DNA of 64,000 nucleotides from Sorangium cellulosum. GTDB taxonomy: Bacteria; Myxococcota_A; Polyangia; Polyangiales; Polyangiaceae. Of this stretch, positions 1 to 64,000 are shown one piece after another (position 1 is the first letter of the stretch; each line of letters begins with the position of its first letter). Location of the stretch: assembly GCF_002950945.1 (NCBI RefSeq), contig NZ_CP012673.1, forward strand, positions 2,232,001-2,296,000, read 5' to 3'. A program made the position numbers and the translations under genes. The notes below the pieces were generated by a model. It ran no database searches and was not told where the DNA came from. It saw only the letters and a program-made list of their open reading frames with translations.

Positions 1-224
1 CACACCGATGGACACGTCGCCCAGGAACCGCCACCAGACCCTCCCGCGTGAGAGGCGGCCACGGATTGCGCCGCCCCGACGATCATCGAGCATGCTCGCC
101 GGTCTGCCACCCCGCTCGGAGGAGCGAACGGCAGCCGCCGCCGAGCGCGGCTCCTCCGCGCAACCTTATGGCTTCCCGGGCTCTCCGATGCGCGGCGGCA
201 AGGCGAGCACGCTCGAGGACCCTG

Positions 225-575
225 TCAAGGGTCCCTGTCGCCCCGCGACGGGCTGGGCGACGGGCTGGGCGACGCCAGCACGGGGCTCGGCGATGCGGCC
301 ACGGGGCTCGGCGATGCGGCCACGGGGCTCGGCGATGCGGCCACGGGGCTCGGCGATGCGGCCACGGGGCTCGGCGATGCGGCCACGGGGCTCGGCGATG
401 TCACGGGGCTCGGAGACGTCGCAATGACCGTCAGCTCGCCTTCAGCTGCTCCTATGGATTCTTCCTCCGTCTCTGCTTCGATGTCCTCGATGTCTGCGAT
501 GCACGCCGTGACCGAAATGCTTCCTATGCTCGCCAATGCAAAAGCAATGGCCCTGAGCTGGGCTGGTCCATTCAT
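225..575 (-). CDS. Small lipoprotein with SPSPVA repeats
   Basis: Predicted 116-residue exported lipoprotein of unknown function. I chose the ATG at 575 because a GAGGG ribosome site lies just upstream and because it places an uninterrupted hydrophobic signal directly before the lipobox V-T-A-C (about residue 25). The mature protein begins with a very acidic stretch (repeated DIE/ETEEE) and ends in about eight copies of the heptad ASPSPVA, then a short basic tail. The heptads are encoded by an in-frame 21-bp tandem repeat, so copy number can change without a frameshift. Such Pro/Ser-rich tails are usually extended spacers in the cell envelope. No domain was recognised. An unrelated relic lies downstream on the other strand. 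The signal peptide and repeats are seen directly; the surface role is inference. Confidence 0.62.
   Translation of the reverse strand: MNGPAQLRAIAFALASIGSISVTACIADIEDIEAETEEESIGAAEGELTVIATSPSPVTSPSPVAASPSPVAASPSPVAASPSPVAASPSPVAASPSPVLASPSPSPSPSRGDRDP
279..407. repeat. 21-bp tandem repeat inside the lipoprotein gene
   Basis: Six near-identical 21-bp units begin at 279, 300, 321, 342, 363 and 384, with a shortened seventh. The length is a multiple of three and the unit encodes ASPSPVA on the minus strand. A related 12-bp duplication lies at about 250-273. Confidence 0.9.
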
Positions 576-974
576 AGTCCCTCTTGCAGATCCAAGACGC
601 CGATCGATTCGAAGCGCCCGATGAACAGCCGCGCGCGTCCTCAAGCGCGGCGATCGTACTCAACACGATGCCGATGTGGTCGTCAATCGATTTCGGGGTG
701 CGGCAAATCGAAAAGAAATTTCTCTCCGATCTGCCAGGCCACGAAAATTGTTTCTATAAATCCATTGCTACTAAATTTGAATGAATGTGTCCTGCGCGCG
801 CTCACGGCGCCGCTTCTGCCAGGCTCATCTCCTCGTGCTCGTGGCGCCGGGGCAGCGCTTGTTCGAGCACGATTCTGTCGTGCTCCGGCGAGAGCGGGCG
901 CGTCTCGCTCCTGGCTGCTGCTCGCAGATCCGTCTTTGACGTTTCATGCATGGACAAGGTCAGCGGCGGCGCTG
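576..974. other. Gene-free stretch with an AT-rich island
   Basis: No convincing gene is seen. Positions about 690-785 are clearly AT-richer than the surroundings. The 3' part, in the frame of the next feature, may be the decayed signal peptide of a DUF2330 gene. Confidence 0.5.
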
Positions 975-1190
975 ATGACAGCGCCACGACCCGTTGAGGC
1001 GTGCGGCGGATTCTTTTGCGGACGGCAGCCGGTGGACCAGACCGCGGAGCGGATCTTGTTCGCGACGAGCCAGGACGGCTCGGTCACGATGGTGACGCAG
1101 GTCCAGTATGCGGGCGCGGCGCCGGACTTCTTCCCGACGAGCCCGTCCCCGCGTCCTTCTACGACGAGCGCGTCCCGCGCAGGGGCCTCA
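975..1190 (+). pseudogene. DUF2330-family gene remnant
   Basis: Reading from the ATG at 975, the frame gives ACGGFFCGRQPVDQ, then AERILFATSQDGSVTM and QVQYAGAAPDF. This is the typical N-terminus of myxobacterial DUF2330 proteins, which start with a signal peptide, then a CGGFFC-x-PVDQ block and a QVQY-G-A-DF strand. The family continues for several hundred residues, but here the similarity stops at about 1140 and the beta-helix gene of the opposite strand ends at 1193. The remnant is therefore a truncated 5' end cut where the sugar island begins. DUF2330 function is unknown. Family assignment is by remembered motif only. Confidence 0.55.
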
Positions 1191-1192
1191 CG

Positions 1193-3592
1193 TCAGCGCA
1201 CCCGCAGCTCTGCCGCCGATTCACCGAGCTTCTCGCCCTGCGCATCGACCACATGCAGCTTGTACGTCCCGGCGCTGGCCGGCACGGCGATGGACGTAGC
1301 GTCCCCCGCCGCCTTCGTCATCGTCGCGCCCTCCGTGAACGTGCCGGTGCCGGCCGGCGCGAGCCAGACGGCGTTGGCCGCCGCGCCGGTGCTCCTGATC
1401 TTGATTGCCTCGGTGCCGGATGCCACCGAGGCGCTCGCCGGGAACACGTAGTCTTGAACCGCGAGCAGGGTGCTGGGGATGATGCCCCGGTGCTCCTCCT
1501 GGACGCCGGAGCCCAGGCAAATTTCGTATTGCGCTGCCGGCCACATGTTGTCCGGCACCGCGACGGGCGGGTCGATCCTGCTATCGGGCGGGTTGATGCC
1601 CATCTTGTTCACGGTGGCGTACGTCCTCAGGATGGTGAGATGGTGCTTGGCCCCGAAATCCTCGCAGTTGATCGTGTATTTCACGCCGGGGTCGATGTCG
1701 AGCACGTTGTCGTTCTGCGTGATGTACGCGCTGCCCTCGTCGTTGTGCAGGCCGTACGTGGGGCCGCTCGTCGCGGGCGGAATGCCCTTGACGTAGTTTT
1801 CGTTGATGGTCGTGCCCGGCATCTGACCTAGCGTGTAGACCGCGCCGCTGTCGTGCAGCCTGCTCAGGGTGTCGATGAAGCGATTGTTGTTGATCGCGTT
1901 GTCTTTGCAGGTGGTCGAGTCGGGGAAGTTCCGCCAGCCCCAGCCCAGGTTGATGCCGTTGTAGGCCGTCTTCTGGATGTGGTTGTGAGTGATCTTCAGC
2001 CCATCGACGAAGAACGCGGTGATGCCCGAATGGCCGCCGAAACCCGGCAGTGAGCTCACGTCGTACAGCAGGTTGTTGCTGATGATGTCGTCTTTGCAGA
2101 TGCCTTCGACACCCGAGCCGAACTTGTGGTGCGGGCCGGTGTCGCCCACGTACAGGTGCTGAGGGTGGCCGACCGTGATGCCGCTGCCGGCGATGTCGGT
2201 GATGTAGTTGCCGACGATGCTGGAATTCACGACGTCGTTGATGAAGGAAATGCCCTCATTGCCGCTGTGCTTCACCACGTTGCCGATGAAGTTGATCGAG
2301 TCGGCGTTGTTGACCGTGATCATCCCGGGCAGCGTGTCGATGATCTCGTACTTGCTGTTGTGCCAGTTGCCGTCGCCGTAAGCGACGTAGCTGGTGGCGC
2401 CCTGTACCGTCGCTTTGCCGCGCGACCCGTCCACGCTGTACAGGTTGTAGTCGGTGTTGGCGAAGGTAATGCCCTGGAAGGTGAGGTTTTTGACGCGGCT
2501 GGCGCTTGAGGCGCCGGCGATGTCGATCAGCTTTTCTGCGATCGGCGCCTGCACGTCGGCTTGAGCCATGTCTTCGCCCTGCCGCGGGTAGTAGTAGAGG
2601 GTCCCGGTCGTCTTGTCGAAATAGAACTGACCTGGTGAGCTCAAGAACTCACGCGCGTTGTAAATCGTATGGGCACCAGAGACACTGAAGCCCGAATTCC
2701 ATCCGGGGGTCTGCGCAATGGCGCCGTAGGGCTGTTGAAAGAGCAGCGCGCGGAAGTTGTCTGGCGTGGTGGTGACATCGCGAACGCAGACGATATTCTC
2801 GTTCCAGGTGGTGCCGTTCACGATCTCGAGGTCGTCTTTGTTGCTGGCGATGGCGGGCACCGCGTCGAGGTCGTACTTGGCGCCGTCGCTGCCGCTGCCG
2901 GTCGCCCAAGCCCAGCTGTGCTGCCCGGCCGTCACGCTGTACGTCCCGACCCCTCCGCGCGACGTGACCCGCTTGCTCGTCATCAGGGCACGCGCGTCGT
3001 TCACGTACAGGTTGCGCAGCTTCGTCGCTCGCTCCAGCTTGGCCTTGTAGATGCTGCCCGCGTCCGGCGTCCATCCGGTCACCTTCGTCGCGCCGTTCAA
3101 AACGGGCTTTTCCCCGGGGTAAGCCTGATAGTAGATGCGATGGCCATTCGTGCCCGAGTCCGGCGGCGCGAAGGCGATGGCGTCGGTGAGGCTGTACGTG
3201 CCAGCTCGGAGATAAACGTAGATGTCGCCGGTCATGTCGGCGTTGACGGTGCGGACGACGTCGCGCGCCCTGGTGACCGTCTTGAAGGGCGCGCTGGCCG
3301 TGCCTGGATTGTCGTCGCTGCCGGAAGGCGACACGTAGTACGCCGCTTGCCGCGTCCCGGTCTCGTCTGGAACCTCGCCGCCACCGGCCATCGCGCCGGC
3401 GCCGCCGCCGCCCCCGGCCTCTACCGCTCCTCCGGCTCCTGCAGTGGCGTCGGCTCCGCCGGTTGCGCTGCCGCCAGCCAGGTCGGGGCTCGTTCCGTCC
3501 GACGAACAAGCAGCCAACCCAGCGAACGCCGTGAGTGATGCGGCGATCAGCGACTTGACGTGACGAATGGTGGAATCGTGACTCTCAAGCAT
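1193..3592 (-). CDS. Secreted right-handed beta-helix lipoprotein, GH141-like
   Basis: Predicted 799-residue exported lipoprotein. The ATG at 3592 is chosen because it gives a signal peptide ending in the lipobox L-A-A-C (about residue 29); the frame is open further upstream but without a signal. A Gly/Ala-rich tether follows, then a YYVSPSGSDDNPGT start with APFKTVTRARDVVR, a YLRAGTY strand, a YPGEKPVLNGATKVTGW block and many parallel beta-helix rungs (Asn/Gly/Ile-rich, about residues 350-600). A C-terminal Ig-like segment ends the protein. The N-terminal blocks resemble GH141-type enzymes (fucosidase/xylanase) and, more loosely, GH120 beta-xylosidase. A LacI-type operator-promoter lies 200 bp upstream, the same kind found before the pentose operon, so a role in releasing pentoses from plant polysaccharide is likely. 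The exact substrate cannot be read from the sequence. Confidence 0.8.
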   Translation of the reverse strand: MLESHDSTIRHVKSLIAASLTAFAGLAACSSDGTSPDLAGGSATGGADATAGAGGAVEAGGGGGAGAMAGGGEVPDETGTRQAAYYVSPSGSDDNPGTASAPFKTVTRARDVVRTVNADMTGDIYVYLRAGTYSLTDAIAFAPPDSGTNGHRIYYQAYPGEKPVLNGATKVTGWTPDAGSIYKAKLERATKLRNLYVNDARALMTSKRVTSRGGVGTYSVTAGQHSWAWATGSGSDGAKYDLDAVPAIASNKDDLEIVNGTTWNENIVCVRDVTTTPDNFRALLFQQPYGAIAQTPGWNSGFSVSGAHTIYNAREFLSSPGQFYFDKTTGTLYYYPRQGEDMAQADVQAPIAEKLIDIAGASSASRVKNLTFQGITFANTDYNLYSVDGSRGKATVQGATSYVAYGDGNWHNSKYEIIDTLPGMITVNNADSINFIGNVVKHSGNEGISFINDVVNSSIVGNYITDIAGSGITVGHPQHLYVGDTGPHHKFGSGVEGICKDDIISNNLLYDVSSLPGFGGHSGITAFFVDGLKITHNHIQKTAYNGINLGWGWRNFPDSTTCKDNAINNNRFIDTLSRLHDSGAVYTLGQMPGTTINENYVKGIPPATSGPTYGLHNDEGSAYITQNDNVLDIDPGVKYTINCEDFGAKHHLTILRTYATVNKMGINPPDSRIDPPVAVPDNMWPAAQYEICLGSGVQEEHRGIIPSTLLAVQDYVFPASASVASGTEAIKIRSTGAAANAVWLAPAGTGTFTEGATMTKAAGDATSIAVPASAGTYKLHVVDAQGEKLGESAAELRVR

Positions 3593-3789
3593 GATTTTTG
3601 CCTCGAACGTAAGGTGATCCAGGCGTCTTATTATGTCATCCCAGCTGGGCCCAACTGCTGCTTCCTCCCTTGCATGCGCCTCGCCTGGAGCCCGCAGCCC
3701 GACCGGCCACCGCAAACGCGCAAAGGAGAAAGGCGCGGTGCGCATGACGCACCTATCCAGGGCAAGGCGAAGGAATACCCTGTGTTAGA

Positions 3790-3816
3790 TGTGAGCGTTC
3801 ACATCCCTTTCGTCAA
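3790..3816 (-). promoter_or_regulatory. LacI-type operator-promoter for the beta-helix gene
   Basis: The core TGTGAGCGTTCACA (3790-3803) is a near-perfect palindrome with a central CG, as LacI-family repressors recognise. On the minus strand a TTGACG (-35-like, 3816-3811) lies 6 nt before the extended ATGTGA half-site. The same geometry occurs at 4055-4083 and 17560-17588. The -10-like hexamer would be CACATC, inside the operator. Confidence 0.75.
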
Positions 3817-3965
3817 TCAAAATGGACCGGCGCGCGCTCGTGTTGCCGGGGGACCTGGGCGGTGCTCGTGCGCAGGACCAGCTCGGCCTCGACGGCGGCC
3901 TAACCGTGGATGCGCTGATCGGTGTCGAGCTCGTCGGGCGGTCCGGCGATGATGGCGGTCCGGCG
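3813..3965 (-). pseudogene. LacI-family repressor remnant
   Basis: The minus strand reads RRTAIIAGPPDELDTDQRI-HG, a stop, then VEAELVLRTSTAQVPR and a terminal stop at 3813. The first block matches the IAxIAGPPDxLDTxxRLxG strand-turn of LacI-type sugar-binding domains. The second matches the family's C-terminal ELVxRxSTAPPR tail. About 100-150 residues are missing between them and no helix-turn-helix can be read upstream, so the gene is an internally deleted fragment. It sits exactly between two LacI-type operators and was probably the local regulator. Its stop codon overlaps the -35 of the beta-helix promoter. Confidence 0.6.
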
Positions 3966-4054
3966 CCCGCTCCTCTTGACGCGGCGCTCCGGAGGAGCCC
4001 CGCGAGCCTGGCGCTCCCTCGGGCCGAGGCTACCCGCGGTCCCGCCGATAAGGG

Positions 4055-4083
4055 TTGACACCGACAATGTGAGCGTTCACAAT
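4055..4083 (+). promoter_or_regulatory. LacI-type operator-promoter for the pentose operon
   Basis: TTGACA (4055-4060), a 17-nt spacer and CACAAT (4078-4083) form a sigma-70-like promoter. The operator core TGTGAGCGTTCACA (4068-4081) covers the spacer and -10, so a bound repressor would block polymerase. It reads toward the esterase relic and the operon starting at 4608. Confidence 0.78.
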
Positions 4084-4198
4084 TCGCCTCGAAGGCGTCC
4101 TTTTCTTCCTCCTGGGTGGGTCATCTGCGCAGCGAGACGCTCGTCAGGTCGTGGATTGCACGAAGGAAGGGATCCGGTGCTACACGACACAAAGCCCG

Positions 4199-4418
4199 TT
4201 CTATGGGCTCCTTGGTTGTGCTCGACCCGACCTGCTCCGCGCCATCGCGGTGTACGGGGGCGCAGAGTTCCTCGCCGGCTGCGACGGAGGGACGAGGCAG
4301 CGGCATGTACACCTGCGTTTCATACACGGGCTGCTCGAGCGGGCATCCCACGCGCTGGTGTGCGTTCGACGGGGATCATACCCCCTCGCCGAAGGACAGC
4401 GGCCAGACGACGACTTGG
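4199..4418 (+). pseudogene. CE1/PHB-depolymerase-type esterase remnant (xylan esterase-like)
   Basis: Two fragments in different frames are recognisable. One (4199-4300) reads YGLLGCARPDLLRAIAVYGG followed by AEFLAGCDGGT. The other (4296-4418) reads YTCVSYTGCSSGHPTRWCAF then DGDHTPSPKDSGQTTTW. These correspond to the segment after the nucleophile elbow and to the C-terminal segment with the catalytic His of secreted CE1-type esterases (feruloyl/acetyl-xylan esterases, PHB depolymerase superfamily). The serine elbow, the N-terminus and about 60 residues between the fragments are lost, and the fragments are frameshifted at about 4298. A Gly/Ser-rich tail runs on to 4532. It would have been the first gene of the operator-controlled operon. 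Confidence 0.6.
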
Positions 4419-4607
4419 AATCCTACCGCGCCTGGCTCCGCGGGGGGAGGCGCGGCGGCCTCCGGCGAGGCGTCGGGCGCGGGCGGGAGGAGCGGCGGCG
4501 AGAGCGAAAAAGTGACTTTACAGAGCGCGTAAATGGTGGATGATGCGGTCGCCGCTACGCGGCTGTGTGGGGATGGCCTTCAACACTGCACCCAGGGAGG
4601 CGCGGAC

Positions 4608-5474
4608 ATGAAGCTGTTTCGGTTTGCGGGCAATGGCGGGCCGCGCCTCGGGATCGAGGACGAGCGGGGAGCGCGCCACGACCTCACGGCGGCGTCCCCG
4701 GAGGTGTTCGCGTCCGTCGCCTCGTGGCTCGCCTTGCCCGATCCCCTCGGCGCGGTGCGCGACACGCTCGCGCGCGCCACAGCCCACCCCCTCCCGCCCG
4801 GCGTCACGCTGCTCGCCCCGATCGACGGGCAGGACGTCTGGGCGGCGGGCGTCACCTACGAGCGCTCGCGCAACGCGCGCAAAGAAGAGAGCGCCGGCGG
4901 CGGCGACTTCTACGACCGCGTGTACGACGCCGAGCGCCCGGAGCTGTTCTTCAAGGCAACGCCCCGCCTGGTCGTCGGCCCGGGCGCTCCGGTGCGTGTC
5001 CGGCGCGACTCGATCTGGAACGTGCCAGAGCCGGAGCTCTCGCTCGTCGTGTCCGCGGCGGGCCGCATCGTCGGCTACACGGCCGGCAACGACGTCTCGT
5101 CGCGGTCCATCGAGGGCGACAATCCCCTCTACCTGCCGCAGGCGAAGATCTACGACGGCTGCTGCGCGCTCGGCCCCGCCATCGCGCTCGCGGACGAGCC
5201 CGGGCTGGATCTGCGCGCGCTCTCCATCCAGCTCGCGATCCGGCGCAGGGGCGAGGTGGTGTTCGCGGGGGAGACCTCGACCGCGAGGATGCGGCGCGCG
5301 CCCGAGGAGCTCGTCGCCTACCTCACGCGCGAGCTGAGCTTCCCCGCGGGCGTCGTCCTCATGACCGGGACCGGCATCGTGCCGCCAGACTCGTTCACCC
5401 TGGAGCCTGGCGACCTCGTGGAGATCACGATCCCCGGCGTCGGCACGCTGGCGAACCCGGTATCTCAAGGTTGA
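4608..5474 (+). CDS. FAH-family 2-keto-3-deoxy-pentonate dehydratase
   Basis: Predicted 288-residue cytoplasmic enzyme that dehydrates 2-keto-3-deoxy-D-xylonate/arabinonate to alpha-ketoglutarate semialdehyde (the XylX/KdaD role of the Weimberg pathway). The ATG at 4608 has a GGAGG about 10 nt upstream. Family signs are the metal-binding E-x-E in NVPEPELSLVV (E141, E143), GNDVSSRSIEGDNP with D162, and PLYLPQAKIYDGCCALGP. That last block is characteristic of the sugar-acid dehydratase branch rather than true fumarylacetoacetases. The length matches that branch. It is the first intact gene behind the LacI-type promoter and is followed by the semialdehyde dehydrogenase that would use its product. 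The fold is certain; the exact stereochemistry of the substrate (xylonate or arabinonate) is inferred from context. Confidence 0.85.
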   Translation: MKLFRFAGNGGPRLGIEDERGARHDLTAASPEVFASVASWLALPDPLGAVRDTLARATAHPLPPGVTLLAPIDGQDVWAAGVTYERSRNARKEESAGGGDFYDRVYDAERPELFFKATPRLVVGPGAPVRVRRDSIWNVPEPELSLVVSAAGRIVGYTAGNDVSSRSIEGDNPLYLPQAKIYDGCCALGPAIALADEPGLDLRALSIQLAIRRRGEVVFAGETSTARMRRAPEELVAYLTRELSFPAGVVLMTGTGIVPPDSFTLEPGDLVEITIPGVGTLANPVSQG

Positions 5475-5487
5475 CGAGGCACCTCGC

Positions 5488-5607
5488 ATGAAGCTCACGA
5501 AGCTCGAGACGTTCCTCCTCGGTTCCACCCATGCCCCCGGATACGTTCACGCTCCAGGAGTAAGGATGAAGTGCACAACGCGATCGATCCTTCTGGCAAA
5601 CTCATGA
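5488..5607 (+). pseudogene. Enolase-superfamily sugar-acid dehydratase 5' stub
   Basis: A 39-codon frame starts MKLTKLETFLL, the conserved N-terminal strand of mandelate racemase/muconate lactonising (DgoD-type) dehydratases, and then loses all similarity and stops at 5605. It lies in the 154-bp gap between the FAH and aldehyde dehydrogenase genes, where such a dehydratase would fit. I read it as the left end of a deleted pentonate dehydratase gene whose job is now done by the YjhG-type enzyme at 7131. Confidence 0.5.
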
Positions 5608-5628
5608 ACTTCGCTGCCCTCTGAGCCC

Positions 5629-7134
5629 ATGGAATTCTTCACCCACAACGCCGCCACCGGGGAGAAACTCGGCGCCTTCCGCGACGCCACCGCCGCCGAG
5701 ATCGACGCCGCCGCCCGCGCCGCCGCAGCGGCAGCGCCGGCCATCGCGGACCTCGCGCCCGAGATGCGCGTCCGGTTCCTGGAGACCGCCGCCGACGAGA
5801 TCATGGCGCTCGGCGACATCCTGATCCAGACCGCACACCGGGAAACCGGGCTGCCCGTCGCCCGCCTGGAAGGCGAACGCGGCCGCACCATCGGCCAGCT
5901 GCGCCTCTTCGCCGCCGTCGTGCGCGAGGGCTCCTGGGTCGATGCCCGGATCGATCCCGCGCTGCCGGACCGCAAGCCGCTCCCGCGCCCCGACGTGCGC
6001 CGCATGCTGCGGCCGATCGGTCCGGTCGCCGTCTTCGGCGCGAGCAATTTCCCCCTCGCGTTCTCCGTTGCCGGCGGCGACACCACCTCCGCCCTGGCCG
6101 CAGGCAACCCGGTCGTGGTCAAGGCCCACCCGGCGCACCCCGGTACCTCCGACCTCGTGGCCTCGGCCCTGCGCTCCGCCGTTCAGAAGGTGAGCCTGCC
6201 CGCGGGCGTGTTCGGCATGGTGCACGGCGCCTCGCCCGAGGTCTCGCTCGGGCTGGTGCGCCACGAGGCCATCCAGGCGGTGGGCTTCACCGGGTCCACA
6301 CGCGCCGGCCGCGCCCTCTGTGACGCCGCCGCCGCCCGCCCGCGGCCGATCCCCGTCTTTGCCGAGATGAGCAGCATCAACCCGCTGGTCGTGCTGCCCG
6401 GCGCGCTGCGCGAGCGCCGCGACGCGATCGCCGAAGGGCTGGTCAACTCGTGCACGCTCGGCGTCGGCCAGTTCTGCACGAAGCCGGGCCTTGTCCTGGG
6501 GTTGGCCTCCCCTGAATGGGATGCGCTCGCGCAAGCGGTCGCCGACCGAGCCCGCGCCATCACGCCCGGTGTGATGCTGCACGCCGGCATCCAGGAGTCG
6601 TTCGACCGCTCCGTGCGGGAGCTGAAAGCAGTGGAGTGGCTGACCGACACCGGCGCGCGTGTCGCTCGCGTCTCCGCCGCCGACTTCGCACGGCAGCCGC
6701 ACCTCGCGCACGAGATCTTCGGGCCGTACACGCTGCTCGTCACCGCTTCGAACCGCGGAGAGTTGCTTCAGCTCCTCGGCGCGCTCGAAGGCCAGCTCAC
6801 CGCGACGCTTCACGGGACCGACGACGATCTCGCCGCCGCCCAGGACCTGGTCGATGTCCTCGGCCGGGTCGCGGGCCGCCTTGTCTTCAACGGCTACCCG
6901 ACGGGCGTGGAGGTGTCACACGCCATGCACCACGGCGGGCCGTATCCAGCAAGCAGCGACGTGCGCTTCACCTCGGTTGGAACCGCGGCCATCCTCCGCT
7001 TCGCACGTCCCGTGTGTTACCAATCGTGTCCGCCCGCGCTGCTCCCGCGGGAGCTGCACGACGAGAATCCGCTCGGGATAGTGCGTCTCGTCGACGGCCG
7101 GGCCACCCGCGACCCCCTTGCGCCCCGCGCATGA
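5629..7134 (+). CDS. Alpha-ketoglutarate semialdehyde dehydrogenase (NADP+)
   Basis: Predicted 501-residue aldehyde dehydrogenase converting 2,5-dioxopentanoate to alpha-ketoglutarate, the last step of the Weimberg pathway. The catalytic Cys283 sits in GQFCTKPG, the general base Glu246 in FAEMSSINP, the oxyanion Asn140 in GASNFP and the cofactor Lys165 in [15 protein letters not shown] and GQFCTKPG are typical of the KGSADH branch found in pentose, hydroxyproline and glucarate catabolism. The gene follows the FAH enzyme and its stop codon overlaps the start of the pentonate dehydratase (ATGA at 7131-7134), so the two are translationally coupled. The family is firm and the substrate follows from the operon. 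Confidence 0.88.
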
Positions 7135-9080
7135 ACCACGACCCGGTGTTCGAGTCCGGCAGCGAGGCGATCTACACCTTGCGCACCACCGCGCCCGGAC
7201 CGTCGGGGCGCCTCCCGCTCGGAGCCGAGCAGCTACGCGCCATGTCCAGCGGCGAGCTGTTCGGCTGGACTCAGAATGCCGGGATGGGGTGGGATCCTGC
7301 GCGCCTGCGCGGGAAGGAGTTCCTCGTGCTCAGCACGCAGGGGGGGATCCGCGCGCCCGACGGCACGCCGATCGCGCTCGGGTATCACACGGGACACTGG
7401 GAGGTGGGGCTGCTCATGGAGGAGGCAGCCCGCACGTTTACGGCCAGCGGAGCCATTCCGTTCGCCGGCTATGTCAGCGATCCGTGCGACGGGCGGACCA
7501 ATGGCACCGTCGGCATGCTCGACAGCCTCGCTTACCGCAATGACGCCGCCATTGTATTCAGAAGGCTGATACGCTCGCTGCCCACCCGCCGAGGCGTGCT
7601 CGGCGTCGCCACCTGCGACAAGGGCCTGCCGGCCATGTTGATGGCGCTCGCCGGAACCCCCGACCTCGCCACGGTGCTCGTGCCGGGAGGCGTCACGCTC
7701 CTCGCGGAGGAGGCGGAGGACACCGCGAAGGTCCAGACCCTCGCGGCGCGTTATGCGCGCGGGGAGGTGAGCCTCGACCACGCCGCCGAGATGGGCTGCC
7801 GCGCCTGCGGTTCCCCCGGCGGCGGCTGCCAGTTCATGGGGACGGCCGCGACGAGCCAGGTGGTGGCGGAGGCGCTCGGCCTCGCCCTCCCGCACGGCGC
7901 GCTCAGCCCGTCGGGCGCCGAGATCTGGCGCGACCTCGCCCGCCGTTCCGCGCACGCGCTCATGGCCCTCGAGCGACGTGGCGTGACCACGCGGGACATC
8001 GTCACCGACGATTCCATTCATAACGCCATGGTGCTGCATGCCGCGGTCGGCGGATCGACCAACCTGGTGCTCCATGTGCCGGCGATCGCCCATGCGGCCG
8101 GGCTTCGACGCCCCACGGTGGACGACTGGACGCGCATCAACGCCCTCGTTCCGCGCCTCGTGGACGTGTTGCCCAACGGGCCGCGGCACTACGCCACGGT
8201 TCAGGTCTTCCTCGCGGGAGGTGTCCCGGAGGTCATGCTCCATCTGCGCGAGCTTGGCCTGCTGCGGCTCGGTGCGTGTACCGTCAGCGGCCTCACCCTG
8301 GGCGAGAACCTCGAGTGGTGGGAACGCAGCGAACGGCGCCGGCGCCTGCGCGACAAACTACAGCAGCTGGACGGCATCGACCCGGACGACGTGATCATGT
8401 CCGCCGGGAAGGCACGGGAGCGCGGCCTCACCAGCACGGTGACCTTCTTGCGCGGCAACCTCGCGCCCGAGGGAGCGCTCGTGAAGAGCACCGCGATCGC
8501 TCCCCAGGTGATCGGACCGGACGGCGTTTATCTGCACGAAGGACCTGCGCGTGTGTTCGGCAGCGAGCACGCGGCGATCGAGGCGATCAAGACGGGCGCC
8601 GTGCAACCGGGTGACGTGATGGTGCTGATCGGCATCGGCCCCGGTATCGGGATGCCGGAGACCTACCAGATCACCTCCGCCCTCAAGCACGTGAAGGACG
8701 GGTACCGTATCGCCCTGGTCACGGACGGTCGTTTCTCCGGCGTCTCCACCGGGGCGTGCATCGGCCACGTCAGCCCCGAGGCGTGGGCGGGTGGACCCAT
8801 CGGCCGCGTGCGCGACGGCGACCGCATCAGGCTCCGGATCGACACGCGCACGCTGGAGGGGACGGTGGACGCCGTGGGCGTGGATGCCGGCGGTCTTGCC
8901 GCCCGTCTGCCCAATCCAGCCCTTCAACCCGACGGCCGGGTGAACGCGGATACGCGGCTCTGGGCTGCGCTCCAGGATGCCAGCGGCGGCACCTGGGGTG
9001 GGTGCGTCTATGACGCGGAGCGCATCATCGGGCTCCTCGGTCGCGCCATCGCGGCTGAGCGGAGCTCCTTTGGTGCATAA
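7131..9080 (+). CDS. YjhG/YagF-type pentonate (xylonate) dehydratase
   Basis: Predicted 649-residue Fe-S dehydratase of the IlvD/EDD superfamily, converting D-xylonate (or another aldonate) to its 2-keto-3-deoxy form. It resembles E. coli YjhG/YagF closely: [13 protein letters not shown] near the N-terminus, [30 protein letters not shown], then [22 protein letters not shown] and [19 protein letters not shown]. The three Cys-containing segments are the expected Fe-S cluster ligands. Length fits the YjhG branch (about 650) and not IlvD (about 560-610). Its start overlaps the preceding stop. Together with the FAH enzyme and the semialdehyde dehydrogenase it gives the route aldonate to alpha-ketoglutarate. 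Confidence 0.9.
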
Positions 9081-9140
9081 GTTGTTGATATCGCGTCACT
9101 TTTTAAGGCCACGTCTCTTTGCTCGAAAGGTAGCGACACG

Positions 9141-10364
9141 ATGTCGATTGGCCAGTTGAAGTCTCGTGGACCGGCGCGGCGCGCAGCGGCGGTGTTGGGC
9201 TGCGCGCTCGGGCTCTGGGCCCTCTCTGCCTGCAAAGGTAAGCCCGACAGCGCTCAGGCCGCAGGTGGCTCCGCCAGCGCCGCGGCCGAGCAGGCGCCGA
9301 GCGGGCAGGGGCCCAAGATCGTGGAAGGGCCCGGCTTCAACCCCGAGTGCTTCGCGCCGTGGAAGAAGGACACCAAGTATTTGCAGTGGACGGCGCGAAA
9401 GCCGCCGTTCCGCCTCGCGCTCGTCAACGGCTACGTCGGTAACGCCTGGCGCATCCAGATGGTCAAGACGGCCAAGGCCTTCGCCAAGGATCCGGCCATC
9501 GCGCCGCTGCTCAAGGAGTTCAAGGTGGTGTCGACCGGCACCGACGTCGCGGCCCAGCTCGGCGCGATCGAGGACTTCATCAACCAGGGCTTCGACGGCA
9601 TCGCCACGCTCGCCGTCAGCCCCGAGGGCTTCGATCGCGTGATCCGGCTCGCTGACAAGAAGGACGTCATCCTGGTTCCGTTCGACAACGTGCTCGACAC
9701 GGACAAGGTGATGCAGGTCAACGAGGACCAGCTGGCGATGGGGCGAAAGTGGGGCGAGTTCCTCGACAAGCAGCTCGGTGGGAAGGGCAAGGTGCTCGAG
9801 GTCCGCGGCCTGCAGGGCAACTCCGTCGATCGCGACCGCCACGTCGGCTTCCGCGAGGTCATGGAAGCGCCGGGGAAGAGCTACACCATCGTGGAGGTGG
9901 TCGGCAGCTGGGACGACGGCAAGGCGCAGAAGGCGGTGGCCGACGCGCTGGCCGTGCACCGCCAGTTCGACGCGCTCTTCGCGCAGGGCGGCTCGACGGG
10001 CGCCGTCCGCGCGCTGCTCGACGCCGGCCACAAGCCGATCCCGGTCGCCACCGAGGCTGAGAACGGCGTGCGCAAGCTGATCGCGAAGCACCACGAACAG
10101 GGCATGAAGGGCCTGTCGCTCGGCCAGTCGCCGGGCCTCGCGGCCATCGCGATGAAGGCGGCGCTCGAGGGCCTGCAAGGCAAGGTGCTGCCGCAGATGA
10201 TCTCCGTGCCGATCCCCGCCGCCGATCACACCACGCTGAAGGACGGCGAGAACTTCTTCTCCCAGCTCTCCGACAACTTCTTCACGCCCAACGAGTTCCC
10301 GCCCTGCGGGGTCAACATCTCGGGCGTGAAGATCATGAACGAGTCGGAATCCGACGTAAAGTAG
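9141..10364 (+). CDS. Sugar ABC transporter substrate-binding lipoprotein
   Basis: Predicted 407-residue periplasmic sugar-binding protein of the ribose/xylose (Peripla_BP_4) type. The N-terminus has a signal peptide and lipobox L-S-A-C at about residue 31, then a Gly/Ala linker. The binding domain begins at about residue 75 with FRLALVNGYVGNAWRIQM and shows the two-lobe pattern (AIEDFINQGFDGIATLAVSP, VILVPFDNVLD, VEVVGSWDDGKAQKAVADAL). It lies 60 bp after the dehydratase gene and directly before the ATPase and two permease genes. The ligand is probably a pentose or its oligomer, judged from the operon only. The stop codon sits in an 11-bp tandem repeat. Confidence 0.88.
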   Translation: MSIGQLKSRGPARRAAAVLGCALGLWALSACKGKPDSAQAAGGSASAAAEQAPSGQGPKIVEGPGFNPECFAPWKKDTKYLQWTARKPPFRLALVNGYVGNAWRIQMVKTAKAFAKDPAIAPLLKEFKVVSTGTDVAAQLGAIEDFINQGFDGIATLAVSPEGFDRVIRLADKKDVILVPFDNVLDTDKVMQVNEDQLAMGRKWGEFLDKQLGGKGKVLEVRGLQGNSVDRDRHVGFREVMEAPGKSYTIVEVVGSWDDGKAQKAVADALAVHRQFDALFAQGGSTGAVRALLDAGHKPIPVATEAENGVRKLIAKHHEQGMKGLSLGQSPGLAAIAMKAALEGLQGKVLPQMISVPIPAADHTTLKDGENFFSQLSDNFFTPNEFPPCGVNISGVKIMNESESDVK

Positions 10365-10397
10365 ACGTAAAGTAGACGTGAAGTGGACGTGAAGTAG
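10354..10397. repeat. Four 11-bp direct repeats at a stop codon
   Basis: Four units of ACGTRAAGTRG in a row span the 3' end of the binding-protein gene and the gap before the ATPase gene. The unit length is not a multiple of three, so its TAG codons fall in successive reading frames. Confidence 0.85.
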
Positions 10398-10420
10398 CGC
10401 CCCGCAGGCGCCCTAGCATC

Positions 10421-11989
10421 ATGACCGAACCGGTGAGCCCTCCGCTCCTCCAGCTCCGGGCCGTCTCCAAGCACTACGGCGGAGTCACCGCCCTGAGCGG
10501 CGTCGACTTCGCCTGCGAGGCGGGGAAGGTGCATGCGATCCTGGGCGAGAACGGCGCGGGCAAGAGCACCCTGATCAAGATCATCGGCGGCGTGGTCGAG
10601 CCGAGCGCCGGGGAGCTCTTGCTCCACGGCGAGCCGGTCCGGTTCGACCACCCGATCGAGGCGAACGCCGCCGGCATCGTCTGCGTCTTTCAGGAGCTGT
10701 CCCTGATGCCGACGCTGACCGTGGCCGAGAACATCGGTATCACCATGCCGACGAGCCGCCTGGGGCTCTTCGATCGCAAGGCGCAGGTCCGCAGGGCCGA
10801 GGAGCTCCTGGCGCGCGTCGGCTGCGAGGGCGTGAACCCGAACGCCTGGGTGAGCGACCTGCCGCTCTCGCGCCGCCAGATGGTCGAGATCGCGAAGGCG
10901 CTCGGCAAGGACCCGCGGCTGCTCATCCTGGACGAGGCCACCTCCGCGCTGACCAGCAGCGACGTCAAGAAGGTCTACGCGCTCCTGGCCGAGCTCAAGG
11001 CTCAGGGCGTCGGCATGCTCTACATCTCGCACCGCATGCACGAGATCAAGGAGCTCGCGGACGTGATGTCGGTCTTCCGCAACGGTCGGCACATCGAGAC
11101 CTTCGCCAAGGGCCAGCACAGCGACGACCGGATCGTGGAGCTCATGATCGGCCGTGACATGGGTCACGTCTTCCCGCCGAAGCCGGCGGCGCGCAGCTTC
11201 CCGGCGACGCTGCTCGAGGTGAACGACCTGAGCTGGGAGCAGCAGCTCGAGAACGTGTCGTTCAAGCTCGGCAAGGGCGAGATCCTCGGCATCGGCGGGC
11301 TCGACGGCCAGGGCCAGCGCGAGCTGCTGCTCGGCTTGTTCGGTGTGCTCAAGGATCTGCGCGGCGAGATCAAGATCGACGGCAGGCCGGTCAAGCTGAC
11401 GAGCCCGCGAAAGGCCAAGGACCGTGCGCACGGCATCGCCCTCGTGCCCGAAGACCGAAAGACCGAAGGCCTGATGCTGCCGATGGCCATCGCCGCGAAC
11501 ATGTCGCTGGCCTCGCTCGACAAGTTCACGCGCGGCGTGGTGCTCGACCGCCGGCGCGAGGCCGGGTGCATCGACGAGATGGTGCGCCGCATCCAGATCA
11601 AGATCGGCTCGCTCAACGACCCGGTGTCGTCGTTGTCCGGGGGCAACCAGCAGAAGGTCGTGCTGGCCAAGTGGCTGATGACGGAGCCGCGGCTGCTGAT
11701 GCTCAACGACCCCACCCGCGGCATCGACGTCGGCACGAAGCAGGAGATCTACCAGCTGCTCCGCGAGCTTTCGGACGCCGGCACGTCCATCCTCTTCTAC
11801 ACCACGGACTACGACGAGCTGATCGGCTGCTGCGACCGCGTGCTCGTCCTCTACCAGAACCGCGTGCAGGGCGAGCTCGTGGGGCCCGACATCACCGAAA
11901 AGAACATCCTGGGCCTCGCCCTCGGCCTGCGCGGCGGGCCTGAGCGCGCGAAGCCCGAAGCCGAGCGCGCGCCCCGAGAGGCACGATGA
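10421..11989 (+). CDS. Sugar ABC transporter ATP-binding protein (RbsA/XylG type)
   Basis: Predicted 522-residue double-domain ATPase. NBD1 has Walker A GENGAGKST (about residue 45), the signature region SRRQMVEIAKAL and Walker B LLILDEATSAL. NBD2 lacks a canonical Walker A (GGLDGQGQREL instead), as is usual for this family, but keeps LSGGNQQKVVLAKWL. Its Walker B reads LLMLNDPTRGID: the usual D-E pair is N-D, so NBD2 probably does not hydrolyse ATP well. The start follows the binding-protein gene by 56 bp, and the stop overlaps the next start (ATGA, 11986-11989). Confidence 0.92.
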   Translation: MTEPVSPPLLQLRAVSKHYGGVTALSGVDFACEAGKVHAILGENGAGKSTLIKIIGGVVEPSAGELLLHGEPVRFDHPIEANAAGIVCVFQELSLMPTLTVAENIGITMPTSRLGLFDRKAQVRRAEELLARVGCEGVNPNAWVSDLPLSRRQMVEIAKALGKDPRLLILDEATSALTSSDVKKVYALLAELKAQGVGMLYISHRMHEIKELADVMSVFRNGRHIETFAKGQHSDDRIVELMIGRDMGHVFPPKPAARSFPATLLEVNDLSWEQQLENVSFKLGKGEILGIGGLDGQGQRELLLGLFGVLKDLRGEIKIDGRPVKLTSPRKAKDRAHGIALVPEDRKTEGLMLPMAIAANMSLASLDKFTRGVVLDRRREAGCIDEMVRRIQIKIGSLNDPVSSLSGGNQQKVVLAKWLMTEPRLLMLNDPTRGIDVGTKQEIYQLLRELSDAGTSILFYTTDYDELIGCCDRVLVLYQNRVQGELVGPDITEKNILGLALGLRGGPERAKPEAERAPREAR

Positions 11990-13041
11990 AGGACTGGAAG
12001 CTCCGCCTGCGCCAGAACCAGGGCCTGCTCGTGGCCGTCGGTCTGTGCATCTTCTTCTACGGGCTCTACTCGCTGTCTCATCCCAAGGGCTTCAGCGCGT
12101 CGCTGGTGGGGCAGAACGCCAACGAGTCGTTCGTGCTGGTGGCTGCGGCCATGGCCCAGACGATCCCCGTGCTGACCGGCGGCCTGGATCTGTCCGTGGG
12201 TGCGGTGATCACGCTCGTCAACTGCCTGGCCTCGCACGTCCTTGCCGGCGGCGCGCTCGCGAATTTCCTGGGCATCCTGCTGTGCCTGGCCGCGGGGACG
12301 GCGGCGGGCCTGCTCAACGGCTGCCTCGTCGTGTACGGCCGCCTGCAACCGATCATCGCCACCCTGGCCTCGGGCACGATCTTCATCGGCATCGCGCTGT
12401 TCCTGAGACCGACGCCCGGCGGCCAGGTCGATGGCGATCTGGCGTTCGCGGCGACCTTCGATCTCAACGAGCTGCTGCAGGCCGCGGGCGCCGCCCCCCT
12501 CGACGGCGCGCTGGGCTTCGTCGGCAAGATCCCGTCGCCCGCGATCTGGATGGCGCTGCTCGCGCTGCTCTGGACCTACTACCGCCGCACCCGCTACGGC
12601 CTCGGCGCTTACGCCGTCGGCGCGTCGCAGGAGGCCGCGTACATGTCGGGCGTCCGCATCAAACGCGTCAAGCTGGCCGCGTACACGCTGTCGGGGTTCT
12701 TCGCCAGCGTCGGCGGCCTCTACCTCGCGCTGCAGACGACGTCGGGCAACGCCGACATCCCACAAGCCGGCTCCTACACGCTGAACTCCATCGCCTGCGT
12801 CGTGATCGGGGGCTCCTCGCTGTACGGAGGTATCGGCGGCGCCATAGGATCACTCTTCGGCGCGCTGGTGCTCCGCTCCGTCGCCTTCAACTTCCGCGTC
12901 CTCGACGAGGGCTCGGCGCTCGGCTTCCTCGCCAACCCCCTCTACCAGCCGCTGTTCGAGGGCCTCATCCTGCTCGCGGCCGTCTGCCTCGGCGCGCTCT
13001 GGGTCGTCCGCGTCAAGAACCGGCTGCACGTCTTCAGGTGA
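11986..13041 (+). CDS. Sugar ABC transporter permease 1 (RbsC/XylH family)
   Basis: Predicted 351-residue inner-membrane permease of the BPD_transp_2 family with about 8-10 hydrophobic segments. Family motifs include LTGGLDLSVGAVITL near residue 60 and GGSSLYGGIGGAIGSLFGAL near residue 275. It is translationally coupled to the ATPase (overlap ATGA) and followed after 5 bp by a second, clearly different permease. Two distinct permeases with one double ATPase is the arrangement of YtfQRT-YjfF-type (galactofuranose) transporters, in contrast to the single XylH of the xylose system. Confidence 0.9.
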   Translation: MKDWKLRLRQNQGLLVAVGLCIFFYGLYSLSHPKGFSASLVGQNANESFVLVAAAMAQTIPVLTGGLDLSVGAVITLVNCLASHVLAGGALANFLGILLCLAAGTAAGLLNGCLVVYGRLQPIIATLASGTIFIGIALFLRPTPGGQVDGDLAFAATFDLNELLQAAGAAPLDGALGFVGKIPSPAIWMALLALLWTYYRRTRYGLGAYAVGASQEAAYMSGVRIKRVKLAAYTLSGFFASVGGLYLALQTTSGNADIPQAGSYTLNSIACVVIGGSSLYGGIGGAIGSLFGALVLRSVAFNFRVLDEGSALGFLANPLYQPLFEGLILLAAVCLGALWVVRVKNRLHVFR

Positions 13042-13046
13042 GCTCG

Positions 13047-14015
13047 ATGCAACAGCACCCCTCCCTCAAGGGCCGTTTCGGCGAGATCGACAGGCCGACC
13101 TGGTACACGCTGCTGTCGATCGGCGTCGTCCTCGTGATCGGCTCGATCGGCACGCTGGTCACCCAGGGCACGCTGAGCTTCCTGAGCCCGCACTACATCC
13201 TGCAACAGCTGCAGATCGCCGCCTTCCTGGGCGTGGCCGCCACGGGCATGATGATCGTGATCCTGCTCGGTCACATCGATCTCTCGCTGCCGTGGGTGCT
13301 CACCTCGAGCGCCATGCTGGCCGCAGGGCTCGGCGGCTGGGCCGCGTTGCCCTGCGGCCTGGCCATCGGCGCCGCCGCGGGTCTCTTGAACGGGCTCGGC
13401 GTCGCCTACCTCCGCGTGCCCTCGATGATCTTCACGCTGGGCACGAACACCGTGCTTCAGGGGCTGATGGTGGTCTACACCGGCGGCTTCGCTCCGCGCA
13501 GCGAGGCGCCAGCGTGGATGGAGGTCCTGGCCGTGGGCAAGACGCTCTCCATCCCGAACTCGCTGTTCGTCTGGATCCTGGTCGGCGTCGCCGGCACCTT
13601 CGTGCTGAAGAAGACCGCGCTCGGCCGCTACATCTATGCCGTGGGCAACCAGGAGCAGGCCGCCTATCTTTCGGGCGTCAGGACGCACCTCGTGCTGATC
13701 GGCGCCTTCGTGATGTGCGGCGTGTGCTCCGCCATCACCGGCATGCTGCTCGCGGGCTTTTCGCACAAGGCCTACCAGGCCATGGGCAACGACTACCTCA
13801 TGCCGGCCATCGCCGCGGTGGTGATCGGCGGAACCAACATCATGGGCGGACGCGGGACGTACCTCGGCACCGTCCTCGGCACGATCCTGATCGTGCTGCT
13901 CCAGAGCATGCTCAGCGTGCTGCAGATGCCCGAGGCCGGCCGCCAGATCATCTACGGCGCCGTGATCATCGCCATGCTGCTGGTCTACGGCCGACAACAT
14001 CAGGAGGGACGGTGA
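13047..14015 (+). CDS. Sugar ABC transporter permease 2 (RbsC/XylH family)
   Basis: Predicted 322-residue permease, paralogous to the preceding gene but only distantly similar. The ATG at 13047 is preceded by a short GAGCTC and lies 5 bp after the previous stop; the frame is open far upstream but that part is the shadow of permease 1. Motifs are MMIVILLGHIDLSLPWVL (about residue 65) and VIGGTNIMGGRGTYLGTVLG (about residue 260). The second is the family's conserved cytoplasmic loop that contacts the ATPase. It is the last gene of the operon and converges on the DUF1552 gene after 58 bp. Confidence 0.9.
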   Translation: MQQHPSLKGRFGEIDRPTWYTLLSIGVVLVIGSIGTLVTQGTLSFLSPHYILQQLQIAAFLGVAATGMMIVILLGHIDLSLPWVLTSSAMLAAGLGGWAALPCGLAIGAAAGLLNGLGVAYLRVPSMIFTLGTNTVLQGLMVVYTGGFAPRSEAPAWMEVLAVGKTLSIPNSLFVWILVGVAGTFVLKKTALGRYIYAVGNQEQAAYLSGVRTHLVLIGAFVMCGVCSAITGMLLAGFSHKAYQAMGNDYLMPAIAAVVIGGTNIMGGRGTYLGTVLGTILIVLLQSMLSVLQMPEAGRQIIYGAVIIAMLLVYGRQHQEGR

Positions 14016-14073
14016 CCTGCACCGAGCTCAGCCACGAGCGTCGGCAGCGAGGCTCACCGTCCGGCGATGGCGC

Positions 14074-15504
14074 TCAGGCGAGCATGCCGTCGATGGGCCC
14101 GGAGCCCTGACCCTCACCGAAGTTCTCCGTCCACTCGGTCTTGTCCCGAACGGCGGCGGCGATGAGGCCGTTGAAGAGGCGGTTGTTCGTGACGTTTCCG
14201 GCGTCGATGTACTCCCCCTGCTTCAGGTAGCCGCCGCCGTTTCCGGCGATGATCGTCGGCACGTTGCGGAAGCTGTGCGACGGGCCGTCCGCGACGTGGT
14301 TCGTCCACAGGATGATGGATTTGTCGAACAGGCCGCGCGCCTTGAAGTGATCGAGGCCGTGGAGCAGCGTCTGCATGCGGAGCACGTCGATCTCGGCGTG
14401 TGCTTGCTCGGCCGTCGGGTTGTTGCCCGAAGCCGCGTCCGATTGCACACGGTGGCTGATGTGGTGGAAGGGCCAGCCGAGCCCCTCGTTCGCCGGCACA
14501 TTATACTTCGTATGATCCGTGCCGTCGCCGTGCTGCAGCGTCGCCACGCGGTTGAAGTTGCAGGCGAACGCCAGCGCCACGAGCTCGAGGTGGAGCTTCG
14601 CGACGTCTTCTATCATGCCGTCCGTCTTGAACGCGAAGCCGCTCTCGAGCGCCTCGAGCTCCGACGTCGCGAGGCCCGCCTGGCTGCAGGCCGCGCCCAT
14701 CCCGCCCATCGTGACCTCGGTGTCGCGGATGGAGTCGAAATGCTGCTGGAGGCGCTGCTTGTCGGCGGAGCTCAGCGCCGACATGCGCATCAGGCTGTTC
14801 AGCTCCTCGCCCACGAAGTCGTTCACGCTCTTGCGGCTGCGGATGAGCTCCTCCGCGAGCGACCCGCCGCTGTCACCGCCGCTGCTCGAGAGGCCGACGA
14901 GCTTGGAGTAGAGGGTGTACGGGTTGTCGTCCGCCGGGCGCACCTGCCCGGCACCACCGCCCTTGAAAGAGATGCGCTCGGCGATGTACCCGTTCCTGCG
15001 GTTGCCGGCGTAGAGCGTGAGCGGATCGGCGCCGCCCTCGTTCACCAGCTGGGCGATCACCATGTCCGCGGACTCGCCGGTCGAGGCCGCGGTCTTGCCG
15101 CCGCCCTGCGCCGGGCGCGCGGTGAGCGCCTGACACAGGCCCTGCGCGTGGCCGCAGTTGCTGGGGCCCCCCATCGGGAAGTTGATGCCGCGGATGAACA
15201 GCAGGTTCGCGGCGTGAGGCGCGAGCACGTGCGTCGCCTTGCCCGTCATGGCGGCGAGCCCGCTGGTCGTGAGCGGGCCAGTCTCGTCCGGGAAGAACCG
15301 GTTGCCCACCACGCCGCACGCCGCCACGATGTAGAGGCTGAACACGGGCGGGTTGTCCGCGGCCCAGGCGGAGCGCGACGGCAGCCCCTCGAGGAACGGA
15401 AGGGCGATGGCGACGCCGCCGGCGCGCAGGAACGCGCGCCGATTGATGCCAGGCCGGCGCGCCACGCGCGGATGAGTGAGGTTCGTTACGATCTTGGAGT
15501 TCAC
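14074..15504 (-). CDS. DUF1552 protein, Tat-exported (operator-linked copy)
   Basis: Predicted 476-residue exported protein. The start is the GTG at 15504, which overlaps the stop of the DUF1592 gene (GTGA) and places a twin-arginine signal NRRAFLRAGG at residues 21-30, followed by a hydrophobic stretch and a SAWA cleavage site. Family blocks seen include FLEGLPSRSAWA, RGINFPMGG and ILWTNHVADGPSHSFRNVP near the C-terminus. DUF1552 proteins occur beside DUF1592/DUF1588 cytochrome-like lipoproteins in myxobacteria and planctomycetes; their reaction is unknown. Here the pair is preceded by the same LacI-type operator as the pentose operon, so a role in sugar use outside the cytoplasm is inferred. 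A second pair is at 43758-47007. Confidence 0.85.
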   Translation of the reverse strand: MNSKIVTNLTHPRVARRPGINRRAFLRAGGVAIALPFLEGLPSRSAWAADNPPVFSLYIVAACGVVGNRFFPDETGPLTTSGLAAMTGKATHVLAPHAANLLFIRGINFPMGGPSNCGHAQGLCQALTARPAQGGGKTAASTGESADMVIAQLVNEGGADPLTLYAGNRRNGYIAERISFKGGGAGQVRPADDNPYTLYSKLVGLSSSGGDSGGSLAEELIRSRKSVNDFVGEELNSLMRMSALSSADKQRLQQHFDSIRDTEVTMGGMGAACSQAGLATSELEALESGFAFKTDGMIEDVAKLHLELVALAFACNFNRVATLQHGDGTDHTKYNVPANEGLGWPFHHISHRVQSDAASGNNPTAEQAHAEIDVLRMQTLLHGLDHFKARGLFDKSIILWTNHVADGPSHSFRNVPTIIAGNGGGYLKQGEYIDAGNVTNNRLFNGLIAAAVRDKTEWTENFGEGQGSGPIDGMLA

Positions 15505-17165
15505 AGCGGGCCTCCTGCGCGAGTCCGGAATGCTTCGCTCTTCACGAGCTCGATCATCATCTCTTTCACCGAGCCGCTTTTGCCGCGGCTCACCGCGGCG
15601 AGCGTCTCGACGAGCGGCAAGTCCGACGGGACGACGTCGCGCTGAAGCGCGAAGCTCGCGAGCTTCTTGGCGTAGCAGAGGTGAGCCTGCTCGCCCTCCG
15701 CCATGTGGTGCATCAGCTCGCCGGCGTCCGCGAACGACTTGGATCCTTCGGTGAAGGCGTAGATGCCGCTGCTGTCGATCGGCAAGCCTCCGTTCTCCTC
15801 GTCCCGATATTGTCCCATGCCGTCGAAGTGCTCGAAAGCGAAGCCGACGGGATTGATGAGCGCGTTGTGGCACCTGCCACCGCAGCCGGAGGTGAGCTGC
15901 GTGATGCGCTCACGATTCGTCTGCCCGGGCTTGAGAGGCGGGACCGGCGGGATGTCGGGGGCCGGCGCGCCGAGCGGCGTGCACAGCACGTCGAGGTTGA
16001 TGCTGACGCCGCGGTGGATCGAGTCCGACTCGTCGTTCAGAGCGTTCAGCGTCAGGTAAGGGAGCTGCGAGAAGAAGCCGATGCGATCGGGACCGAGGTC
16101 TCGCTCCACGAGGCCTCTGCCGCTCTGCGTCAGGCCGTAGAGGCTCGCCATCCCCGGCCCCACGAAGCCCTTGGTGGACGTGAGGATGTCTTTGACACCG
16201 AGGCCCTCGGTGAAGATCTTTTCGAAGAACAGGTACGCGCTCTCCTCGTACTCCGCGTTCAACGATTCGTCGTAGCTCGGCACGCCGACCTTGCTGATCG
16301 TGGCGTAGCGATCGAAGTGGAGCAGCTCGCCATGGAAGTACCGCATGGCCTTGACCGCCGTGGGCTCCTCCAGCATGGACTCGGCGACCGCGGCGATCGC
16401 CTCCGGCGTCGTGAGCGTGGACGCCTTGTCGAGCAGCTCGTCGTCCGGCGCGGCGTTGCGCAGCCAGAGCGAGAGCTTCGCCGCGATCTCGTAGCCGTCG
16501 AGCGGCTTGCGACGTTCGCCGAGCTCCGTGCGGTAGAGGAAGTGCGGCGACTGGAGCAGCGTCCGGATCACGAGCTGCGCGCCCTTGGCGAACGTGCTCT
16601 TCGTTCCGGACATCGCCGCGCCGGTCTCGAAGAGCGCCGTGTACCTGGCGACCTCGGCGTCCTTCAGCGGACGGCGATACGCACGGCGCCCCACGGTCTC
16701 GATGAAGCCGGCCGCGTCGGTGCCCGGGTAAACCCTGGCGAGCGCCGCGTCCGAGGCCGTCACCTCCTCGGCGAGCGCCTCCGCCGCCGATTGGTAGTCG
16801 CTCCACGAGCGCTGGTTCACGCTCAGCAGGAGCTCGTTGTTGGTGAAATCCGTCGTGCCGGCGACGGGCTTCTCGAACGTGTCGGACAGCGACGAAGGAG
16901 CGTCGAGGTTCAGCACCACCTGCACGCTGCTCGCCCACTGCGAGTTCGTGAGGCGCACGAGCCGGTGGTACTGCGGCGCGCCCGGCATGTCGATGCCGCG
17001 CGCCACGCCGCCGGTGTCGCCCGGCACGGGGCCGTCGCTCCCCTCCGGATCGCCCAGGGAGCCCGTGCAGGCCGCGAGCAGGAGCGCCGTGACGCAGAGC
17101 CCCGCGCCGAGCACCCGCCTGCCGCGCGGCAAGCCGGTTATCGAAAAAGACGGTGGGATCATCAT
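15501..17165 (-). CDS. DUF1592/DUF1588 lipoprotein (operator-linked copy)
   Basis: Predicted 554-residue exported lipoprotein. The ATG at 17165 follows CAGGAG by 4 nt and gives a signal ending in L-A-A-C at about residue 32. The usual domain order is visible: a DUF1587-like start (HRLVRLTNSQW), DUF1595 (RAYRRPLKDAEVARY), DUF1592 (SPHFLYRTELG, GYEIAAKLSLWL), DUF1588 (RGVSINLDVLCTPLGAP) and DUF1585 (CYAKKLASFALQR). The place where relatives carry a haem-type CxxCH reads SGCGGRCHN (about residue 425). That is C-x3-CH, so covalent haem attachment is uncertain. The second copy in this window keeps CASCH. It is coupled to DUF1552 by a GTGA overlap. Confidence 0.86.
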   Translation of the reverse strand: MMIPPSFSITGLPRGRRVLGAGLCVTALLLAACTGSLGDPEGSDGPVPGDTGGVARGIDMPGAPQYHRLVRLTNSQWASSVQVVLNLDAPSSLSDTFEKPVAGTTDFTNNELLLSVNQRSWSDYQSAAEALAEEVTASDAALARVYPGTDAAGFIETVGRRAYRRPLKDAEVARYTALFETGAAMSGTKSTFAKGAQLVIRTLLQSPHFLYRTELGERRKPLDGYEIAAKLSLWLRNAAPDDELLDKASTLTTPEAIAAVAESMLEEPTAVKAMRYFHGELLHFDRYATISKVGVPSYDESLNAEYEESAYLFFEKIFTEGLGVKDILTSTKGFVGPGMASLYGLTQSGRGLVERDLGPDRIGFFSQLPYLTLNALNDESDSIHRGVSINLDVLCTPLGAPAPDIPPVPPLKPGQTNRERITQLTSGCGGRCHNALINPVGFAFEHFDGMGQYRDEENGGLPIDSSGIYAFTEGSKSFADAGELMHHMAEGEQAHLCYAKKLASFALQRDVVPSDLPLVETLAAVSRGKSGSVKEMMIELVKSEAFRTRAGGPL

Positions 17166-17559
17166 TGTCTCCTGGCTGACCTCTAGTGGCTGAGCAGTTC
17201 CCTTGGTATGACCAGCGATGCAACGACCATCGTGCTCGCTGAAGCGGGGCGCGTAGTCCCGGTCGATGGCACGCTCGAGGATCTCGCCGTAACGGGCGAA
17301 CGGAAACAGGCCCCGGACGCGATCGTGGGAGAAGGAAGCCCACATGTCCGGAGCTCACGACAGCCGTCGAACAAGCGAGGCCTGTCGTGTTCTCTGGCGG
17401 AACACGCCTGGCAGGACGCCGAGCACCATCGATCAGCGATCGCTTCCGCGACGACGGATCAAACGCGATTGTTGCCGAACTCGTTCAGATGACGAAGGGG
17501 TCTCGGTGCGCACGGCGAGACCACGATCGAGGACGAAGCAAAAGGGGACCCTACGGGCC
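17166..17559 (-). other. Long leader upstream of the DUF1592 gene
   Basis: About 390 bp lie between the DUF1592 start and the operator-promoter at 17560-17588. No convincing gene is seen on either strand; several short open frames look random. If the promoter is used, the transcript has an unusually long untranslated leader, or a small gene was lost here. Confidence 0.4.
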
Positions 17560-17588
17560 AATGTGAACGATCACATTTCGGGTGTCAA
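17560..17588 (-). promoter_or_regulatory. LacI-type operator-promoter upstream of DUF1592-DUF1552
   Basis: On the minus strand TTGACA (17588-17583), a 17-nt spacer and CACATT enclose the operator core TGTGATCGTTCACA (17575-17562). The 6-nt gap between TTGACA and ATGTGA is identical to the two elements at 3790-3816 and 4055-4083. It points toward the DUF1592 gene. Confidence 0.72.
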
Positions 17589-17816
17589 TCCAATCGACAG
17601 GCCCGCGGGTCTCCAGGAAGGGCGCGACCTGGATTGATGTTTTTGAACGGAAATTTCCAACGGGCTTGGCAAAAGGGGGATCTTCTCGATCGCTCCCCTC
17701 GCGGCCGTCCGGGAGCTCCGGGAACGGGCTGCGGAAGCACCCTCCGCCAGCTCTCGCGCGCTCCCACCCGCTAGAGCGACAAACGGGTTGAACCCGTCTG
17801 AAACGAGCAGATTTTC

Positions 17817-17897
17817 GAACCGCCAAGGCGCCAAGGACGCCAAGAAGGAGAAGAAAATATCTTGGCGCCCTTGGCGCCCTTGGCGCCTTGGCGGTTC
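17817..17897. repeat. 81-bp CCGCCAAGG inverted repeat
   Basis: The outer 20 nt on each side (beginning GAACCGCCAAGG) are perfect reverse complements. The arms continue imperfectly as copies of CGCCAAGG around an AT-rich loop. It lies 34 bp beyond the lactonase stop codon and could act as a strong transcription end or be a dispersed REP-like element. A separate 15-bp near-palindrome, ACGGGTTGAACCCGT, lies at about 17783-17797. Confidence 0.85.
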
Positions 17898-17930
17898 ATC
17901 TCTCGTTCCTCAACGTGATCGGTGTTCTAG

Positions 17931-18851
17931 CTAACGCCCGGCGCCGCGGGTGTTCAGGTAGACCGCGTACAGCGAGGTCGTGCCGCAGATGAACAGGCGA
18001 TTGCGTTTGGCGCCGCCGAAGCAGACATTGGACACCGTCTCGGGGATCAGCACCTTGCCGAGCAGCGCGCCGTCGCTCGCGTGGCAGTGCACGCCGTCGC
18101 CGGCCGACAGCCACAGGTTGCCGCGCACGTCGACGCGGAAGCCGTCGTACACGCCCACCGGGCAGGTCGCGAACACCTCGCCGCCGGTCAGCCTGCCATT
18201 GTCGTCGACGCGGAACTTGCGCACGTGGTGCGGGCCGTCCTTCACGTGCGTCGCGCCGGTGTCGGCGATGTACAGCAGCGACTCGTCCGGCGAGAAGGCG
18301 AGACCGTTGGGCTGCACGAAGTCGTCCGCGACGGCCGTCAGCGCGCCGGCGGCCGGGTCGACGCGGTAGACGCGCTGCGCGCCCTGCTCGTTCGGCGACG
18401 CGTCGCCTTCGTAGTCGCTGTCGATGCCGTAGCTCGGGTCGGTGAACCAGACGCTGCCGTCGGACTTCACGACCACGTCGTTCGGCGAGTTCAGCCGCTT
18501 GCCCTCGAAGTGCGACGCGAGCACCGTGCGCGAGCCGTCGTGCTCGGTGCGCGAGATGCAGCGGCCGCGGTGCTCGCAGGAGACGAGGCGGCCCTCTAGG
18601 TCGACCGTGTGGCCGTTGGTGTTCCTCGCGGGCTGGCGGAACACCGAGACCGAGCCGTCGGTCTCGTCCCAGCGCAGCATGCGGTCGTTCGGGATGTCCG
18701 ACCAGACGAGGTAGCGCCCCGCTGCGAACCACGCCGGCCCCTCCGCCCAGCGGCAGCCGGTGTACAGCTTCTCGACGTGCACGTGCGGGAGCGCGAGCTC
18801 GCGGAAGCGCGGGTCGATCACCTCGAAGCTCGGGGTCAGCTCGATGACCAT
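17931..18851 (-). CDS. SMP-30/gluconolactonase-family sugar lactonase
   Basis: Predicted 306-residue cytoplasmic six-bladed beta-propeller lactonase, expected to open xylono- or arabinonolactone to the aldonate used by the YjhG-type dehydratase. The ATG at 18851 has a strong GGAGGAG 6-7 nt upstream; the longer open frame lacks a signal peptide. Family features are GCRWAEGPAWF with the metal-binding Glu, RLNSPNDVVVKSDGSVWFTD, the metal-binding Asn in FVQPNGLAFSPDE and YDGFRVDVRGNLW. The metal ligands Glu, Asn and Asp are all present. It belongs functionally to the pentose pathway although it is separated from the operon by the DUF1552/1592 pair. No operator of the LacI type was found before it. 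Confidence 0.88.
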   Translation of the reverse strand: MVIELTPSFEVIDPRFRELALPHVHVEKLYTGCRWAEGPAWFAAGRYLVWSDIPNDRMLRWDETDGSVSVFRQPARNTNGHTVDLEGRLVSCEHRGRCISRTEHDGSRTVLASHFEGKRLNSPNDVVVKSDGSVWFTDPSYGIDSDYEGDASPNEQGAQRVYRVDPAAGALTAVADDFVQPNGLAFSPDESLLYIADTGATHVKDGPHHVRKFRVDDNGRLTGGEVFATCPVGVYDGFRVDVRGNLWLSAGDGVHCHASDGALLGKVLIPETVSNVCFGGAKRNRLFICGTTSLYAVYLNTRGAGR

Positions 18852-18951
18852 CGTGTTCTCCTCCTTCAATCCAAGTGCCTGCGGCCGCGGCGCCGCGGCC
18901 ATTGACCAGCAGCCTCGCGCCGGAAAGTCAAGCCACCCCCGGGGTGGCGCG

Positions 18952-19110
18952 TCAACGCAGCGCGAGCGTCACCACCACCGGTCGATGATCGCTCGCGTCG
19001 CTCTCCGGCCCGGTGCGTCGCAGACGACCGCGGCGCGCGCGCCCTTGCGGAGGGGACGGTGATCGAAGGCGAGCGCGTCGGGGCAGCGGTCCTGGACGAT
19101 CGCCGCCATG
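18952..19110 (-). pseudogene. Endonuclease/exonuclease/phosphatase (EEP) 3' remnant
   Basis: The minus strand ends with ESDASDHRPVVVTLALR and a stop at 18952, the standard C-terminus of EEP-fold phosphodiesterases (SDHRPV). The preceding part, KGARAAVVCDAPG, reads in another frame, so a frameshift is present and the rest of the gene is missing. Confidence 0.45.
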
Positions 19111-19165
19111 CTGGCGCGCGGAAGGCGTTGACCGGATGCCCGACCGCTGGGACGTTCGAAGCCGG

Positions 19166-19996
19166 ATGATCACCCCCGATGCTCCCTCCGGCTCTCCCGC
19201 CGCGCCCGCGCAGCGCCCGCCCGCGGGGCTCGTGCCGCTCGGACGCCCCGGCTTCGGCGCGGGCCTCAAGGCCATGCTGGGCGGCTACGGTTACCTCTTT
19301 CGCACGCCGGACCTCTGGCCGCTCGCGCTCGTCCCCGCGGGCATCGCGCTCGTGCTCACGGTCGTGTTCGCCATCGGCGGCGTGAAGCTCGCGCCCTCGC
19401 TCGTCGAGTTGATCGTGAAGGAGCCGGGGACGGGGGTGCTCTGGACCGTGCTCATGGCCGTGCTGCGGATCCTCTCGCTCGCGGTGGTGCTCGTGGCCGC
19501 CCTCGCCATCTCGTTCGGGCTCGCGAAGCCGCTCTCGGGGCCCGCGCTGGAGCGGATGGTGCGCAGGGTCGAGGCCGATCTCGGGGCGCCCGCGTGGCCG
19601 GAGGTCGGCTTCTTCGCGGACATGTGGCGCGCGCTGCAGTCGTCGCTCGTGGCGCTCGCCTTCACGCTCCCGATCGTCATCGTCCTCGGCGTCGTGGGGT
19701 TCCTCTTCGCGCCGGCGAGCGTCGTCGTCATCCCGCTTCAGCTCGCGGTGACGGCGCTCGCGGGGGCCTGGGACCTCTGCGACTGCCCGCTGTCGATCCG
19801 CGGCGTGCCCGTGGCGGCGCGGATCGCTTTCGTGCGCCGGAACCTCGCCGCGGTGATGGGCTTCGGCTTCGGCCTCGCGTTGCTCTCGTTCTTGCCTTGC
19901 GCGCTGCTCCTCGTGCTCCCGGCCGGCATCCTCGGGGCGGCTCGACTCGTCGTCACGCTGGAGCGGTGGGAGACCTCGAAGCGAGCGCCGCGCTGA
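19166..19996 (+). CDS. EI24/CysZ-like inner-membrane protein
   Basis: Predicted 276-residue membrane protein. The ATG at 19166 is preferred; an ATG at 19136 in the same frame is possible. After a Pro/Ala-rich cytoplasmic start come RPGFGAGLKAMLGGYGYLF and several hydrophobic helices (about residues 55-80, 105-135, 170-215, 230-265). The conserved pair before the third helix (PLSGPALERMVRRVE) and the late PLSIRGVPVAARIAFVRR loop are typical of the EI24 family, which includes CysZ-like proteins. The substrate is unknown; no sulfur genes are nearby. The gene stands alone between a nuclease relic and the molybdenum hydroxylase genes. Confidence 0.7.
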   Translation: MITPDAPSGSPAAPAQRPPAGLVPLGRPGFGAGLKAMLGGYGYLFRTPDLWPLALVPAGIALVLTVVFAIGGVKLAPSLVELIVKEPGTGVLWTVLMAVLRILSLAVVLVAALAISFGLAKPLSGPALERMVRRVEADLGAPAWPEVGFFADMWRALQSSLVALAFTLPIVIVLGVVGFLFAPASVVVIPLQLAVTALAGAWDLCDCPLSIRGVPVAARIAFVRRNLAAVMGFGFGLALLSFLPCALLLVLPAGILGAARLVVTLERWETSKRAPR

Positions 19997-20296
19997 GCTC
20001 GGGCGGGCGGCGCGTGTTCGTCGTTGCCACGGGCCGCTCGAACCGATGGGCGCGCCGTTCTCGTTCGAGGAGGGCATCGCTCGTTATTTGCATGGATAGA
20101 AAACCGCTTGCCATGAACGCGCATTGACGGGCACCCCTGCAGTCGCCAGGATGTCGCCCATGACGGCGTAGGGAGGTGCGAAGCGGCCGGCCCTCGCCAC
20201 GGGAACATCCAGGAATTGGGCGCCTGTGGTCGCAGGTCCGGCCTCGGACCCCTGTCGTCTGGATGCTGAGGACCACCGCCAGCAAGAGGGTCTCCA
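19997..20296. other. Gene-free stretch
   Basis: No gene or clear signal was found; it ends in an AGAGGG ribosome-site-like sequence before the stub at 20297. Confidence 0.4.
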
Positions 20297-20407
20297 ATGA
20301 CCTTGGTCACCGCAGGCTCAGGTCTCATCGGCTCGCACGCACGTGAATTGCCACGTGCGTCCTTTGACGACAATTTCGTGTACCCCTGCCGAGCGAAGCA
20401 GCCATGA
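20297..20407 (+). pseudogene. NmrA/SDR-type Rossmann N-terminal stub
   Basis: A 36-codon frame with an AGAGGG upstream starts MTLVTAGSGLIGSHAREL, the first strand and glycine-rich loop (GxxGxxG) of NmrA/atypical SDR oxidoreductases. Similarity ends after about 18 residues. Its stop codon overlaps the start of the Fe-S subunit gene at 20404, so it could be translated as a leader peptide coupled to that operon. Confidence 0.45.
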
Positions 20408-20864
20408 TGAAGATCGACATCAACGGATCCGTTCGCGAGATCGACGTCTCCCCAGACATGCCCCTGCTGTGGGTGCTCCGCGATGTGCTGGGGTTGCCCG
20501 GCACCAAGTTCGGCTGTGGCATGGCCCAATGCGGCGCCTGCACAGTCCACCTCGACGGCAACCCCACCCGCTCCTGCGTCCTGCCGGTGTCGAGCGTCGG
20601 GGCGCGCAAGGTGACGACGATCGAGGGCCTGTCGAGCGACGCATCGCACCCGGTGCAGCGGGCGTGGGCCGAGGCCGATGTCGTGCAGTGCGGGTACTGC
20701 CAGTCCGGTCAGATCATGACCGCAGCGGCCTTGCTCGAGAAGAAGCCCGATCCAGGCGATTCCGACATCGATGCTGCGATGTCGCCCCACCTGTGTCGGT
20801 GTGGGACCTATGTTCGCATCCGCGAAGCGGTGCATCTCGCGTCGCGGCTCAAGCGAGGTGAGCG

Positions 20865-20868
<4 letters not shown>
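20404..20868 (+). CDS. [2Fe-2S] subunit of a molybdenum hydroxylase (IorA-like)
   Basis: Predicted 154-residue iron-sulfur subunit of the xanthine oxidase family, isoquinoline 1-oxidoreductase alpha-like. The plant-type cluster ligands are C38, C43, C46 and C58 ([17 protein letters not shown]). The second cluster uses C96, C99, C131 and C133 (QCGYCQSG and LCRCGTY). It carries no signal of its own and is probably exported together with the Tat-tagged large subunit. The next gene starts within its stop codon (ATGA at 20865-20868). No FAD subunit is present, as is usual for IorAB-type enzymes that pass electrons to a cytochrome c. Confidence 0.92.
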
Positions 20869-22997
<2,129 letters not shown>

Positions 22998-23007
22998 GGG
23001 ATTGACG

Positions 23008-23601
23008 ATGATCCGATCCTGCCTTGCTCTCGCCTTGTTCCTCGCCGCGTGCGGGGAAGAGACCGCCGGGGGGTCGCACGACCCCTCCTCTCCCGGCAGC
23101 CACGAAGCCGGCCTCGCCGCGTTCGAAACCGTGCGCGGCGTCCTCCAGCACCCCCGCTGTCAGAACTGCCACCCCGCCGGCGACGTGCCTTTACAGGGCA
23201 ACGACAGCCGTCCTCACAAGCAGCTCGTGCAGCGCGGGCCCACCGGCCACGGCATGGCCGGCGCCGAGTGCACGGCGTGCCACGGGCCGGCGAACCCGCC
23301 CGACAGCTACGGCGCTGCGGTTCCGCCCGGCGTCGTGAGCGGCTGGCACATGCCGCCGCCCGAGCTGCCGATGGTGTTCGTCGGTCTCGCCCCGGGCGCG
23401 CTGTGCGAGCAGATCAAGGATCCAGCGCGCAACGGCGGCAAGGACATGGCGGCGCTGCGCGCCCACCTCCACGACGACCCGCTCGTGCTCTGGGGTTGGG
23501 ACCCTGGCTTTGGCCGCGAACCCGTGGCGACACCCCACGCCGAGTTCATCGCTGCGTGGGAGACCTGGGCCCGCGCCGGCGCGCCGTGCCCGGGTGGGTG
23601 A
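23008..23601 (+). CDS. Di-haem cytochrome c-like lipoprotein, partner of the Mo hydroxylase
   Basis: Predicted 197-residue exported lipoprotein with lipobox L-A-A-C (about residue 15) and two haem-type motifs, CQNCH (about residue 50) and CTACH (about 90). The ATG at 23008 is 7 nt from AGGGG; a TTG at 23002 is in frame but too close to it. The same three-gene order (Fe-S, Moco, cytochrome c) is known for periplasmic isoquinoline-oxidoreductase-type enzymes, where the cytochrome carries electrons to the respiratory chain. It converges with the PAP2 gene 13 bp downstream. Confidence 0.82.
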   Translation: MIRSCLALALFLAACGEETAGGSHDPSSPGSHEAGLAAFETVRGVLQHPRCQNCHPAGDVPLQGNDSRPHKQLVQRGPTGHGMAGAECTACHGPANPPDSYGAAVPPGVVSGWHMPPPELPMVFVGLAPGALCEQIKDPARNGGKDMAALRAHLHDDPLVLWGWDPGFGREPVATPHAEFIAAWETWARAGAPCPGG

Positions 23602-23614
23602 TCTTACGCCGGGC

Positions 23615-24421
23615 TCAATACACCCACGTCCACGTGATCATCGTCGGCCTCGCCCCCGGGTCCTCCGGCAGGGGGCCGGCGGCGTACGGCGACTTGCTCG
23701 GTGTGATCGGGTGGACGGCCGCGACCACGAAGCCCGTCACGTGGCCCAGGATCATGCCGGCGCCGACGTCCTGCCAGGAGTGCGCGCCCGCGCCGATCCG
23801 CAGCGCCATGGTCACGAGGGTGGCCGTCTCGGCGAGGGCGAGGGCGCCGAGGCGCGGCGCGGCGTCGCCGGTCGTGCGCAGCACCAGGTTGAGGCGCACG
23901 CCGGCGAGCGCCGCGACCGGCGTGGTGTGGCCCGAAGGGAACGCGTCGAAATCGAGATCGGTGTCCCCGCAGCGGTCCGTCCGCCACGAGCGCGGCCGGC
24001 AACGGCCCGACAGCCGCTTGATCAGGCTCGAGAGGCCGGTCGACAGCGCCGCCGCCTCGGCCTCGATGAGCGACGTCCTGAGCGCCCGCGAGAAGGGGTG
24101 GGGGACGCCGACGCCCGCGAGGTAGCTGCCCTCGAGGGCGTACCCGGTGCCGAGGAGCAGCAGCGTGCCCCCGGCCGCGCCGGTGAGGTCGCTGGCGCGG
24201 CCGAGGACCTCGTTGCGCTCCTCGCTGGACGCGGCGCCCCACGCGGAGCGGCGCTGAGGGAGCAGGTAACTCGCGAGCGAGGCGGCGCTGACGGCGATGA
24301 CGACCGCCTCGCCGGCCGGATCCCCGAACGCCCAGTCCGGCGCCGCCGGCCCCACCTGCGCGGCGGCGGGCGTGCTCCATGCCAGCGCACCCACGCAGGC
24401 GAGCGGCGCGGCGTATCTCAC
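23615..24421 (-). CDS. PAP2-family phosphatase, exported
   Basis: Predicted 268-residue phosphatidic-acid-phosphatase-type protein. The start is the GTG at 24421, which overlaps the stop of the M16 gene (GTGA). It gives a signal-like N-terminus ending in PAAAQ. All three catalytic motifs are present: KRLSGRCRP (K-x6-RP), PSGHTT and GAGAHSWQDVGAG (H-x3-D). It therefore should be active, on a lipid phosphate, pyrophosphate or small acid-phosphatase substrate. Third gene of the M16-M16-PAP2 operon; a functional link with the peptidases is not obvious. Confidence 0.85.
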   Translation of the reverse strand: MRYAAPLACVGALAWSTPAAAQVGPAAPDWAFGDPAGEAVVIAVSAASLASYLLPQRRSAWGAASSEERNEVLGRASDLTGAAGGTLLLLGTGYALEGSYLAGVGVPHPFSRALRTSLIEAEAAALSTGLSSLIKRLSGRCRPRSWRTDRCGDTDLDFDAFPSGHTTPVAALAGVRLNLVLRTTGDAAPRLGALALAETATLVTMALRIGAGAHSWQDVGAGMILGHVTGFVVAAVHPITPSKSPYAAGPLPEDPGARPTMITWTWVY

Positions 24422-26184
24422 GGCTTGTTCGTCGCGGGGGAGGGCGCCTTGGGCTGCGCCGGCGCGGCGGGCTTGGCTGCCCCCTGGGCCGGCGCGGCGG
24501 CCGCCGGCTTGGCACCTTGGGCGGGCGCAGCGGTCGCCGGCTTGGCCGCCTGAGCCGGCGCAGCGGCCGCCGGCTTCGCCGCCTGGGCCGGCGCAGCGGC
24601 CGCCGGCTTCGCCGCCTCGGGCCCCGCAGCCCCCTTGCCCAGCTTGTCCGCCGCGTCGCCGGACGTCACGCCCGGGGCCTTCTGGACCGTGATCGGCCCG
24701 AGCCGCAGCGCCGACAGCTGCTCGCCGATCGCGCCGGCGTCGCCCACGAGGACGACCCGGAGCTGCTCGGGCAGGAGGTACTGCTGCGCGACCCGCTGCA
24801 CGTCCACGGGCGTGATCCGCTGGATCCGCGCCGGCCGCGTCGCGAACTCGTCGAGCGGCAGGCCGTAGACCGCGAGGCTCGCCAGCGTCGACGCCGTCGC
24901 GCCCGCCGTCTCGAAGCGGGCCGGCAGCTGGCGGATGAGGTTCGCCTTGGCGTCCGCGAGCTCCTCGATCGTGACCGGCTCCCGCCGCATCCGGTCGATC
25001 TCCGCGAGGATCTCCCGCACGGCCGGGCCGGTGTTCTCGCGCACGATCGCGCCGCCCGCGGAGAACGGGCCCGGGCCGTGCCGCATGTCGAAGCTGGAGC
25101 GCGCGCCGTAGGTGTACGCGTGCTTCTCGCGCAGGTTCAGGTTGAGCCGGCTCGAGAACTGCCCGCCGAGCAGCGTGTTCATCACGAGCAGGGCGTCGTG
25201 GTCCTTCGTCGAGCGCGGCACGCCCGGCATCGTCACCACCACGGTCGACTGCGTGAGCCCCGGCCGGTCGACGACAACGACGCGCGGCGCGCCCGCGGCG
25301 AGCGCCGGCGGCGTGGCCGGGAGCTCGGCGGTCGGCGGCGCGGTCGGCGCGCCGGCCGGCCCCTTCCAGGCCCCGAAGACCCGCTCCGCCTCCTTCACCG
25401 CGTCGGCCCTGGTGATGTTCCCGGCCATCGCGATCGTGGTCAGCTCCGGCCGGAACTGCGCGGCGTGGAACTTCGCGAGGGCGGCCGGCGTGATCTTCTT
25501 CAGCGCCGCCTCGGTGCCGAGCAGCGGCGCGCTGTACGCGTGGCCCTCGGGGTAGAGCGTCATGCCCTGCGCGATCGAGAGCAGCGACGACGGCCGGTCG
25601 TTCATCTCGGCGAGCTGGGTGATGCGGCGCGAGCGCTCCCGCTCGATCTCCGTCCGGTCGAACGCCGGGTTCATGTACGCGTCGCCGAGCAGGGTCAGCA
25701 TCTCGCCGAACCGCGGGGTCACGCTCTGCCCCTGCACGCCGCCGCCGTCGAAGGTGACCCAGGACGCGTAGTTCGCGCCGAGCTTGCCGAGCGCGTCGCT
25801 GAACGCAAGCGCGCTGCGGGTCTTCGTGCCCTGCGTGAGCATCGCGCCCGCGAACGCGCCGACGCCGGGGTCGGCCTGATCGGCGCCCCGCACGGTGGTG
25901 ACCTCGACCGCGACGATCGGCAGCTCGTGCCGCTCCACCACGAGGACGCGGATCCCGTTGGCGAGCTTCGCCTCCTCGATCCGCGGCGGCACGAAGACCA
26001 CCTCCGGCCCTGGAGGCGGCGGCGACTTGCGGAACGCGTCCGCAGGCGCGGGGGGCGGCGGCGCGGCGGGCGCCGGCGCGGGGCGCGCCGCCGTGGTCGC
26101 GGCGGGCGGCGCCTTCGGGGTCGGTGCGCAGGCGGCGAGGGCCGCGGCGGCGAGCGAGACGGAGAGGATTCGTTTCATGGACAT
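24418..26184 (-). CDS. M16 peptidase-like lipoprotein, non-catalytic partner
   Basis: Predicted 588-residue exported lipoprotein (A-L-A-A-C lipobox, about residue 19). Two M16 domains are readable, but the zinc motif HxxEH is missing: the equivalent region reads GVGAFAGAMLTQGTKTRS. The second half keeps the substrate-binding pattern of the family (NTLLGGQFSSRLNLNLREKH, YTYGARSSFD). M16 proteins often work as an active plus an inactive chain, and the active one is the preceding gene, whose stop is only 3 bp upstream. The C-terminal 70 residues are an imperfect repeat of AKPAAAAPAQ with no predicted fold. Confidence 0.88.
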   Translation of the reverse strand: MSMKRILSVSLAAAALAACAPTPKAPPAATTAARPAPAPAAPPPPAPADAFRKSPPPPGPEVVFVPPRIEEAKLANGIRVLVVERHELPIVAVEVTTVRGADQADPGVGAFAGAMLTQGTKTRSALAFSDALGKLGANYASWVTFDGGGVQGQSVTPRFGEMLTLLGDAYMNPAFDRTEIERERSRRITQLAEMNDRPSSLLSIAQGMTLYPEGHAYSAPLLGTEAALKKITPAALAKFHAAQFRPELTTIAMAGNITRADAVKEAERVFGAWKGPAGAPTAPPTAELPATPPALAAGAPRVVVVDRPGLTQSTVVVTMPGVPRSTKDHDALLVMNTLLGGQFSSRLNLNLREKHAYTYGARSSFDMRHGPGPFSAGGAIVRENTGPAVREILAEIDRMRREPVTIEELADAKANLIRQLPARFETAGATASTLASLAVYGLPLDEFATRPARIQRITPVDVQRVAQQYLLPEQLRVVLVGDAGAIGEQLSALRLGPITVQKAPGVTSGDAADKLGKGAAGPEAAKPAAAAPAQAAKPAAAAPAQAAKPATAAPAQGAKPAAAAPAQGAAKPAAPAQPKAPSPATNKP

Positions 26185-26187
26185 GGC

Positions 26188-27942
26188 TCAACCCCCCTTC
26201 GGCGCGGCCGTGCCGGCCGCAGGTTTCTCGATCGCGGGCTTCTGACCGGCGGGCGCCGCGGCGGGCGTGGTCGCCGCGGGCTTCTGACCGGCAGGCGCCG
26301 CCGCCGCGGGCTTCTGGCCCGCGGGCGCCGTCGCGGTTTGCTTCACGAGGCGCCCGGCCTTCGGGGCGCCCGGCTTCGGCGTGACGAGGGCGATCACGCG
26401 CCTGCCCGCGGGCAGGAAATCCGCCGCTGCCTTCTGCAGGTCGGCGGCCGTGGCCTTCTCGTACCGGGCCACGTCCTTCGGGAAGTACCCCGGATCGCCG
26501 GCCTGCTGGTTGTAGTTGTTGATGGCGTTCGCGCGGGCCGTCACCTGCTCCATGCCGAAGACCAGGTCCGCGAGCAGCTTCGTCCGGGCCCGCTCGTGCT
26601 CGTCCTGCGACGGCGGCGCCTTGCGCAGCCGATCGAGCTCGGCGTCGATGAGCTTCAGGACCTGCTCGGGCGACTTGCCCTTCTTCAGCGTGGCGGTGAT
26701 CTGGAACGTGCTGGCGAGCTGGCTCGACTGCTGGCCCGCGAAGACGTCCTGCGCGATCTGGAGATCGTAGACGAGCTTCTTGTAGAGCCGGCTCGTCTTG
26801 CCCGACGAGAGGACGCTGGCGACGAGGTCGAGCTCGGCGTCCCCCGGCGCGAAGCTCGGCGGCGTCACCCAGTTGATCGTCACGCGGGGCAGCTCCACGT
26901 CGGCCTCGATGTCGAGGCGCTTCTCGGTCGCGAGGTCGCCCGGGTCGGGCTTCGTGGCCACGGGCGGCGGGGCGCCCTTCGGGATCGGGGCGAAGTACTT
27001 CTCGACGAGCTCCTTCGTCCTCGCCCTGTCGATGTCGCCGGCGATGACCAGGGTCGCGTTGTTCGGCACGTAGAACGTCTTGAAGAAGGCCCGGACGTCG
27101 TCCATCTGCGCGGCGTCGAGGTCCTCGGGGGTGCCGATGGTGAGCAGGTGGTAGGGGTGGCCCTCCGGGAACAGCGCGGCGCGGACGAACTGCGGAACGA
27201 GGCCGTACGGCGCGTTCTCGTAGTTCTGGCGGCGCTCGTTCTTCACGACGTTGCGCTGGCTCTTGAACGTCTCGTCGTTCGCGTGGTCGAGCAGCCACCC
27301 CATCCGGTCGCTCTCCAGCCAGAGCACGAGCGCGAGCTCGTTGGCGGGGACGGTCTCGTAGTAGTTGGTCCGGTCGGCGTTCGTCGTGCCGTTGCGCTCG
27401 CTCGCGCCGGCCCGCTCCAGGTACTTGAGGTACATGTCCTCGCCGACGTGCTTCGAGCCCTGGAACATGACGTGCTCGAAGAGGTGCGCGAAGCCGTTCT
27501 TCCCCCTCGGCTCGTCCTTGGAGCCCACGTGGAACCAGACGTTCACGGCCACGACGGGCGTGCGGTGATCCTCGTGCAGGACGACCTCGAGCCCGTTCGG
27601 AAGCGTGTACTTCTCCACCGGGATCATGACGCTCACGCTGCCCGCGGCCGGCGTCGCCGCAGGCTGCGCTCCGGCGGGCTGCGCGGCCGCGGGCTGCGCC
27701 CCCGCAGGCTGTGCGGCCGCGGGCTGCGCCGCCGCGGCGGGTTGCGCGGGAGCGGCCGGCCTGGCGGCCGGTTGCGCCGCCGCGGCGGGTTGCGCGGGAG
27801 CGGCCGGCTTGACGGCGGACTGGGCCGCGGCAGGTCGCGCGCCATGGACGGCCAACGTCAGGCCGAGCGCGGCGACGAGCGCGCTGGACAGGGACGAGAG
27901 CGCCCGGAGGCGCCTTCGTTCGGACGGATGGGGGGCTCGCAT
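26188..27942 (-). CDS. M16 zinc peptidase, catalytic chain
   Basis: Predicted 584-residue secreted peptidase. An N-terminal hydrophobic signal (about residues 12-40, ending PAAAQ) is followed by an Ala/Pro/Gln-rich linker to about residue 100. The zinc site HLFEH is at residues 153-157 in GFAHLFEHVMFQGSKH, and the third ligand is expected in NVVKNERRQNYEN. The C-terminal tail is again Ala/Pro/Lys-rich (PAGQKPAA repeats). It heads the operon with the inactive M16 chain and the PAP2 phosphatase. A 43-bp tandem repeat begins 28 bp upstream of the start codon and occupies the promoter region. Confidence 0.9.
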   Translation of the reverse strand: MRAPHPSERRRLRALSSLSSALVAALGLTLAVHGARPAAAQSAVKPAAPAQPAAAAQPAARPAAPAQPAAAAQPAAAQPAGAQPAAAQPAGAQPAATPAAGSVSVMIPVEKYTLPNGLEVVLHEDHRTPVVAVNVWFHVGSKDEPRGKNGFAHLFEHVMFQGSKHVGEDMYLKYLERAGASERNGTTNADRTNYYETVPANELALVLWLESDRMGWLLDHANDETFKSQRNVVKNERRQNYENAPYGLVPQFVRAALFPEGHPYHLLTIGTPEDLDAAQMDDVRAFFKTFYVPNNATLVIAGDIDRARTKELVEKYFAPIPKGAPPPVATKPDPGDLATEKRLDIEADVELPRVTINWVTPPSFAPGDAELDLVASVLSSGKTSRLYKKLVYDLQIAQDVFAGQQSSQLASTFQITATLKKGKSPEQVLKLIDAELDRLRKAPPSQDEHERARTKLLADLVFGMEQVTARANAINNYNQQAGDPGYFPKDVARYEKATAADLQKAAADFLPAGRRVIALVTPKPGAPKAGRLVKQTATAPAGQKPAAAAPAGQKPAATTPAAAPAGQKPAIEKPAAGTAAPKGG

Positions 27943-27969
27943 GGGTGCGGTTCTACCGCAGATCGCCGG

Positions 27970-28293
27970 ACACCGGCGACCTCAACGCGTTCAGGCACCG
28001 GGGCGTCCGGGGACGCCGGCGACCTCAACGCGTTCAGGTACCGGGGCGTCCGGGGACGCCGGCGACCTCAACGCGTTCAGGTACCGGGGCGTCCGGGGAC
28101 GCCGGCGCCCTCGACGCGTTCAGGTACCGGGGCGTCCGGGGACGCCGGCGACCTCGACGCGTTCAGGTACCGGGGCGTCCGGGGACGCCGGCGACCTCGA
28201 CGCGTTCAGGTACCGGGGCGTCCGGGGACGCCGGCGACCTCGACGCGTTCAGGTACCGGGGCGTCCGGGGACGCCGGCCACCTCAACGCGTTC
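27970..28293. repeat. 43-bp tandem repeat, about 7.5 copies, hairpin in each
   Basis: Units start at 27970, 28013, 28056, 28099, 28142, 28185, 28228 and 28271 (last one partial). There are no spacers, so it is not a CRISPR array. Each junction contains GGCGTCCGGGGACGCC, whose 7-nt arms can form a hairpin. The array lies between the histidine kinase stop and the M16 start. Confidence 0.93.
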
Positions 28294-28372
28294 CGGCGAC
28301 GCGCGTCCCAGGACACGCATCGAGCTCAGCACACTGCTGTGCCGGGGAGCGCGGCCACGGCACCTGGCGGCC

Positions 28373-31300
28373 TCACGCCTGGACCGTGAGCGTGGCCAGG
28401 ATCTCCTGCAGAGTGCTCGGATCACACGGCTTGATGAGGTGCATGTCGAAGCCGGCTTCCAGCGCACGACGCCGATCCTCCTCCTGGCCATAGCCGGTCA
28501 GCGCGATCATCAGCGAGGGCGAGATGCCCGTGTCCCCTTTGAGGGCTCGCGCCACACCGTATCCATCCATGCCGCCGGGGAGACCGATGTCACACAGGAT
28601 GACCTCCGGCCGGAACGAGCGGGCCGCTCTCACACCGGCATGGCCGGACAGGGCGACCTCGACCCGATGGCCGTCCATGCTGAGGAGCGCCTGCAGGGTC
28701 TCGGCGGCGTCCTGGTTGTCCTCGATGATCAGGATGCGCAGCGACCTCGAGCCGACGCCCGGCGGCGGCGCGGCACGCTCGGGGGACGACTCGGGTCCGC
28801 AGGAGAGCGGCAGACGGAGGACGATCTCGGTCCCCTGACCGATGCCCGCGCTCTCGGCCGACACCGTGCCGCCGTGGAGCTCGATCAGGCCCTTGACCAG
28901 CGCAAGCCCCAGACCGAGCCCGCCCCGGCTGCGGTCCAGGCTCCGATCGGCCTGGCTGAACGGCTCGAACATGCACCCCAGCATCGCCGGATCCATCCCG
29001 ATGCCCGTGTCGCGGACGCGGATGGCCGCGGAGCCCTCCGGCGTCGCCGACAGCATGACCGTCACCCGGCCCCCGGCGTCGGTGAACTTGTGGGCATTGT
29101 GCAGCACGTTGCTGACCGCCTGCGACAGCCGGGTCGGGTCGCCGGAGACCCAGGCCGGCTCGGCCAGCACCTCCAGCTCGAGCGACAGGCCGCTCGCCTC
29201 CAGCGTGCTGCGGTAGTCCTCGGCGGTCTGCCGGAGCAGCTTGGACACGTCGCAGCGCTCCTTGCGAAGCTGGATCCTCCCGCGCGCCACGCGCGAGACG
29301 TCGAGCAGGTCATCGACCAGCCGGGTCATGTGCGACGCCTGCCGATCGATCACGCCGCACGCCCGGACGAGCGACGGCTGCTGCCCCGCGACGCGCCGCA
29401 GGAGCTCGACCGCGTTGCGGATGGGCCCGAGCGGGTTGCGCAGCTCGTGCGCCAGCATCGCCAGGAACTCGTCCTTGCGCTGGTCCGCCTCCTTCAGCCT
29501 CGCCTCCGCACATTTCTGATCGTGGATATCCGTGGAGGTGCCATACCACCGCACGATGTCGCCCTCCGGTCCGCGGACAGGCACGGCCCGGCCCAGGTAC
29601 CAGCGGTACTCGCGGCCGGCGACACCGCCGAAGCGGTATTCGATCTCATAGGGTTCGCCGGTCACGACCGCTCGGTGCCACAAGGCCAGGCACCTCTCGC
29701 GATCGTCCTGGTGCAGGCAGGAGATCCAGCCCTCACCGAGCCCCTGGGTCTCCGTCGTGCCGGTGCGCTCGCGCCACTGGCGATTGAAGTAATCGACATG
29801 GCCGTCGGGGCCCGCCGTCCAGACGATCTGCGGCATCGCGTCGGCCAGCTCCCGGAACCGCGCCTCGCTCTCGCGGAGCGCGTCGGCGATGCGCTTCCTC
29901 TCCGTGATGTCGTGGGCAGCGCTGATGACGAGCCGCCTCCCCGCCGCGTCTTTCCCGAGCGGCGCGCCGCTGAACACCCACGTGCGCCGGTCGCCGCTCG
30001 CCGTGGTGACGGTGAACTCGTCCTCGATCGGTTGGCCCTCCATGCCATAGATTGCCTCGATCGCGGCGCGCACGACGCCCTTCCGGGGGCCGTATGCCCT
30101 CTCGGTCCACGCGGCGACGGTGGGGAGCTCCTCGCGGGTGTACCCGCTGAGGGCCAGCCACGCGCGGTTCATGTTGATGATCTGCCCGTCCTCGGCGTGA
30201 ATCATCATGGGAAACGGGGCCGCCATCACGGCGCGGCGGAGCCGCTCCTCGCTCTCCTGCAGCAGGAGCTCCGCGTTCTTGCGCTCGGTGATGTCGATGA
30301 TCGAGCCGATGTAGCCGAGGTACTCGCCGCGCGGGCCGAGCCGCGGCGACGCCGAGTCGAGGCACCAGCGGTACTCGCCGTCGCTGCGACGCACGCGAAA
30401 ATCCATCCTGTAGGCCTCGCCCCGCCCGCTGGCCCGCAGGAACGCCTCCGCTGCCGCCGGCCGATCCTCGGGGTGCACCGCGTCGAGCCAGCCGAGGCCG
30501 AGGGCGGCCGACTCGGGCTGCCCCGAGAAGTCCAGCCAGCTCCGGTTGACGTACGTGCACGTCCCGTCGGGGTCCGTGATCCAGATCATGACGGGCGCGT
30601 GATCCGCCATGTTCCGGAAGCGCGCCTCGCTCTCGCGCAAGGCCAGCTCGGCGAGCTTCCGGGCGGTGATGTCGCCGAGCACGCCCGTCATCCGGAGCGG
30701 CCGCCCCTCGTGGTCGCGCTGCACCAGCCCGCGACTGTAGACCCAGCGCTCGCGCCCGCTGGCGTCGAGGATGCGGTACTCGCAGGAGTAGTCCGTCTCC
30801 CCGCGCAGCGCGCTCTCGACCTGCGCCCACACGGCGTCCCTGTCGTCGGGGTGCACCAGCCGGAGGAAGCCGTCCAGGCTGCTCCCGAGCTGCGCGTCGC
30901 TGACGCCCACGTGCTCGAACGCCTCGCGCGACCAGAAGACGCGTCCGCTCGGCACATCCCACTCCCAGATGCCGAGCTGGCCGCCCTCGAGGGCCAGCCT
31001 GAGCCGCTCCTCGCTCTTGCGCAGGCCCTCCTCGGCGCGCCAGCGGACGGTGACGTCGCGCCCCGTCTCCAGGACGAGCCGCCGACGCTCGCTCCCCTCG
31101 ATCGTCTCGACGAGCCGCATCCGGCTCTCGAGCAGGAGCTGCCGACCATCGCGGGTCGTGTGCTGGAGCTCGCCCGCCCAGCGGCATTCGCGCTCGAGCG
31201 CGCTTTCGATGTGCGAGAGCGGCACCGGGAACACGGTGGACAGGAGAGCGTGGCTCGACCGCCCGATGGCTTCACGCGCCGGGAAGCCGTAGAGCTGCTC

Positions 31301-31519
31301 GGCTCCAGGGCCGAAGTACACGATGCCGCGCGTGCCGCCGAGCTCCCAGGCGAAGGCAACCTCGCTGACCTCATCGAGGAGGGCCGCCTTCAGCTGCAGC
31401 TCATCCGCGACCGGCCCCCTCTTGCAGGGGTCGTGCGTCGGGAAGGTCTCGGCCATGACACCGCTCGCCGCCCCCCGGTCCGGCGAGGTGCAAGGACGCT
31501 CCGGCATCACCTTCAGCAC
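28373..31519 (-). CDS. Hybrid histidine kinase with five PAS domains and a receiver
   Basis: Predicted 1048-residue soluble sensor kinase. The start is the GTG at 31519 with AAGGAGAG 4-5 nt upstream. Five PAS/PAC repeats fill residues about 40-670; each ends in an ITxRK/ITERK-type PAC tail (last one DIHDQKCAEARLKEADQR). The HisKA phospho-acceptor is His691 in LAHELRNPLGPIRNA. The ATPase domain has NVLHNAHKF (N box), DTGIGM (G1) and GGLGLGLALVKGL. A C-terminal receiver carries Asp977 (ILCDIGLPG) and Lys in HLIKPCD. No membrane segment is seen, so the signal is cytoplasmic (redox, light or ligand). No separate response regulator lies next to it. Confidence 0.95.
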   Translation of the reverse strand: MLKVMPERPCTSPDRGAASGVMAETFPTHDPCKRGPVADELQLKAALLDEVSEVAFAWELGGTRGIVYFGPGAEQLYGFPAREAIGRSSHALLSTVFPVPLSHIESALERECRWAGELQHTTRDGRQLLLESRMRLVETIEGSERRRLVLETGRDVTVRWRAEEGLRKSEERLRLALEGGQLGIWEWDVPSGRVFWSREAFEHVGVSDAQLGSSLDGFLRLVHPDDRDAVWAQVESALRGETDYSCEYRILDASGRERWVYSRGLVQRDHEGRPLRMTGVLGDITARKLAELALRESEARFRNMADHAPVMIWITDPDGTCTYVNRSWLDFSGQPESAALGLGWLDAVHPEDRPAAAEAFLRASGRGEAYRMDFRVRRSDGEYRWCLDSASPRLGPRGEYLGYIGSIIDITERKNAELLLQESEERLRRAVMAAPFPMMIHAEDGQIINMNRAWLALSGYTREELPTVAAWTERAYGPRKGVVRAAIEAIYGMEGQPIEDEFTVTTASGDRRTWVFSGAPLGKDAAGRRLVISAAHDITERKRIADALRESEARFRELADAMPQIVWTAGPDGHVDYFNRQWRERTGTTETQGLGEGWISCLHQDDRERCLALWHRAVVTGEPYEIEYRFGGVAGREYRWYLGRAVPVRGPEGDIVRWYGTSTDIHDQKCAEARLKEADQRKDEFLAMLAHELRNPLGPIRNAVELLRRVAGQQPSLVRACGVIDRQASHMTRLVDDLLDVSRVARGRIQLRKERCDVSKLLRQTAEDYRSTLEASGLSLELEVLAEPAWVSGDPTRLSQAVSNVLHNAHKFTDAGGRVTVMLSATPEGSAAIRVRDTGIGMDPAMLGCMFEPFSQADRSLDRSRGGLGLGLALVKGLIELHGGTVSAESAGIGQGTEIVLRLPLSCGPESSPERAAPPPGVGSRSLRILIIEDNQDAAETLQALLSMDGHRVEVALSGHAGVRAARSFRPEVILCDIGLPGGMDGYGVARALKGDTGISPSLMIALTGYGQEEDRRRALEAGFDMHLIKPCDPSTLQEILATLTVQA

Positions 31520-31789
31520 GTCTCTCCTTCGAGCCGGACGGCTCGACCGATGGGCCAGGGCCCGCCGATGAACATCGTGAGCTTTTTGTCCGCCCTCAGC
31601 GCAGCTGCAAGCGCCGGGGTGCGATCGTCAGGAGGAGGTCTTCGGAATTCCAGGCAACCTGAGCGGCCCTGGCGAAAAGGAGATCAGGAAGCCTGAGGTG
31701 GACCGGGCACAGCGGCTCCATCCCCCACCTTCCCGGAGTTCCTGTGGACCTTGAAAACACGCCGATGGAGCACCAGCCTCAGCAGGTCT

Positions 31790-34249
31790 TCAGTACAGGA
31801 CGAAGAGCTGGTACGACCCGAAGTCCACCGGGGTGCGCCCGCTCACGGTGATGGATCCCAGGCTCCCTCCCGGCTGGTTCGAGAACAAGGAGGCACTGGC
31901 GCCATCCCCGTCGCCCGTGCACGTGCCGAGTCCGCCGGAGCACTGGAACTGGACCGGATTGCAGGCATCCTCCGCCGTCTTGATCGTCATCGGGAACTCC
32001 GACAGACCGCAGGACGACACCAGGGCGCCTCTGCCCGGGCAGAGGGGGATATAGTACCTGTCCTCGGGGCTGCTCGGCCCACACGCGGACACCTCGGGGA
32101 TCGGCGCTCCGGTGGAGTCGCCGCGGACAAGGCCGCTGGTATCGACGACCCCGGCGCCCTCGCCGAGGCAGGTGGTGTGCTGGTACTTGAGGCGCACCGT
32201 GCCGGAGGCGCCGGCGTGTGCGGCCTTGACCACGACCGTGTAGGTCCCCGCGGGGAGCCTGGCCGCGAGGCTCGCGCCCGGCAGGAAGTCGCCGCAGGTG
32301 TCGTTCGCGCACCCGACGGGCGCGCCGGCGCAGCCCTCGCCCGGGAGCACCGCGATCACGGTGTCGAGGTCCGACTCCAGGGTGCTCAGGTACACGGCCT
32401 CCTCGGACGGCAGCGTGAACCGGAAGAACACCGCGCCGCCCTCGCCGCCGCACGGCAGCGCCACGTCCGACGGGCTCGCCGCATCGATCTGCGCGGCGTA
32501 GTTCATCGAGTCCGTGAGCTCCCCCGCCGTCTCGCAGCTCTCCGCGCCCGGGAGCGGGGCGCAGCCGTCGTCCGGGATCCCGTTGCAGTTCTCGTCGACG
32601 CCGTTGTCGCACACCTCCGTCATCGGGATGATGCACCCCGAGGAGCAGCCGTTGTCCGGGATCTCGTCGCAGTCCTGATCGATGAAGTCCCCGCAGATCT
32701 CCGGCCGGGGCACGCAATCCTGGACCGCCGGGACGTGCACCGGCACCTCGACCACGTTGTTCTCGGTCGACTGCTCGTAGATCACGCCGGTCGGGTTGAC
32801 GGCGACGCGGAGGGTGTAGTCCCCCTCGGGCACGTCCGTCACGTCGACCCACTGGCACGACGTGCCGACGCCGTAGATGTCGGCCCACCCGGCGCTCAGG
32901 AAGTTGCACCCCGCGCTCCCTTCGCCCGGCGAGCCCTGCGGCTGCGGGTTCGCGGGATCGACCGGATCCATGTCCAGGAGGCAGAACGCCTGCTTGTGCC
33001 CCTGCGCGACGACCTCACCGTCCGCGTCGAGCAGCTGGTAATCGGTGAACTCCTTGAAATGGAAGTGCCCGTGGCACTGCGCGTACTCGAAGAGCGGGTT
33101 GTCGAACTCGGAGCCAGGGTTGAGGTGGCCGGGCCCGGCGTTCTCGATGCGCCCCTCGAACTGGAGGAGGTGCCGCCGGCCGGGGCCGCCGATGCACCCT
33201 TCCATGATCTCGCAGGCGTCCGCGGCGAACGTCTGGTACGAGAACTGGACCGTGTCGACGATGCGCTCCGCGTTCGGGCGCAGGTCGGGCACCATGCAGA
33301 CGCCGGCCCTGCACTCGTGGCCGCCCGGGCAGCACGCGCCGCCGCACATCGTGCCGTCGCAGGCGGGGTAGTCGACCGGGAGGACCACCACGTTGTTGTC
33401 GAAGCGCGCCTCGGCGAGGGTGTGGTCCGGGTTGACGGTGATCTCCAGATCGTAGAGCCCGGCCGGCACCCCGGTCACGTCGAGGGCGTTGCACGCGACC
33501 GTCCCGGGCTGCGCGACGTGGTCCCCGGGGCCGAGGCCCTGCGCGTCGCAGCTGAACTGGCCGCCGGGCATCGCGACGCAGCGCGCGTCGAGCGCGCCCT
33601 CCGCGACCGGCGCGCCGCCCCGCAGGAGGCGCGCGCGGAAGAAGCGCGGCACGACGTAGCTGTCCTCGCAGAAGTTCGGCGCGAACACGTCGCTCTCCGA
33701 CGGCGTACCCAGATCGAGCGGCACGTCGCCGGCGTTCCGGAGCGAGACGTTGAAGCGCAGGAGCGCGCGCCGCCCGCTCCCGCCGACGCAGCCCTGGAGC
33801 GCCTCGCACGTGTCCTCGCCCACGTTCGCCATGGCGAACGTGACGGGCTCGTCGCCGAGCGGCTCGAGCACGAGGTCGGCCGCCCTGCAGCTGCCGTCCA
33901 CACACGCTGCGCCCGGGCTGCAGCACGCCGCCTCGCCGCAGGCGCGTGTGTCGTCGCACGCGGCCGCGCAGCCCGACGGATTGCCCTCGGCGTCGATCTG
34001 GCACCGGGCGCCGGCGGGACACACGATGTCCGAGCCCTCGCAGCGGACCCCGGCCGGCGCGCCGCCGCCCTCGCCGCCGCCGCCGCTGCCGCCGGTGCCG
34101 CCGTCGCCGCCCGCTCCGGCGCTGCCGCCCTCTCCGGTGCTGCCGCCTCCTCCCGTGCCCTCGGGCGGCGCGGCCGGCGCGCCGTCGCCGCACGCGGCGA
34201 CCGCCGCGAGCCATGATCCCATCACCAACACGTCAACGAGCTTCTTCAT
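31790..34249 (-). CDS. Lysyl-oxidase-like lipoprotein with tandem modules, MopE repeats and PPC domain
   Basis: Predicted 819-residue exported lipoprotein. The ATG at 34249 gives a signal with lipobox V-A-A-C. A Gly-rich tether (about residues 30-65) leads to two Cys-rich CCxxGxxC knots, each followed by a LOX-type module. The second module (about residues 315-500) has the copper site CHGHFHFKEFTDYQLLD, then GHKQAFCLLD and a CQWVDVTDVPEGDYTLR end, as in lysyl oxidases. In the first (about 100-290) the matching place reads NFCEDSYVVPRFF with no His, so it is dead. MopE-type metal-binding repeats (VCDNGVDENCNGIPDDGC) and PPC-like beta domains complete the protein. The likely role is oxidation of lysines or amines at the cell surface or in the matrix; activity is not proven. 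Confidence 0.82.
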   Translation of the reverse strand: MKKLVDVLVMGSWLAAVAACGDGAPAAPPEGTGGGGSTGEGGSAGAGGDGGTGGSGGGGEGGGAPAGVRCEGSDIVCPAGARCQIDAEGNPSGCAAACDDTRACGEAACCSPGAACVDGSCRAADLVLEPLGDEPVTFAMANVGEDTCEALQGCVGGSGRRALLRFNVSLRNAGDVPLDLGTPSESDVFAPNFCEDSYVVPRFFRARLLRGGAPVAEGALDARCVAMPGGQFSCDAQGLGPGDHVAQPGTVACNALDVTGVPAGLYDLEITVNPDHTLAEARFDNNVVVLPVDYPACDGTMCGGACCPGGHECRAGVCMVPDLRPNAERIVDTVQFSYQTFAADACEIMEGCIGGPGRRHLLQFEGRIENAGPGHLNPGSEFDNPLFEYAQCHGHFHFKEFTDYQLLDADGEVVAQGHKQAFCLLDMDPVDPANPQPQGSPGEGSAGCNFLSAGWADIYGVGTSCQWVDVTDVPEGDYTLRVAVNPTGVIYEQSTENNVVEVPVHVPAVQDCVPRPEICGDFIDQDCDEIPDNGCSSGCIIPMTEVCDNGVDENCNGIPDDGCAPLPGAESCETAGELTDSMNYAAQIDAASPSDVALPCGGEGGAVFFRFTLPSEEAVYLSTLESDLDTVIAVLPGEGCAGAPVGCANDTCGDFLPGASLAARLPAGTYTVVVKAAHAGASGTVRLKYQHTTCLGEGAGVVDTSGLVRGDSTGAPIPEVSACGPSSPEDRYYIPLCPGRGALVSSCGLSEFPMTIKTAEDACNPVQFQCSGGLGTCTGDGDGASASLFSNQPGGSLGSITVSGRTPVDFGSYQLFVLY

Positions 34250-34549
34250 GTGCACCTGCGACGAGGAACGGACGGGCTGCGCGGCGCGCCCCGCGTGCCC
34301 CGCGGCGCACCGCCGAGAAAGCACGGCACTGTAGAAGGGCGTGTGACGGAAATCAGCACCTCCGAGCCGGCGCGCAGGATTCCGGCGCAGAGGACGATGT
34401 GTGGGATGAGGCGCTCCCGAGGTGCGCCGGCGCGTTCTACCTGCTCGTGGCGTGTTCGCCTCGCCGGTGAGCGACGATCGGTCCCCTCGGGAGGAGCTCG
34501 GGCGACGAGGTGTCAGCAGATCCGGAAGCGCTGGCGGTGCGGCCGCCGG

Positions 34550-36361
34550 TCAGGGACTCGGCAGCGGCCAGGGGAGGGCCGCGGGGACGGCGCCGAAGTT
34601 CCTCATGAAAACGAGCTGCGCGGAGCTCGCAGGATCGGAGGAACCCCAATCTCCCAGGAGGACCGCGGCGTACCAGTGCGACGGCAGGGATCCCGAGAAG
34701 CTCCGCGTGGCGTCGGCCGAGCCGGCCGGTTGAACCCCGAACCACTGCCGGTCGGCGGCGCGCGGCGCCGCGAGGGGGACGCCGGCGCTGGCGCTCGCCG
34801 ATGTGTACGCGACGCCCGTGAGCACGGGTGTAAACGTGTCGCCTCGGGTCCCATCGGCGTTGATCGACCAGTGGCCGAGGGCCACCGAGGGGGCCGTCGC
34901 CGAGGCGTTGATCAACATGACGCGCGGATCGGTGAACGTCCCGGGCAAGTCCGGCTGAATTTTCCACAGCGTGAGCTGAAGCGCCCTGTCGCCGGTCTCT
35001 CCGGTGGTGCCGAGCAGGCCTCCCAGGTAGATCGCGCCGGGGTCCAGCGGGCCGGTCCGCAGATCGTCGAGCACCACGGCGTCGCCCGAACCCCCGCCGC
35101 TCCCCCCCTCGCCGGCGCCGGAGCCGGGCGCGACGAGCGAGAGCGTCGACTCACCCGGCGGCAGATCGGTATATGTCGGCGCCTGCGCATACCTCAGGTT
35201 GATGGCGACCCGCTCCGTGCCCGAGTACACCTCGAGGGGCGACGGCGTGGGCGGCGGCGATGCGTGGAAGAGGTAGACGAGCGGATCCCGCTTGACGACC
35301 ATGGCAGGCGAGTCGTCCCCCGCCGGGACGACGAGCAGCCCGTGCGCGCGCGCGTCGTCGACGACGCGGGTCGGCTGCCCGGTCTCGATGACGAAGTACG
35401 ATCGCCCGGCGACGAGTGATCCCGCGGGGAGCGAGAACGGCGCCTGCCCGGTGGGACCGAAGGCCCTCGGCGCGGTGACCGTGATCGAGCGGGTCGCCAG
35501 GGGTGCGAGCAGGCCTTCCGGGGCGCTCGCGCTGAACCCGTCGAGCGCCGCGGCGGCGGCGGCGCTCCGGTCGATGTGGAACGATTTCGGATTCCACGAG
35601 TTGGAATCGGCGTTCACGAAGCGCAGGGCGACCTCGCTGCACGAGGGCCTCGTGAACCTCTCTTCTGCGATGAGGAGCCGCGGCGCCGCCGTGTCCGTCG
35701 TCCCCACGACCCCGACGGCCACGATCGTGTAGCGCGCCCCGGCGGCGACCGTCAGCGGATCCGCCGAGATCGCGAGCGCGTCGCCTGCTCCGGCGCCGCC
35801 GGCGCCGCCGGCCCCGCCGCTCGCCTCATCGTCGCTCCGCGCCGAGAAGGTGATCGCGCCCGCCGCGACCTCGGCGTACCTCGTGACGGACGCGGCGACC
35901 ATGCCGGGCGACACGGCCGCCACGTCGGGTATCGGCGCCCCGTTCACGTACAGGCGGAGCGCAGGCGGGTCGTCGACCCCCACCGGTTTGTTCGTGAAGT
36001 TTGGCAAGAGGGCGTTGATGAACCGGACCTTGGGTTCAGGGTCGGTGTCCGGCGGCAAGCCACACTCCACCGGATCGCCGCCGCCGGCGCCGCCCATGCC
36101 GCCGGCGCCGCCCATGCCGCCGGCGCCGCCGCCGGCGCCCCCGCCCCCGGCGTCACCCCCGCCGGCACCGCCCAGGCCGCCCAGACCGCCCCCGCCGCCC
36201 TCAGCGCCACTGCTCGACGACGCGCTGGCGCTCGTGGTCCCGGTCCCCCCTGTGCCTTGCCCCTCGGGGGGTGAGGCACCGTCGTCCCCGCAAGCGTTCG
36301 TGAGGACCGAAAGCCCGCCCAGCGCACCCATTACGATCAGCCATCGTTGACGTGTCTTCAT
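34550..36361 (-). CDS. DUF4397-type surface lipoprotein
   Basis: Predicted 603-residue lipoprotein. The ATG at 36361 gives a signal with lipobox T-N-A-C at about residue 24, then a long Gly/Ala/Met tether (about 30-95). DUF4397-like beta units are seen at VRFINALLPNFTNKPVG with LRLYVNGAPI, ALRFVNADSNSWNPKSF, PLVYLFHASPPPTPSPLEVY and VMLINASATAPSVALGHW. These resemble the VRFIHASPDAPAVDVYVNG core of the family. The function of DUF4397 is unknown; it is usually an extracellular beta-sandwich. The gene follows the four-haem cytochrome gene by 43 bp and precedes the lysyl-oxidase-like gene by 300 bp, all on the same strand. Confidence 0.75.
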   Translation of the reverse strand: MKTRQRWLIVMGALGGLSVLTNACGDDGASPPEGQGTGGTGTTSASASSSSGAEGGGGGLGGLGGAGGGDAGGGGAGGGAGGMGGAGGMGGAGGGDPVECGLPPDTDPEPKVRFINALLPNFTNKPVGVDDPPALRLYVNGAPIPDVAAVSPGMVAASVTRYAEVAAGAITFSARSDDEASGGAGGAGGAGAGDALAISADPLTVAAGARYTIVAVGVVGTTDTAAPRLLIAEERFTRPSCSEVALRFVNADSNSWNPKSFHIDRSAAAAAALDGFSASAPEGLLAPLATRSITVTAPRAFGPTGQAPFSLPAGSLVAGRSYFVIETGQPTRVVDDARAHGLLVVPAGDDSPAMVVKRDPLVYLFHASPPPTPSPLEVYSGTERVAINLRYAQAPTYTDLPPGESTLSLVAPGSGAGEGGSGGGSGDAVVLDDLRTGPLDPGAIYLGGLLGTTGETGDRALQLTLWKIQPDLPGTFTDPRVMLINASATAPSVALGHWSINADGTRGDTFTPVLTGVAYTSASASAGVPLAAPRAADRQWFGVQPAGSADATRSFSGSLPSHWYAAVLLGDWGSSDPASSAQLVFMRNFGAVPAALPWPLPSP

Positions 36362-36404
36362 TGTCTCAGATCTCCGTGTAGGGCGTCGCACGCGCCGGAG
36401 CGGG

Positions 36405-39359
36405 TCACTCCCTCGGGAACTTCAGCTCGCAGGCGTCACGCGGAATCGCGATGACCCCGTTCGTCAGCTCGTCACGCATGTAGATGTAGGCCATCACGCC
36501 GGCATTGAAGACGGCCCTCCGGAGCCATGCGTCGACCTCCGGCGAGCTCGCGTCCGCGGCGCGGAGGTCGTCCGTGAGAGGGTTCCCGACCGTGCACATG
36601 TCCCTCCACATGGGCACGCCGAACTCCGGCGCCACGGCGTTGCTCAGGATGAGACCCCAATTCCCGCTGGCGGCCGCGGCGTCGTAGGCGGCTCCGAACC
36701 CATGCGCATCGGTGCGGATCTCATCGCAGGCGGCGCGCGCGACGCCGAGCATGTTCGCCTTCGAACTCTTGAAGGCGTCCTTCGCGCTCTCCAGATCGAG
36801 CGGGATCGGCACCGCGGTCACGATCCGGTTGTTCACGAAGACGTTGAAGAAGGTCCTCTCCTCCTCGGGGGTGCGGCCGAACGAGACGGTGGTGCCCCCG
36901 GTCGCCATCCAGACGAGGTACTTCGCCGCCCCGTCGGGGCCGAGGTCGTCCTCCCCGGCGTCGGGCCCGTGGAACGTGGCGAGGTTCTCGTTGGGCGCCC
37001 AGCGCGGGCCGAAGAGCCCGTCGACGAAGCTCGCCACCCTCGCCCCGGAGGTCGCGCGGAGCGCCCTGGACGCGCCGGTCTGGGCGTCTCCATAGAGCCC
37101 GTGACAGTTCGCGCAGATGCCGGCGTAGATGTGCTCCCCGGGGTTCGCCCGGTAGATCGCGCTCCACGGCTGGCGCGGCCTCCCGGTCCCCGGGTTGATC
37201 ATCCACGGCTCCACCGTGTCGGGCTCCGGCGCGTCCCCCGGGAACGCGCAGCGTGGGGCGAAGAACCCCTGAGCGTAGACCTTCTTCGCCAGCGCCTCGT
37301 GCTCGCTCGTCACCTCCTCCGCGCGGATCCAGTCGTCGAGGTGCGTCTTCCAGTCGATGTTGCGCGGGACGTATGGATAACGCTCGGTCGTGTCCTCGAG
37401 CACCCAGCCGGTTTTGCGGTGCTGCTCGCAGTCGCGGAGGGCGCGCGCCTCCGCGATGTCCGCCGCGCGCGCGGCGAGCGCGATCGCGTCCGGATCCTCC
37501 AGCGCTTCCGCTCCCCCGCGCTCGTAATCGCGCGGCACCGACGCCCACCAGCGCGCCACGAGGACAGGCAGGCGGCAATCCACCGACGCCGTGTGCATCG
37601 GCATGTGGAGGCTGAAGAACGCGCTCACCTCCTCGTTCTCCACGGGCAGGCCGAACGCGCGGGGAGTCCACGCGCCCGTGGGCAGGACGACCCGGCGGTA
37701 GATCCCTCCGATCGGGATGGAGTTCTCGATGGAGAGCTCATCGAAGGACGTGGGCTGAGGAGGGAAGTACAGGAGCCCGTCGGAACCCTTGGTGTTCATG
37801 GGGAACCCGAAGACTCTCCCGCCAGGCGACATGTCCAGGCCTCGAAGCGTCGGCTTGCTCGCGACCGCGTAGCCGCGCGGGTTGTGGCAATGGGCGCAGT
37901 TGCCCGCCATGTAGGCCTGCATGTTCAGCTCGTCCTCGTTGCGCGGCCGGCGGGGCAGCGCAGACTCCTCGAGCTTCGGCAAGTCGTCGGGCGTGAGCGT
38001 CGTCGAGGTGCCGCGCACGACGCCGTAGGCGAGCAGACGTTCGAGCTGAGTGAGCTCGTCGTCGAGCACGTCCCGCGTGTAGACGCCGCCTTCCCCCCTC
38101 GGGCGCCTGTGCAGCTGCAACGGCGTGATGCCGAGGACGAAGCTCTGGCTCTCCGAGCCGGAGTGGCACGCCACGCACCGGGTCGCGCCGGGCACGGCGT
38201 AGCTCTCCAGAGCGCCGGTGGTCTCGTCGGCGACGTACGGGCGGACATGGTCGGGGAACGGCTCTCCGTTCAGGTAGAGCTCCCTGCTGTCGGGCGACGC
38301 CGGATCGAGCCCGGTCCCGAGGAGCTTCGCGCCGGTCTCCTCCGCGTTCCACACGTACGTGCCGAAGATCGCGTCCTCGGCTCGCTCGCGCGTCACGATG
38401 ATGCGCGTCTCCATCTTGCGGTACCGCGTGACGCCGTCGGGCTCGACCACGGCCCTGAAGAACGTCTTGTAGAAGCGGGTGTTCGGCGGGATGCGGAGGC
38501 TCCTCGTCTCCGGGTCGTACGTGATAGCCTGCCCCGCCGGCACGTGCACGAAGCGCAGCTTCGCCGCGTCGTCCGACCAGAGGGGGTAAGTCGGCGCGTA
38601 GGCGAAGGTCCCCCTGCGCGCGAGCACCTCCGCGTCCAGCGAGACGAAGTCGGTGTCCGGCAGCTTGACCGGGAGGTCTTCGAACGATCGCATGGCGGCG
38701 AAGCGCTCGTCGAGCTCCTCGTCTCGACCGGCGATCTCGGCGGCCGGGATGCAGCTCCCGAGCTCGGTCAGCGCGTCGCCGATCTCGCGCGGCGTCACGA
38801 GCTCCCCGCCCGGATTGACCTGCATGTCGCCCTTCGGCAGGACGTACGTGCCGGGGGGGCACCCCTGCTCGATCCACGCCTCCAGCCGCCGGCCGAGCGC
38901 CTCTTGCCCGCCGATCATGTAGGGCATCTCCCCGTTGAGCATGACCTCGACGGGCGTCTTGCCGCTCCTGCCGCGTGCGGTGCACAGGTTCTCCGGGGTG
39001 CCTTCGTACGAGAAGCCCCCTTGCTGCGCCGGGGCCTTGTGGCAGTTGCCACATTGAATCTCGATCTCCCCCGAGAGGTTGTCGAACGTGTCGAGGGCGT
39101 CTTCGATCGTCGCCGAATGGCGCTGCGGGATCTGCTCGTGCGACCGGGCCGGAGCGCATGGACGTGGGGGCGTCGCCCCGCCGTCACCGCCGCTTCCACC
39201 ATGACCGCCGGCGCCGCCGGCGCCGCCGGCTCCGCCGCCGCCGTTTCCCTCCGGAGCCGTCATTGTACCGGGGTCGTCATCCCCGCAGCTGTACCCGGCC
39301 AGGGACACGGCCCCGAGCAACAGCACCATCGACCTCGTTCTACGCCATGCTGAACGCAT
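36405..39359 (-). CDS. Four-haem c-type cytochrome lipoprotein
   Basis: Predicted 984-residue exported protein. The N-terminus is a signal with a weak lipobox-like G-Y-S-C (residue 25) and a Gly-rich tether. Four CxxCH motifs are present: CGNCH (residue 103), CVACH (about 394), CAHCH (about 486) and CANCH (about 748). Between the first two lies a region with YPLWSDDAAKLRFVHVPAG and PNTRFYKTFF, also seen in large secreted haem proteins of myxobacteria and planctomycetes. The motif spacing suggests separate mono-haem domains, not a packed multihaem wire. Probable role: extracytoplasmic electron transfer or oxidation; the substrate is unknown. Likely first gene of a run with the DUF4397 and LOX-like genes. 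Confidence 0.82.
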   Translation of the reverse strand: MRSAWRRTRSMVLLLGAVSLAGYSCGDDDPGTMTAPEGNGGGGAGGAGGAGGHGGSGGDGGATPPRPCAPARSHEQIPQRHSATIEDALDTFDNLSGEIEIQCGNCHKAPAQQGGFSYEGTPENLCTARGRSGKTPVEVMLNGEMPYMIGGQEALGRRLEAWIEQGCPPGTYVLPKGDMQVNPGGELVTPREIGDALTELGSCIPAAEIAGRDEELDERFAAMRSFEDLPVKLPDTDFVSLDAEVLARRGTFAYAPTYPLWSDDAAKLRFVHVPAGQAITYDPETRSLRIPPNTRFYKTFFRAVVEPDGVTRYRKMETRIIVTRERAEDAIFGTYVWNAEETGAKLLGTGLDPASPDSRELYLNGEPFPDHVRPYVADETTGALESYAVPGATRCVACHSGSESQSFVLGITPLQLHRRPRGEGGVYTRDVLDDELTQLERLLAYGVVRGTSTTLTPDDLPKLEESALPRRPRNEDELNMQAYMAGNCAHCHNPRGYAVASKPTLRGLDMSPGGRVFGFPMNTKGSDGLLYFPPQPTSFDELSIENSIPIGGIYRRVVLPTGAWTPRAFGLPVENEEVSAFFSLHMPMHTASVDCRLPVLVARWWASVPRDYERGGAEALEDPDAIALAARAADIAEARALRDCEQHRKTGWVLEDTTERYPYVPRNIDWKTHLDDWIRAEEVTSEHEALAKKVYAQGFFAPRCAFPGDAPEPDTVEPWMINPGTGRPRQPWSAIYRANPGEHIYAGICANCHGLYGDAQTGASRALRATSGARVASFVDGLFGPRWAPNENLATFHGPDAGEDDLGPDGAAKYLVWMATGGTTVSFGRTPEEERTFFNVFVNNRIVTAVPIPLDLESAKDAFKSSKANMLGVARAACDEIRTDAHGFGAAYDAAAASGNWGLILSNAVAPEFGVPMWRDMCTVGNPLTDDLRAADASSPEVDAWLRRAVFNAGVMAYIYMRDELTNGVIAIPRDACELKFPRE

Positions 39360-39741
39360 CTGCCAACTCCCCGGGTTCGCGACGGCGGACCCCCTGCCTC
39401 CACGGCGGCCGAAATGACACCGGCGAGCCGCTGGAACAACCGTGAATGAGGGCTGTCACGAGCCCGTGACGCCATTGCGGTGATGTCGACTCGATATTTT
39501 GGAGATCGGCGGCGGCCGCGGCCGTCATGCCGTGCGCGCGAGAGGGCGCTCGCGGGCTGAGCTCGAGGAGGGGCGCCTCGTCCGGCGGTATGCCTTCACG
39601 CCGCGCCGCGAGCGGCGTCCGCTGCGCCGCGAAGGAGAGGGGCGGCCCCCGGCGCGCCGCGCTGGCCATGTGCGTCGAGCGGAGCGCGCCTGTCGCGATG
39701 GATCGCGCGGCGCGCTCCGTACCTCGTCATCGGCTATGAGA
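39360..39741. other. Gene-free stretch upstream of the four-haem cytochrome
   Basis: No gene is supported. It should hold the promoter of the minus-strand cytochrome gene; a GGGGAG lies 9 nt before its ATG. No clear terminator or operator was seen. Confidence 0.4.
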
Positions 39742-40824
39742 TCAGGGGCACAGGCCGGCGCCGCAGTTGAGCGGGGTGCGGGGCGAGCTGCTGGGATCGG
39801 TGCACGCGACGAATCCGGCGTTCACCAGCGTGTCCTCGAACGCCGCGGCGTCCGCCGGATCGTTGACGCCGAAGGCCCAGTCGAGGAAGTCCTGCTCGGC
39901 GGGCGCGCGCGTCCCGTTGCCCTCGTTGAGGTACAGGTAACGAGAGAAGCTGTAGGCGCCCGAGCGGACGTTGGCCGTCGTGGGGGCCGTGCCGTTGACC
40001 GTGAGCGTCTTGGCGCCCGCGGTGCCCGCGTCGAGGCCGGCGTACGCGACCACGGTGGCGTCGCTCGCGGCGACCTTGCCCAGGCACTGGGTGACCGAGT
40101 CGGACGACAAGCACGGCTTGCCCGCGCCCACGAGCGACGAGGTCCCCGCCGCGTCGGTCGAGAGCCGCGGCCCGGCCGTCGAGTCGTCGACGACCACCTT
40201 GACGCTGGAGCAGAACGTGGCGCAGCCGGTGAAGGACTTGAACGCGTCGGTCGTGCCCGAGGCGTCGTCGCGGCGGTAGAGCTTCAGGGCGCTCGCGGAG
40301 CTCGACGAGCCCGTGGTGAACTCGCCCCACGTGTCGGTCAGGGCGCAGCTGGCGGCGCTCCCGGTGCCGTCGCCGCAGAACGCGCCCTTCACCTTGGCGC
40401 TGGTCGCGTTCGTGGCGGCCTGGGTGCTCTTCGTCCAGACGGCGACGGCGTCCTTCGCGACGCGGTTGGACTTGTCGCCAGGCTGGCAGCTCGTGAAGTC
40501 GCGGGACATCGGGGCCATCGTCTGCTGCTTGACCCCGTTGCAGTACGTCACGCCGCCCCAGGTCACGCCGGGCACGGTGCCGCGCATGCACTTCTCGCCG
40601 TTGCCCGTCCCGGAGCCGAGGTAGGTCAGGCCCGGGACGAGCGACGCGGCGACCGCGGCATCCATCGCGCTCTTCAGCGTGTCCGACCCGAAGAAGCCCG
40701 AGCCGGCGATCAGCGCCTCCTGCGACTCGCCCAGGACCAGCGCCTCGTCCGCGCTGCCCGCGGCGCACGCCGCGATGCCGAAGACCGAGAGCGCCGAAAG
40801 GACCAACTTGCCCATCTTGTTCAT
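39742..40824 (-). CDS. PstS-like substrate-binding lipoprotein
   Basis: Predicted 360-residue exported lipoprotein. I prefer the ATG at 40824 because GGAG lies 6 nt upstream; other ATGs up to 40839 are in frame. The lipobox is I-A-A-C at about residue 20. The PBP-II fold of phosphate-binding proteins is suggested by GSDTLKSAMDAAV, LGSGTGNGEKCMRG, MSRDF, RVAKDAVAVW, RRDDASGTTDAF and VRSGAYSFSRYLYL. Unusually, the protein has about a dozen Cys (CNGVK, SCQPGDK, FCGDGTG, GCATFC), which implies several disulfides. No Pst permease, ATPase or PhoU gene is nearby. It may bind an oxyanion or act as a surface scavenger. Confidence 0.72.
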   Translation of the reverse strand: MNKMGKLVLSALSVFGIAACAAGSADEALVLGESQEALIAGSGFFGSDTLKSAMDAAVAASLVPGLTYLGSGTGNGEKCMRGTVPGVTWGGVTYCNGVKQQTMAPMSRDFTSCQPGDKSNRVAKDAVAVWTKSTQAATNATSAKVKGAFCGDGTGSAASCALTDTWGEFTTGSSSSASALKLYRRDDASGTTDAFKSFTGCATFCSSVKVVVDDSTAGPRLSTDAAGTSSLVGAGKPCLSSDSVTQCLGKVAASDATVVAYAGLDAGTAGAKTLTVNGTAPTTANVRSGAYSFSRYLYLNEGNGTRAPAEQDFLDWAFGVNDPADAAAFEDTLVNAGFVACTDPSSSPRTPLNCGAGLCP

Positions 40825-40988
40825 GTTCATCTCCATCATTCAGAGTGACGGCCCCAGTGCACGCCGAATCATTTCGGTGCACCGGCGCGATCCATCAAGG
40901 TGACAATTCAAGGAAGACCGCCTGACCGGCGAGGCGTCCGCCGGCAGGTGGTCGAATCTCTATCTCTCGCTCCAGCGACGCGCGCCGC

Positions 40989-41987
40989 TCAGGGGGTGGT
41001 CACCGCGCGGATCTTGCCGACGCGCCTCCCCAGCCGCTCGGTGAACCAGACGTCGAGGAGCCCGCAGCCCCGGAGCGAGGGGAGCAGCGTGATCCCGGCC
41101 GGACGAGAGTTGGCGACGGGGAGATCGAACTCGGTGACGACGCCGCTCGTCGTGATGCGCCCGATCTTGTTCCCGAACGACTCCGTGAACCAGAGGTTGC
41201 CGTCCACGCCGAGGGTGATGGACGCGGGGCCGCGGTCCGGCGCGGGGAGCGCGAACTCCGTCACGGTCCCGCTGGCGTCGATTTTCGCGATCTCGCTCGT
41301 CGTGGTGAACCAGATGCTGAGGTCCGGCCCGAGCGTCACGGCGTTCGGGCCCGAGGCAGAGGGCGGCAGCGAATACTCGGTGACCGCTCCGGACGTACTG
41401 ATCCGCGCGATCTTGTTCGTGAACGACTCGGCGACCCAGAGCTTTCCGTCGATTCCAGCTGCGATCCCGCGCGGCTGGCTGTTGGGCGTCGGCAGCGCGA
41501 ACTCGGTGATCACGCCGCTCGGCGTGATGCGTCCGACCTTGTTGCCGAGGAGCTCGGTGAACCACAGGTTCCCGTCGAATCCCGGCGCGATCGCGAACGG
41601 GCTCGAGTTGATCGTCGGGATCTCGTACTCGGTCACGACGCCGCTCGTCGTGATGGCCCCGATCCGGTTGGTCCCTGCCTCGGTGAACCAGAGCCGGCCA
41701 TCCGGGCCGAGGGTGATGCCGAGCGGGTTCGAGCCGGCCGCGAGCGGATACTCGGTCACGTTGCCGCTGGAGTCCGCGGCCGCGATCCTGCTGGCGGAGC
41801 CCTGGACGAACCAGACGCGGTTGTCAGGGCCGAAGGTGATGGCTCCCGGCGTCGCGCCCGAAGGGATGGCGTATTCCTCGATGTCCCCCGCCGAAGCTGC
41901 CGGGCAACGTCCTGCGCCCGCGGGTTCCGCTTGCGCCATGACGGCGCCCAGCGTCACAAACAAGGCAATGATCGATCTCTTCTTCAT
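40989..41987 (-). CDS. Vgb-like (streptogramin lyase family) beta-propeller, secreted
   Basis: Predicted 332-residue exported seven-bladed propeller. The Sec signal MKKRSIIALFVTLGAVMAQA is cleaved near AEPAGA. Seven repeats of the form DGxLWFTE-x-NKIGRITxxGVVTEF run from about residue 45 to 320, the pattern of virginiamycin B lyase-like proteins. Secreted members of this family are common and mostly not antibiotic-inactivating enzymes; without the lyase His residues checked by alignment I do not assign resistance. Only one conserved Cys pair is visible. Confidence 0.82.
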   Translation of the reverse strand: MKKRSIIALFVTLGAVMAQAEPAGAGRCPAASAGDIEEYAIPSGATPGAITFGPDNRVWFVQGSASRIAAADSSGNVTEYPLAAGSNPLGITLGPDGRLWFTEAGTNRIGAITTSGVVTEYEIPTINSSPFAIAPGFDGNLWFTELLGNKVGRITPSGVITEFALPTPNSQPRGIAAGIDGKLWVAESFTNKIARISTSGAVTEYSLPPSASGPNAVTLGPDLSIWFTTTSEIAKIDASGTVTEFALPAPDRGPASITLGVDGNLWFTESFGNKIGRITTSGVVTEFDLPVANSRPAGITLLPSLRGCGLLDVWFTERLGRRVGKIRAVTTP

Positions 41988-42796
41988 CTCGTTCTCATCA
42001 GGGGTGAAGGTTGACAGCGTCCCGCGCGATCACCTGCTACGAGGCCGTTGATGCCGCGGCGCATGGAGCCGCGGAGCGAGTCACGTCTTCGCGCGCGCGG
42101 CCGTCAAAGACGCCTCGCCGTCGCGCGCGATCGGAAGATGTAAAGCCGAGGTGCACGCCGGCCGGAGACGCCCGGCAGGTCGTCTGAGCGGCCATGTCTG
42201 CACGGAGCTGACGGCCTGCTCCGGTCGATTCACCCCACCACCGCGGGCCGCCTCGGCGGCGGTGACAGCGGGCGGAGCGAGGGCGAGCCGCGCTCCTGGT
42301 CTGGCGGATGAGCCTACGTCGAAATGCACTGGCGAGGCGCTCGAACCCTCAGGCCTATGTGCCGGTTCGGGCGCATCGCGCGGTCGATACCCACACGTCG
42401 TAAATCGCTTTACGGAGGAGACGGCAGCCGTTGCCCCCCGGCGCCTCTGGGTGCGGGGGACTATACTCGACGCGAGGGCGATGTGCGCGAAGATTGTGTT
42501 ACGTGTCACCGACGCTCGGCCGCTGATTATGGCGTGATCGTGTTTTCAATCGGTCGTTACGACATATGTCATTCGAGGTGAATTCGTCAGGAGGCCCCGC
42601 GACGATCGTGTGCCGGATCGGGATTACGTCAGCATCGGACGCGGCGGCTCCTGCGAGGGCGGGCGCCACGCCTCCCGCGCGCTGCGGCCGAGGTGGGGGA
42701 GGGGAGGAGCGTGGCCGGCGGCTGCCCGCTGCCGCCCGCGCTGCCCGACCGCAGCAAGTTTCTCATCGCCCTCCGGGGGCGTATAGTCTCGCGGAC
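41988..42796. other. Long intergenic region without a supported gene
   Basis: This 809-bp divergent gap separates the minus-strand propeller gene and the plus-strand dehydrogenase gene. Short open frames on both strands have no recognisable motif except an isolated CVTCH at about 42493-42507, probably chance. A TATACT (about 42462-42467) could be a -10 element. A GAGAACGAG lies before the propeller start. Confidence 0.45.
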
Positions 42797-43582
42797 ATGG
42801 CCGCCGTCGTCGTCGTCACCGGTGCATCCAGCGGAATTGGTCGATCGCTCGCCCTCGCGTGGGCGAGGCGCGGCGCGAGCGTGGTGCTGAGCGCGCGCGG
42901 GCAGGGGGCCCTCGAGCGCGTCGCCGCCGAGGCGCGCGCGGCGGGCGGCGACGCGCTCGCGGTGGCGGGGGACGTGACGGTCGAGGAGGACCGCAAGGCG
43001 CTGTGCGAGCGGGCGCTCGGCGCGTACGGCCGGCTGGACGTGCTGGTGAACAACGCGGGGCGCGGCTACTACGCGCCGTCGCTGGAGATCGACCCCGCCG
43101 AGCTCGAGGCGATCTACCGGCTCAACGTCGTCGCGCCCGTGCGCCTCGCCCAGCTCGCGATCGAGCCGCTCTCGGCCGCGAAGGGGACGATCGTCATGGT
43201 CTCGTCGATCGCGGGGATCGTCGCCGCGCCGCGGATGGGCGCGTACGCCTCGTCGAAGTTCGCGCTGGAGGCGCTCGCGATGTCGCTCCGCGCGGAGCTC
43301 GCGTCGCGCGGCGTGCGCGTGCTCGTGGTGCGCCCCGGCCCGGTCGCGACCCCGTTCCACGCGAACGCCGTGGTGACCGACGACAACGTCGGCTACCGCC
43401 CGCCGGGTCACAAGCCGCAGAGCCCCGAGGAGGTCGCCGAGGGGATCGTGCGCGCCGTCGAGGCGGGCCGGGACGTCCTGGAGACGAGCCTCTTCGTGAA
43501 GACGGCGAGCCTCGCCGCCCGCGTGGCGCCCGGCCCCATGCGCTGGATCTCGAAGCAGATGGCGCGCCGCTCGGGGCTCTGA
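42797..43582 (+). CDS. Short-chain dehydrogenase/reductase
   Basis: Predicted 261-residue cytoplasmic classical SDR. The ATG at 42797 begins right at the Rossmann strand, MAAVVVVTGASSGIGRSLA (TGxxxGIG cofactor loop). Other family motifs are NNAG (about residue 83), the catalytic Ser in VMVSSIAG, YASSK (Tyr and Lys) and RPGPVATPF. The residue after the second strand (SARGQ) is Arg-containing, which favours NADP(H). The C-terminal half (APGPMRWISKQMARRSG) matches the DHRS7/acyl-reductase-like group. The substrate cannot be named. It is followed by a cytochrome c relic on the other strand. Confidence 0.9.
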   Translation: MAAVVVVTGASSGIGRSLALAWARRGASVVLSARGQGALERVAAEARAAGGDALAVAGDVTVEEDRKALCERALGAYGRLDVLVNNAGRGYYAPSLEIDPAELEAIYRLNVVAPVRLAQLAIEPLSAAKGTIVMVSSIAGIVAAPRMGAYASSKFALEALAMSLRAELASRGVRVLVVRPGPVATPFHANAVVTDDNVGYRPPGHKPQSPEEVAEGIVRAVEAGRDVLETSLFVKTASLAARVAPGPMRWISKQMARRSGL

Positions 43583-43587
43583 GCGAG

Positions 43588-43733
43588 GCGCGCCCCGCCC
43601 GCGCCCGGAGCGCCGCGCGCGCCCCGTCGAAGGCGAAGAGATCGGGGAACCCGCCGGTCGGCTCGCCCTGGGCGCCATGGCATCCGCCGCAATTCAGCGC
43701 GAGCGCCTGCGGCAGCGCGGGCCGTGAGCCCAT
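43588..43733 (-). pseudogene. Truncated cytochrome c gene behind DUF1552
   Basis: From an ATG at 43733, 24 bp after the DUF1552 stop, the minus strand reads PALPQALALNCGGCHGAQGE then GGFPDLFAFDG, a good class I cytochrome c start with the haem motif CGGCH. After about 50 codons the frame runs into the antisense of the dehydrogenase gene and loses similarity. It was probably the third gene of the DUF1592-DUF1552 operon. Confidence 0.5.
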
Positions 43734-43757
43734 CCGTCGAGACCGTGATTCACCGCG

Positions 43758-45338
43758 CTACCGCAAGATCTCCTCGAGCAACGCGTTCGGCTCGCCGCGG
43801 CGATCTTCGCCGAACGACGAGATGCCCAGGCCGTAGTACTGGTTCATGATGGTGAACCACAGATCGCGGAGCTGGCGATCGCTGCCGAGGGCGCCGTAGG
43901 CGACGTGCGCGTCGTTCAAGAAGACGCCGTCGCCGCCGAGGAGCACGATGGGCAGGTCGTACCCGTCGTGATCGTGCGAGCGCATCTCGCTCATGTGCAC
44001 CATGACGCAGTGATCGAGCACCGTGCCGTCGCCCTCGCGGATCGCGTCGAGCCGCTGCGCGAGCTGCGCGCTCTTCTGGGCGAGCCAGCAGTTGATCGCC
44101 GCGTAGTCGAGGTTGCTCTGCTGGACGATCTTGTACTGGCCGTCCTGGGTCGCGCGGTCCATGTTGCCGGCGCCGTGCTGGGAGGCGTGGAAGTGCAGGC
44201 TGCTCTCTCTCCTGTACGCGAGCCCCACCCGGGCGCGGACGTCCTCCGGGATGCACCGATACTCGAACTCGGAGCGAGCGTCGTCGAGCATGTGGGTGAT
44301 GACGCGCGTCACGTCGCATTGAATGGCCATGACGATGAGGTCGATCATGACCTTCGCGTGATCGTCGTGCTTGTACTCGCCGGCCTCCGTGCTGTCGTTT
44401 TCGTTGAGCCCCTCCGCCTGGCCCGGCGGCTCGGGGACCACGCCGGGCTCGCCGATCGGGCTGCAGCCGAGGCCCGCCGCGGGGGTCATCGTCGACTGCA
44501 CGCGGGTCGCGTTCTTCTCGATCTCGCGCAGCGAGTCCAGGTATTGCTGGACGATCTTGCGATCCTCGGAGCCGACCCGGTTCATGAGCGAGTTCGCGTC
44601 GGCGAGCACGCCGTCGATGACGCTCTTCTCGGTCGCCGCGCGGCGCTCCGCCTCGATCCTGGCCTGCTCGTCGCTCTGCCCTGGCACGGACCCCCCTTGC
44701 ACCGCGCCCGCGCCGACGAGCGCGTCGAACACCGCCTTCGGGTTGACCGAGCGCTTCAGCGGCTCGCGCGGGCTCTTCCAGGAGACGGCCTGGTTGTAGG
44801 CGAAGCTGCGCTGGTCGAAGAAGCCGGGCTTGACCCCGAGCCCCGTCTGCAGCGACGGGATGCGGGTCGCCTGCTCCGGGCCTGCCTTCTGGACGATGAG
44901 CTGGTCGACCGAGACGCCGTTGCCCACCCACTCGCCGAGGTCCTGGCGCGCCTCCCTCCCCAGCTGATCGGCGTCCACGCAGGTCGAGAGCGCCGCGTTG
45001 AGGCGCGAGTGGGAAGGCTCGATGTAGGGGTGCTGCTCCGTGCTCCACGTGTAGTTGCCAAGGCGGCTTATCATGAGCATCTTCGACTTCACCGGCGCGA
45101 AGTGCTCGAGCACCCTCGGCAGCTTGAAGTCGGCGCCCTTCAGCGTCTTTCCGAACGCGGGGGCCGTCTCCCACCAGTGATGGGGCGCCCCGTTCGGGAA
45201 GGTGCAGAGCAGGAAGCGCTTCGGGGTGCCGGGCTCCCCAGCGCGCGCCCCGCCCGGCGCGAGGCTCTCGAGCCACGGCAGCGCCAGGCAGACGCCCGCG
45301 CCGCGCAACAAGTTTCTGCGTGTCATCAAGCGTTTCAT
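43758..45338 (-). CDS. DUF1552 protein, Tat-exported (second copy)
   Basis: Predicted 526-residue exported protein with a twin-arginine signal TRRNLLRGAG (residues 6-15) and a cleavable hydrophobic stretch ending GGARAG. Family blocks are FPNGAPHHWWET near residue 50, HSRLNAALST, MIDLIVMAIQCDVTRVITHM (about 335), ESSLHFHASQHG and VMVHMSEMRSHDHDGYDLP (about 460). The His/Asp-rich C-terminal block resembles metal-binding loops of the alkaline-phosphatase-like fold, but activity is unknown. It follows the DUF1592 partner by 52 bp and belongs to a different branch from the copy at 14074-15504 (long insertions, low similarity). Confidence 0.88.
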   Translation of the reverse strand: MKRLMTRRNLLRGAGVCLALPWLESLAPGGARAGEPGTPKRFLLCTFPNGAPHHWWETAPAFGKTLKGADFKLPRVLEHFAPVKSKMLMISRLGNYTWSTEQHPYIEPSHSRLNAALSTCVDADQLGREARQDLGEWVGNGVSVDQLIVQKAGPEQATRIPSLQTGLGVKPGFFDQRSFAYNQAVSWKSPREPLKRSVNPKAVFDALVGAGAVQGGSVPGQSDEQARIEAERRAATEKSVIDGVLADANSLMNRVGSEDRKIVQQYLDSLREIEKNATRVQSTMTPAAGLGCSPIGEPGVVPEPPGQAEGLNENDSTEAGEYKHDDHAKVMIDLIVMAIQCDVTRVITHMLDDARSEFEYRCIPEDVRARVGLAYRRESSLHFHASQHGAGNMDRATQDGQYKIVQQSNLDYAAINCWLAQKSAQLAQRLDAIREGDGTVLDHCVMVHMSEMRSHDHDGYDLPIVLLGGDGVFLNDAHVAYGALGSDRQLRDLWFTIMNQYYGLGISSFGEDRRGEPNALLEEILR

Positions 45339-45390
45339 GTGCGCATCGCTCCTTCGTGCCTCGTCCTGTGCAGAAACAACCCGCGCGGCC

Positions 45391-47007
45391 TCACCGCGCC
45401 TTGTCCTTCGCTCGAAGGCGGAACGCCTCGCTGGTCACCACGTGCTTCACCAGATCCGCGACCGTCCCGCCGTCCCAACGCGCGGCGATCTCATTGAGAC
45501 TGGTCCAGTCCCCGCCGCTCGGGCGCCGGCGCAGGGCGTAGCTGAAGAGCTGCTCGGTGGGGCACTTCCCCGGCCGGGCGGCCTCCACGAGCGTCGGCAC
45601 GAGGCCGGAGATGTCCTCGAACGCCGCGCCCCTGTACACCCCCGTCGCGTCGATCGGGTCGCCGTTCGGGTACGCGGTCCGGTAGGCGCCGATCGGGTCG
45701 AAGTTCTCCAGGCTCAGCCCGATCGGGTCGAGCACGTTGTGGCAGCTCGCGCAGTCGGGCGACGCGCGGTGCTTCTCGAGCTCCTGGCGCACGTTTCCGA
45801 TGGGGCCCTCGTCCCCGCCCGCGGCGCCGAGCTCCGGGATGTCCACGTTGGCGGGCGGCGCCATGGGCACGCAGAAGAGCTGCTCCAGGATCGTCTTCGC
45901 GCGGGACGTGGGAGAGGTCCGGTCCGCGCGGGACGACAGCGTCAGGAACGCTGGGATCGTGAGGAACCCCTCGCGCACGCCCTCGGGGTCGTTCGCGTAG
46001 AGCGGCTCGAGCAGCCGGCTCTCCGGGTGGGGCGCCGTGAGGAACTCGGACCAAGGCCGCCCGCCCGTCGTGAAGCTTTCGAAGTAGGCGTTGACCTGGT
46101 CGAGCATCGCGCCCTTCACCTCGTCGTTCCAGCTCGGGAACCGGGTCGCGTCGGCGTTGTGGCTGGGGAGCGTGCGCGTGCCGAGCCACTGCCCGAAGAA
46201 GTTCTGCAAGAAGGCGGCGCTCTTCGGGTCAGCCAGCATGCGGTCGACCTGCTGCCGGAGCTCGTCCTCGGTGGCGAGCTCATCGCCCTCCGCCGCGTCG
46301 AAGAGCGCCTCGTCCGGCAGCGAGCTCCAGAGCAGGTACGAGAGGCGCGACGCGATCTCGTGGCCGTTGAGGGCGCCCGGCGATCTCTCGGAGTCGGGTC
46401 CCACCTCGATCCTCAGAAGGAAATTCGGCGACGTCAGCAGGGTCCGGACGACGTGCTGCACCGCCTCGACGGGAGACATCTCGAGCTTGGTCTGCGCGTC
46501 GGCGTACTGCGCCGCGTACCGGTCGACCTCCGCCGCCTCGAGCGGGCGGCGGAAGGCCCGCAGCCCGAAGCGCTCGATGATCTCACGCGCGCACCCGTCG
46601 CCCGCGCCCTCCGCCGGGTCGCACACGAGGATCGCGGCGCGCTGCGCCTCGTTCGAGAAGGCGTCCGCGGCGAGCGTCCTGGCGGCGTCGTAATACCCCT
46701 GGACCAGGACCTGCGAGAGGTTCGAGAGCGCGCTGACGTTCGCGTCGAAGCCCTTCGCGCCGAAGGCGGGGAAGCCGTCCGCGGGCCTCAGGCGCGTTCC
46801 CAGGAGGTGGGCGACGGTGTTGTTGTACTCCGACGCTGTCATGTGGTGCAGGGGCATCCCGTCCGGGGCGACGGAGGCGTCTTGCTCCGGATCGTCCGGG
46901 CTTCCATCGTCCTGGCCTCCGAGGATGCCAGTGCACGAGATGCCCAGGAGACATCCCCCGGCGGCGAGCCACGGACTCGCGAACACTCGGTCAAGTCTGA
47001 ACGTCAT
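45391..47007 (-). CDS. DUF1592/DUF1588 haem lipoprotein (second copy)
   Basis: Predicted 538-residue exported lipoprotein (lipobox G-I-S-C, about residue 25; GGGAGACGACG before the ATG at 47007). Domain order: DUF1587-like MTASEYNNTVAHLLGTRL, DUF1595 GLRAFRRPLEAAEVDRYA, DUF1592 SPNFLLRIEVG with GHEIASRLSYLLWSSLPDE, DUF1588 with a normal haem motif CASCH (about residue 417) in CASCHNVLDPIGLSLENFD, and DUF1585 YALRRRPSGGDW. The intact CASCH contrasts with CGGRCH in the other copy. It is divergent from the LamG gene across a 99-bp gap holding an inverted repeat. Predicted role: extracytoplasmic electron transfer with DUF1552. Confidence 0.88.
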   Translation of the reverse strand: MTFRLDRVFASPWLAAGGCLLGISCTGILGGQDDGSPDDPEQDASVAPDGMPLHHMTASEYNNTVAHLLGTRLRPADGFPAFGAKGFDANVSALSNLSQVLVQGYYDAARTLAADAFSNEAQRAAILVCDPAEGAGDGCAREIIERFGLRAFRRPLEAAEVDRYAAQYADAQTKLEMSPVEAVQHVVRTLLTSPNFLLRIEVGPDSERSPGALNGHEIASRLSYLLWSSLPDEALFDAAEGDELATEDELRQQVDRMLADPKSAAFLQNFFGQWLGTRTLPSHNADATRFPSWNDEVKGAMLDQVNAYFESFTTGGRPWSEFLTAPHPESRLLEPLYANDPEGVREGFLTIPAFLTLSSRADRTSPTSRAKTILEQLFCVPMAPPANVDIPELGAAGGDEGPIGNVRQELEKHRASPDCASCHNVLDPIGLSLENFDPIGAYRTAYPNGDPIDATGVYRGAAFEDISGLVPTLVEAARPGKCPTEQLFSYALRRRPSGGDWTSLNEIAARWDGGTVADLVKHVVTSEAFRLRAKDKAR

Positions 47008-47066
47008 CGTCGTCTCCCACGTGTGGATTCGGCAGTGATCCCCTCGTGACCGGAGCGCGCCGATTT

Positions 47067-47085
47067 CGTGATCAAATCGATCACG
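47067..47085. promoter_or_regulatory. 19-bp inverted repeat in a divergent promoter
   Basis: CGTGATC-AAATC-GATCACG has perfect 7-nt arms around 5 nt. It lies 60 bp from the DUF1592 start and 22 bp from the LamG start, so it could serve as an operator for both genes. The regulator is unknown. Confidence 0.5.
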
Positions 47086-47106
47086 CGGCCACGTTAAGAT
47101 CAGGCC

Positions 47107-47958
47107 GTGCCCTGTGCGCAGAAAACTACGGTGATGGTGTTGCTCCTCGGGCTGTCCGGGTGCGGGGCGGATGTGGAGATCGCGGTGGGCCGCATGAATC
47201 CGGCGTCAGCGGCGAGCGGCAGCGGCGGTGAGGCGGGCAGCGGTGGTGGAGGGGGTGATGGCACGATCTCCTGTGATGTGTTGCCGTCGCCGACACATCG
47301 GTACACGTTCGACGGTGTGGGAGATGTCGTCGCCGATCTCATCGGAGGTGCTGACGGCGCGATCCTCGGCGGCGCGAGCCTCGACGGCGGAGGGGGGCTC
47401 ACCCTCGACGGTGAGGACGATTACGTCGATTTGCCGGCGGGGCTCCTGGCGGGATTGCGCGACGTCACCGTCATGGTCTGGGTCGTCCGCGACGGCGAAG
47501 GCTCCTACCCGCGCATCGTCGATTTCGGCCTCGCCAGCGGAGGCGAAGATCCCGTCGAAGGCGAGGGGGGTGTGGGAACGTCCTACCTGGTGATCACCCC
47601 CTCGACGGTCTTCGACGTGCGGGGTGTCTCCGCGCTCGCGAGCGACAGCGGCGTGAGGGGCGAGGTGGCGATCCACGCCGAGCCGACGCTCGAGGACGGC
47701 GAGATCCATCAGGTCGCCGTCGTCTTCGACGGCGCGGCGGCGACCCTGGCCCTCTACCTGGATGGCGCGCTGCTCGGCAGCGAGCCTGTCGGCTTTCCGC
47801 TCTCGGGGATCCAGGACGTGAACAACTGGCTCGGGCGGTCCCAGTTCGATGCGGACCCGTACTTCGGTGGGCGCTACGACGAGCTGCGGATCTACCGCGA
47901 GGCGCTGGCCGGCTGCGCGGTCGAGGCCGCGTGGAATGCCGGCCCGGATCGGCCCTGA
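47107..47958 (+). CDS. LamG/concanavalin-like domain lipoprotein
   Basis: Predicted 283-residue exported lipoprotein. It starts with GTG at 47107 (an ATG at 47134 is in frame but would leave too short a signal), with lipobox L-S-G-C at residue 19 and a Gly/Ser tether to about residue 55. The rest is one LamG-type beta-sandwich: HRYTFDGVGDVVADLIGGAD, LDGEDDYVDLPAGLL, VTVMVWVVRDGEG, VAVVFDGAAATLALYLDGAL and FGGRYDELRIYREALAGCAV. These are the classic LamG/laminin-G-3 strands and they usually bind polysaccharide or protein. The gene ends 3 bp before the convergent outer-membrane protein gene. Confidence 0.8.
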   Translation: MPCAQKTTVMVLLLGLSGCGADVEIAVGRMNPASAASGSGGEAGSGGGGGDGTISCDVLPSPTHRYTFDGVGDVVADLIGGADGAILGGASLDGGGGLTLDGEDDYVDLPAGLLAGLRDVTVMVWVVRDGEGSYPRIVDFGLASGGEDPVEGEGGVGTSYLVITPSTVFDVRGVSALASDSGVRGEVAIHAEPTLEDGEIHQVAVVFDGAAATLALYLDGALLGSEPVGFPLSGIQDVNNWLGRSQFDADPYFGGRYDELRIYREALAGCAVEAAWNAGPDRP

Positions 47959-47961
47959 GGC

Positions 47962-48984
47962 TCAGAAGGCCAGCGCGAGGCCGAGGCGGGCGCTGAGGCC
48001 TGCGGCCGGGGGGCGATAGACGGTCCCCTCGAGGTTCTCGACGACGAAGCGCGGCCGCCGCAGCGGGGCGACGGCGTGCAGCGCTGCCTCGATCTTCAGC
48101 GGAGCGGCGATGCGCCACTCGAGCAGCGTCCCGAGCCCGGCCGCGAAGATCGGCGCCGTGCGGGTGAAGGCCTCGTCGACGTCGCGTCCCCGGGCGAGGA
48201 GCCAGTGCTGGCGGCCGAGCGCGCAGACGTACACGCCAAGGGGGCGCTCGAGGGCGCGCGCGCACGCGTCGACCTCGAGGAACCAGAGCCGGAACTCGGC
48301 GCCGGCAGCCATCCCGGCGATGCGGCTCGAGCTCGACGGCACCACGCCGGCCGCCCCGTCGGCGCGGAACCAGCCGCTGCGGATCCCGCCGCCTGCGGCG
48401 AGCCCGACGCCGATCGCCGGCACGAGCGCCTGCTCGACCTGCGCGCTCAGCCAGAGCGCCCCCTCCGCGCCGCTCTCGCCCGGCGGGGGCGGCCGGACCG
48501 CCGCGGGAGGCGGTCGGCGCGGCGCGCGGTCCGGCGCGGGAGGCGGCGCGCCTGGCACGGGGGCGGCAGCCGCCTGAGGCTGCGCGGGCTGCGCGGCGGC
48601 GTTCCGCGCGACCGCGTCGGGATCGATCGACATCGCGACGATCAGCGCCGCTGCGCGCGACATGGACGCGCAGTCGTCGCCGTGGATCACGCGCTCGCCG
48701 GGCGACGGCGCGCGGATGCGCAGATCGAGCCGGAGGCGCGTGTCGCCTTCGCGGGCGACGGCGATCTCGGCCTCGATCGGCTGGCGGCGCTCCGACGCTC
48801 CCAGCAGCCGGGCGATCTCGCTCCGGACCTCGTCGGCCGGCGGGCATCCGTCCGGCGCTTCCCAGCGGAGGTCGATGGGGCGGGGCTCGGCGGGCGTCGC
48901 GAGCGCACGTGCGGGCAGGAGCCCCGCCGCGGCGATCAGCGCCTGCAGGGCCGACGGGGCCCAGGCCCACCTGGAGACGTGCAC
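47962..48984 (-). CDS. Predicted outer-membrane protein of the ECF sigma operon
   Basis: Predicted 340-residue exported protein with a signal peptide cleaved near ARALA. The N-terminal domain (about 35-120) starts IDLRWEAPDGCPPADEV and contains one disulfide-like Cys pair. A Pro-rich linker (about 130-170) leads to a C-terminal region with alternating amphipathic strands ending LSARLGLALAF, consistent with a small beta-barrel with terminal Phe. It follows the anti-sigma-like gene by 9 bp. The trio sigma, membrane protein and outer-membrane protein is a recurring myxobacterial arrangement. Function unknown. Confidence 0.6.
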   Translation of the reverse strand: MHVSRWAWAPSALQALIAAAGLLPARALATPAEPRPIDLRWEAPDGCPPADEVRSEIARLLGASERRQPIEAEIAVAREGDTRLRLDLRIRAPSPGERVIHGDDCASMSRAAALIVAMSIDPDAVARNAAAQPAQPQAAAAPVPGAPPPAPDRAPRRPPPAAVRPPPPGESGAEGALWLSAQVEQALVPAIGVGLAAGGGIRSGWFRADGAAGVVPSSSSRIAGMAAGAEFRLWFLEVDACARALERPLGVYVCALGRQHWLLARGRDVDEAFTRTAPIFAAGLGTLLEWRIAAPLKIEAALHAVAPLRRPRFVVENLEGTVYRPPAAGLSARLGLALAF

Positions 48985-48993
48985 CCGCGCACT

Positions 48994-49929
48994 CTACTCC
49001 TCCTGCCCGCACGCGGCGCGCACGCGCGTCGCGAGCGGCGAGCCCGGGCTCTGCGCGAGCAGCTTCGCCGCGATCGCCCTGCCGGACGCCGCGCTGCCGG
49101 AGCGGCAGAGCGCGATCGCGCGGGATGCCTCGCGCTCGGTCGACAGCACGCCCCTCGGGTACCGGCTGGCGTGTTCGTTCAGCTTCGAGAGCGCCTGCGC
49201 GAACTGGCCCGCCTGCAGCGCCTGCTGCGCGTCGCGCAGCAGCGCGATCTCCGCGTCGAGCCCGCCTCCGCCCGGCCTCGCGGCGGCGGCGGCCGCTGGC
49301 GGGGCAGGGCGCGAGGCCGGCGCGCGCTTCGCGCTGGCTGCCGCGGGCGTGGCGCTGGGTTCGGCGGGGTCGATGGTCCCGGCGGAGGCGCCGTCCCTGG
49401 CGGGGTCGCTGGCCTCGGCGGAGGCGCCGTCCCTGGCGGGGTCGCTGGCCTCGGCGGCGGGAGGCGCTCCGTCGCTCGATGCGCCGGCGTGCGGCGTTCG
49501 GGGCGCCGGGTCCACGATCCGCGCCGCTTCCACCGCGCGCGGCGCCTCGGGCGCCCCGCCGGATGTGGAGAGAGAGAGCGCTGCGCCCGTCGCGAGCCCC
49601 ACGATCAGCGTCGCGAGCCCGATCTTCACCGGGGCGCCGAGCAGCGTGAAGGCCGCCCCTTTCGCGACCGCCGTGCTCGCGTTCGCGGCCATGCTCGCGG
49701 CCGCGGAGGAGCCGACCGCGGGCGCCGCCGCCGCGGCGCTCGCGGAGCCGGCGGCCCCGGCCTCCGCGGCGATCGTCGTGCTCGCGGCCGCGGCGGTGGC
49801 CGCGGTCCCGGCCAGGCCGAGCCTCGCCCACACAGCGGCGCGCATCCGTCGCCGGTCGTCGTCGGTCGGCTCGTCCGCGTCACGAAGGGCGTCCAGGAGC
49901 CTCCGCTCGCCAGCCCCCAGCTCATCCAT
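48994..49929 (-). CDS. Anti-sigma-like single-pass membrane protein with TPR-type tail
   Basis: Predicted 311-residue protein. A short acidic/basic cytoplasmic N-terminus (ERRLLDALRDADEPTDDD) is followed by Ala-rich low complexity, one membrane segment (about residues 95-120, IGLATLIVGLATGAALSL), a Pro/Ala-rich periplasmic linker with a duplicated EASDPARDGAS, and a C-terminal helical repeat (LRDAQQALQAGQFAQALSKL, YPRGVLSTEREASRAIALC). The start overlaps the sigma factor stop by 8 bp. Position and layout suggest it controls the sigma factor, but no canonical ZAS motif (HxxxCxxC) is seen. Confidence 0.62.
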   Translation of the reverse strand: MDELGAGERRLLDALRDADEPTDDDRRRMRAAVWARLGLAGTAATAAAASTTIAAEAGAAGSASAAAAAPAVGSSAAASMAANASTAVAKGAAFTLLGAPVKIGLATLIVGLATGAALSLSTSGGAPEAPRAVEAARIVDPAPRTPHAGASSDGAPPAAEASDPARDGASAEASDPARDGASAGTIDPAEPSATPAAASAKRAPASRPAPPAAAAAARPGGGGLDAEIALLRDAQQALQAGQFAQALSKLNEHASRYPRGVLSTEREASRAIALCRSGSAASGRAIAAKLLAQSPGSPLATRVRAACGQEE

Positions 49930-50584
49930 TGCGGCCTCCTCGGATCCTGGCGTGGTGGCGGTGCACCGCGTCGGAAAACGCCTGTCGAGCGGCCCTCAGC
50001 CGCGCATATACGGTGTTGATGTTCACCCCGATACCCTGCGCGATCTCCGTCACCGGCATCTCTTCCAGCTCGGCGAGGAGGAGCACCACGCGCTTCTCCT
50101 CGTCGAGCGACGAAAGGAGGTCGTGCGCCACGCGCGCGGCCTCCGCCCTCATCATGGCCTCGTAGGGGCTCAGGTCGCTCGGCCCTTCGAGCAGCTCCGG
50201 ATCCACCGTCTCTCCCGTCCCGCGGTGCGACGGGTTCTTGCGGCGCAGCGACCTCCGGTGCGCCTGCACGACGTTGACCGCGATCCCGAAGACCCACGTC
50301 TTCAGCGACGAGCGGCCCCGGAACTCCGGGAGCCGCCGGTGCACGACGACGAACACCTCCTGGCACACGTCCTCGTGCGCGGAGGCGTCCACGCCGAGGC
50401 GGCGCACGGTGCGCCAGACGAAGGGAAAGATCTCCTCGTACACCTCGGCGAAATCGAGCGGCGCGGCCTTTGGGCCGGCCGCGGGGCCGGCCGCGGGGAC
50501 GGCCGCGGGGACGGCCGCGGGGACGGCGGAGGCCGCGCCGGCGGGCGGGGGCGGAGGCGGAGCGACCGCCGCGCGGGCCGTCAC
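49922..50584 (-). CDS. ECF sigma factor
   Basis: Predicted 220-residue RNA polymerase sigma factor. I chose GTG at 50584, which overlaps the stop of the upstream truncated gene (GTGA); the long upstream extension is Arg-rich nonsense. An Ala/Pro-rich N-terminal tail of about 40 residues precedes region 2 (FAEVYEEIFPFVWRTVRRLG, DVCQEVFVVVHRRLPEFRG, SSLKTWVFGIAVNVV). Region 4 is LLSSLDEEKRVVLLLAELEE and VTEIAQGIGVNINTVYARLR, a typical helix-turn-helix. It is the first intact gene of a three-gene operon with an anti-sigma-like and an outer-membrane protein. Target promoters are unknown. Confidence 0.88.
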   Translation of the reverse strand: MTARAAVAPPPPPPAGAASAVPAAVPAAVPAAGPAAGPKAAPLDFAEVYEEIFPFVWRTVRRLGVDASAHEDVCQEVFVVVHRRLPEFRGRSSLKTWVFGIAVNVVQAHRRSLRRKNPSHRGTGETVDPELLEGPSDLSPYEAMMRAEAARVAHDLLSSLDEEKRVVLLLAELEEMPVTEIAQGIGVNINTVYARLRAARQAFSDAVHRHHARIRGGRNG

Positions 50585-50997
50585 GGGCTGCACCTCTCCG
50601 CGTGGGGCAGCGAGACGTAGAGCTCGCCGAGCGCGGTGAGCTCTCCGCGCGCGCCGAGCAGGTTGACGTTGGGGATCGCCTCGGTCCTCCCGGAGAACCA
50701 GGCGTACCGGAAGACGTCGGGGTCCGATTCGAGGAGGGCCACCGCTTCCCGTAGGGTTGCTGCCTGCGCTTCGGGCGATCGAGCCGCGCCGTCGCCGCAC
50801 GAGAACTCGGTCAGCCAGATCGGGCGCCGGTAGCGTCGGAGCTCGCCGAGGTACCCCTCGAGCGCCGTCCTGTCGCTTCCAGCTCCACCGCCTTCGGTCG
50901 CGCCTTGGTGGAAATTTCCCCCCGCGCAGGCGACGGACAGGAGGATCCCGAGCGGGGGGCTGGTGCCGCAGACGACGGCTTTGGGGTCTCGACGCAT
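50581..50997 (-). pseudogene. Internally deleted GH128-like glycosidase, coupled to the sigma gene
   Basis: The 138-codon frame joins a lipoprotein signal-like start (lipobox S-V-A-C, about residue 24) directly to the C-terminal third of a Glyco_hydro_cc (GH128, Asl1-like) domain: YRRPIWLTEFSCGDG with the expected catalytic Glu, then VFRYAWFSGRTEAIPNVNLL and LTALGELYVSLP. The N-terminal two thirds of the barrel are missing, so it cannot be an active glucanase. The frame is open and overlaps the sigma factor start, so it may still be translated as a small lipoprotein. Confidence 0.55.
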
Positions 50998-51196
50998 GGA
51001 TCGAGAGGCCTGGTGACCCGAGCCGCCTCGTTCCGTGACGGAAAATGGAGGGATGGCGATGTGGGGCTCATCGGGGGGGCGTCGTGGACTGGCGTTCCGC
51101 GGCCCGAGGGCGGATCATCTGCTGGCGCGCACCACGGCCGACAGCTCGCACCTTTGCGCGCTTGACGGCCGCGAGGAGCGCATCGAGGAAAAACGG

Positions 51197-52426
51197 ATGA
51201 TACCCCTTCGCTGGCTTGCCGCGCTTGCGGCGTTCACCGTTCCGTTTGTGATCCCGGCGACGGCCCTGACCCAGGACGGCTCTCCCCTCCCGCCGCCTGC
51301 TCCGTCGCCGCTTCCGTCTGCCTCGGCGCAGCCAGCGCCGGCACCGACGCCGCCGCCGTCCCCGGCGCCGACGCCGACGCCGCCGCCGTCCCCGGCGCCG
51401 ACGCCGGTCCCGCCCGCGCCGGCGCCGCCGCCTGCACCCGCGCCGACGCCGATCCCGTCGCCCTCCCCGACGCCGGTCCCGCCCGCGCCGGCGCCGCCGC
51501 CGGCGCAGCCGCCGCCGGTCGCGCCGGCGCAGCCGCCGTCGGTCGCGCCCGCGCAGCCGCCGTCGGTCGCGCCCGCGCAGCCGCCGTCGATCGCGCCCGC
51601 GCAGCCGCCGTCGATCGCGCCTGCGCAGCCGCCGTCGATCGCGCCTGCGCAGCCGCCGTCGGCCGCCCCCGCGCTGCCGGTTGGACCGGCGCAGCCGGTT
51701 GCGCCCGCGCCGCCGCCGTCCTACGCGCCCGCGCCGCCTTCCCCCGTCGCGCCTGCGCCGCCGCGTCCCCCGCGGAGCCAGCCGGCGCGGCCGAGCGCTG
51801 CGCCGCCCGCGGCTGCAGCCCCGGTGACGGCGGCGGCGCCGGAGCCTTCACCGGCCGAGCCGGAGGAGAAGGAGCCCGAGGACGAGGCGGCCGAGGAGGA
51901 GGACACGAAGGATGGCGTCCGGCTCCGGTACGGCAGCACCCTGGGCGGCGGGGTCATCAAGTCGCCAACGGGCACCGGCGCCGCCTTCGCATGGACGGGC
52001 CGGGTCGGCGTCCAGATCAACCACACGTTCGGCCTCTACTACCAGAACACCCCGATGCTGACGCTCACCCCGGAGAGCACCGCGAACAGCGCCGGGTTCG
52101 ACGGGGGCTTCATCGACTACAACTCGCTCCTCGCGAGCCTCACCTTCTTCCATGTCCTCGATTTCGGCGCAGGCCCGTCGATCGATTACGTGTCCGTCGC
52201 GTCCTGCTCCGCGGAGTACGCGGGGCTCGCGTCGAACGCCGGCTGCGAGAGCACCGCGGCCTGGTACTTCGGCGCGCACGCGCGCGGCGCCCTGATCCTG
52301 GGCGGCCTCGACGGCGATGGCCCGCGGCGGGACGGGTTCGCGATCGCCGCGGAGCTCCATCCGGCGTTCCTGCCGGACGGCCCGACGTTCACCTTCACGG
52401 TGGGTATCGGCGGAGAGTGGTATTGA
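51197..52426 (+). CDS. Proline-rich outer-membrane protein with C-terminal barrel-like domain
   Basis: Predicted 409-residue exported protein. The ATG at 51197 is 8 nt after GAGGA and gives a signal peptide cleaved near PATALTQ. Residues about 30-225 are a Pro/Ala linker that includes seven 8-residue PPSxAPAQ repeats, then an acidic patch ([20 protein letters not shown]). The last 150 residues look like a small membrane-beta domain ([46 protein letters not shown]) with a terminal Tyr. The linker could cross the periplasm or peptidoglycan. Function unknown. Confidence 0.68.
51506..51673. repeat. 24-bp tandem repeat encoding PPSxAPAQ
   Basis: Seven in-frame units begin at 51506 and every 24 bp after it. 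They lie in the proline-rich linker of the outer-membrane protein and can change number without a frameshift. Confidence 0.85.
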
Positions 52427-52490
52427 GGAGCGCCGGCGCGCGCCTCGACGGGCCGCCGCGGCCGGAGGGGCGCCGCGCGGCGCCCCGGGC

Positions 52491-53114
52491 TCACCGCAGC
52501 GCCGCGCGCAGCGCGCGGACCGCCTGGCTCTGCGTCGGCTGATCGAGGAAGCCGGCGAGCCAGGCGGGGTCGAGATCGGGGAGAAAGGCGCTGCGGGCGC
52601 GCGGCTCGTAGCGCTCGTTCGCGAGCGCGAAGACGCGGAGGCCCTCGTCGCGATCCCACACCCAGACCTCGGCGACGCCGAGGCCGCGGTAGATCTCGAG
52701 CTTGTCGAGCCCGCCATGGGTCCAGACGACCTCGATGGCGAGGTCCGGAACCGCCTTGTTCGTGTCGCCGACGATGTAACATTCGTCGGGCTCGGCCCCG
52801 CGCGCCTTCAGCTCATTCCGGAGCGTCCACGCGCCGTAGCCGCTGAGCTCGATTCCCCGCTCATCGCAGTACGCCTCGAGGAGGCGCGCGATGGTCTTCT
52901 TGATCCCTTCGTGATCGCGAGATGGGCTCATCAGCTCGATCGCTCCGTTCAGGTAGTACATGCGCACACCGGCCCGGTCTCCCCGCACAGCGAGGAGGAT
53001 CTCGTAGTCCTTCCACGTCATCCCGTAGAGAACGATATGCTGGTCGTTCTCCTCGTGATGGAGCCGCGGTCGCTTGGCCGCGGGGACGACGGATGTCGGG
53101 ATGATGGACGCCAT
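52491..53114 (-). CDS. Uma2-family endonuclease-like protein (DUF820)
   Basis: Predicted 207-residue cytoplasmic protein with a PD-(D/E)xK-type fold of the Uma2 family. Typical blocks are MTWKDYEILLAVRGDRAG, YYLNGAIELMSPSRDHE, the active-site line VPDLAIEVVWTHGGLDKLEI (Asp, Glu and distal Lys) and YRGLGVAEVWVWDRD. Members are very common in myxobacteria and cyanobacteria and often stand alone. No target is known. It converges on the outer-membrane protein gene; the start has only a weak ribosome site. Confidence 0.88.
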   Translation of the reverse strand: MASIIPTSVVPAAKRPRLHHEENDQHIVLYGMTWKDYEILLAVRGDRAGVRMYYLNGAIELMSPSRDHEGIKKTIARLLEAYCDERGIELSGYGAWTLRNELKARGAEPDECYIVGDTNKAVPDLAIEVVWTHGGLDKLEIYRGLGVAEVWVWDRDEGLRVFALANERYEPRARSAFLPDLDPAWLAGFLDQPTQSQAVRALRAALR

Positions 53115-53342
53115 GCGCCGGAGGATACCCGGTAGCGCGGCCGACGGCGAGCTTCGCCGTGCGCCCCCGGGGGGGCCGGGATCGGTTCAACCCGGGGCGG
53201 CGAGCGATGTGGCTGGGCGATCGTCTCGTAATGTTTCTTCGATCCTGATGCCTCGACGGGCCCCCTTCGCGGCGCGCCGCCGGGGGGCCGGGATAGGTGC
53301 CGCGGCGTTCAGGAAGCGGTGCGAAGGGGTCGCGGCGCGGGA

Positions 53343-55844
53343 TTACGAGGGGTCCGCGCTGTCGACGGCAGGCTGAAGGACAGCGGGCGTCCGGTACCTC
53401 GCCACCACGATCGTGACATCATCGTCCGGACTCGGACAGAAGGCCTCGACCTCGCGGAGGATCTGGTCGCGGATGGCCTCGGCAGGCGCGTCCTGGGCGG
53501 CCTCGATGATCGAGCAGAGCCGCGACAGCCCGAACGGCTCCTCGCGCGCGTCTCGCGCTCCCGTCACCCCGTCGCTGTAGAGCACGAGGACGTCTCCGTC
53601 CTCCAGGACGAGCTCCTCGTCGCGCGTCACGGTGTCGATGGCGGGCACGGCGCCGACCCGCACGCCGGAGCTCGGGATGCGCTCGCAGCGCCGCGTCCGC
53701 GCGCGGCACACGAGGATGTCCTCGTGCGCTCCCGCGTACGTTACGCGACCGCTCCGCTCGTACCGGAGCAAGAGGAGCGTCGCGTGCTGGTCGCGCCTCA
53801 GGCGGTTCTGGATGTTCTCGTGCACCGCGGCGTTCAGCGTCGAGAGGATCTCTCGCGGGCTCGCGGCCGGCTCGCCCTGCGTCAACGCCGAGACCATGCT
53901 GTGGATCATCAGCATGATGAGGCCCGCCGCGAGGCCGTGCCCGGCCACGTCGCCGATCGCGAGCCACCCGCCCTCGCTCGTCGCGAACACGTCGTAGTAA
54001 TCGCCGCCGACCTCGGGCGCAGGGTTCATGATCGCGCCGAGCTCGAGCCCCTCGATCTGCGAGAGCGCGGGCGCCAGCGTGGTCTGGATGTGCGACGCGA
54101 CCTGGAGCTCCCGGCGCACCGCTTCCTGCTCCAGCCGTTCCCGCAGCTCCACCTGACAGACGATCTCCCGGTGCAGCGCCGCGGTCTTCATCGCAGAGCC
54201 GATCTGGACGCGCACCGCGTCGCACACGGCCTCGTCCGGCCCGTCACCGAGCACCAGAATGCCATAGTGCTCGGCGCCGCCGAACGTGATGGGCATGACG
54301 ATGACGCTGCCTCGCTCGCTCGACCTCAAGAACCCCGGCGGCGCGAGGAGCCGCGCCGGGAAGCTCTCCGGAGGCGGAGAGAGCTCGCGGCCGTTCTCCA
54401 TCAGAAAGAACGGCTTCAAGGTGGCGCGGCGGGCGTCCTCGTAGAGCGACAGCGACGCGCGCGTGAAATACAGCCTGTCGAGCTCCGAGGCGAGCGTGCG
54501 CTTGAGGAGAGGCAGGCTCAGGCACGTCGTGAGCCACCTCCCGGTCCAGCTGAGATCGTTCGCCGCGAGCTCCACGCTCAGGCGCTGTCGCCCCTCGGCG
54601 CGCACGGACGCACGCCCGATGAGGAGGCGCGCCGCGTGCCAGAGCTGCTCGAGGGACTTGCTCGATCGCGCGCCGCCTGGCCTCCAGCCGTGCCGGGCGC
54701 GCAGCAGCGTGATCACGAGCTGAAACTGGTCGAGGAAGCAGCGCTCATCGCCGGCTCGGTCGAGCAGGTGCTTCAGCGCGCCGAGGAAGCGGCCCTCGCG
54801 CCCCGCGAGCTCCTCGTCGAGCGCCGACAGCAGCTCTTCAGGCCAGCCCCGGAGGACGGCCGCCGGCATGCTCACCGCCTGATCGAGCGCGCGCGCGAGC
54901 TCCTGCCGCTCCTCGGCGCCCGAGGGCGATCCGTCGCGCGCCGGCGCCTCCGCGCGCGCGCTCCTCGGGATGACCTGACGCGCGCAGCCGCACGACTCGC
55001 GACGGATGAGCTCGAGCGGCTGCGCGTCGCGCAGCGGCACCGCCTCGCCGTCGAGCCTGCGCAGGACGGTCTCGACGGCGAGCGCCGCGAGGCGCTCGAT
55101 GGGCTGGCGGATGCTGGTCAACGACGGCTTCGTGTAGCGCGCGACGTCGACGTCGCCGAAGCCGCAGACGAGGACGTCCCGCGGGACCTCGACGCCGTGC
55201 GCCTTGAGCACGTCGATCGCCCCGAGCGCCATGTCGTCGTTGGCGGCGACCACGGCGTCGAGCTCGACCCCTCGGCCCATGAGCTCGCGCATCGCGACAC
55301 AGCCGCTCTCGATCGTGAGCTCGCCGATCGCGACGAGGCGCTCATCGTACGGGATCGCGTGCGCCTCGAGAGTCCGCCGGTACACGTCGGCGCGCAGCTT
55401 CGCCTCGGTGTGGGTCGTCCGTCCGCCGATGTACGCGACGCGCCTGCACCCGTGCTCGCCGACCAGGTGCCCGACCGCGAGCTCGATCGCGCGGCCGTCG
55501 TCGATGACGATGCTGGGGATCCCGGCGAGCGCGACGCCGATGCTGCATACCGGCAGCGGCGCGAATGTCCGGCAGAAATCGACCAGGCTCTCCACGCCGG
55601 TGTGGTTGCCGAGCGTCGCCGAGGCGACCACGACGCCGTCGGCCACATCCGCTCCGATGAGGCCAGCTATCGAGTTCTGGGCCTTCGTGCCCGTGTCGGG
55701 GCCGCCGAGCTCCTCCCCGAGCGCGATCACGAGATCGACGCCGTGCACCTCGGCGGCGCGCTCGACCCCGAACCGCAGCTCGGACTGGTGCTCGCCGCGC
55801 ACGTAGTCCATCACGAGGGCGATCGTCCGGCGCTTCACGGTCAT
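53343..55844 (-). CDS. LacI-type sensor fused to SpoIIE/PP2C phosphatase (downstream copy)
   Basis: Predicted 833-residue soluble protein. The ATG at 55844 overlaps the stop of the upstream paralogue (ATGA), with GGAGG immediately before it. Residues 1-290 form a LacI/PurR-type periplasmic-binding-like domain without any helix-turn-helix: TIALVMDYVRGEHQSELRFG, GCRRVAYIGGR, VVAANDDMALGAIDVLKAHG and SLTSIRQPIERLAALAVE. It ends in RRESCGC, the tail seen in LacI-sensor signalling proteins. A helical and GAF-like middle and a coiled coil (ELRERLEQEAVRRELQVASH) lead to the SpoIIE domain with VGGDYYDV (about residue 612), GDVAGHGLAAG, LYSDGV and DDDVTIVV. All metal-binding Asp are kept. Probable role: sugar-controlled Ser/Thr dephosphorylation of an anti-sigma antagonist-type partner. 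Confidence 0.88.
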   Translation of the reverse strand: MTVKRRTIALVMDYVRGEHQSELRFGVERAAEVHGVDLVIALGEELGGPDTGTKAQNSIAGLIGADVADGVVVASATLGNHTGVESLVDFCRTFAPLPVCSIGVALAGIPSIVIDDGRAIELAVGHLVGEHGCRRVAYIGGRTTHTEAKLRADVYRRTLEAHAIPYDERLVAIGELTIESGCVAMRELMGRGVELDAVVAANDDMALGAIDVLKAHGVEVPRDVLVCGFGDVDVARYTKPSLTSIRQPIERLAALAVETVLRRLDGEAVPLRDAQPLELIRRESCGCARQVIPRSARAEAPARDGSPSGAEERQELARALDQAVSMPAAVLRGWPEELLSALDEELAGREGRFLGALKHLLDRAGDERCFLDQFQLVITLLRARHGWRPGGARSSKSLEQLWHAARLLIGRASVRAEGRQRLSVELAANDLSWTGRWLTTCLSLPLLKRTLASELDRLYFTRASLSLYEDARRATLKPFFLMENGRELSPPPESFPARLLAPPGFLRSSERGSVIVMPITFGGAEHYGILVLGDGPDEAVCDAVRVQIGSAMKTAALHREIVCQVELRERLEQEAVRRELQVASHIQTTLAPALSQIEGLELGAIMNPAPEVGGDYYDVFATSEGGWLAIGDVAGHGLAAGLIMLMIHSMVSALTQGEPAASPREILSTLNAAVHENIQNRLRRDQHATLLLLRYERSGRVTYAGAHEDILVCRARTRRCERIPSSGVRVGAVPAIDTVTRDEELVLEDGDVLVLYSDGVTGARDAREEPFGLSRLCSIIEAAQDAPAEAIRDQILREVEAFCPSPDDDVTIVVARYRTPAVLQPAVDSADPS

Positions 55845-58318
55845 CCTCCGGGGGCCCGGTACCTCGCCACCACGATCGTGATGTCGTCGTCCGGGCTCGG
55901 ACACCAGCCCTCGACCTCGCGCAGGATGCCGTCGCGGATGGACTCGGGCGACGCCGGCTGGACAGCCTCGATCACCGAGCAGAGCCGCTCCAGCCCGAAC
56001 TGCTCCCGGTGCGCGTTGCGCGCCTCCGTGACTCCATCGCTGTAGAGCACGAGGAGGTCGCCGTCCTCCAGCATCAGCTCAGCGTCGCGCGTGATCGCCC
56101 GGATGTCGGGCAAGACGCCGACCCACACGCCGGAGCTCGGGACGCGCTCGCAGCGCCGCGTCCGCGCGCGGCACACGAGGACGTCCTCGTGCGCTCCCGC
56201 GTACGTCACGCGCCCGCTCCGCTCGTACCGGAGCAAGAGGAGCGTCGCGTGCTCGTCGCGCTTCAGCCGGTCGCGGACGCTGTGGTACACGGCGCTGTTG
56301 AGCGTCGAGACGATCCGACTCGGGCTCTCCGTCGGCATCCTTCGCGTGAGCGCCGCGCTCATGCTCTGGATCATCAGCATGACGAGGCCGGCGGCGAGGC
56401 CGTGCCCGGCGACGTCGCCGATGCCGAGCCATCCGCCCTCGCTCGTCGCGAGCACGTCGTAGTAGTCGCCGCCGACCATGGCTGCCGGCTTCGTGAGGGC
56501 GCTGAGATCGAGCCCGTCGAGGCGCAGGCGCGCGGGCGCCAGCGTGGTCTGGATGCGCGCCGCGACGCGGCTCTCCTCGCCGGCCTTCTCCTGCTCCAGC
56601 CGCTCGCGCAGCTCCACCTGCCGGACGAGCTCGCGGTGCAGCGCAGCGGCCTCCGCCGCGGAGCCGAGCTGGAGGAGCAGCGTGTCGTAGATCAGCGCGT
56701 TCGCTCCGCTGTCGAGCACTGCGACGCCGAATTTCTCCGCCTCGCCGAACGCGACCGGGAGCGCGATCATGACGCTGCGCTCCCCGGAGAACAGGAACCC
56801 GGGAGGCGCGAGGAGGCGCGCCGAGAAGCTCGACGAAGGCGGATCCGCTGCGCGCCCGTCCTCCATCACGAAGACGGGCTTCAGGGTGGTGCACTCGGGG
56901 TCTTGATAGAGCGACACCGCGACGCGCGAGAATCGCAGCTTGGGAAGCTGCGACGCGAGCACCTCCCGGAGGACAGGCAAGCTCAGGCAGGTCGAGAAGG
57001 CCCTCCCTGTAGAGCGGAGAAACAACGAGGCGAGCTCCAGGCTGAGCCGCTTTTCCCCTTCGGCGCGGACGGACGCGCTGCCGATCGCGCAGCGAGACGT
57101 ATGCCAGATGCGCTCGAGCGCCTCGTTCAGCGCCTCGTTGCCCTCGCCCTCGAGCGCGCTGCCGAGCCGCTCGCGCAGCAGCGTGATCACGCTCTGGAAG
57201 TCCTCCAGGCTCGCGCCCTCGCGCTTCGCCTTGTCGAGCAGATCCTCGAGCTCGCGCAGGAACCGCCCCTCTTGCCCGGCGAGCTCCTCTTCGAGCCCGG
57301 AGAGCAGCGCCGCGGGCCAGCCGACGAGCGAGCTGGTCGGTATCGACAGGGTCTCTTGCATGACGCGCTCCAGGCTCTCCCGCCGCGAGGCGAGGGCGAG
57401 GGGCTCGCCGTGCGTCGGCGCGGCCGAGGGGCGGGGAGCCGCGGCCGGCTCGGGCGCGCAGCCGCACGACTCGCGTCGCTTCAGCTCGACCGGCAAGAGG
57501 CGCCGCGCGGGGACGGCCTCGCCGCGCATCATGCGCAGGATCGTCTCGACGGCGAGCGCCCCGAGCCGCTTCACGGGCTGGCGGACGGTCGTGAGCGACG
57601 GGCTCGTGAAGCGCGCGACGGACACGTCGTCGAAGCCGCACGCGAGGACGTCCCGCGGGACGTCGATGCCATGCGCCTTGAGCTCCTCGATAGCCCCGAG
57701 CGTCATGTTGTCGTTGGCGCCGACCACGGCGTCGAAGTCGACCCCGCGCTCCAGGATCTCGCGCATCGCGGCGCGGCCGCTCTCGACCGTGAACATCCCG
57801 TACGAGAAGAGGCGCTCGTCAAAGGGGATCGAGCGCTGCGCGAGCACCCTCCTGTACGCGTCGGCCCGCTCCTTCGCCTCATCGTTGTTCGCCGGGCCGC
57901 TGATGTACACGATCCGCCGGCGTCCGTGGGCGTCGGCCACATGCCCGACGGACATCTCGGCCCCGCGGGCGTTGTCGACGAGGAGGCTGGGCGTGCCGTC
58001 GACCTCCACGCCGATGCTGCAGACCGGCAGCGGCGCGTAAGAGCGGCAGAAAGCCCTCATGCCCTCGACACCTACGTAGTGGCAGAGGGTCGTGGAACAG
58101 ACGACGATTCCATCGACCGTGTCGGCTCCCACGAGATAGTAAACGCTGTTTACGGCCGTCGCGGCGGAGCCCTGGGGGGCGAGCGTGTCGCCGAGGACGA
58201 CGAGGAGATCGGCGCCGTGCGCCTCGGCTGCGCGCTCGACCCCGAACCGCAGCTCGGCCTGGTACTCGCTGCGCAAATAGTCTATCAGGAGGGCGATCGC
58301 CGGGCGCTTCTTCGTCAT
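55841..58318 (-). CDS. LacI-type sensor fused to SpoIIE/PP2C phosphatase (upstream copy)
   Basis: Predicted 825-residue paralogue of the next gene, with the same order: HTH-less LacI-type sensor (PAIALLIDYLRSEYQAELRF, VVGANDNMTLGAIEELKAHG, SLTTVRQPVKRLGALAVE, RRESCGC), helical/GAF-like middle, coiled coil (RQVELRERLEQEKAGEE), and SpoIIE phosphatase with VGGDYYDV (about residue 615), GDVAGHGLAAG, LYSDGV and DDDITIVV. GGAGG lies 8 nt before the ATG at 58318. The two copies are nearly identical in the phosphatase part but differ more in the pocket region of the sensor, so they may respond to different ligands. The start of the second gene overlaps this stop, so both are made together. No partner kinase or anti-sigma antagonist is seen within the window. 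Confidence 0.88.
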   Translation of the reverse strand: MTKKRPAIALLIDYLRSEYQAELRFGVERAAEAHGADLLVVLGDTLAPQGSAATAVNSVYYLVGADTVDGIVVCSTTLCHYVGVEGMRAFCRSYAPLPVCSIGVEVDGTPSLLVDNARGAEMSVGHVADAHGRRRIVYISGPANNDEAKERADAYRRVLAQRSIPFDERLFSYGMFTVESGRAAMREILERGVDFDAVVGANDNMTLGAIEELKAHGIDVPRDVLACGFDDVSVARFTSPSLTTVRQPVKRLGALAVETILRMMRGEAVPARRLLPVELKRRESCGCAPEPAAAPRPSAAPTHGEPLALASRRESLERVMQETLSIPTSSLVGWPAALLSGLEEELAGQEGRFLRELEDLLDKAKREGASLEDFQSVITLLRERLGSALEGEGNEALNEALERIWHTSRCAIGSASVRAEGEKRLSLELASLFLRSTGRAFSTCLSLPVLREVLASQLPKLRFSRVAVSLYQDPECTTLKPVFVMEDGRAADPPSSSFSARLLAPPGFLFSGERSVMIALPVAFGEAEKFGVAVLDSGANALIYDTLLLQLGSAAEAAALHRELVRQVELRERLEQEKAGEESRVAARIQTTLAPARLRLDGLDLSALTKPAAMVGGDYYDVLATSEGGWLGIGDVAGHGLAAGLVMLMIQSMSAALTRRMPTESPSRIVSTLNSAVYHSVRDRLKRDEHATLLLLRYERSGRVTYAGAHEDVLVCRARTRRCERVPSSGVWVGVLPDIRAITRDAELMLEDGDLLVLYSDGVTEARNAHREQFGLERLCSVIEAVQPASPESIRDGILREVEGWCPSPDDDITIVVARYRAPGG

Positions 58319-58452
58319 GGCTGCCGCCTCCGATCACGCGCGTCGTCGATACGAGCTCAAGCCGGGGGATTGTACGTCGATCTTGATGGGCCTCCAACCC
58401 CTTCGCCCGCGACCGCGTTGCGGAGGTGGACCGACAGGCGTCGCGCTCTACG

Positions 58453-58488
58453 TACATGGGTTACATGGGTTACATGGGTTACATGGGG
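58453..58488. repeat. 9-bp tandem repeat TACATGGGT, four copies
   Basis: Four perfect or near-perfect units lie between the SpoIIE pair and the 3' end of the propeller-cytochrome gene. The unit is a multiple of three, but no gene is supported across it. Confidence 0.85.
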
Positions 58489-58587
58489 CTTGACCATCAC
58501 TCGATGGTGCCTGTCACGGCATCGGACGAGGCGCTGGCCACGGCCCGCGCCCCCGTCCCCCTGCGGGGCGCGGCGAGCGCCTCCCGC

Positions 58588-61329
58588 TCATTCGTCGCCG
58601 TCGCGGATGCCGTCCTCGTCGCGGTCGATCCCGATCCGCGCGCCGCTGCCGGGCGGGACGCTGGTGAACGTCATCTCGTGATGAGGGAGCTGCGCGAAGA
58701 ACAGCAGGGTCGACTTCGTGGCGGCGCCGAGGGCCTGTCGGTCCGCGATGAACTGGCCCGATCCGACGTAGAGGAACCCGATCTCGTGGCTCCCGACGCG
58801 CGCCTTCGCGACGACGTCGCACTCGCCCTCGTCGGCCCGCTCGAGGAAGAGATCGAGGCGCGGGGTCGCCGCCGCGAGGTTGTGCTGCGTCACCGTGACC
58901 TGCTGCCCGACGATGGGCGCCAGGTTGCTCTCGAACGCCATGATGTACTGCTCGACCTGCCGCCGCCGCTGGTCGCCGTTCCCGCCGGGGCTGTCGTCGA
59001 AGCCGCCCGGGCTGAAGACGCTGTCGAAGCCCATCACGCTCATGAAGCGGAAGATGGTGTCCATGGCCCCGTCGTTGAGGAACCCGAAGCCGCGCACCTG
59101 GTCCCCCATGAAGTCGTTGTCTCCCGGATAGATGAACGGAGTCGGGACCATGCCGAACATGCCGACCTTCTGGTACAGGTTGCGGAGGTGCGGGGTCTTC
59201 ATGACCTGAGGCACCTCGTTGCGGACGTACCGGCCGTCGGTGCCGAAGAAGCCGGGCAGCGGCTCGCCGAGCTGGGCGTTCGCGTCGGGGTCGATCGTGT
59301 GGCATCCCGCGCACGATCCGCTGAGATCCGTGCCGTCCGCGAAGAAGTGGTCTCGGCCGGCTTGCTGATCCGGCGTGAGCGAGCTGTCGAGGTTCCGGAT
59401 CGGGTTCGGCGGGTACATGATCTTGAGGGCGAAATCCGCGAAAGCCTCCATGTCGGCGGCCGGGATGGGCCCGCTCCGGCCGAGCAATCCGACGAACCCG
59501 GCCTGGAACTGCCTGAACGCCTCCCGCTCGTCGAAGGTGCCCTCGTCCGGCTGCGCGCTGGGCTCGTTGTAGCCGCCGGTGCGGTCGCCGCGCCAGTGCA
59601 TCGGTCCGTGGTTCGCCATGCCGCGGAGGCTCTGGGTGGTCATCGGCCCCTTGAGGGCCATGAAGTCGTTCATCGGCGGCGAGAACAGCATGAGATCCTC
59701 GGCGACGGGCCCGGGGTTCGGGACCGTCGTGATGTCGGGGTTGCCGAGATCCCAGGCCAGGCTGTCGAAATCTCCGAAGACGTGGCAGCTCGCGCACGAC
59801 GCCTCGCCGTTGCTCGAGCTGAACCGGGCGTCATAGAGGAAGGGGCGGCCGGCGACGATGCTCGGCGGCTCTGGGGTATACATCGGGACGCGCGCGGTCA
59901 CGGCCCGCGTCGTCGTGCTCACCACCGCGATGGAGTTGTCGAACCGCGTGAGCGCGTAGAGCCGCCCTCTCTCCTCGTCGAGCACGAGGCCCGTGGGGCC
60001 GACCGGCTCGCCGCCGTCGTCGAGGACGATGTGGCTCGCTGCGCTCGGAGAGAAGGTGTCGTTCTCCAGCTGGGCCGTGCTGAACACGCCGATCTTGCTG
60101 GACCCGAGCGCGGCGACGTACAGCGTCGCCCCGTCGCTCGTGATCGCCATGCCGAGGGGCAGCGCGAGGCTCTTGTCGTTCTCCGCGCTCGGGATCGGCG
60201 CGCAGCAGGCGCTGTAGTCGATGTGCTTGTTCAGGTGCCGCGGCGCGGCGCTGCCCTGGTCCAGCACGGTGATCCGGCTCTCGTGGAGATGTCCTCGCGC
60301 GCTCGACCCGGTGAAGATCCCCGGCCCCTCGAAGCGATCGAGGTTCATCGCCTCGGTGTTGGTCACGTAGACGCGGCCGCTCGCGGGGTTGACGATCATG
60401 TTGTAGAGGATCGTCCCGACGCCCGTGTAGAAGCCGGCCGCGCCGGGCAGCTGCGCCGGCGGGTTGCTCGTCGCGTCGATGACGAACACGTCCTTGTCGG
60501 GGAGAGCGTAATTCACGTACGGATCCCACGTCTGTCCGACGCTGTCGACCCAGCTCGTCCCGTCGAACTTCACGATCAGCGCGGTCGCCGGCTGCGTCGT
60601 CCCGAGATGGTCGGTGAACGGCGGCGGCGGCCCGCCGCCGAGGGCGACGATGTCCCGATGCAGGGCGGTGGTCCGATTGCCGCTGTGGAAGCCGGCCGCG
60701 TAGACGCGCGTCCCGTCCGGGCTCACCGCGAGCGCGCGCGGCGTGTCGGTGAACAGCGGGAGGATCGTGAGGGGGACGCCGCCGAGCGAGCTCGCCCCGA
60801 GGTTCGCCGCGTCGTAGACCCAGACGTCGGCGCGGCCCACGCCGGGCGTCGAGAGCTGGGGATCGTACGGGGCGTTCTGCCCCCGGTGCGCCGTCGTGAT
60901 GAAGGCGCGGCTCCGCGACGGCCCGCCGAACACGATGTCCCGCGGCTCGTCCCCGACGAGCAGGGTGCGCACGACGCGCGGAGAGGAGGGAGAAGAGACG
61001 TCGACGACGCTGACGCTGTCCGAGAGGTGATTGACGACCCAGACGTCGCCGCTGCCCGAAACGGAGACAGCGACAGGCTCGAGCCCGACCGTGATGGAGC
61101 TCCGATGCACGAGCCCGGATGGCATGACGCGGAACACCTCGAGGCGGTTGTCGGGGGTGTTGACCGCGTAGAGGTGCAGCCCGTCATCGGAGAGCGCCAG
61201 AGGACGAGCCTGCCCGCTCTCGAAGAGCGCGTAAGAGGCGGCTCGCGCTGGGGTGGTCGCGACGACGGATGACAAGGAGAGCGAAGCGATGATCATCGGC
61301 GACGCCAGGCGCCGAGAGTTGGATATCAT
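58588..61329 (-). CDS. Beta-propeller di-haem cytochrome, secreted
   Basis: Predicted 913-residue exported protein. The ATG at 61329 is 5 nt after AGGTG and gives a signal peptide cleaved near TPARA. Residues about 35-490 form a YVTN/Lactonase-type propeller (ARPLALSDDGLHLYAVNTPD, DVWVVNHLSDSVSVVDVSS, RALAVSPDGTRVYAAGF, RLYALTRFDNSIAVVSTTT). Two haem motifs follow, CASCH (about 511) and CAGCH (about 671), in a MauG/cytochrome-peroxidase-like arrangement (PMTTQSLRGMANHGPMHWRG, TPHLRNLYQKVGMFG). The C-terminus is a calcium-binding-type IGIDRDEDGIRDGDE. Probable role: surface oxidation or peroxidase-like electron transfer; the substrate is unknown. Confidence 0.85.
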   Translation of the reverse strand: MISNSRRLASPMIIASLSLSSVVATTPARAASYALFESGQARPLALSDDGLHLYAVNTPDNRLEVFRVMPSGLVHRSSITVGLEPVAVSVSGSGDVWVVNHLSDSVSVVDVSSPSSPRVVRTLLVGDEPRDIVFGGPSRSRAFITTAHRGQNAPYDPQLSTPGVGRADVWVYDAANLGASSLGGVPLTILPLFTDTPRALAVSPDGTRVYAAGFHSGNRTTALHRDIVALGGGPPPPFTDHLGTTQPATALIVKFDGTSWVDSVGQTWDPYVNYALPDKDVFVIDATSNPPAQLPGAAGFYTGVGTILYNMIVNPASGRVYVTNTEAMNLDRFEGPGIFTGSSARGHLHESRITVLDQGSAAPRHLNKHIDYSACCAPIPSAENDKSLALPLGMAITSDGATLYVAALGSSKIGVFSTAQLENDTFSPSAASHIVLDDGGEPVGPTGLVLDEERGRLYALTRFDNSIAVVSTTTRAVTARVPMYTPEPPSIVAGRPFLYDARFSSSNGEASCASCHVFGDFDSLAWDLGNPDITTVPNPGPVAEDLMLFSPPMNDFMALKGPMTTQSLRGMANHGPMHWRGDRTGGYNEPSAQPDEGTFDEREAFRQFQAGFVGLLGRSGPIPAADMEAFADFALKIMYPPNPIRNLDSSLTPDQQAGRDHFFADGTDLSGSCAGCHTIDPDANAQLGEPLPGFFGTDGRYVRNEVPQVMKTPHLRNLYQKVGMFGMVPTPFIYPGDNDFMGDQVRGFGFLNDGAMDTIFRFMSVMGFDSVFSPGGFDDSPGGNGDQRRRQVEQYIMAFESNLAPIVGQQVTVTQHNLAAATPRLDLFLERADEGECDVVAKARVGSHEIGFLYVGSGQFIADRQALGAATKSTLLFFAQLPHHEMTFTSVPPGSGARIGIDRDEDGIRDGDE

Positions 61330-61735
61330 TGAGCACCTGCCAAGTATCTGGAGCGCCGGGATGGATGCAGCGCGCCAAACATAGAATCGCAAATACGTCC
61401 ACGCGAGTCAAGCGCCTCGAGCGCCGAACGAGGGCGCGCTGCGGGCGTGCCGCCCGACATCGCTTGACGCGCTCGGGCTGCGTAGCGCGCGGGCCCGGAA
61501 GCCACCCCTTGTCAACTCGCGGTTGACACCCCTGGTTAACACACGCGGTGCACGCGCTCGGGTCACGCCGCGGATCATCGGACCGATCGCGGATGGATCG
61601 CCGCTTGCTACACCTCCGGTCATGAAACGATCCGTGGGTCCCATCTCGCCCGTGCGCGATGTCGCGAGGACAGTCCGCGCAAAGCCGTTCTGACCCCTCG
61701 AGGATCGATCCGTCTGGCGAGCAGAAGGAGAATCG
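61330..61735. other. Divergent intergenic region with an inverted repeat
   Basis: No gene is supported in these 406 bp between the minus-strand propeller-cytochrome and the plus-strand epimerase. It holds the inverted repeat at 61510-61528 and an AGAAGGAG ribosome site 5 nt before the epimerase start. Confidence 0.5.
61510..61528. promoter_or_regulatory. 19-bp inverted repeat, candidate operator
   Basis: TGTCAAC-TCGCG-GTTGACA has perfect 7-nt arms. Its right arm contains TTGACA (61523-61528), a -35-like hexamer reading toward the aldose 1-epimerase gene, so a bound regulator would cover the promoter. It is not the TGTGANCGNTCACA element of the pentose island. Confidence 0.5.
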
Positions 61736-62971
61736 ATGCGAGCAGGTGCATGGATTGTGGCGGGCAACGCCGCGCTCTGCGGCTGCGGAGCGGGCGAGGA
61801 GCCGCCCTCGCGCGAGTTTTCGGCGTCGTACTTCGAGATCTCCAGCGAGGATTTCCTGGGGGTGATCGACGGCAAAGCCGTGGATCTGTACACGATCGAG
61901 AGCTCGCAGGGCGCATTCGCGAAGATCACGAACCTGGGCGCCAAGATCCAGCAGCTCGTGGTCGCCGACAGGGACGGCCGGTTCGGCGACGTCGTGCTCG
62001 GTTACTCGAGCCTCGGCGCGGTCACGACCGGGCAGGCGTCGATGGGGGCCTTCATCGGGCGTTACGCCAACCGCATCGCTGGAGGCACCATCACGGTGGA
62101 CGGCGCCGAGTACACCGGCGGCTCGTTCAGCCTCGAGGGTGAGACCTTCACCCTCCCCGCCAACGACGGCGCGCGGCCCAACACCTCGCACGGCGGCCCG
62201 CTCGGCTCGCGCTTCCGCGTCTTCGACGCGGTTCAGCTCTCGAGGTCCAGCGTGAAGATGTCGCTCACGTTCGCCGACAGCGAGGATGCAGCGCCGGGCT
62301 TCACGGGCTTCCCTGGCACCGTCTCCCTCGAGGTCGTGTACACGCTGACAGAGCAGAACCAGCTGAGCGTCCGCTACCGCGCGACCGCCCTCGACAGGTC
62401 GACCGTCGTCAACTTCACCAGCCACCCGTTCTTCAACCTGAGCAACTCCCCGGGCAGCCCGGTCGCGGATCACGTACTCACCATCCACGCCGAGCAGTTC
62501 CTCGAGCTGAACGAGCTGCTCGTCCCCACGGGTGTCCTGCGCGACGTCGACGGCACGCCGATGGACTTCCGCTCGGGCAAGCCTGTCGGCGCCGACATCG
62601 GCGATGTCAGCTACGACATGCTGGCGCGGATCGACCCAGCGAAGGGCGGTTACGACCACACGTTCGCGGTCCTGCAGCCCACGCCGGGCGCCCTGACGCG
62701 GCATGCGACGGTCGTCGAGCCGGAGTCCGGGCGGGTGCTGGAGGTGTGGTCGACCGAGCCAGGGCTGCACCTCTTCACCGCCAACGGCCTGAACGGCGAG
62801 GCGCCGCGCGACGTGGGCAAGGGCAACGTCGCGTATCCGAGCCGCTCTGCGCTCTGCTTGGAGCCGATGCACTTCCCCGACTCGCCGAACCAACCGAGCT
62901 TTCCTTCGACGGAGCTCGCCGCCGGAGCGACGACCGAGGGCGAGATCGTCTTTGCGTTCTCCACGCGGTGA
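61736..62971 (+). CDS. Exported aldose 1-epimerase (mutarotase)
   Basis: Predicted 411-residue enzyme interconverting alpha- and beta-anomers of aldoses. The ATG at 61736 has AGAAGGAG 5 nt upstream. A short signal with Cys at residues 15 and 17 (LCGCG) suggests a lipoprotein or secreted form, unlike cytoplasmic GalM. Family residues are GAFIGRYANRIAGG, NTSHGG (His), TSHPFFNLS (catalytic His), GGYDHTF (Asp) and CLEPMHFPDSPNQPSFPST (catalytic Glu). All are present, so it should be active, probably outside the inner membrane, supplying the anomer taken up by sugar transporters. Not adjacent to the pentose operon, although it could assist it. Confidence 0.85.
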   Translation: MRAGAWIVAGNAALCGCGAGEEPPSREFSASYFEISSEDFLGVIDGKAVDLYTIESSQGAFAKITNLGAKIQQLVVADRDGRFGDVVLGYSSLGAVTTGQASMGAFIGRYANRIAGGTITVDGAEYTGGSFSLEGETFTLPANDGARPNTSHGGPLGSRFRVFDAVQLSRSSVKMSLTFADSEDAAPGFTGFPGTVSLEVVYTLTEQNQLSVRYRATALDRSTVVNFTSHPFFNLSNSPGSPVADHVLTIHAEQFLELNELLVPTGVLRDVDGTPMDFRSGKPVGADIGDVSYDMLARIDPAKGGYDHTFAVLQPTPGALTRHATVVEPESGRVLEVWSTEPGLHLFTANGLNGEAPRDVGKGNVAYPSRSALCLEPMHFPDSPNQPSFPSTELAAGATTEGEIVFAFSTR

Positions 62972-63074
62972 GCCCTCGTCGTCCACAGGCCTGGGCGACA
63001 ACCTGTGAAGATCAGCGCAAGGCGGACCTGGATGGACGAGCTTCGCGGCCCTTGGTCAGAGCCGATCGATGTGA

Positions 63075-63097
63075 ATCCGGACAAGAAATGTCCGGAT
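63075..63097. terminator. Perfect stem-loop between convergent genes
   Basis: ATCCGGACA-AGAAA-TGTCCGGAT has 9-nt perfect arms and a 5-nt loop. It lies between the 3' ends of the epimerase and the PPC/DUF4215 gene. There is no T-tract, so a bidirectional terminator role is likely but not certain. Confidence 0.55.
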
Positions 63098-63157
63098 CGC
63101 ATCGACGCAGGTCATCTCGTCGGTTTGCCGCTCTCGCCGAGCACGGCGCGCGGGCGC

Positions 63158-64000
63158 TCAGGGAGCGGGGTTGAAGGCGACGGTGAGCGTGTAGGGGCCG
63201 CCGCTCATCGGCCTGTAGGTGTCGACGATGACGAACAAGGGCTCGCCGCCGGTGACATCGATCACGAGCGTCTCGTCATCGCCGCTGCCTCCGTCGTCGA
63301 CGCACTCGAGCTCGGCGTCGAGGTCCGCGCAGCCCTCGCGCAGGTAGAAGCCCAGGTCGATCTCGGCGGACAGCGTCAGCGTGAGCGTGCCGTCGCTCGG
63401 CGGCGTGAACGAGTGGACCGTCTCCGGCATGTCCCATCCGAGGCAGCTGCCCTCGAGCATCGACGTGCCGGTCGCCGTGTCGCCCGTGTTCTCGCCGAGG
63501 ACGAGCTCGGCCGCGTCCTCGCACAGCACGTCGAGCTCGTGGACGCACGTGGCGGAGCATCCATCGCCGCTCGTGGTGTTGCCGTCGTCGCACGCCTCGG
63601 TCGGGCCGACGGTCCCGTCGCCGCAGACGACCGGCGTGAAGCTGACGTTCAGCGTGTAGGGACCGGCCTCCCCCGGCTCATAGGAGTCGACGACGATCGG
63701 CACGGTCTGGCCGTCGCTCACGTAGATCTCGATCCGCTCTTCGTCGGGCAAAACATCGGAGGGGTAGTTCGCGTCGGAGCAGTCGATCTCGGAGCGCATG
63801 TCCGCGCACGAGCTGCGGGCGTAGACGCTATGATCGGTCGGCGACTCGAGCTCGACCACGAGCGTGCCCGACTGCCCCGCGGGCGGCGTGAACAGGTGGA
63901 TCTCTTCCGGTCCGTGCCCCGTGTTGCCGAGGTAGCAGGTCCCTTCCAGCCCGCTCGTGCTCCCCGACGTGTCGCCGTGGATCGTCGTCGAGACGATGGG
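63158..64000 (-). CDS. Secreted PPC/DUF4215 repeat protein, 5' partial
   Basis: The frame is open to the window edge, so the start lies beyond 64000; 280 codons are visible. Three segments are seen: a PPC-like beta domain (EEIHLFTPPAGQSGTLVVEL, EIYVSDGQTVPIVVDSYEPG, GPYTLNVSF), a DUF4215 myxobacterial Cys-rich unit (CGDGTVGPTEACDDGNTTSG then DGCSATC), and a second PPC-like domain (VHSFTPPSDGTLTLTLSAEI, PLFVIVDTYRPMSGGPYTLT). These are extracellular beta and disulfide modules of surface or secreted proteins. A catalytic domain, if any, would be in the missing N-terminal part. Confidence 0.82.
   Translation of the reverse strand, partial: PIVSTTIHGDTSGSTSGLEGTCYLGNTGHGPEEIHLFTPPAGQSGTLVVELESPTDHSVYARSSCADMRSEIDCSDANYPSDVLPDEERIEIYVSDGQTVPIVVDSYEPGEAGPYTLNVSFTPVVCGDGTVGPTEACDDGNTTSGDGCSATCVHELDVLCEDAAELVLGENTGDTATGTSMLEGSCLGWDMPETVHSFTPPSDGTLTLTLSAEIDLGFYLREGCADLDAELECVDDGGSGDDETLVIDVTGGEPLFVIVDTYRPMSGGPYTLTVAFNPAP

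Follow-up and report, generated by a model that had tools for sequence, protein, structure and literature searches.

Control sites shared by an exported DUF1592-DUF1552 gene pair with pentose and arabinoxylan genes in Sorangium cellulosum

In this study, a stretch of 64,000 nucleotides from the genome of Sorangium cellulosum (hereafter the window) was analyzed, in which a gene pair encoding a DUF1592 lipoprotein and a Tat-exported DUF1552 protein was found behind the same promoter-operator as a Weimberg-type operon. Membership of the pair in a pentose regulon is strongly supported by these control sequences. The explanation that fits best, to which we give about an even chance, is that the pair forms a two-part extracytoplasmic system that is expressed with arabinoxylan-degradation and pentose-catabolism genes under one Sorangium LacI-type repressor, acts on arabinoxylan or its fragments, does not perform the Weimberg first step, and gained this control through a copy of the araB promoter.

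A shared promoter-operator and its regulon

The pair and the Weimberg-type operon have one promoter-operator design in common, TTGACA-N6-ATGTGANCGNTCACAT, in which the -10 box lies within the operator (Table 1). The 18-bp site of the pair recurs before the Weimberg-type operon and the GH141/beta-helix gene with two to three mismatches, where 100 shuffles gave an expectation of 0, and TTGAC stands 12 nt ahead of the operator at 3/3 window sites; the common design that the earlier note had proposed is thus borne out. In the strain's own genome, the operator occurs at 35 places with at most one mismatch (reversed control, 0), and 30 of the 31 genome sites with an exact TTGAC have it at the 12-nt upstream position. 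The operator is present in 5/5 Sorangium congeners and absent from the 33/33 extra-generic genomes of that search; separately, one other Polyangiaceae genome (L091) has the same promoter-operator. The window pair retains its operator in genomes G003, G004, and G005. An operator with fixed -35 spacing before the gene and kept in relatives is expected of a LacI-controlled pentose regulon, and the pair has such an operator.

Table 1. Features of the window (positions in the window)
Feature	Position	Strand	Basis or remark
Exported GH141-insertion/beta-helix protein, regulon member	1193-3745	-	Pfam
GH141/beta-helix gene operator	3788-3805	-	Recurrence of the pair's 18-bp site
Weimberg-type operon operator	4066-4083	+	TTGACA 12 nt upstream
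FAA-hydrolase family protein, likely 2-keto-3-deoxy-pentonate dehydratase	4608-5474	+	Pfam; NCBIfam below cut-offs
Aldehyde dehydrogenase, likely alpha-ketoglutarate semialdehyde dehydrogenase	5629-7134	+	Pfam
YjhG/YagF D-xylonate dehydratase	7131-9080	+	NCBIfam TIGR03432, 1046.6 bits (curated cut-off 808.15)
Sugar ABC transporter: binding lipoprotein, ATPase, two permeases	9141-14015	+	Pfam Peripla_BP_4 (binding lipoprotein); ORF sequences (ATPase, permeases)
DUF1552 (HXXSHH) Tat-type exported protein	14074-15504	-	Pfam; model; predicted alkaline-phosphatase-superfamily fold
DUF1592-family lipoprotein (DUF1587-1595-1592-1588-1585)	15501-17183	-	Pfam; motif CGGRCH (CX3CH), haem-c-like; AlphaFold2 pLDDT 88.5
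Pair leader, decayed copy of araB leader and first codons, with indels	17410-17559	-	Alignment to L033 araB; relic GTG 17511-17513
Pair operator AATGTGATCGTTCACATT	17560-17577	-	Distal half contains -10 box CACATT, 17560-17565
Pair -35 box TTGACA	17583-17588	-	17 nt from -10 box
SGL/SMP-30 family lactonase, signal peptide not seen	17931-18869	-	Pfam; no operator of its own in own genome

Placement of the operator before DUF1592 genes is not random. Among 118 full-length DUF1592 genes in six genomes, 22 have an operator on the matching strand no more than 2 kb away on the 5' side, against about 0.29 expected, and 0/118 have one on the 3' side; the remaining 96 pairs carry no operator. Up to five operator-bearing pairs occur per genome and come from seven clades, which argues for a diversified component and not for one pentose oxidase. 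The DUF1592 tree shows nine changes of regulon label, with L072:18091 counted as a regulon member (its operator is located in L086) and one member split between L081 and L082 omitted.

The operator also fronts araBAD, sugar ABC transporters, GH10, GH43, GH62, GH127, and GH31 genes, esterases, and two Gfo/Idh dehydrogenases. The regulon further includes the LacI gene, an FGGY kinase, araA, an AraD-type aldolase, a GH59-like gene, and a SASA esterase, and its targets are dispersed across the 14.6-Mb genome. In the Weimberg-type operon, NCBIfam confirmed the D-xylonate dehydratase, Pfam family matches make the second dehydratase and the semialdehyde dehydrogenase read there earlier likely, and Pfam likewise found no pentose dehydrogenase; the lactonase that had been assigned to this operon actually lies outside it.

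The repressor and copies of the araB promoter

The candidate repressor gene (L033:7718-8710) encodes a protein with LacI domain architecture whose nearest solved relatives include E. coli LacI; among NCBIfam models, PRK09526 fits it best (287 bits versus a 340-bit cut-off). Repressor and operator covary: 16 GTTA half-sites were counted in G004 and 0 in five others, and of eight repressors, only that of G004 carries H in place of Y in its recognition helix. As in LacI-family sugar regulons, the operator is a palindrome with a central CG that overlaps the promoter; unlike in those regulons, arabinose, xylose, and hemicellulase genes are fronted genome-wide, and araB appears to be the source from which many promoters were copied.

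An unexpected observation was that many regulon promoters, including that of the pair, consist of a decayed araB promoter copy together with the first codons of araB. An araB-relic score of at least 30 was found in 41 of 69 regulon promoters, compared with 1 of 529 control gene starts. Against column shuffles, the shared leader showed no significant signal of conserved RNA structure (z -1.35); this reading was dropped, and the leader is explained instead by its similarity to araB. A narrow search of open-licence PubMed Central found no papers on promoter copying, which says little about prior work.

Predicted properties of the two proteins

The two genes overlap by 4 nt on the minus strand. 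The DUF1552 protein matches PF07586 (HXXSHH) with 174.6 bits against a curated cut-off of 30, and the DUF1592 protein carries PF07626, PF07637, PF07631, PF07627, and PF07624 in this order on a single chain, each above its cut-off, which is the domain set of PSD/PSCyt3 proteins. Direct reading of the sequences revealed a lipobox (LLLAAC) in the DUF1592 protein and a twin-arginine start (NRRAFLR) in the DUF1552 protein; with the Pfam matches and the CX3CH motif, the exported pair of a haem-lipoprotein-like chain and a Tat chain described in the earlier note is present. Such pairs range over myxobacteria, Verrucomicrobia, Planctomycetes, Acidobacteria, and others. No convincing PDB relatives were found by sequence for either protein, and no reaction is given for the pair in the accessible portions of open-licence PubMed Central papers that name DUF1592, DUF1552, or sister domains.

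The CGGRCH motif of the window protein departs from the CXXCH that defines a c-type cytochrome at the DUF1588 haem site. Among 127 DUF1592 relatives, 23 have CX3CH and 99 have CX2CH, so that a haem-c-like motif of either spacing is retained in 122; judging from this motif, the DUF1592 protein is likely a haem-c electron carrier. When its predicted model was compared with solved folds, Foldseek gave no hit with E <= 0.001 and the highest Z from VIA-align 2 was 4.7, a missing match that does not amount to proof of a new fold.

The DUF1552 model resembles sulfatases and phosphatases (Z 17.8, rmsd 3.6 to 4.1, 273 to 278 residues aligned; Foldseek E 5.3e-05), and residues 51-476 are predicted to adopt the alkaline-phosphatase/sulfatase fold. 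Unlike in that superfamily, an invariant histidine would occupy the expected place of the nucleophile and the first acidic metal ligand would be missing, a mapping drawn from similar motifs and from where the residues lie in the model: across 64 sequences, H stands at position 119 in all 64 and N at position 63 in 42. The nucleophile and acidic metal ligands typical of the superfamily thus appear to be replaced in the model, and four conserved histidines (H119, H351, and H410 in 64/64, H347 in 62/64) suggest a histidine metal site. Mapping the active site onto sulfatases through profile alignment failed; comparison with ten Sorangium sulfatases yielded no alignment, and the match to one sulfatase alone fell short of significance. 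DUF1552 is likely the catalytic partner of the pair.

Possible roles of the pair

The earlier note had suggested that the pair, placed in a sugar regulon, oxidizes pentoses or xylan fragments outside the cytoplasm. The operator evidence upholds its place in the regulon, but the pair is a poor fit for the missing oxidation step, and it is highly improbable that it oxidizes free pentoses outside the cytoplasm in place of a dehydrogenase of the Weimberg-type operon. The operon does lack this enzyme, and the pair is exported and co-regulated; however, the regulon includes sugar ABC importers and several diverged pairs, more than a lone pentose oxidase would require, and the predicted fold of DUF1552 is that of the phosphatase superfamily and not of a dehydrogenase. 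Moreover, two Gfo/Idh/MocA oxidoreductases without visible signal peptides belong to the same regulon (L032:14465-15544, heading a sugar ABC operon, and L039:8893-9933), which are co-regulated cytoplasmic candidates of the kind that the earlier note itself had named as evidence against the pair as oxidizer. The best NCBIfam model for the latter is D-xylose 1-dehydrogenase Gfo6 (NF041392; 134 bits, below the 350-bit cut-off). These dehydrogenases are better candidates for the Weimberg first step than the pair, and arabinose oxidation is not needed since the regulon holds araBAD.

It is unlikely that DUF1552 is a hydrolase for esters, sulfates, or phosphates on decorated hemicellulose, with DUF1592 as a structural or docking partner and no redox chemistry: its predicted fold and the several esterases of the regulon agree with this, but neither the nucleophile nor the first acidic ligand of sulfatases was found where expected, and the haem-c-like motif is widely retained in DUF1592 relatives. 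A general role in extracytoplasmic electron transfer or redox protection during hemicellulose degradation, for example as electron donor to other enzymes with no sugar substrate of its own, seems quite unlikely. According to the consulted part of PMC8981238, X183 of Cellvibrio japonicus Cbp2D, a protein that also bears X132, can reduce LPMOs, whereas PMC10916295 does not support electron donation to LPMOs by the Teredinibacter relatives, and an AA10 LPMO (PF03067) was found in 0/5 Sorangium genomes searched; LPMO electron donation as the main role was rejected on the latter count. Finally, random landing of araB promoter copies could make the co-regulation partly accidental. That such cassettes land widely and were kept before the pair by chance is very unlikely: araB relics do occur in most regulon promoters, but the other identified targets are mostly hemicellulose and pentose genes, operators precede DUF1592 genes far more often than expected, and that of the window pair has been kept in other Sorangium genomes.

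Known systems offer partial likenesses. In the available text of PMC8981238 and PMC10916295, Cbp2D and the Teredinibacter redox proteins TERTU_2913 and TERTU_3803 have an X132 with a DUF1587 segment and CxxCH, and Cbp2D is important when cells grow on insoluble cellulose (PMC12542752, in part). Like the DUF1592 protein, X132 proteins are exported, have a DUF1587 segment followed by a c-type haem motif region, and are linked to plant polysaccharides, a likeness drawn through the DUF1587 annotation in PMC8981238; unlike them, the DUF1592 protein lacks a CBM or X183, is a lipoprotein, has CX3CH and not CX2CH, and has a separate DUF1552 partner. Planctomycete-type PSCyt3/PSD genes share the domains of the window protein, although many such proteins begin with a PSCyt1 haem domain that the window protein does not have; in Verrucomicrobia, PSCyt3 genes are described as adjoining an unknown gene family, and a carbohydrate role was suspected, while a concrete regulon is assigned here to the window pair (compared with the consulted portion of PMC5615132). 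In L091, a pair (DUF1552 with 56% identity) lies beside two GH54 arabinofuranosidases, LacI, araA, and araD; the same promoter-operator stands ahead of the first GH54 and of araA, and none lies directly upstream of the pair. For loci outside Myxococcota, 134 neighbour proteins were sampled (at most four from each locus), and their 25 commonest families included no glycoside hydrolase family; a family-wide carbohydrate role thus finds no support there.

The reading we prefer, with about an even chance, is that the pair acts outside the cytoplasm, probably in redox chemistry, on arabinoxylan or its fragments, in line with the xylan-fragment half of the earlier note's suggestion. The araB promoter, leader, and first codons would have been copied in front of the pair, placing it under pentose control. 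In the presence of a pentose, probably L-arabinose, the repressor would leave the operator overlapping the -10 box, and the DUF1592 lipoprotein and the Tat-exported DUF1552 may then act on arabinoxylan or its fragments in the extracytoplasmic space, with catalysis at the putative histidine metal site of DUF1552 and electron carriage by the putative haem c of DUF1592. A bolder proposal, possible but doubtful, is that a sulfatase-like scaffold rebuilt to a histidine metal site forms, with a haem-c carrier, an unrecognised class of extracytoplasmic redox enzymes that oxidatively trim or cleave arabinoxylan in bacteria without AA10 LPMOs, with different pairs for different linkages, each recruited singly through an araB promoter copy.

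In sum, the control sites shared with arabinoxylan genes give an initial hint of the pair's possible function, and the araB relics clearly illustrate how one promoter, copied with the start of its gene, can enlarge a regulon. If true, the predicted combination of a haem protein and a phosphatase-like scaffold that holds a histidine centre would be unusual chemistry. The function of the pair can be tested directly in culturable Sorangium such as So0157-2, given that an inducer (pentose or arabinoxylan) is predicted, a candidate gene for the repressor is named, and the co-regulated pairs form a short list.

The regulon of the DUF1592-DUF1552 pair

The promoter-operator design that the earlier note ascribed to both the pair and the Weimberg-type operon was borne out: the pair's operator recurs before that operon and also before a GH141/beta-helix gene, with 0 matches expected in shuffles. 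Genome-wide, ATGTGANCGNTCACAT with at most one mismatch occurs in 35 places, and its reversed control in 0. In the 34 strict sites aligned as promoters, an exact TTGAC is found upstream in 31, exactly 12 nt away in 30 of these, and the -35 box TTGACA stands 17 nt before CACA[AT]T. Since this -10 box lies inside the operator, a bound repressor would cover it. Among the 35 places a few have no -35 box; these could be chance matches or sites of another kind.

Reading the gene content around the operators of this genome revealed a LacI regulator, an FGGY kinase (araB), an L-arabinose isomerase (794 bits; cut-off 622) and an AraD-type aldolase, followed by a sugar ABC transporter. Also operator-linked are GH43 proteins with CBM6, two GH10 proteins, GH62, GH127, GH31 and a GH59-like protein, a SASA esterase and several PETase-, PHB- or S9-like esterases, a PfkB kinase, an aldolase-like protein, a zinc dehydrogenase, a mannitol-dehydrogenase-type protein, an MFS transporter, and two Gfo/Idh/MocA oxidoreductases; some first genes behind operators had no Pfam match. 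The curated model identifies the dehydratase of the window as a D-xylonate dehydratase. This gene set is an arabinoxylan and pentose regulon, and the sequence makes the pair's membership in it near certain.

Features of the window and of loci fetched around operators or relatives of the pair (L-numbers)
Feature	Position	Strand	Remark
Window	G000:C1:2232001-2296000		within a 14.56-Mb genome
DUF1592-type lipoprotein	15501-17183	-	CX3CH haem motif
DUF1552 protein	14074-15504	-	twin-arginine start
Operator (18 bp) before the pair	17560-17577		
Operator before Weimberg-type operon	4066-4083		
Operator before GH141/beta-helix gene	3788-3805		
Inverted repeat ccgccaaggcgcc...ggcgccttggcgg	17817-17899		long; between lactonase gene and pair's promoter; perhaps a terminator or repeat element
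Molybdenum hydroxylase	20404-23601	+	exported-looking; 2Fe-2S subunit, and MoCo subunit with twin-arginine start; then a lipoprotein with two CxxCH motifs
Second DUF1592-DUF1552 pair	43758-46986	-	CX2CH type; no operator in this genome
First genes without Pfam match (examples)	L024:6025-6771; L036:10065-11075		
Gfo/Idh protein	L032:14465-15544		first gene behind an operator, then sugar ABC transporter
Gfo/Idh protein	L039:8893-9933		behind another operator
DUF1592 ORF (643 aa)	L072:2545-4476	-	also holds DUF1552 HxxSH region; operator at 4887 still precedes it
araB-like relic ORF (short)	L088:7357-8121		with operator, at G004 orthologue of second pair

Of six Sorangium genomes (this one, G000, and its congeners G001-G005), five contain close relatives of the LacI protein, eight in all. 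These carry the recognition helix VSYQTVSRV except that of G004, which has VSHQTVSRV. Operators with GTTA half-sites and a -35 box number 16 in G004 and 0 in all five others. Such a correspondence would be expected if this LacI bound the operators, and suggests that the two belong together. The tyrosine and the TGTGAGCG half-site are presumably those of E. coli LacI. G004 thus differs from G000-G003 and G005 by a natural Y-to-H change of the helix together with a GTGA-to-GTTA change of the half-sites.

This genome holds 24 DUF1592 and 23 DUF1552 matches. After short matches were dropped, 118 of the 134 DUF1592 matches in the six genomes were full-length; with an operator list pooled from several searches, 22 of them had a same-strand operator within 2 kb upstream, against 0.29 expected (G000, 4/21; G001, 1/12; G002, 4/25; G003, 5/17; G004, 5/25; G005, 3/18), and none of the 118 had one on the 3' side. 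Pairs of this type are thus favoured targets of the regulon. In a phylogeny of 53 DUF1592 proteins, we read the operator-bearing ones as falling in seven clades, and nine changes of operator state are needed, all forced by well supported branches. Orthologues of the window's pair retain the operator in G003, G005 and G004 (in the last as ATGTTAACGGTAACAT); the closest site in G002 stands before two upstream genes. The L072 ORF resembles a pair fused by a deletion.

Possible function of the pair

The earlier note proposed that the pair supplies the pentose oxidation missing from the Weimberg-type operon. Two candidates for this dehydrogenase lie elsewhere in the genome, the operator-linked Gfo/Idh proteins, neither with a visible signal peptide. 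The best NCBIfam model for the L039 protein is the Gfo6 xylose dehydrogenase, although its 134 bits fall below the 350-bit cut-off; its PDB relatives include aldose oxidoreductases. Similar proteins lie behind operators in G002 (L074), where the gene is divergent from a DUF1592-DUF1552 pair, and in G003 (L078). With such candidate pentose dehydrogenases co-regulated elsewhere, which is one half of what the note named as its refutation, the proposed role was not borne out and is unlikely. No regulon operator was found at the molybdenum hydroxylase genes, whose product is possibly an exported aldehyde oxidoreductase.

Over residues 51-476, an AlphaFold2 model of DUF1552 (64 sequences; pLDDT 84.8) resembles sulfatases and phosphatases, with Z up to 17.8. 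H119, H351 and H410 occur in 64/64 sequences and H347 in 62/64. Residue 63 (N in 42, C in 9 of the 64) would, in our placing, take the position of their first acidic metal ligand. The sulfatase motif is C-x-P-x-R-x3-L-T-G; H119 starts the helix that follows the second strand, within the similar motif H-x2-G-x4-L-T-[GA], and we infer that it occupies the position of the nucleophile. Profile comparisons with sulfatases gave no significant alignment for this mapping. The DUF1592 model (pLDDT 88.5) had no match among solved structures. Of 127 DUF1592 relatives, 99 have CX2CH, 23 CX3CH and five neither; the 23, including the window's protein, range from Polyangiaceae to Sandaracinaceae.

Overall, we favour, at about even odds, a probably redox function outside the cytoplasm that acts on arabinoxylan.

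Relatives beyond Sorangium

Conservation beside pentose genes, also suggested earlier, was found in part. Among 80 loci fetched of at least 353 DUF1552 relatives, L091 (Polyangiaceae; 56% identity in DUF1552) places the pair beside two GH54 arabinofuranosidases, LacI, araA and araD; the same promoter-operator precedes the first GH54 gene and araA, but not directly the pair itself. In other loci, a GH5 protein adjoins the pair (L122), and PETase-like esterases (L092) or a glucose/sorbosone dehydrogenase-type protein (L094) are present. Outside Myxococcota, however, no glycoside hydrolase family was among the 25 commonest families of 134 neighbour proteins, which were led by DUF1501 and ankyrin repeats (six each). 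The carbohydrate link is therefore firm for this branch, and is not apparent for the whole family from those neighbours.

In the passages cited here, PSCyt3 genes adjoin an unknown gene family, their function being described as unknown and a carbohydrate role suspected (He et al. 2017, PMC5615132); Cbp2D contains a DUF1587 domain together with X132, which bears CxxCH (Branch et al. 2021, PMC8981238); X132 is described as lacking a characterised homologue, with results apparently inconsistent with electron donation to LPMOs (PMC10916295); Cbp2D and Cbp2E are important for growth on insoluble cellulose (PMC12542752); and a Cellvibrio DUF1592 protein with CBM2 is listed in a lignocellulose-degrading community (PMC6004670). 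AA10 LPMOs were absent from the five Sorangium genomes searched.

Relics of araB in regulon promoters

Many regulon promoters continue past the operator with the araB leader and the first codons of araB. Scored against this stretch of L033, which carries araB and LacI, 41 of 69 regulon promoters (those of the window, L024-L039 and L070-L089, five being araB itself) reached at least 30, compared with 1/529 starts of other genes; for the coding part alone, the counts were 28/69 and 1/561 controls. The promoter of the window's pair scored 45; its alignment with araB, which contains indels, runs from the -35 region and reaches some 100 nt into the gene. The remnant lies at the beginning of a leader of ~375 nt between the -10 box and the lipoprotein start. 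The relic was not seen in all pairs (L038, score 14). The regulon probably grew by copying of the araB promoter together with the start of the araB gene, and would then exemplify the expansion of a regulon from a single promoter.

Follow-up and report, generated by a model that had tools for sequence, protein, structure and literature searches.

Tandem LacI-SpoIIE genes in Sorangium cellulosum

The window, i.e., the whole stretch of 64,000 nucleotides analysed here, is part of a Sorangium cellulosum genome that consists of a single contig of 14.56 Mb. It carries two adjacent genes of the same architecture on the reverse strand. Gene B (window positions 55841-58318) is the first of the pair and encodes a protein of 825 amino acids with a LacI-type ligand domain, a helical and GAF-like middle region, a coiled coil, and a SpoIIE phosphatase domain. 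Gene A (53343-55844) is the second and encodes 833 amino acids as counted from the ATG at 55844. The stop codon of B and the start codon of A overlap in an ATGA junction (55841-55844, reverse strand), and GGAGG directly precedes the ATG of A, which is why we placed the start of A at this position. A longer version of A starting at GTG 55904 was rejected, as it lacks such a ribosome-binding site. A scan for sigma-70 promoters and terminators gave no match.

The surroundings of the pair were also inspected. Directly downstream of A lies a gene for an Uma2-type putative endonuclease (52494-53114). Upstream of the pair, positions 58591-61392 encode a secreted beta-propeller/cytochrome c protein with lactonase and MauG-like matches, relatives of which also flank the LacI-SpoIIE loci L025, L104, and L106. 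A perfect 9-bp tandem repeat (TACATGGGT, 3.9 copies) is located between this gene and B at 58453-58487. An aldose 1-epimerase gene (61736-62968; PF01263, E 2.5e-69) is found ~3.4 kb from the pair, which may be coincidence.

Both proteins are matched by the Pfam profiles of the LacI ligand domain (PF13377/PF00532, E-values of 1e-14 to 1e-31) and of SpoIIE (PF07228, E-values of ~1e-39, above cut-off). The ligand domain comprises residues 7-281 of B (PF00532; 57476-58300, reverse strand) and residues 22-285 of A (54990-55781, reverse strand). The HTH headpiece of LacI has no Pfam match in either protein, which places A and B outside the LacI/GalR transcription factors, and the reading frame of B opens only five codons before its ATG and therefore leaves no room for a headpiece. 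The AlphaFold model of B has a LacI-family fold, with 9nt4 as the best structural match in Foldseek (E 3.7e-18, TM ~0.8 on the target). The phosphatase domains, of SpoIIE/PPM type, comprise residues 630-820 of B (55859-56431, reverse strand) and 627-817 of A (53394-53966, reverse strand). All six PPM metal-binding aspartates, namely D618, D621, D635, D761, D811, and D812 (B numbering), are kept in A and B. By sequence, the closest phosphatase of solved structure is 6k4e, which we take to be SiaA. Profile and structure matches thus agree on a LacI-family N-terminal domain and bear out what a first-pass annotation had read from the nucleotide sequence, i.e., a LacI-type ligand domain without DNA-binding head on a SpoIIE phosphatase with every metal-binding aspartate kept, encoded by two genes joined at ATGA.

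The middle of B (residues 288-596; 56531-57457, reverse strand) is modelled as helices (309-386), a long helix (395-461), a GAF-like part, and a coiled coil (541-592), of which the GAF-like part and linker are modelled poorly (pLDDT 35-60). This middle region has no sequence match in Pfam or the PDB, and a scan of viral contigs with it gave none either. A tblastn search of plasmids yielded, among the matches listed, matches to the phosphatase domain alone, and none that covers 80% of the protein.

Relations among the eight paralogues

The S. cellulosum genome encodes eight LacI-SpoIIE proteins: A and B of the window, C, D, and E at single loci (2.48, 3.51, and 3.96 Mb), and F, G, and H in a tandem array at 8.75 Mb. 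Between A and B, the sensors are 59% identical, the middle regions 51%, and the phosphatase domains 72%, while the respective means over all 28 paralogue pairs are 62%, 59%, and 75%. Because these means rank the sensor below the phosphatase, the faster change of the sensor relative to the catalytic domain is a family-wide feature and not specific to the pair. The earlier observation that the sensor halves diverge more is thus correct for A and B but does not set them apart. The phosphatase halves had moreover been described as almost the same, and at 72% identity this applies merely to a tract of ~40 codons. In this tract (codons ~689-728 of B at 56135-56254 and their counterpart in A at 53670-53789, both reverse strand) A and B share 96% of their nucleotides, compared with 84-86% shared with any other paralogue, a pattern probably left by short local gene conversion. 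Outside the tract, A is mostly nearer to F, and B nearer to H or others, than A is to B. In the tree, A joins the clade of F (support 91/90) and B is positioned at the base of another clade (support 89/98), with branches of 0.47 and 0.54 for the window pair as compared to a median end branch of 0.16. A recent tandem duplication was therefore dismissed as the origin of the pair, as A and B are not sisters in the tree and share no more than the short conversion tract.

Ligand pocket

We mapped 16 LacI pocket positions by hand, following LacI residue numbering. Identity among the eight paralogues amounts to 83% at these positions and to 60% in the remainder of the domain (P 0.0005, random column sets), and the counterparts of LacI R197, N246, and Q291 are invariant. 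The sole clear outlier is A, with Y19H, F176L, and D230G (B numbering). The pocket partly consists of residues that are constant in most LacI-type proteins, and its conservation is for this reason moderate evidence. As it extends across eight paralogues, most copies probably bind one ligand class, and the three substitutions in A point to a probably altered ligand response. This does not support the model of two ligands feeding one output that had been put forward for the pair.

From the homology of the fold we infer a carbohydrate as the ligand. Sugar binders rank highest among the matches (the LacI ancestor with D-fucose, RbsR, and CelR). In the ranking by sequence, the cellobiose regulator CelR (5ysz) comes second, with a match over residues 103-284 that may serve as a hint to the ligand. 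Sorangium is known for cellulose degradation. CcpA and PurR also occur among the structural and sequence matches, and the LacI-type domain could, like these two, bind a protein or a purine-like effector and not a sugar. We consider such an effector unlikely in view of the sugar binders that head the matches; the invariance of the R197, N246, and Q291 counterparts adds a weak argument in the same direction, since much of the superfamily shares them.

STAS and kinase genes next to LacI-SpoIIE genes

Neighbourhood clustering revealed two small genes, for proteins of ~125 and ~174 amino acids, that recur directly upstream of genes of the LacI-SpoIIE family. The ~125-amino-acid protein is modelled (pLDDT 91.5) with a STAS fold like that of SpoIIAA, RsbV, and SiaC, and its sequence matches the slr1659 superfamily with an E-value of 6e-10, which is below the cut-off. 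It has an invariant NSSCLK motif (Asn-Ser-Ser in 12 of 12) that, judged by motif, presumably occupies the position of the phosphorylated Ser/Thr in SpoIIAA, RsbV, and SiaC. By sequence, Asn-Ser-Ser on a STAS fold thus provides the phosphorylatable residue of a partner-switch protein. The ~174-amino-acid protein has weak matches to the slr1658 superfamily, HATPase_c_2, and DUF6272, and keeps the N-box E-x3-N and the G-box SGLGLAR of a kinase-like protein. Both proteins score 25-39 bits against a cut-off of 100 (NF047703, NF047705) and, being below these NCBIfam cut-offs, are no more than remote relatives of slr1658 and slr1659.

Each of the five STAS genes of the S. cellulosum genome immediately precedes a LacI-SpoIIE gene, namely D, E, F, G, or H. 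The genome has three intact kinase genes, located ahead of D, G, and H; array gene F is preceded by a kinase remnant with a stop codon (L026:9503-9706). In the third array module of other Sorangium, the kinase gene is also broken or missing (L100, L101, and L103). Immediately after the tandem array comes a gene for pyruvate kinase, in this and related genomes (L026:4946-6445 and L101:14880-16472), possibly by coincidence. Five further Sorangium genomes contain 20 more STAS genes. Over the six genomes, 24 of 25 STAS genes precede a LacI-SpoIIE gene, usually by ~20 bp; one of them is cut by a contig end. The search for STAS partners that the first-pass annotation had advised was thus productive, with a small STAS gene ahead of 24 of the 30 LacI-SpoIIE genes and usually a kinase gene before it. 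The six genes without STAS comprise A, B, and C, two genes of strain So ceGT47, and one gene of a MAG. As the phosphatase gene of most relatives comes third in a kinase/STAS/phosphatase operon, we see the phosphatase as one part of a three-part switch and abandon the initial idea of a one-protein switch.

Two other Polyangiaceae sequences, L086 and L110, which may come from the same or closely related organisms, encode the complete kinase-STAS-phosphatase operon. This makes it probable that the operon is ancestral and was lost at the window pair. In other myxobacteria, a like STAS/kinase pair adjoins HAMP-type membrane SpoIIE phosphatases, which suggests that the sensor was swapped on an existing module. 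The co-occurrence of phosphatase, STAS protein, and GHKL kinase is a feature of the family and not of the window locus: neither STAS nor kinase genes, even as traces, were detected around A and B, including the gap upstream of B (58319-58590, reverse strand).

Given that STAS genes do not always accompany SpoIIE-type enzymes, the phosphatases could instead oppose eukaryotic-like Ser/Thr kinases, of which Sorangium has more than 300 (PMC2887360). The direct operonic association of most relatives with genes for STAS-fold proteins and GHKL kinases renders this role quite improbable, and STAS proteins are the targets of those SpoIIE-type PPM enzymes that have known substrates (PMC11418112).

The window pair itself might be drifting, as it lacks adjacent partners, has long branches, and has no orthologue in the five other Sorangium genomes. 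Together with the D230G change in the pocket of A, this could mean that A and B, as copies in decay or private to one lineage, currently play no part in signalling and that the operon copies alone work. We regard this as a minority view, because both frames are intact with a GC3 of 0.92, the catalytic aspartates are kept, and the genes are ATGA-coupled with good ribosome-binding sites. A naive dN/dS of ~0.5-0.8 for A and B also resembles that of the operon copies, a value that we do not trust since dS is unreliable at such extreme GC3.

LacI-STAS proteins

Six LacI-type proteins of the S. cellulosum genome, encoded at 1.28, 2.52, 2.53, 9.42, 9.44, and 12.56 Mb (L033, L029, L030, L031, L032, and L034), end in an RsbR-like STAS domain. 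Their LacI domain and middle region, which is homologous to the middle of B, form a module common to LacI-STAS and LacI-SpoIIE proteins (profile E 5e-41). The gene at 12.56 Mb faces a convergently oriented receiver-HATPase_c_2 gene, the best such match in the genome. Beyond the S. cellulosum genome, one partial LacI-STAS match was found among 116 genomes sampled from the order. The common module and the STAS end make these proteins conceivable substrates of the LacI-SpoIIE phosphatases. However, six of six have Ala or Val at the position of the acceptor Ser/Thr (GVP.VDA/DV), and none is encoded at the LacI-SpoIIE loci examined. We discarded them as substrates because of the missing acceptor residue and assign this role a very low probability; a function as scaffolds or competitors is possible.

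Distribution and earlier report of the architecture

LacI-SpoIIE genes are present in all six Sorangium genomes compared, with 3-8 copies each. Full-length relatives outside Sorangium are rare among 116 genomes sampled from the order and likewise among 379 genomes of the phylum. In other Polyangiaceae, the LacI and middle module occurs with a histidine kinase-receiver or with no output, as assigned from sequence motifs and not by Pfam. Headless LacI and middle modules of ~580-650 amino acids with no visible output domain were seen in L092, L093, L094, L095, L097, and L098 from this family.

In 2010, Treuner-Lange described eight SpoIIE proteins of S. cellulosum that form a clade and mostly contain a periplasmic binding domain, and ascribed the expansion of this Sorangium clade to duplication (PMC2887360). 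The window pair, in which SpoIIE is likewise joined to a domain of periplasmic-binding type, corresponds to this clade in architecture and genus, and there are eight proteins there and eight here, a comparison of counts alone. The architecture had been called little described by the first-pass annotation; little studied it is, but the combination itself was already reported for S. cellulosum. The part of the 2010 report available to us makes no link to an adjacent STAS/kinase operon, to pocket conservation, or to LacI-STAS counterparts (PMC2887360), and no description of the three-gene operon context was found in the literature searched. While the architecture has been known since 2010, the operon context appears to be new.

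Comparison with known partner switches

A PPM phosphatase, a GHKL kinase, and a SiaC-type STAS protein are likewise encoded in one operon in the SiaABCD system of Pseudomonas aeruginosa, and the SiaABC switch, in which a single STAS-type protein is the target of both phosphatase and kinase, responds to the availability of carbon (PMC7647112). The sensor of the Sorangium proteins is LacI-type and cytoplasmic, whereas that of Sia is HAMP-type and in the membrane, and no diguanylate cyclase was seen in the Sorangium operon. The SiaA model NF038263 gives 41 bits against a curated cut-off of 700, so the proteins are not SiaA equivalogs. In the SiaC motif, a Thr follows the Asn where the Sorangium STAS proteins have a Ser. 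This Asn takes the place of an Asp in Bacillus. The RsbU-RsbV-RsbW and SpoIIE-SpoIIAA-SpoIIAB systems of Bacillus share with Sorangium the three activities (predicted here), the SpoIIAA/RsbV fold, and the coiled-coil control, but differ in the sensor, and no sigma factor gene was noticed in the Sorangium operon. In RsbU, a coiled-coil linker carries the signal to the phosphatase dimer, and such linkers were proposed to make sensors exchangeable among phosphatases, kinases, and cyclases (PMC12143880). Cyanobacterial Slr1658 and Slr1659 are remote relatives, below family cut-offs, of the Sorangium kinase-like and STAS-like proteins. HmpUVW of Nostoc, also a phosphatase/STAS/kinase switch, is likened here by description and not by sequence, and its targets are not comparable. 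The LacI-type sensors on other outputs have the LacI and middle module in common with the Sorangium pair, the output of which is a PPM phosphatase.

Proposed mechanism

On balance, we favour the proposal that A and B are ligand-gated phosphatases of the kinase-STAS-phosphatase partner-switch family that act in trans on STAS proteins of sister loci. They would represent cytoplasmic PPM phosphatases from a family expanded in Sorangium, the ancestral form of which would be the third gene of an operon, after an RsbW/Slr1658-like kinase and a STAS-fold phospho-switch protein. Briefly, a sugar or similar small molecule might close the LacI-type cleft, and the movement would be relayed via the long helix, the GAF-like part, and the coiled coil to the phosphatase dimer. 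This dimer would then dephosphorylate the STAS protein at the Ser of NSSCLK, and the dephosphorylated STAS protein would swap its partner, either kinase or effector, and thereby switch the downstream response. We infer the STAS protein as substrate from the operon of the sister loci. Having lost its own kinase and STAS genes, the window pair would most likely act in trans on the STAS proteins of these loci and feed a further signal into the same switch. An integrated network, in which up to eight LacI-type phosphatases, part of them with a kinase and STAS gene of their own and the rest orphaned like the window pair, converge on a shared STAS pool and the six non-phosphorylatable LacI-STAS proteins are sugar-responsive scaffolds or competitors, is more speculative, and we would put it at roughly one chance in four.

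The domain architecture noted in 2010 is hereby extended to a module of three proteins that can be tested and for which both a substrate and a phospho-site are predicted. As a natural LacI-type sensor on a PPM phosphatase, the pair offers a test case for coiled-coil sensor exchange among phosphatases, histidine kinases, and cyclases. If true, the proposed mechanism would mean that a bacterium that degrades cellulose and forms fruiting bodies directly couples the sensing of sugars inside the cell to switches based on serine phosphorylation.
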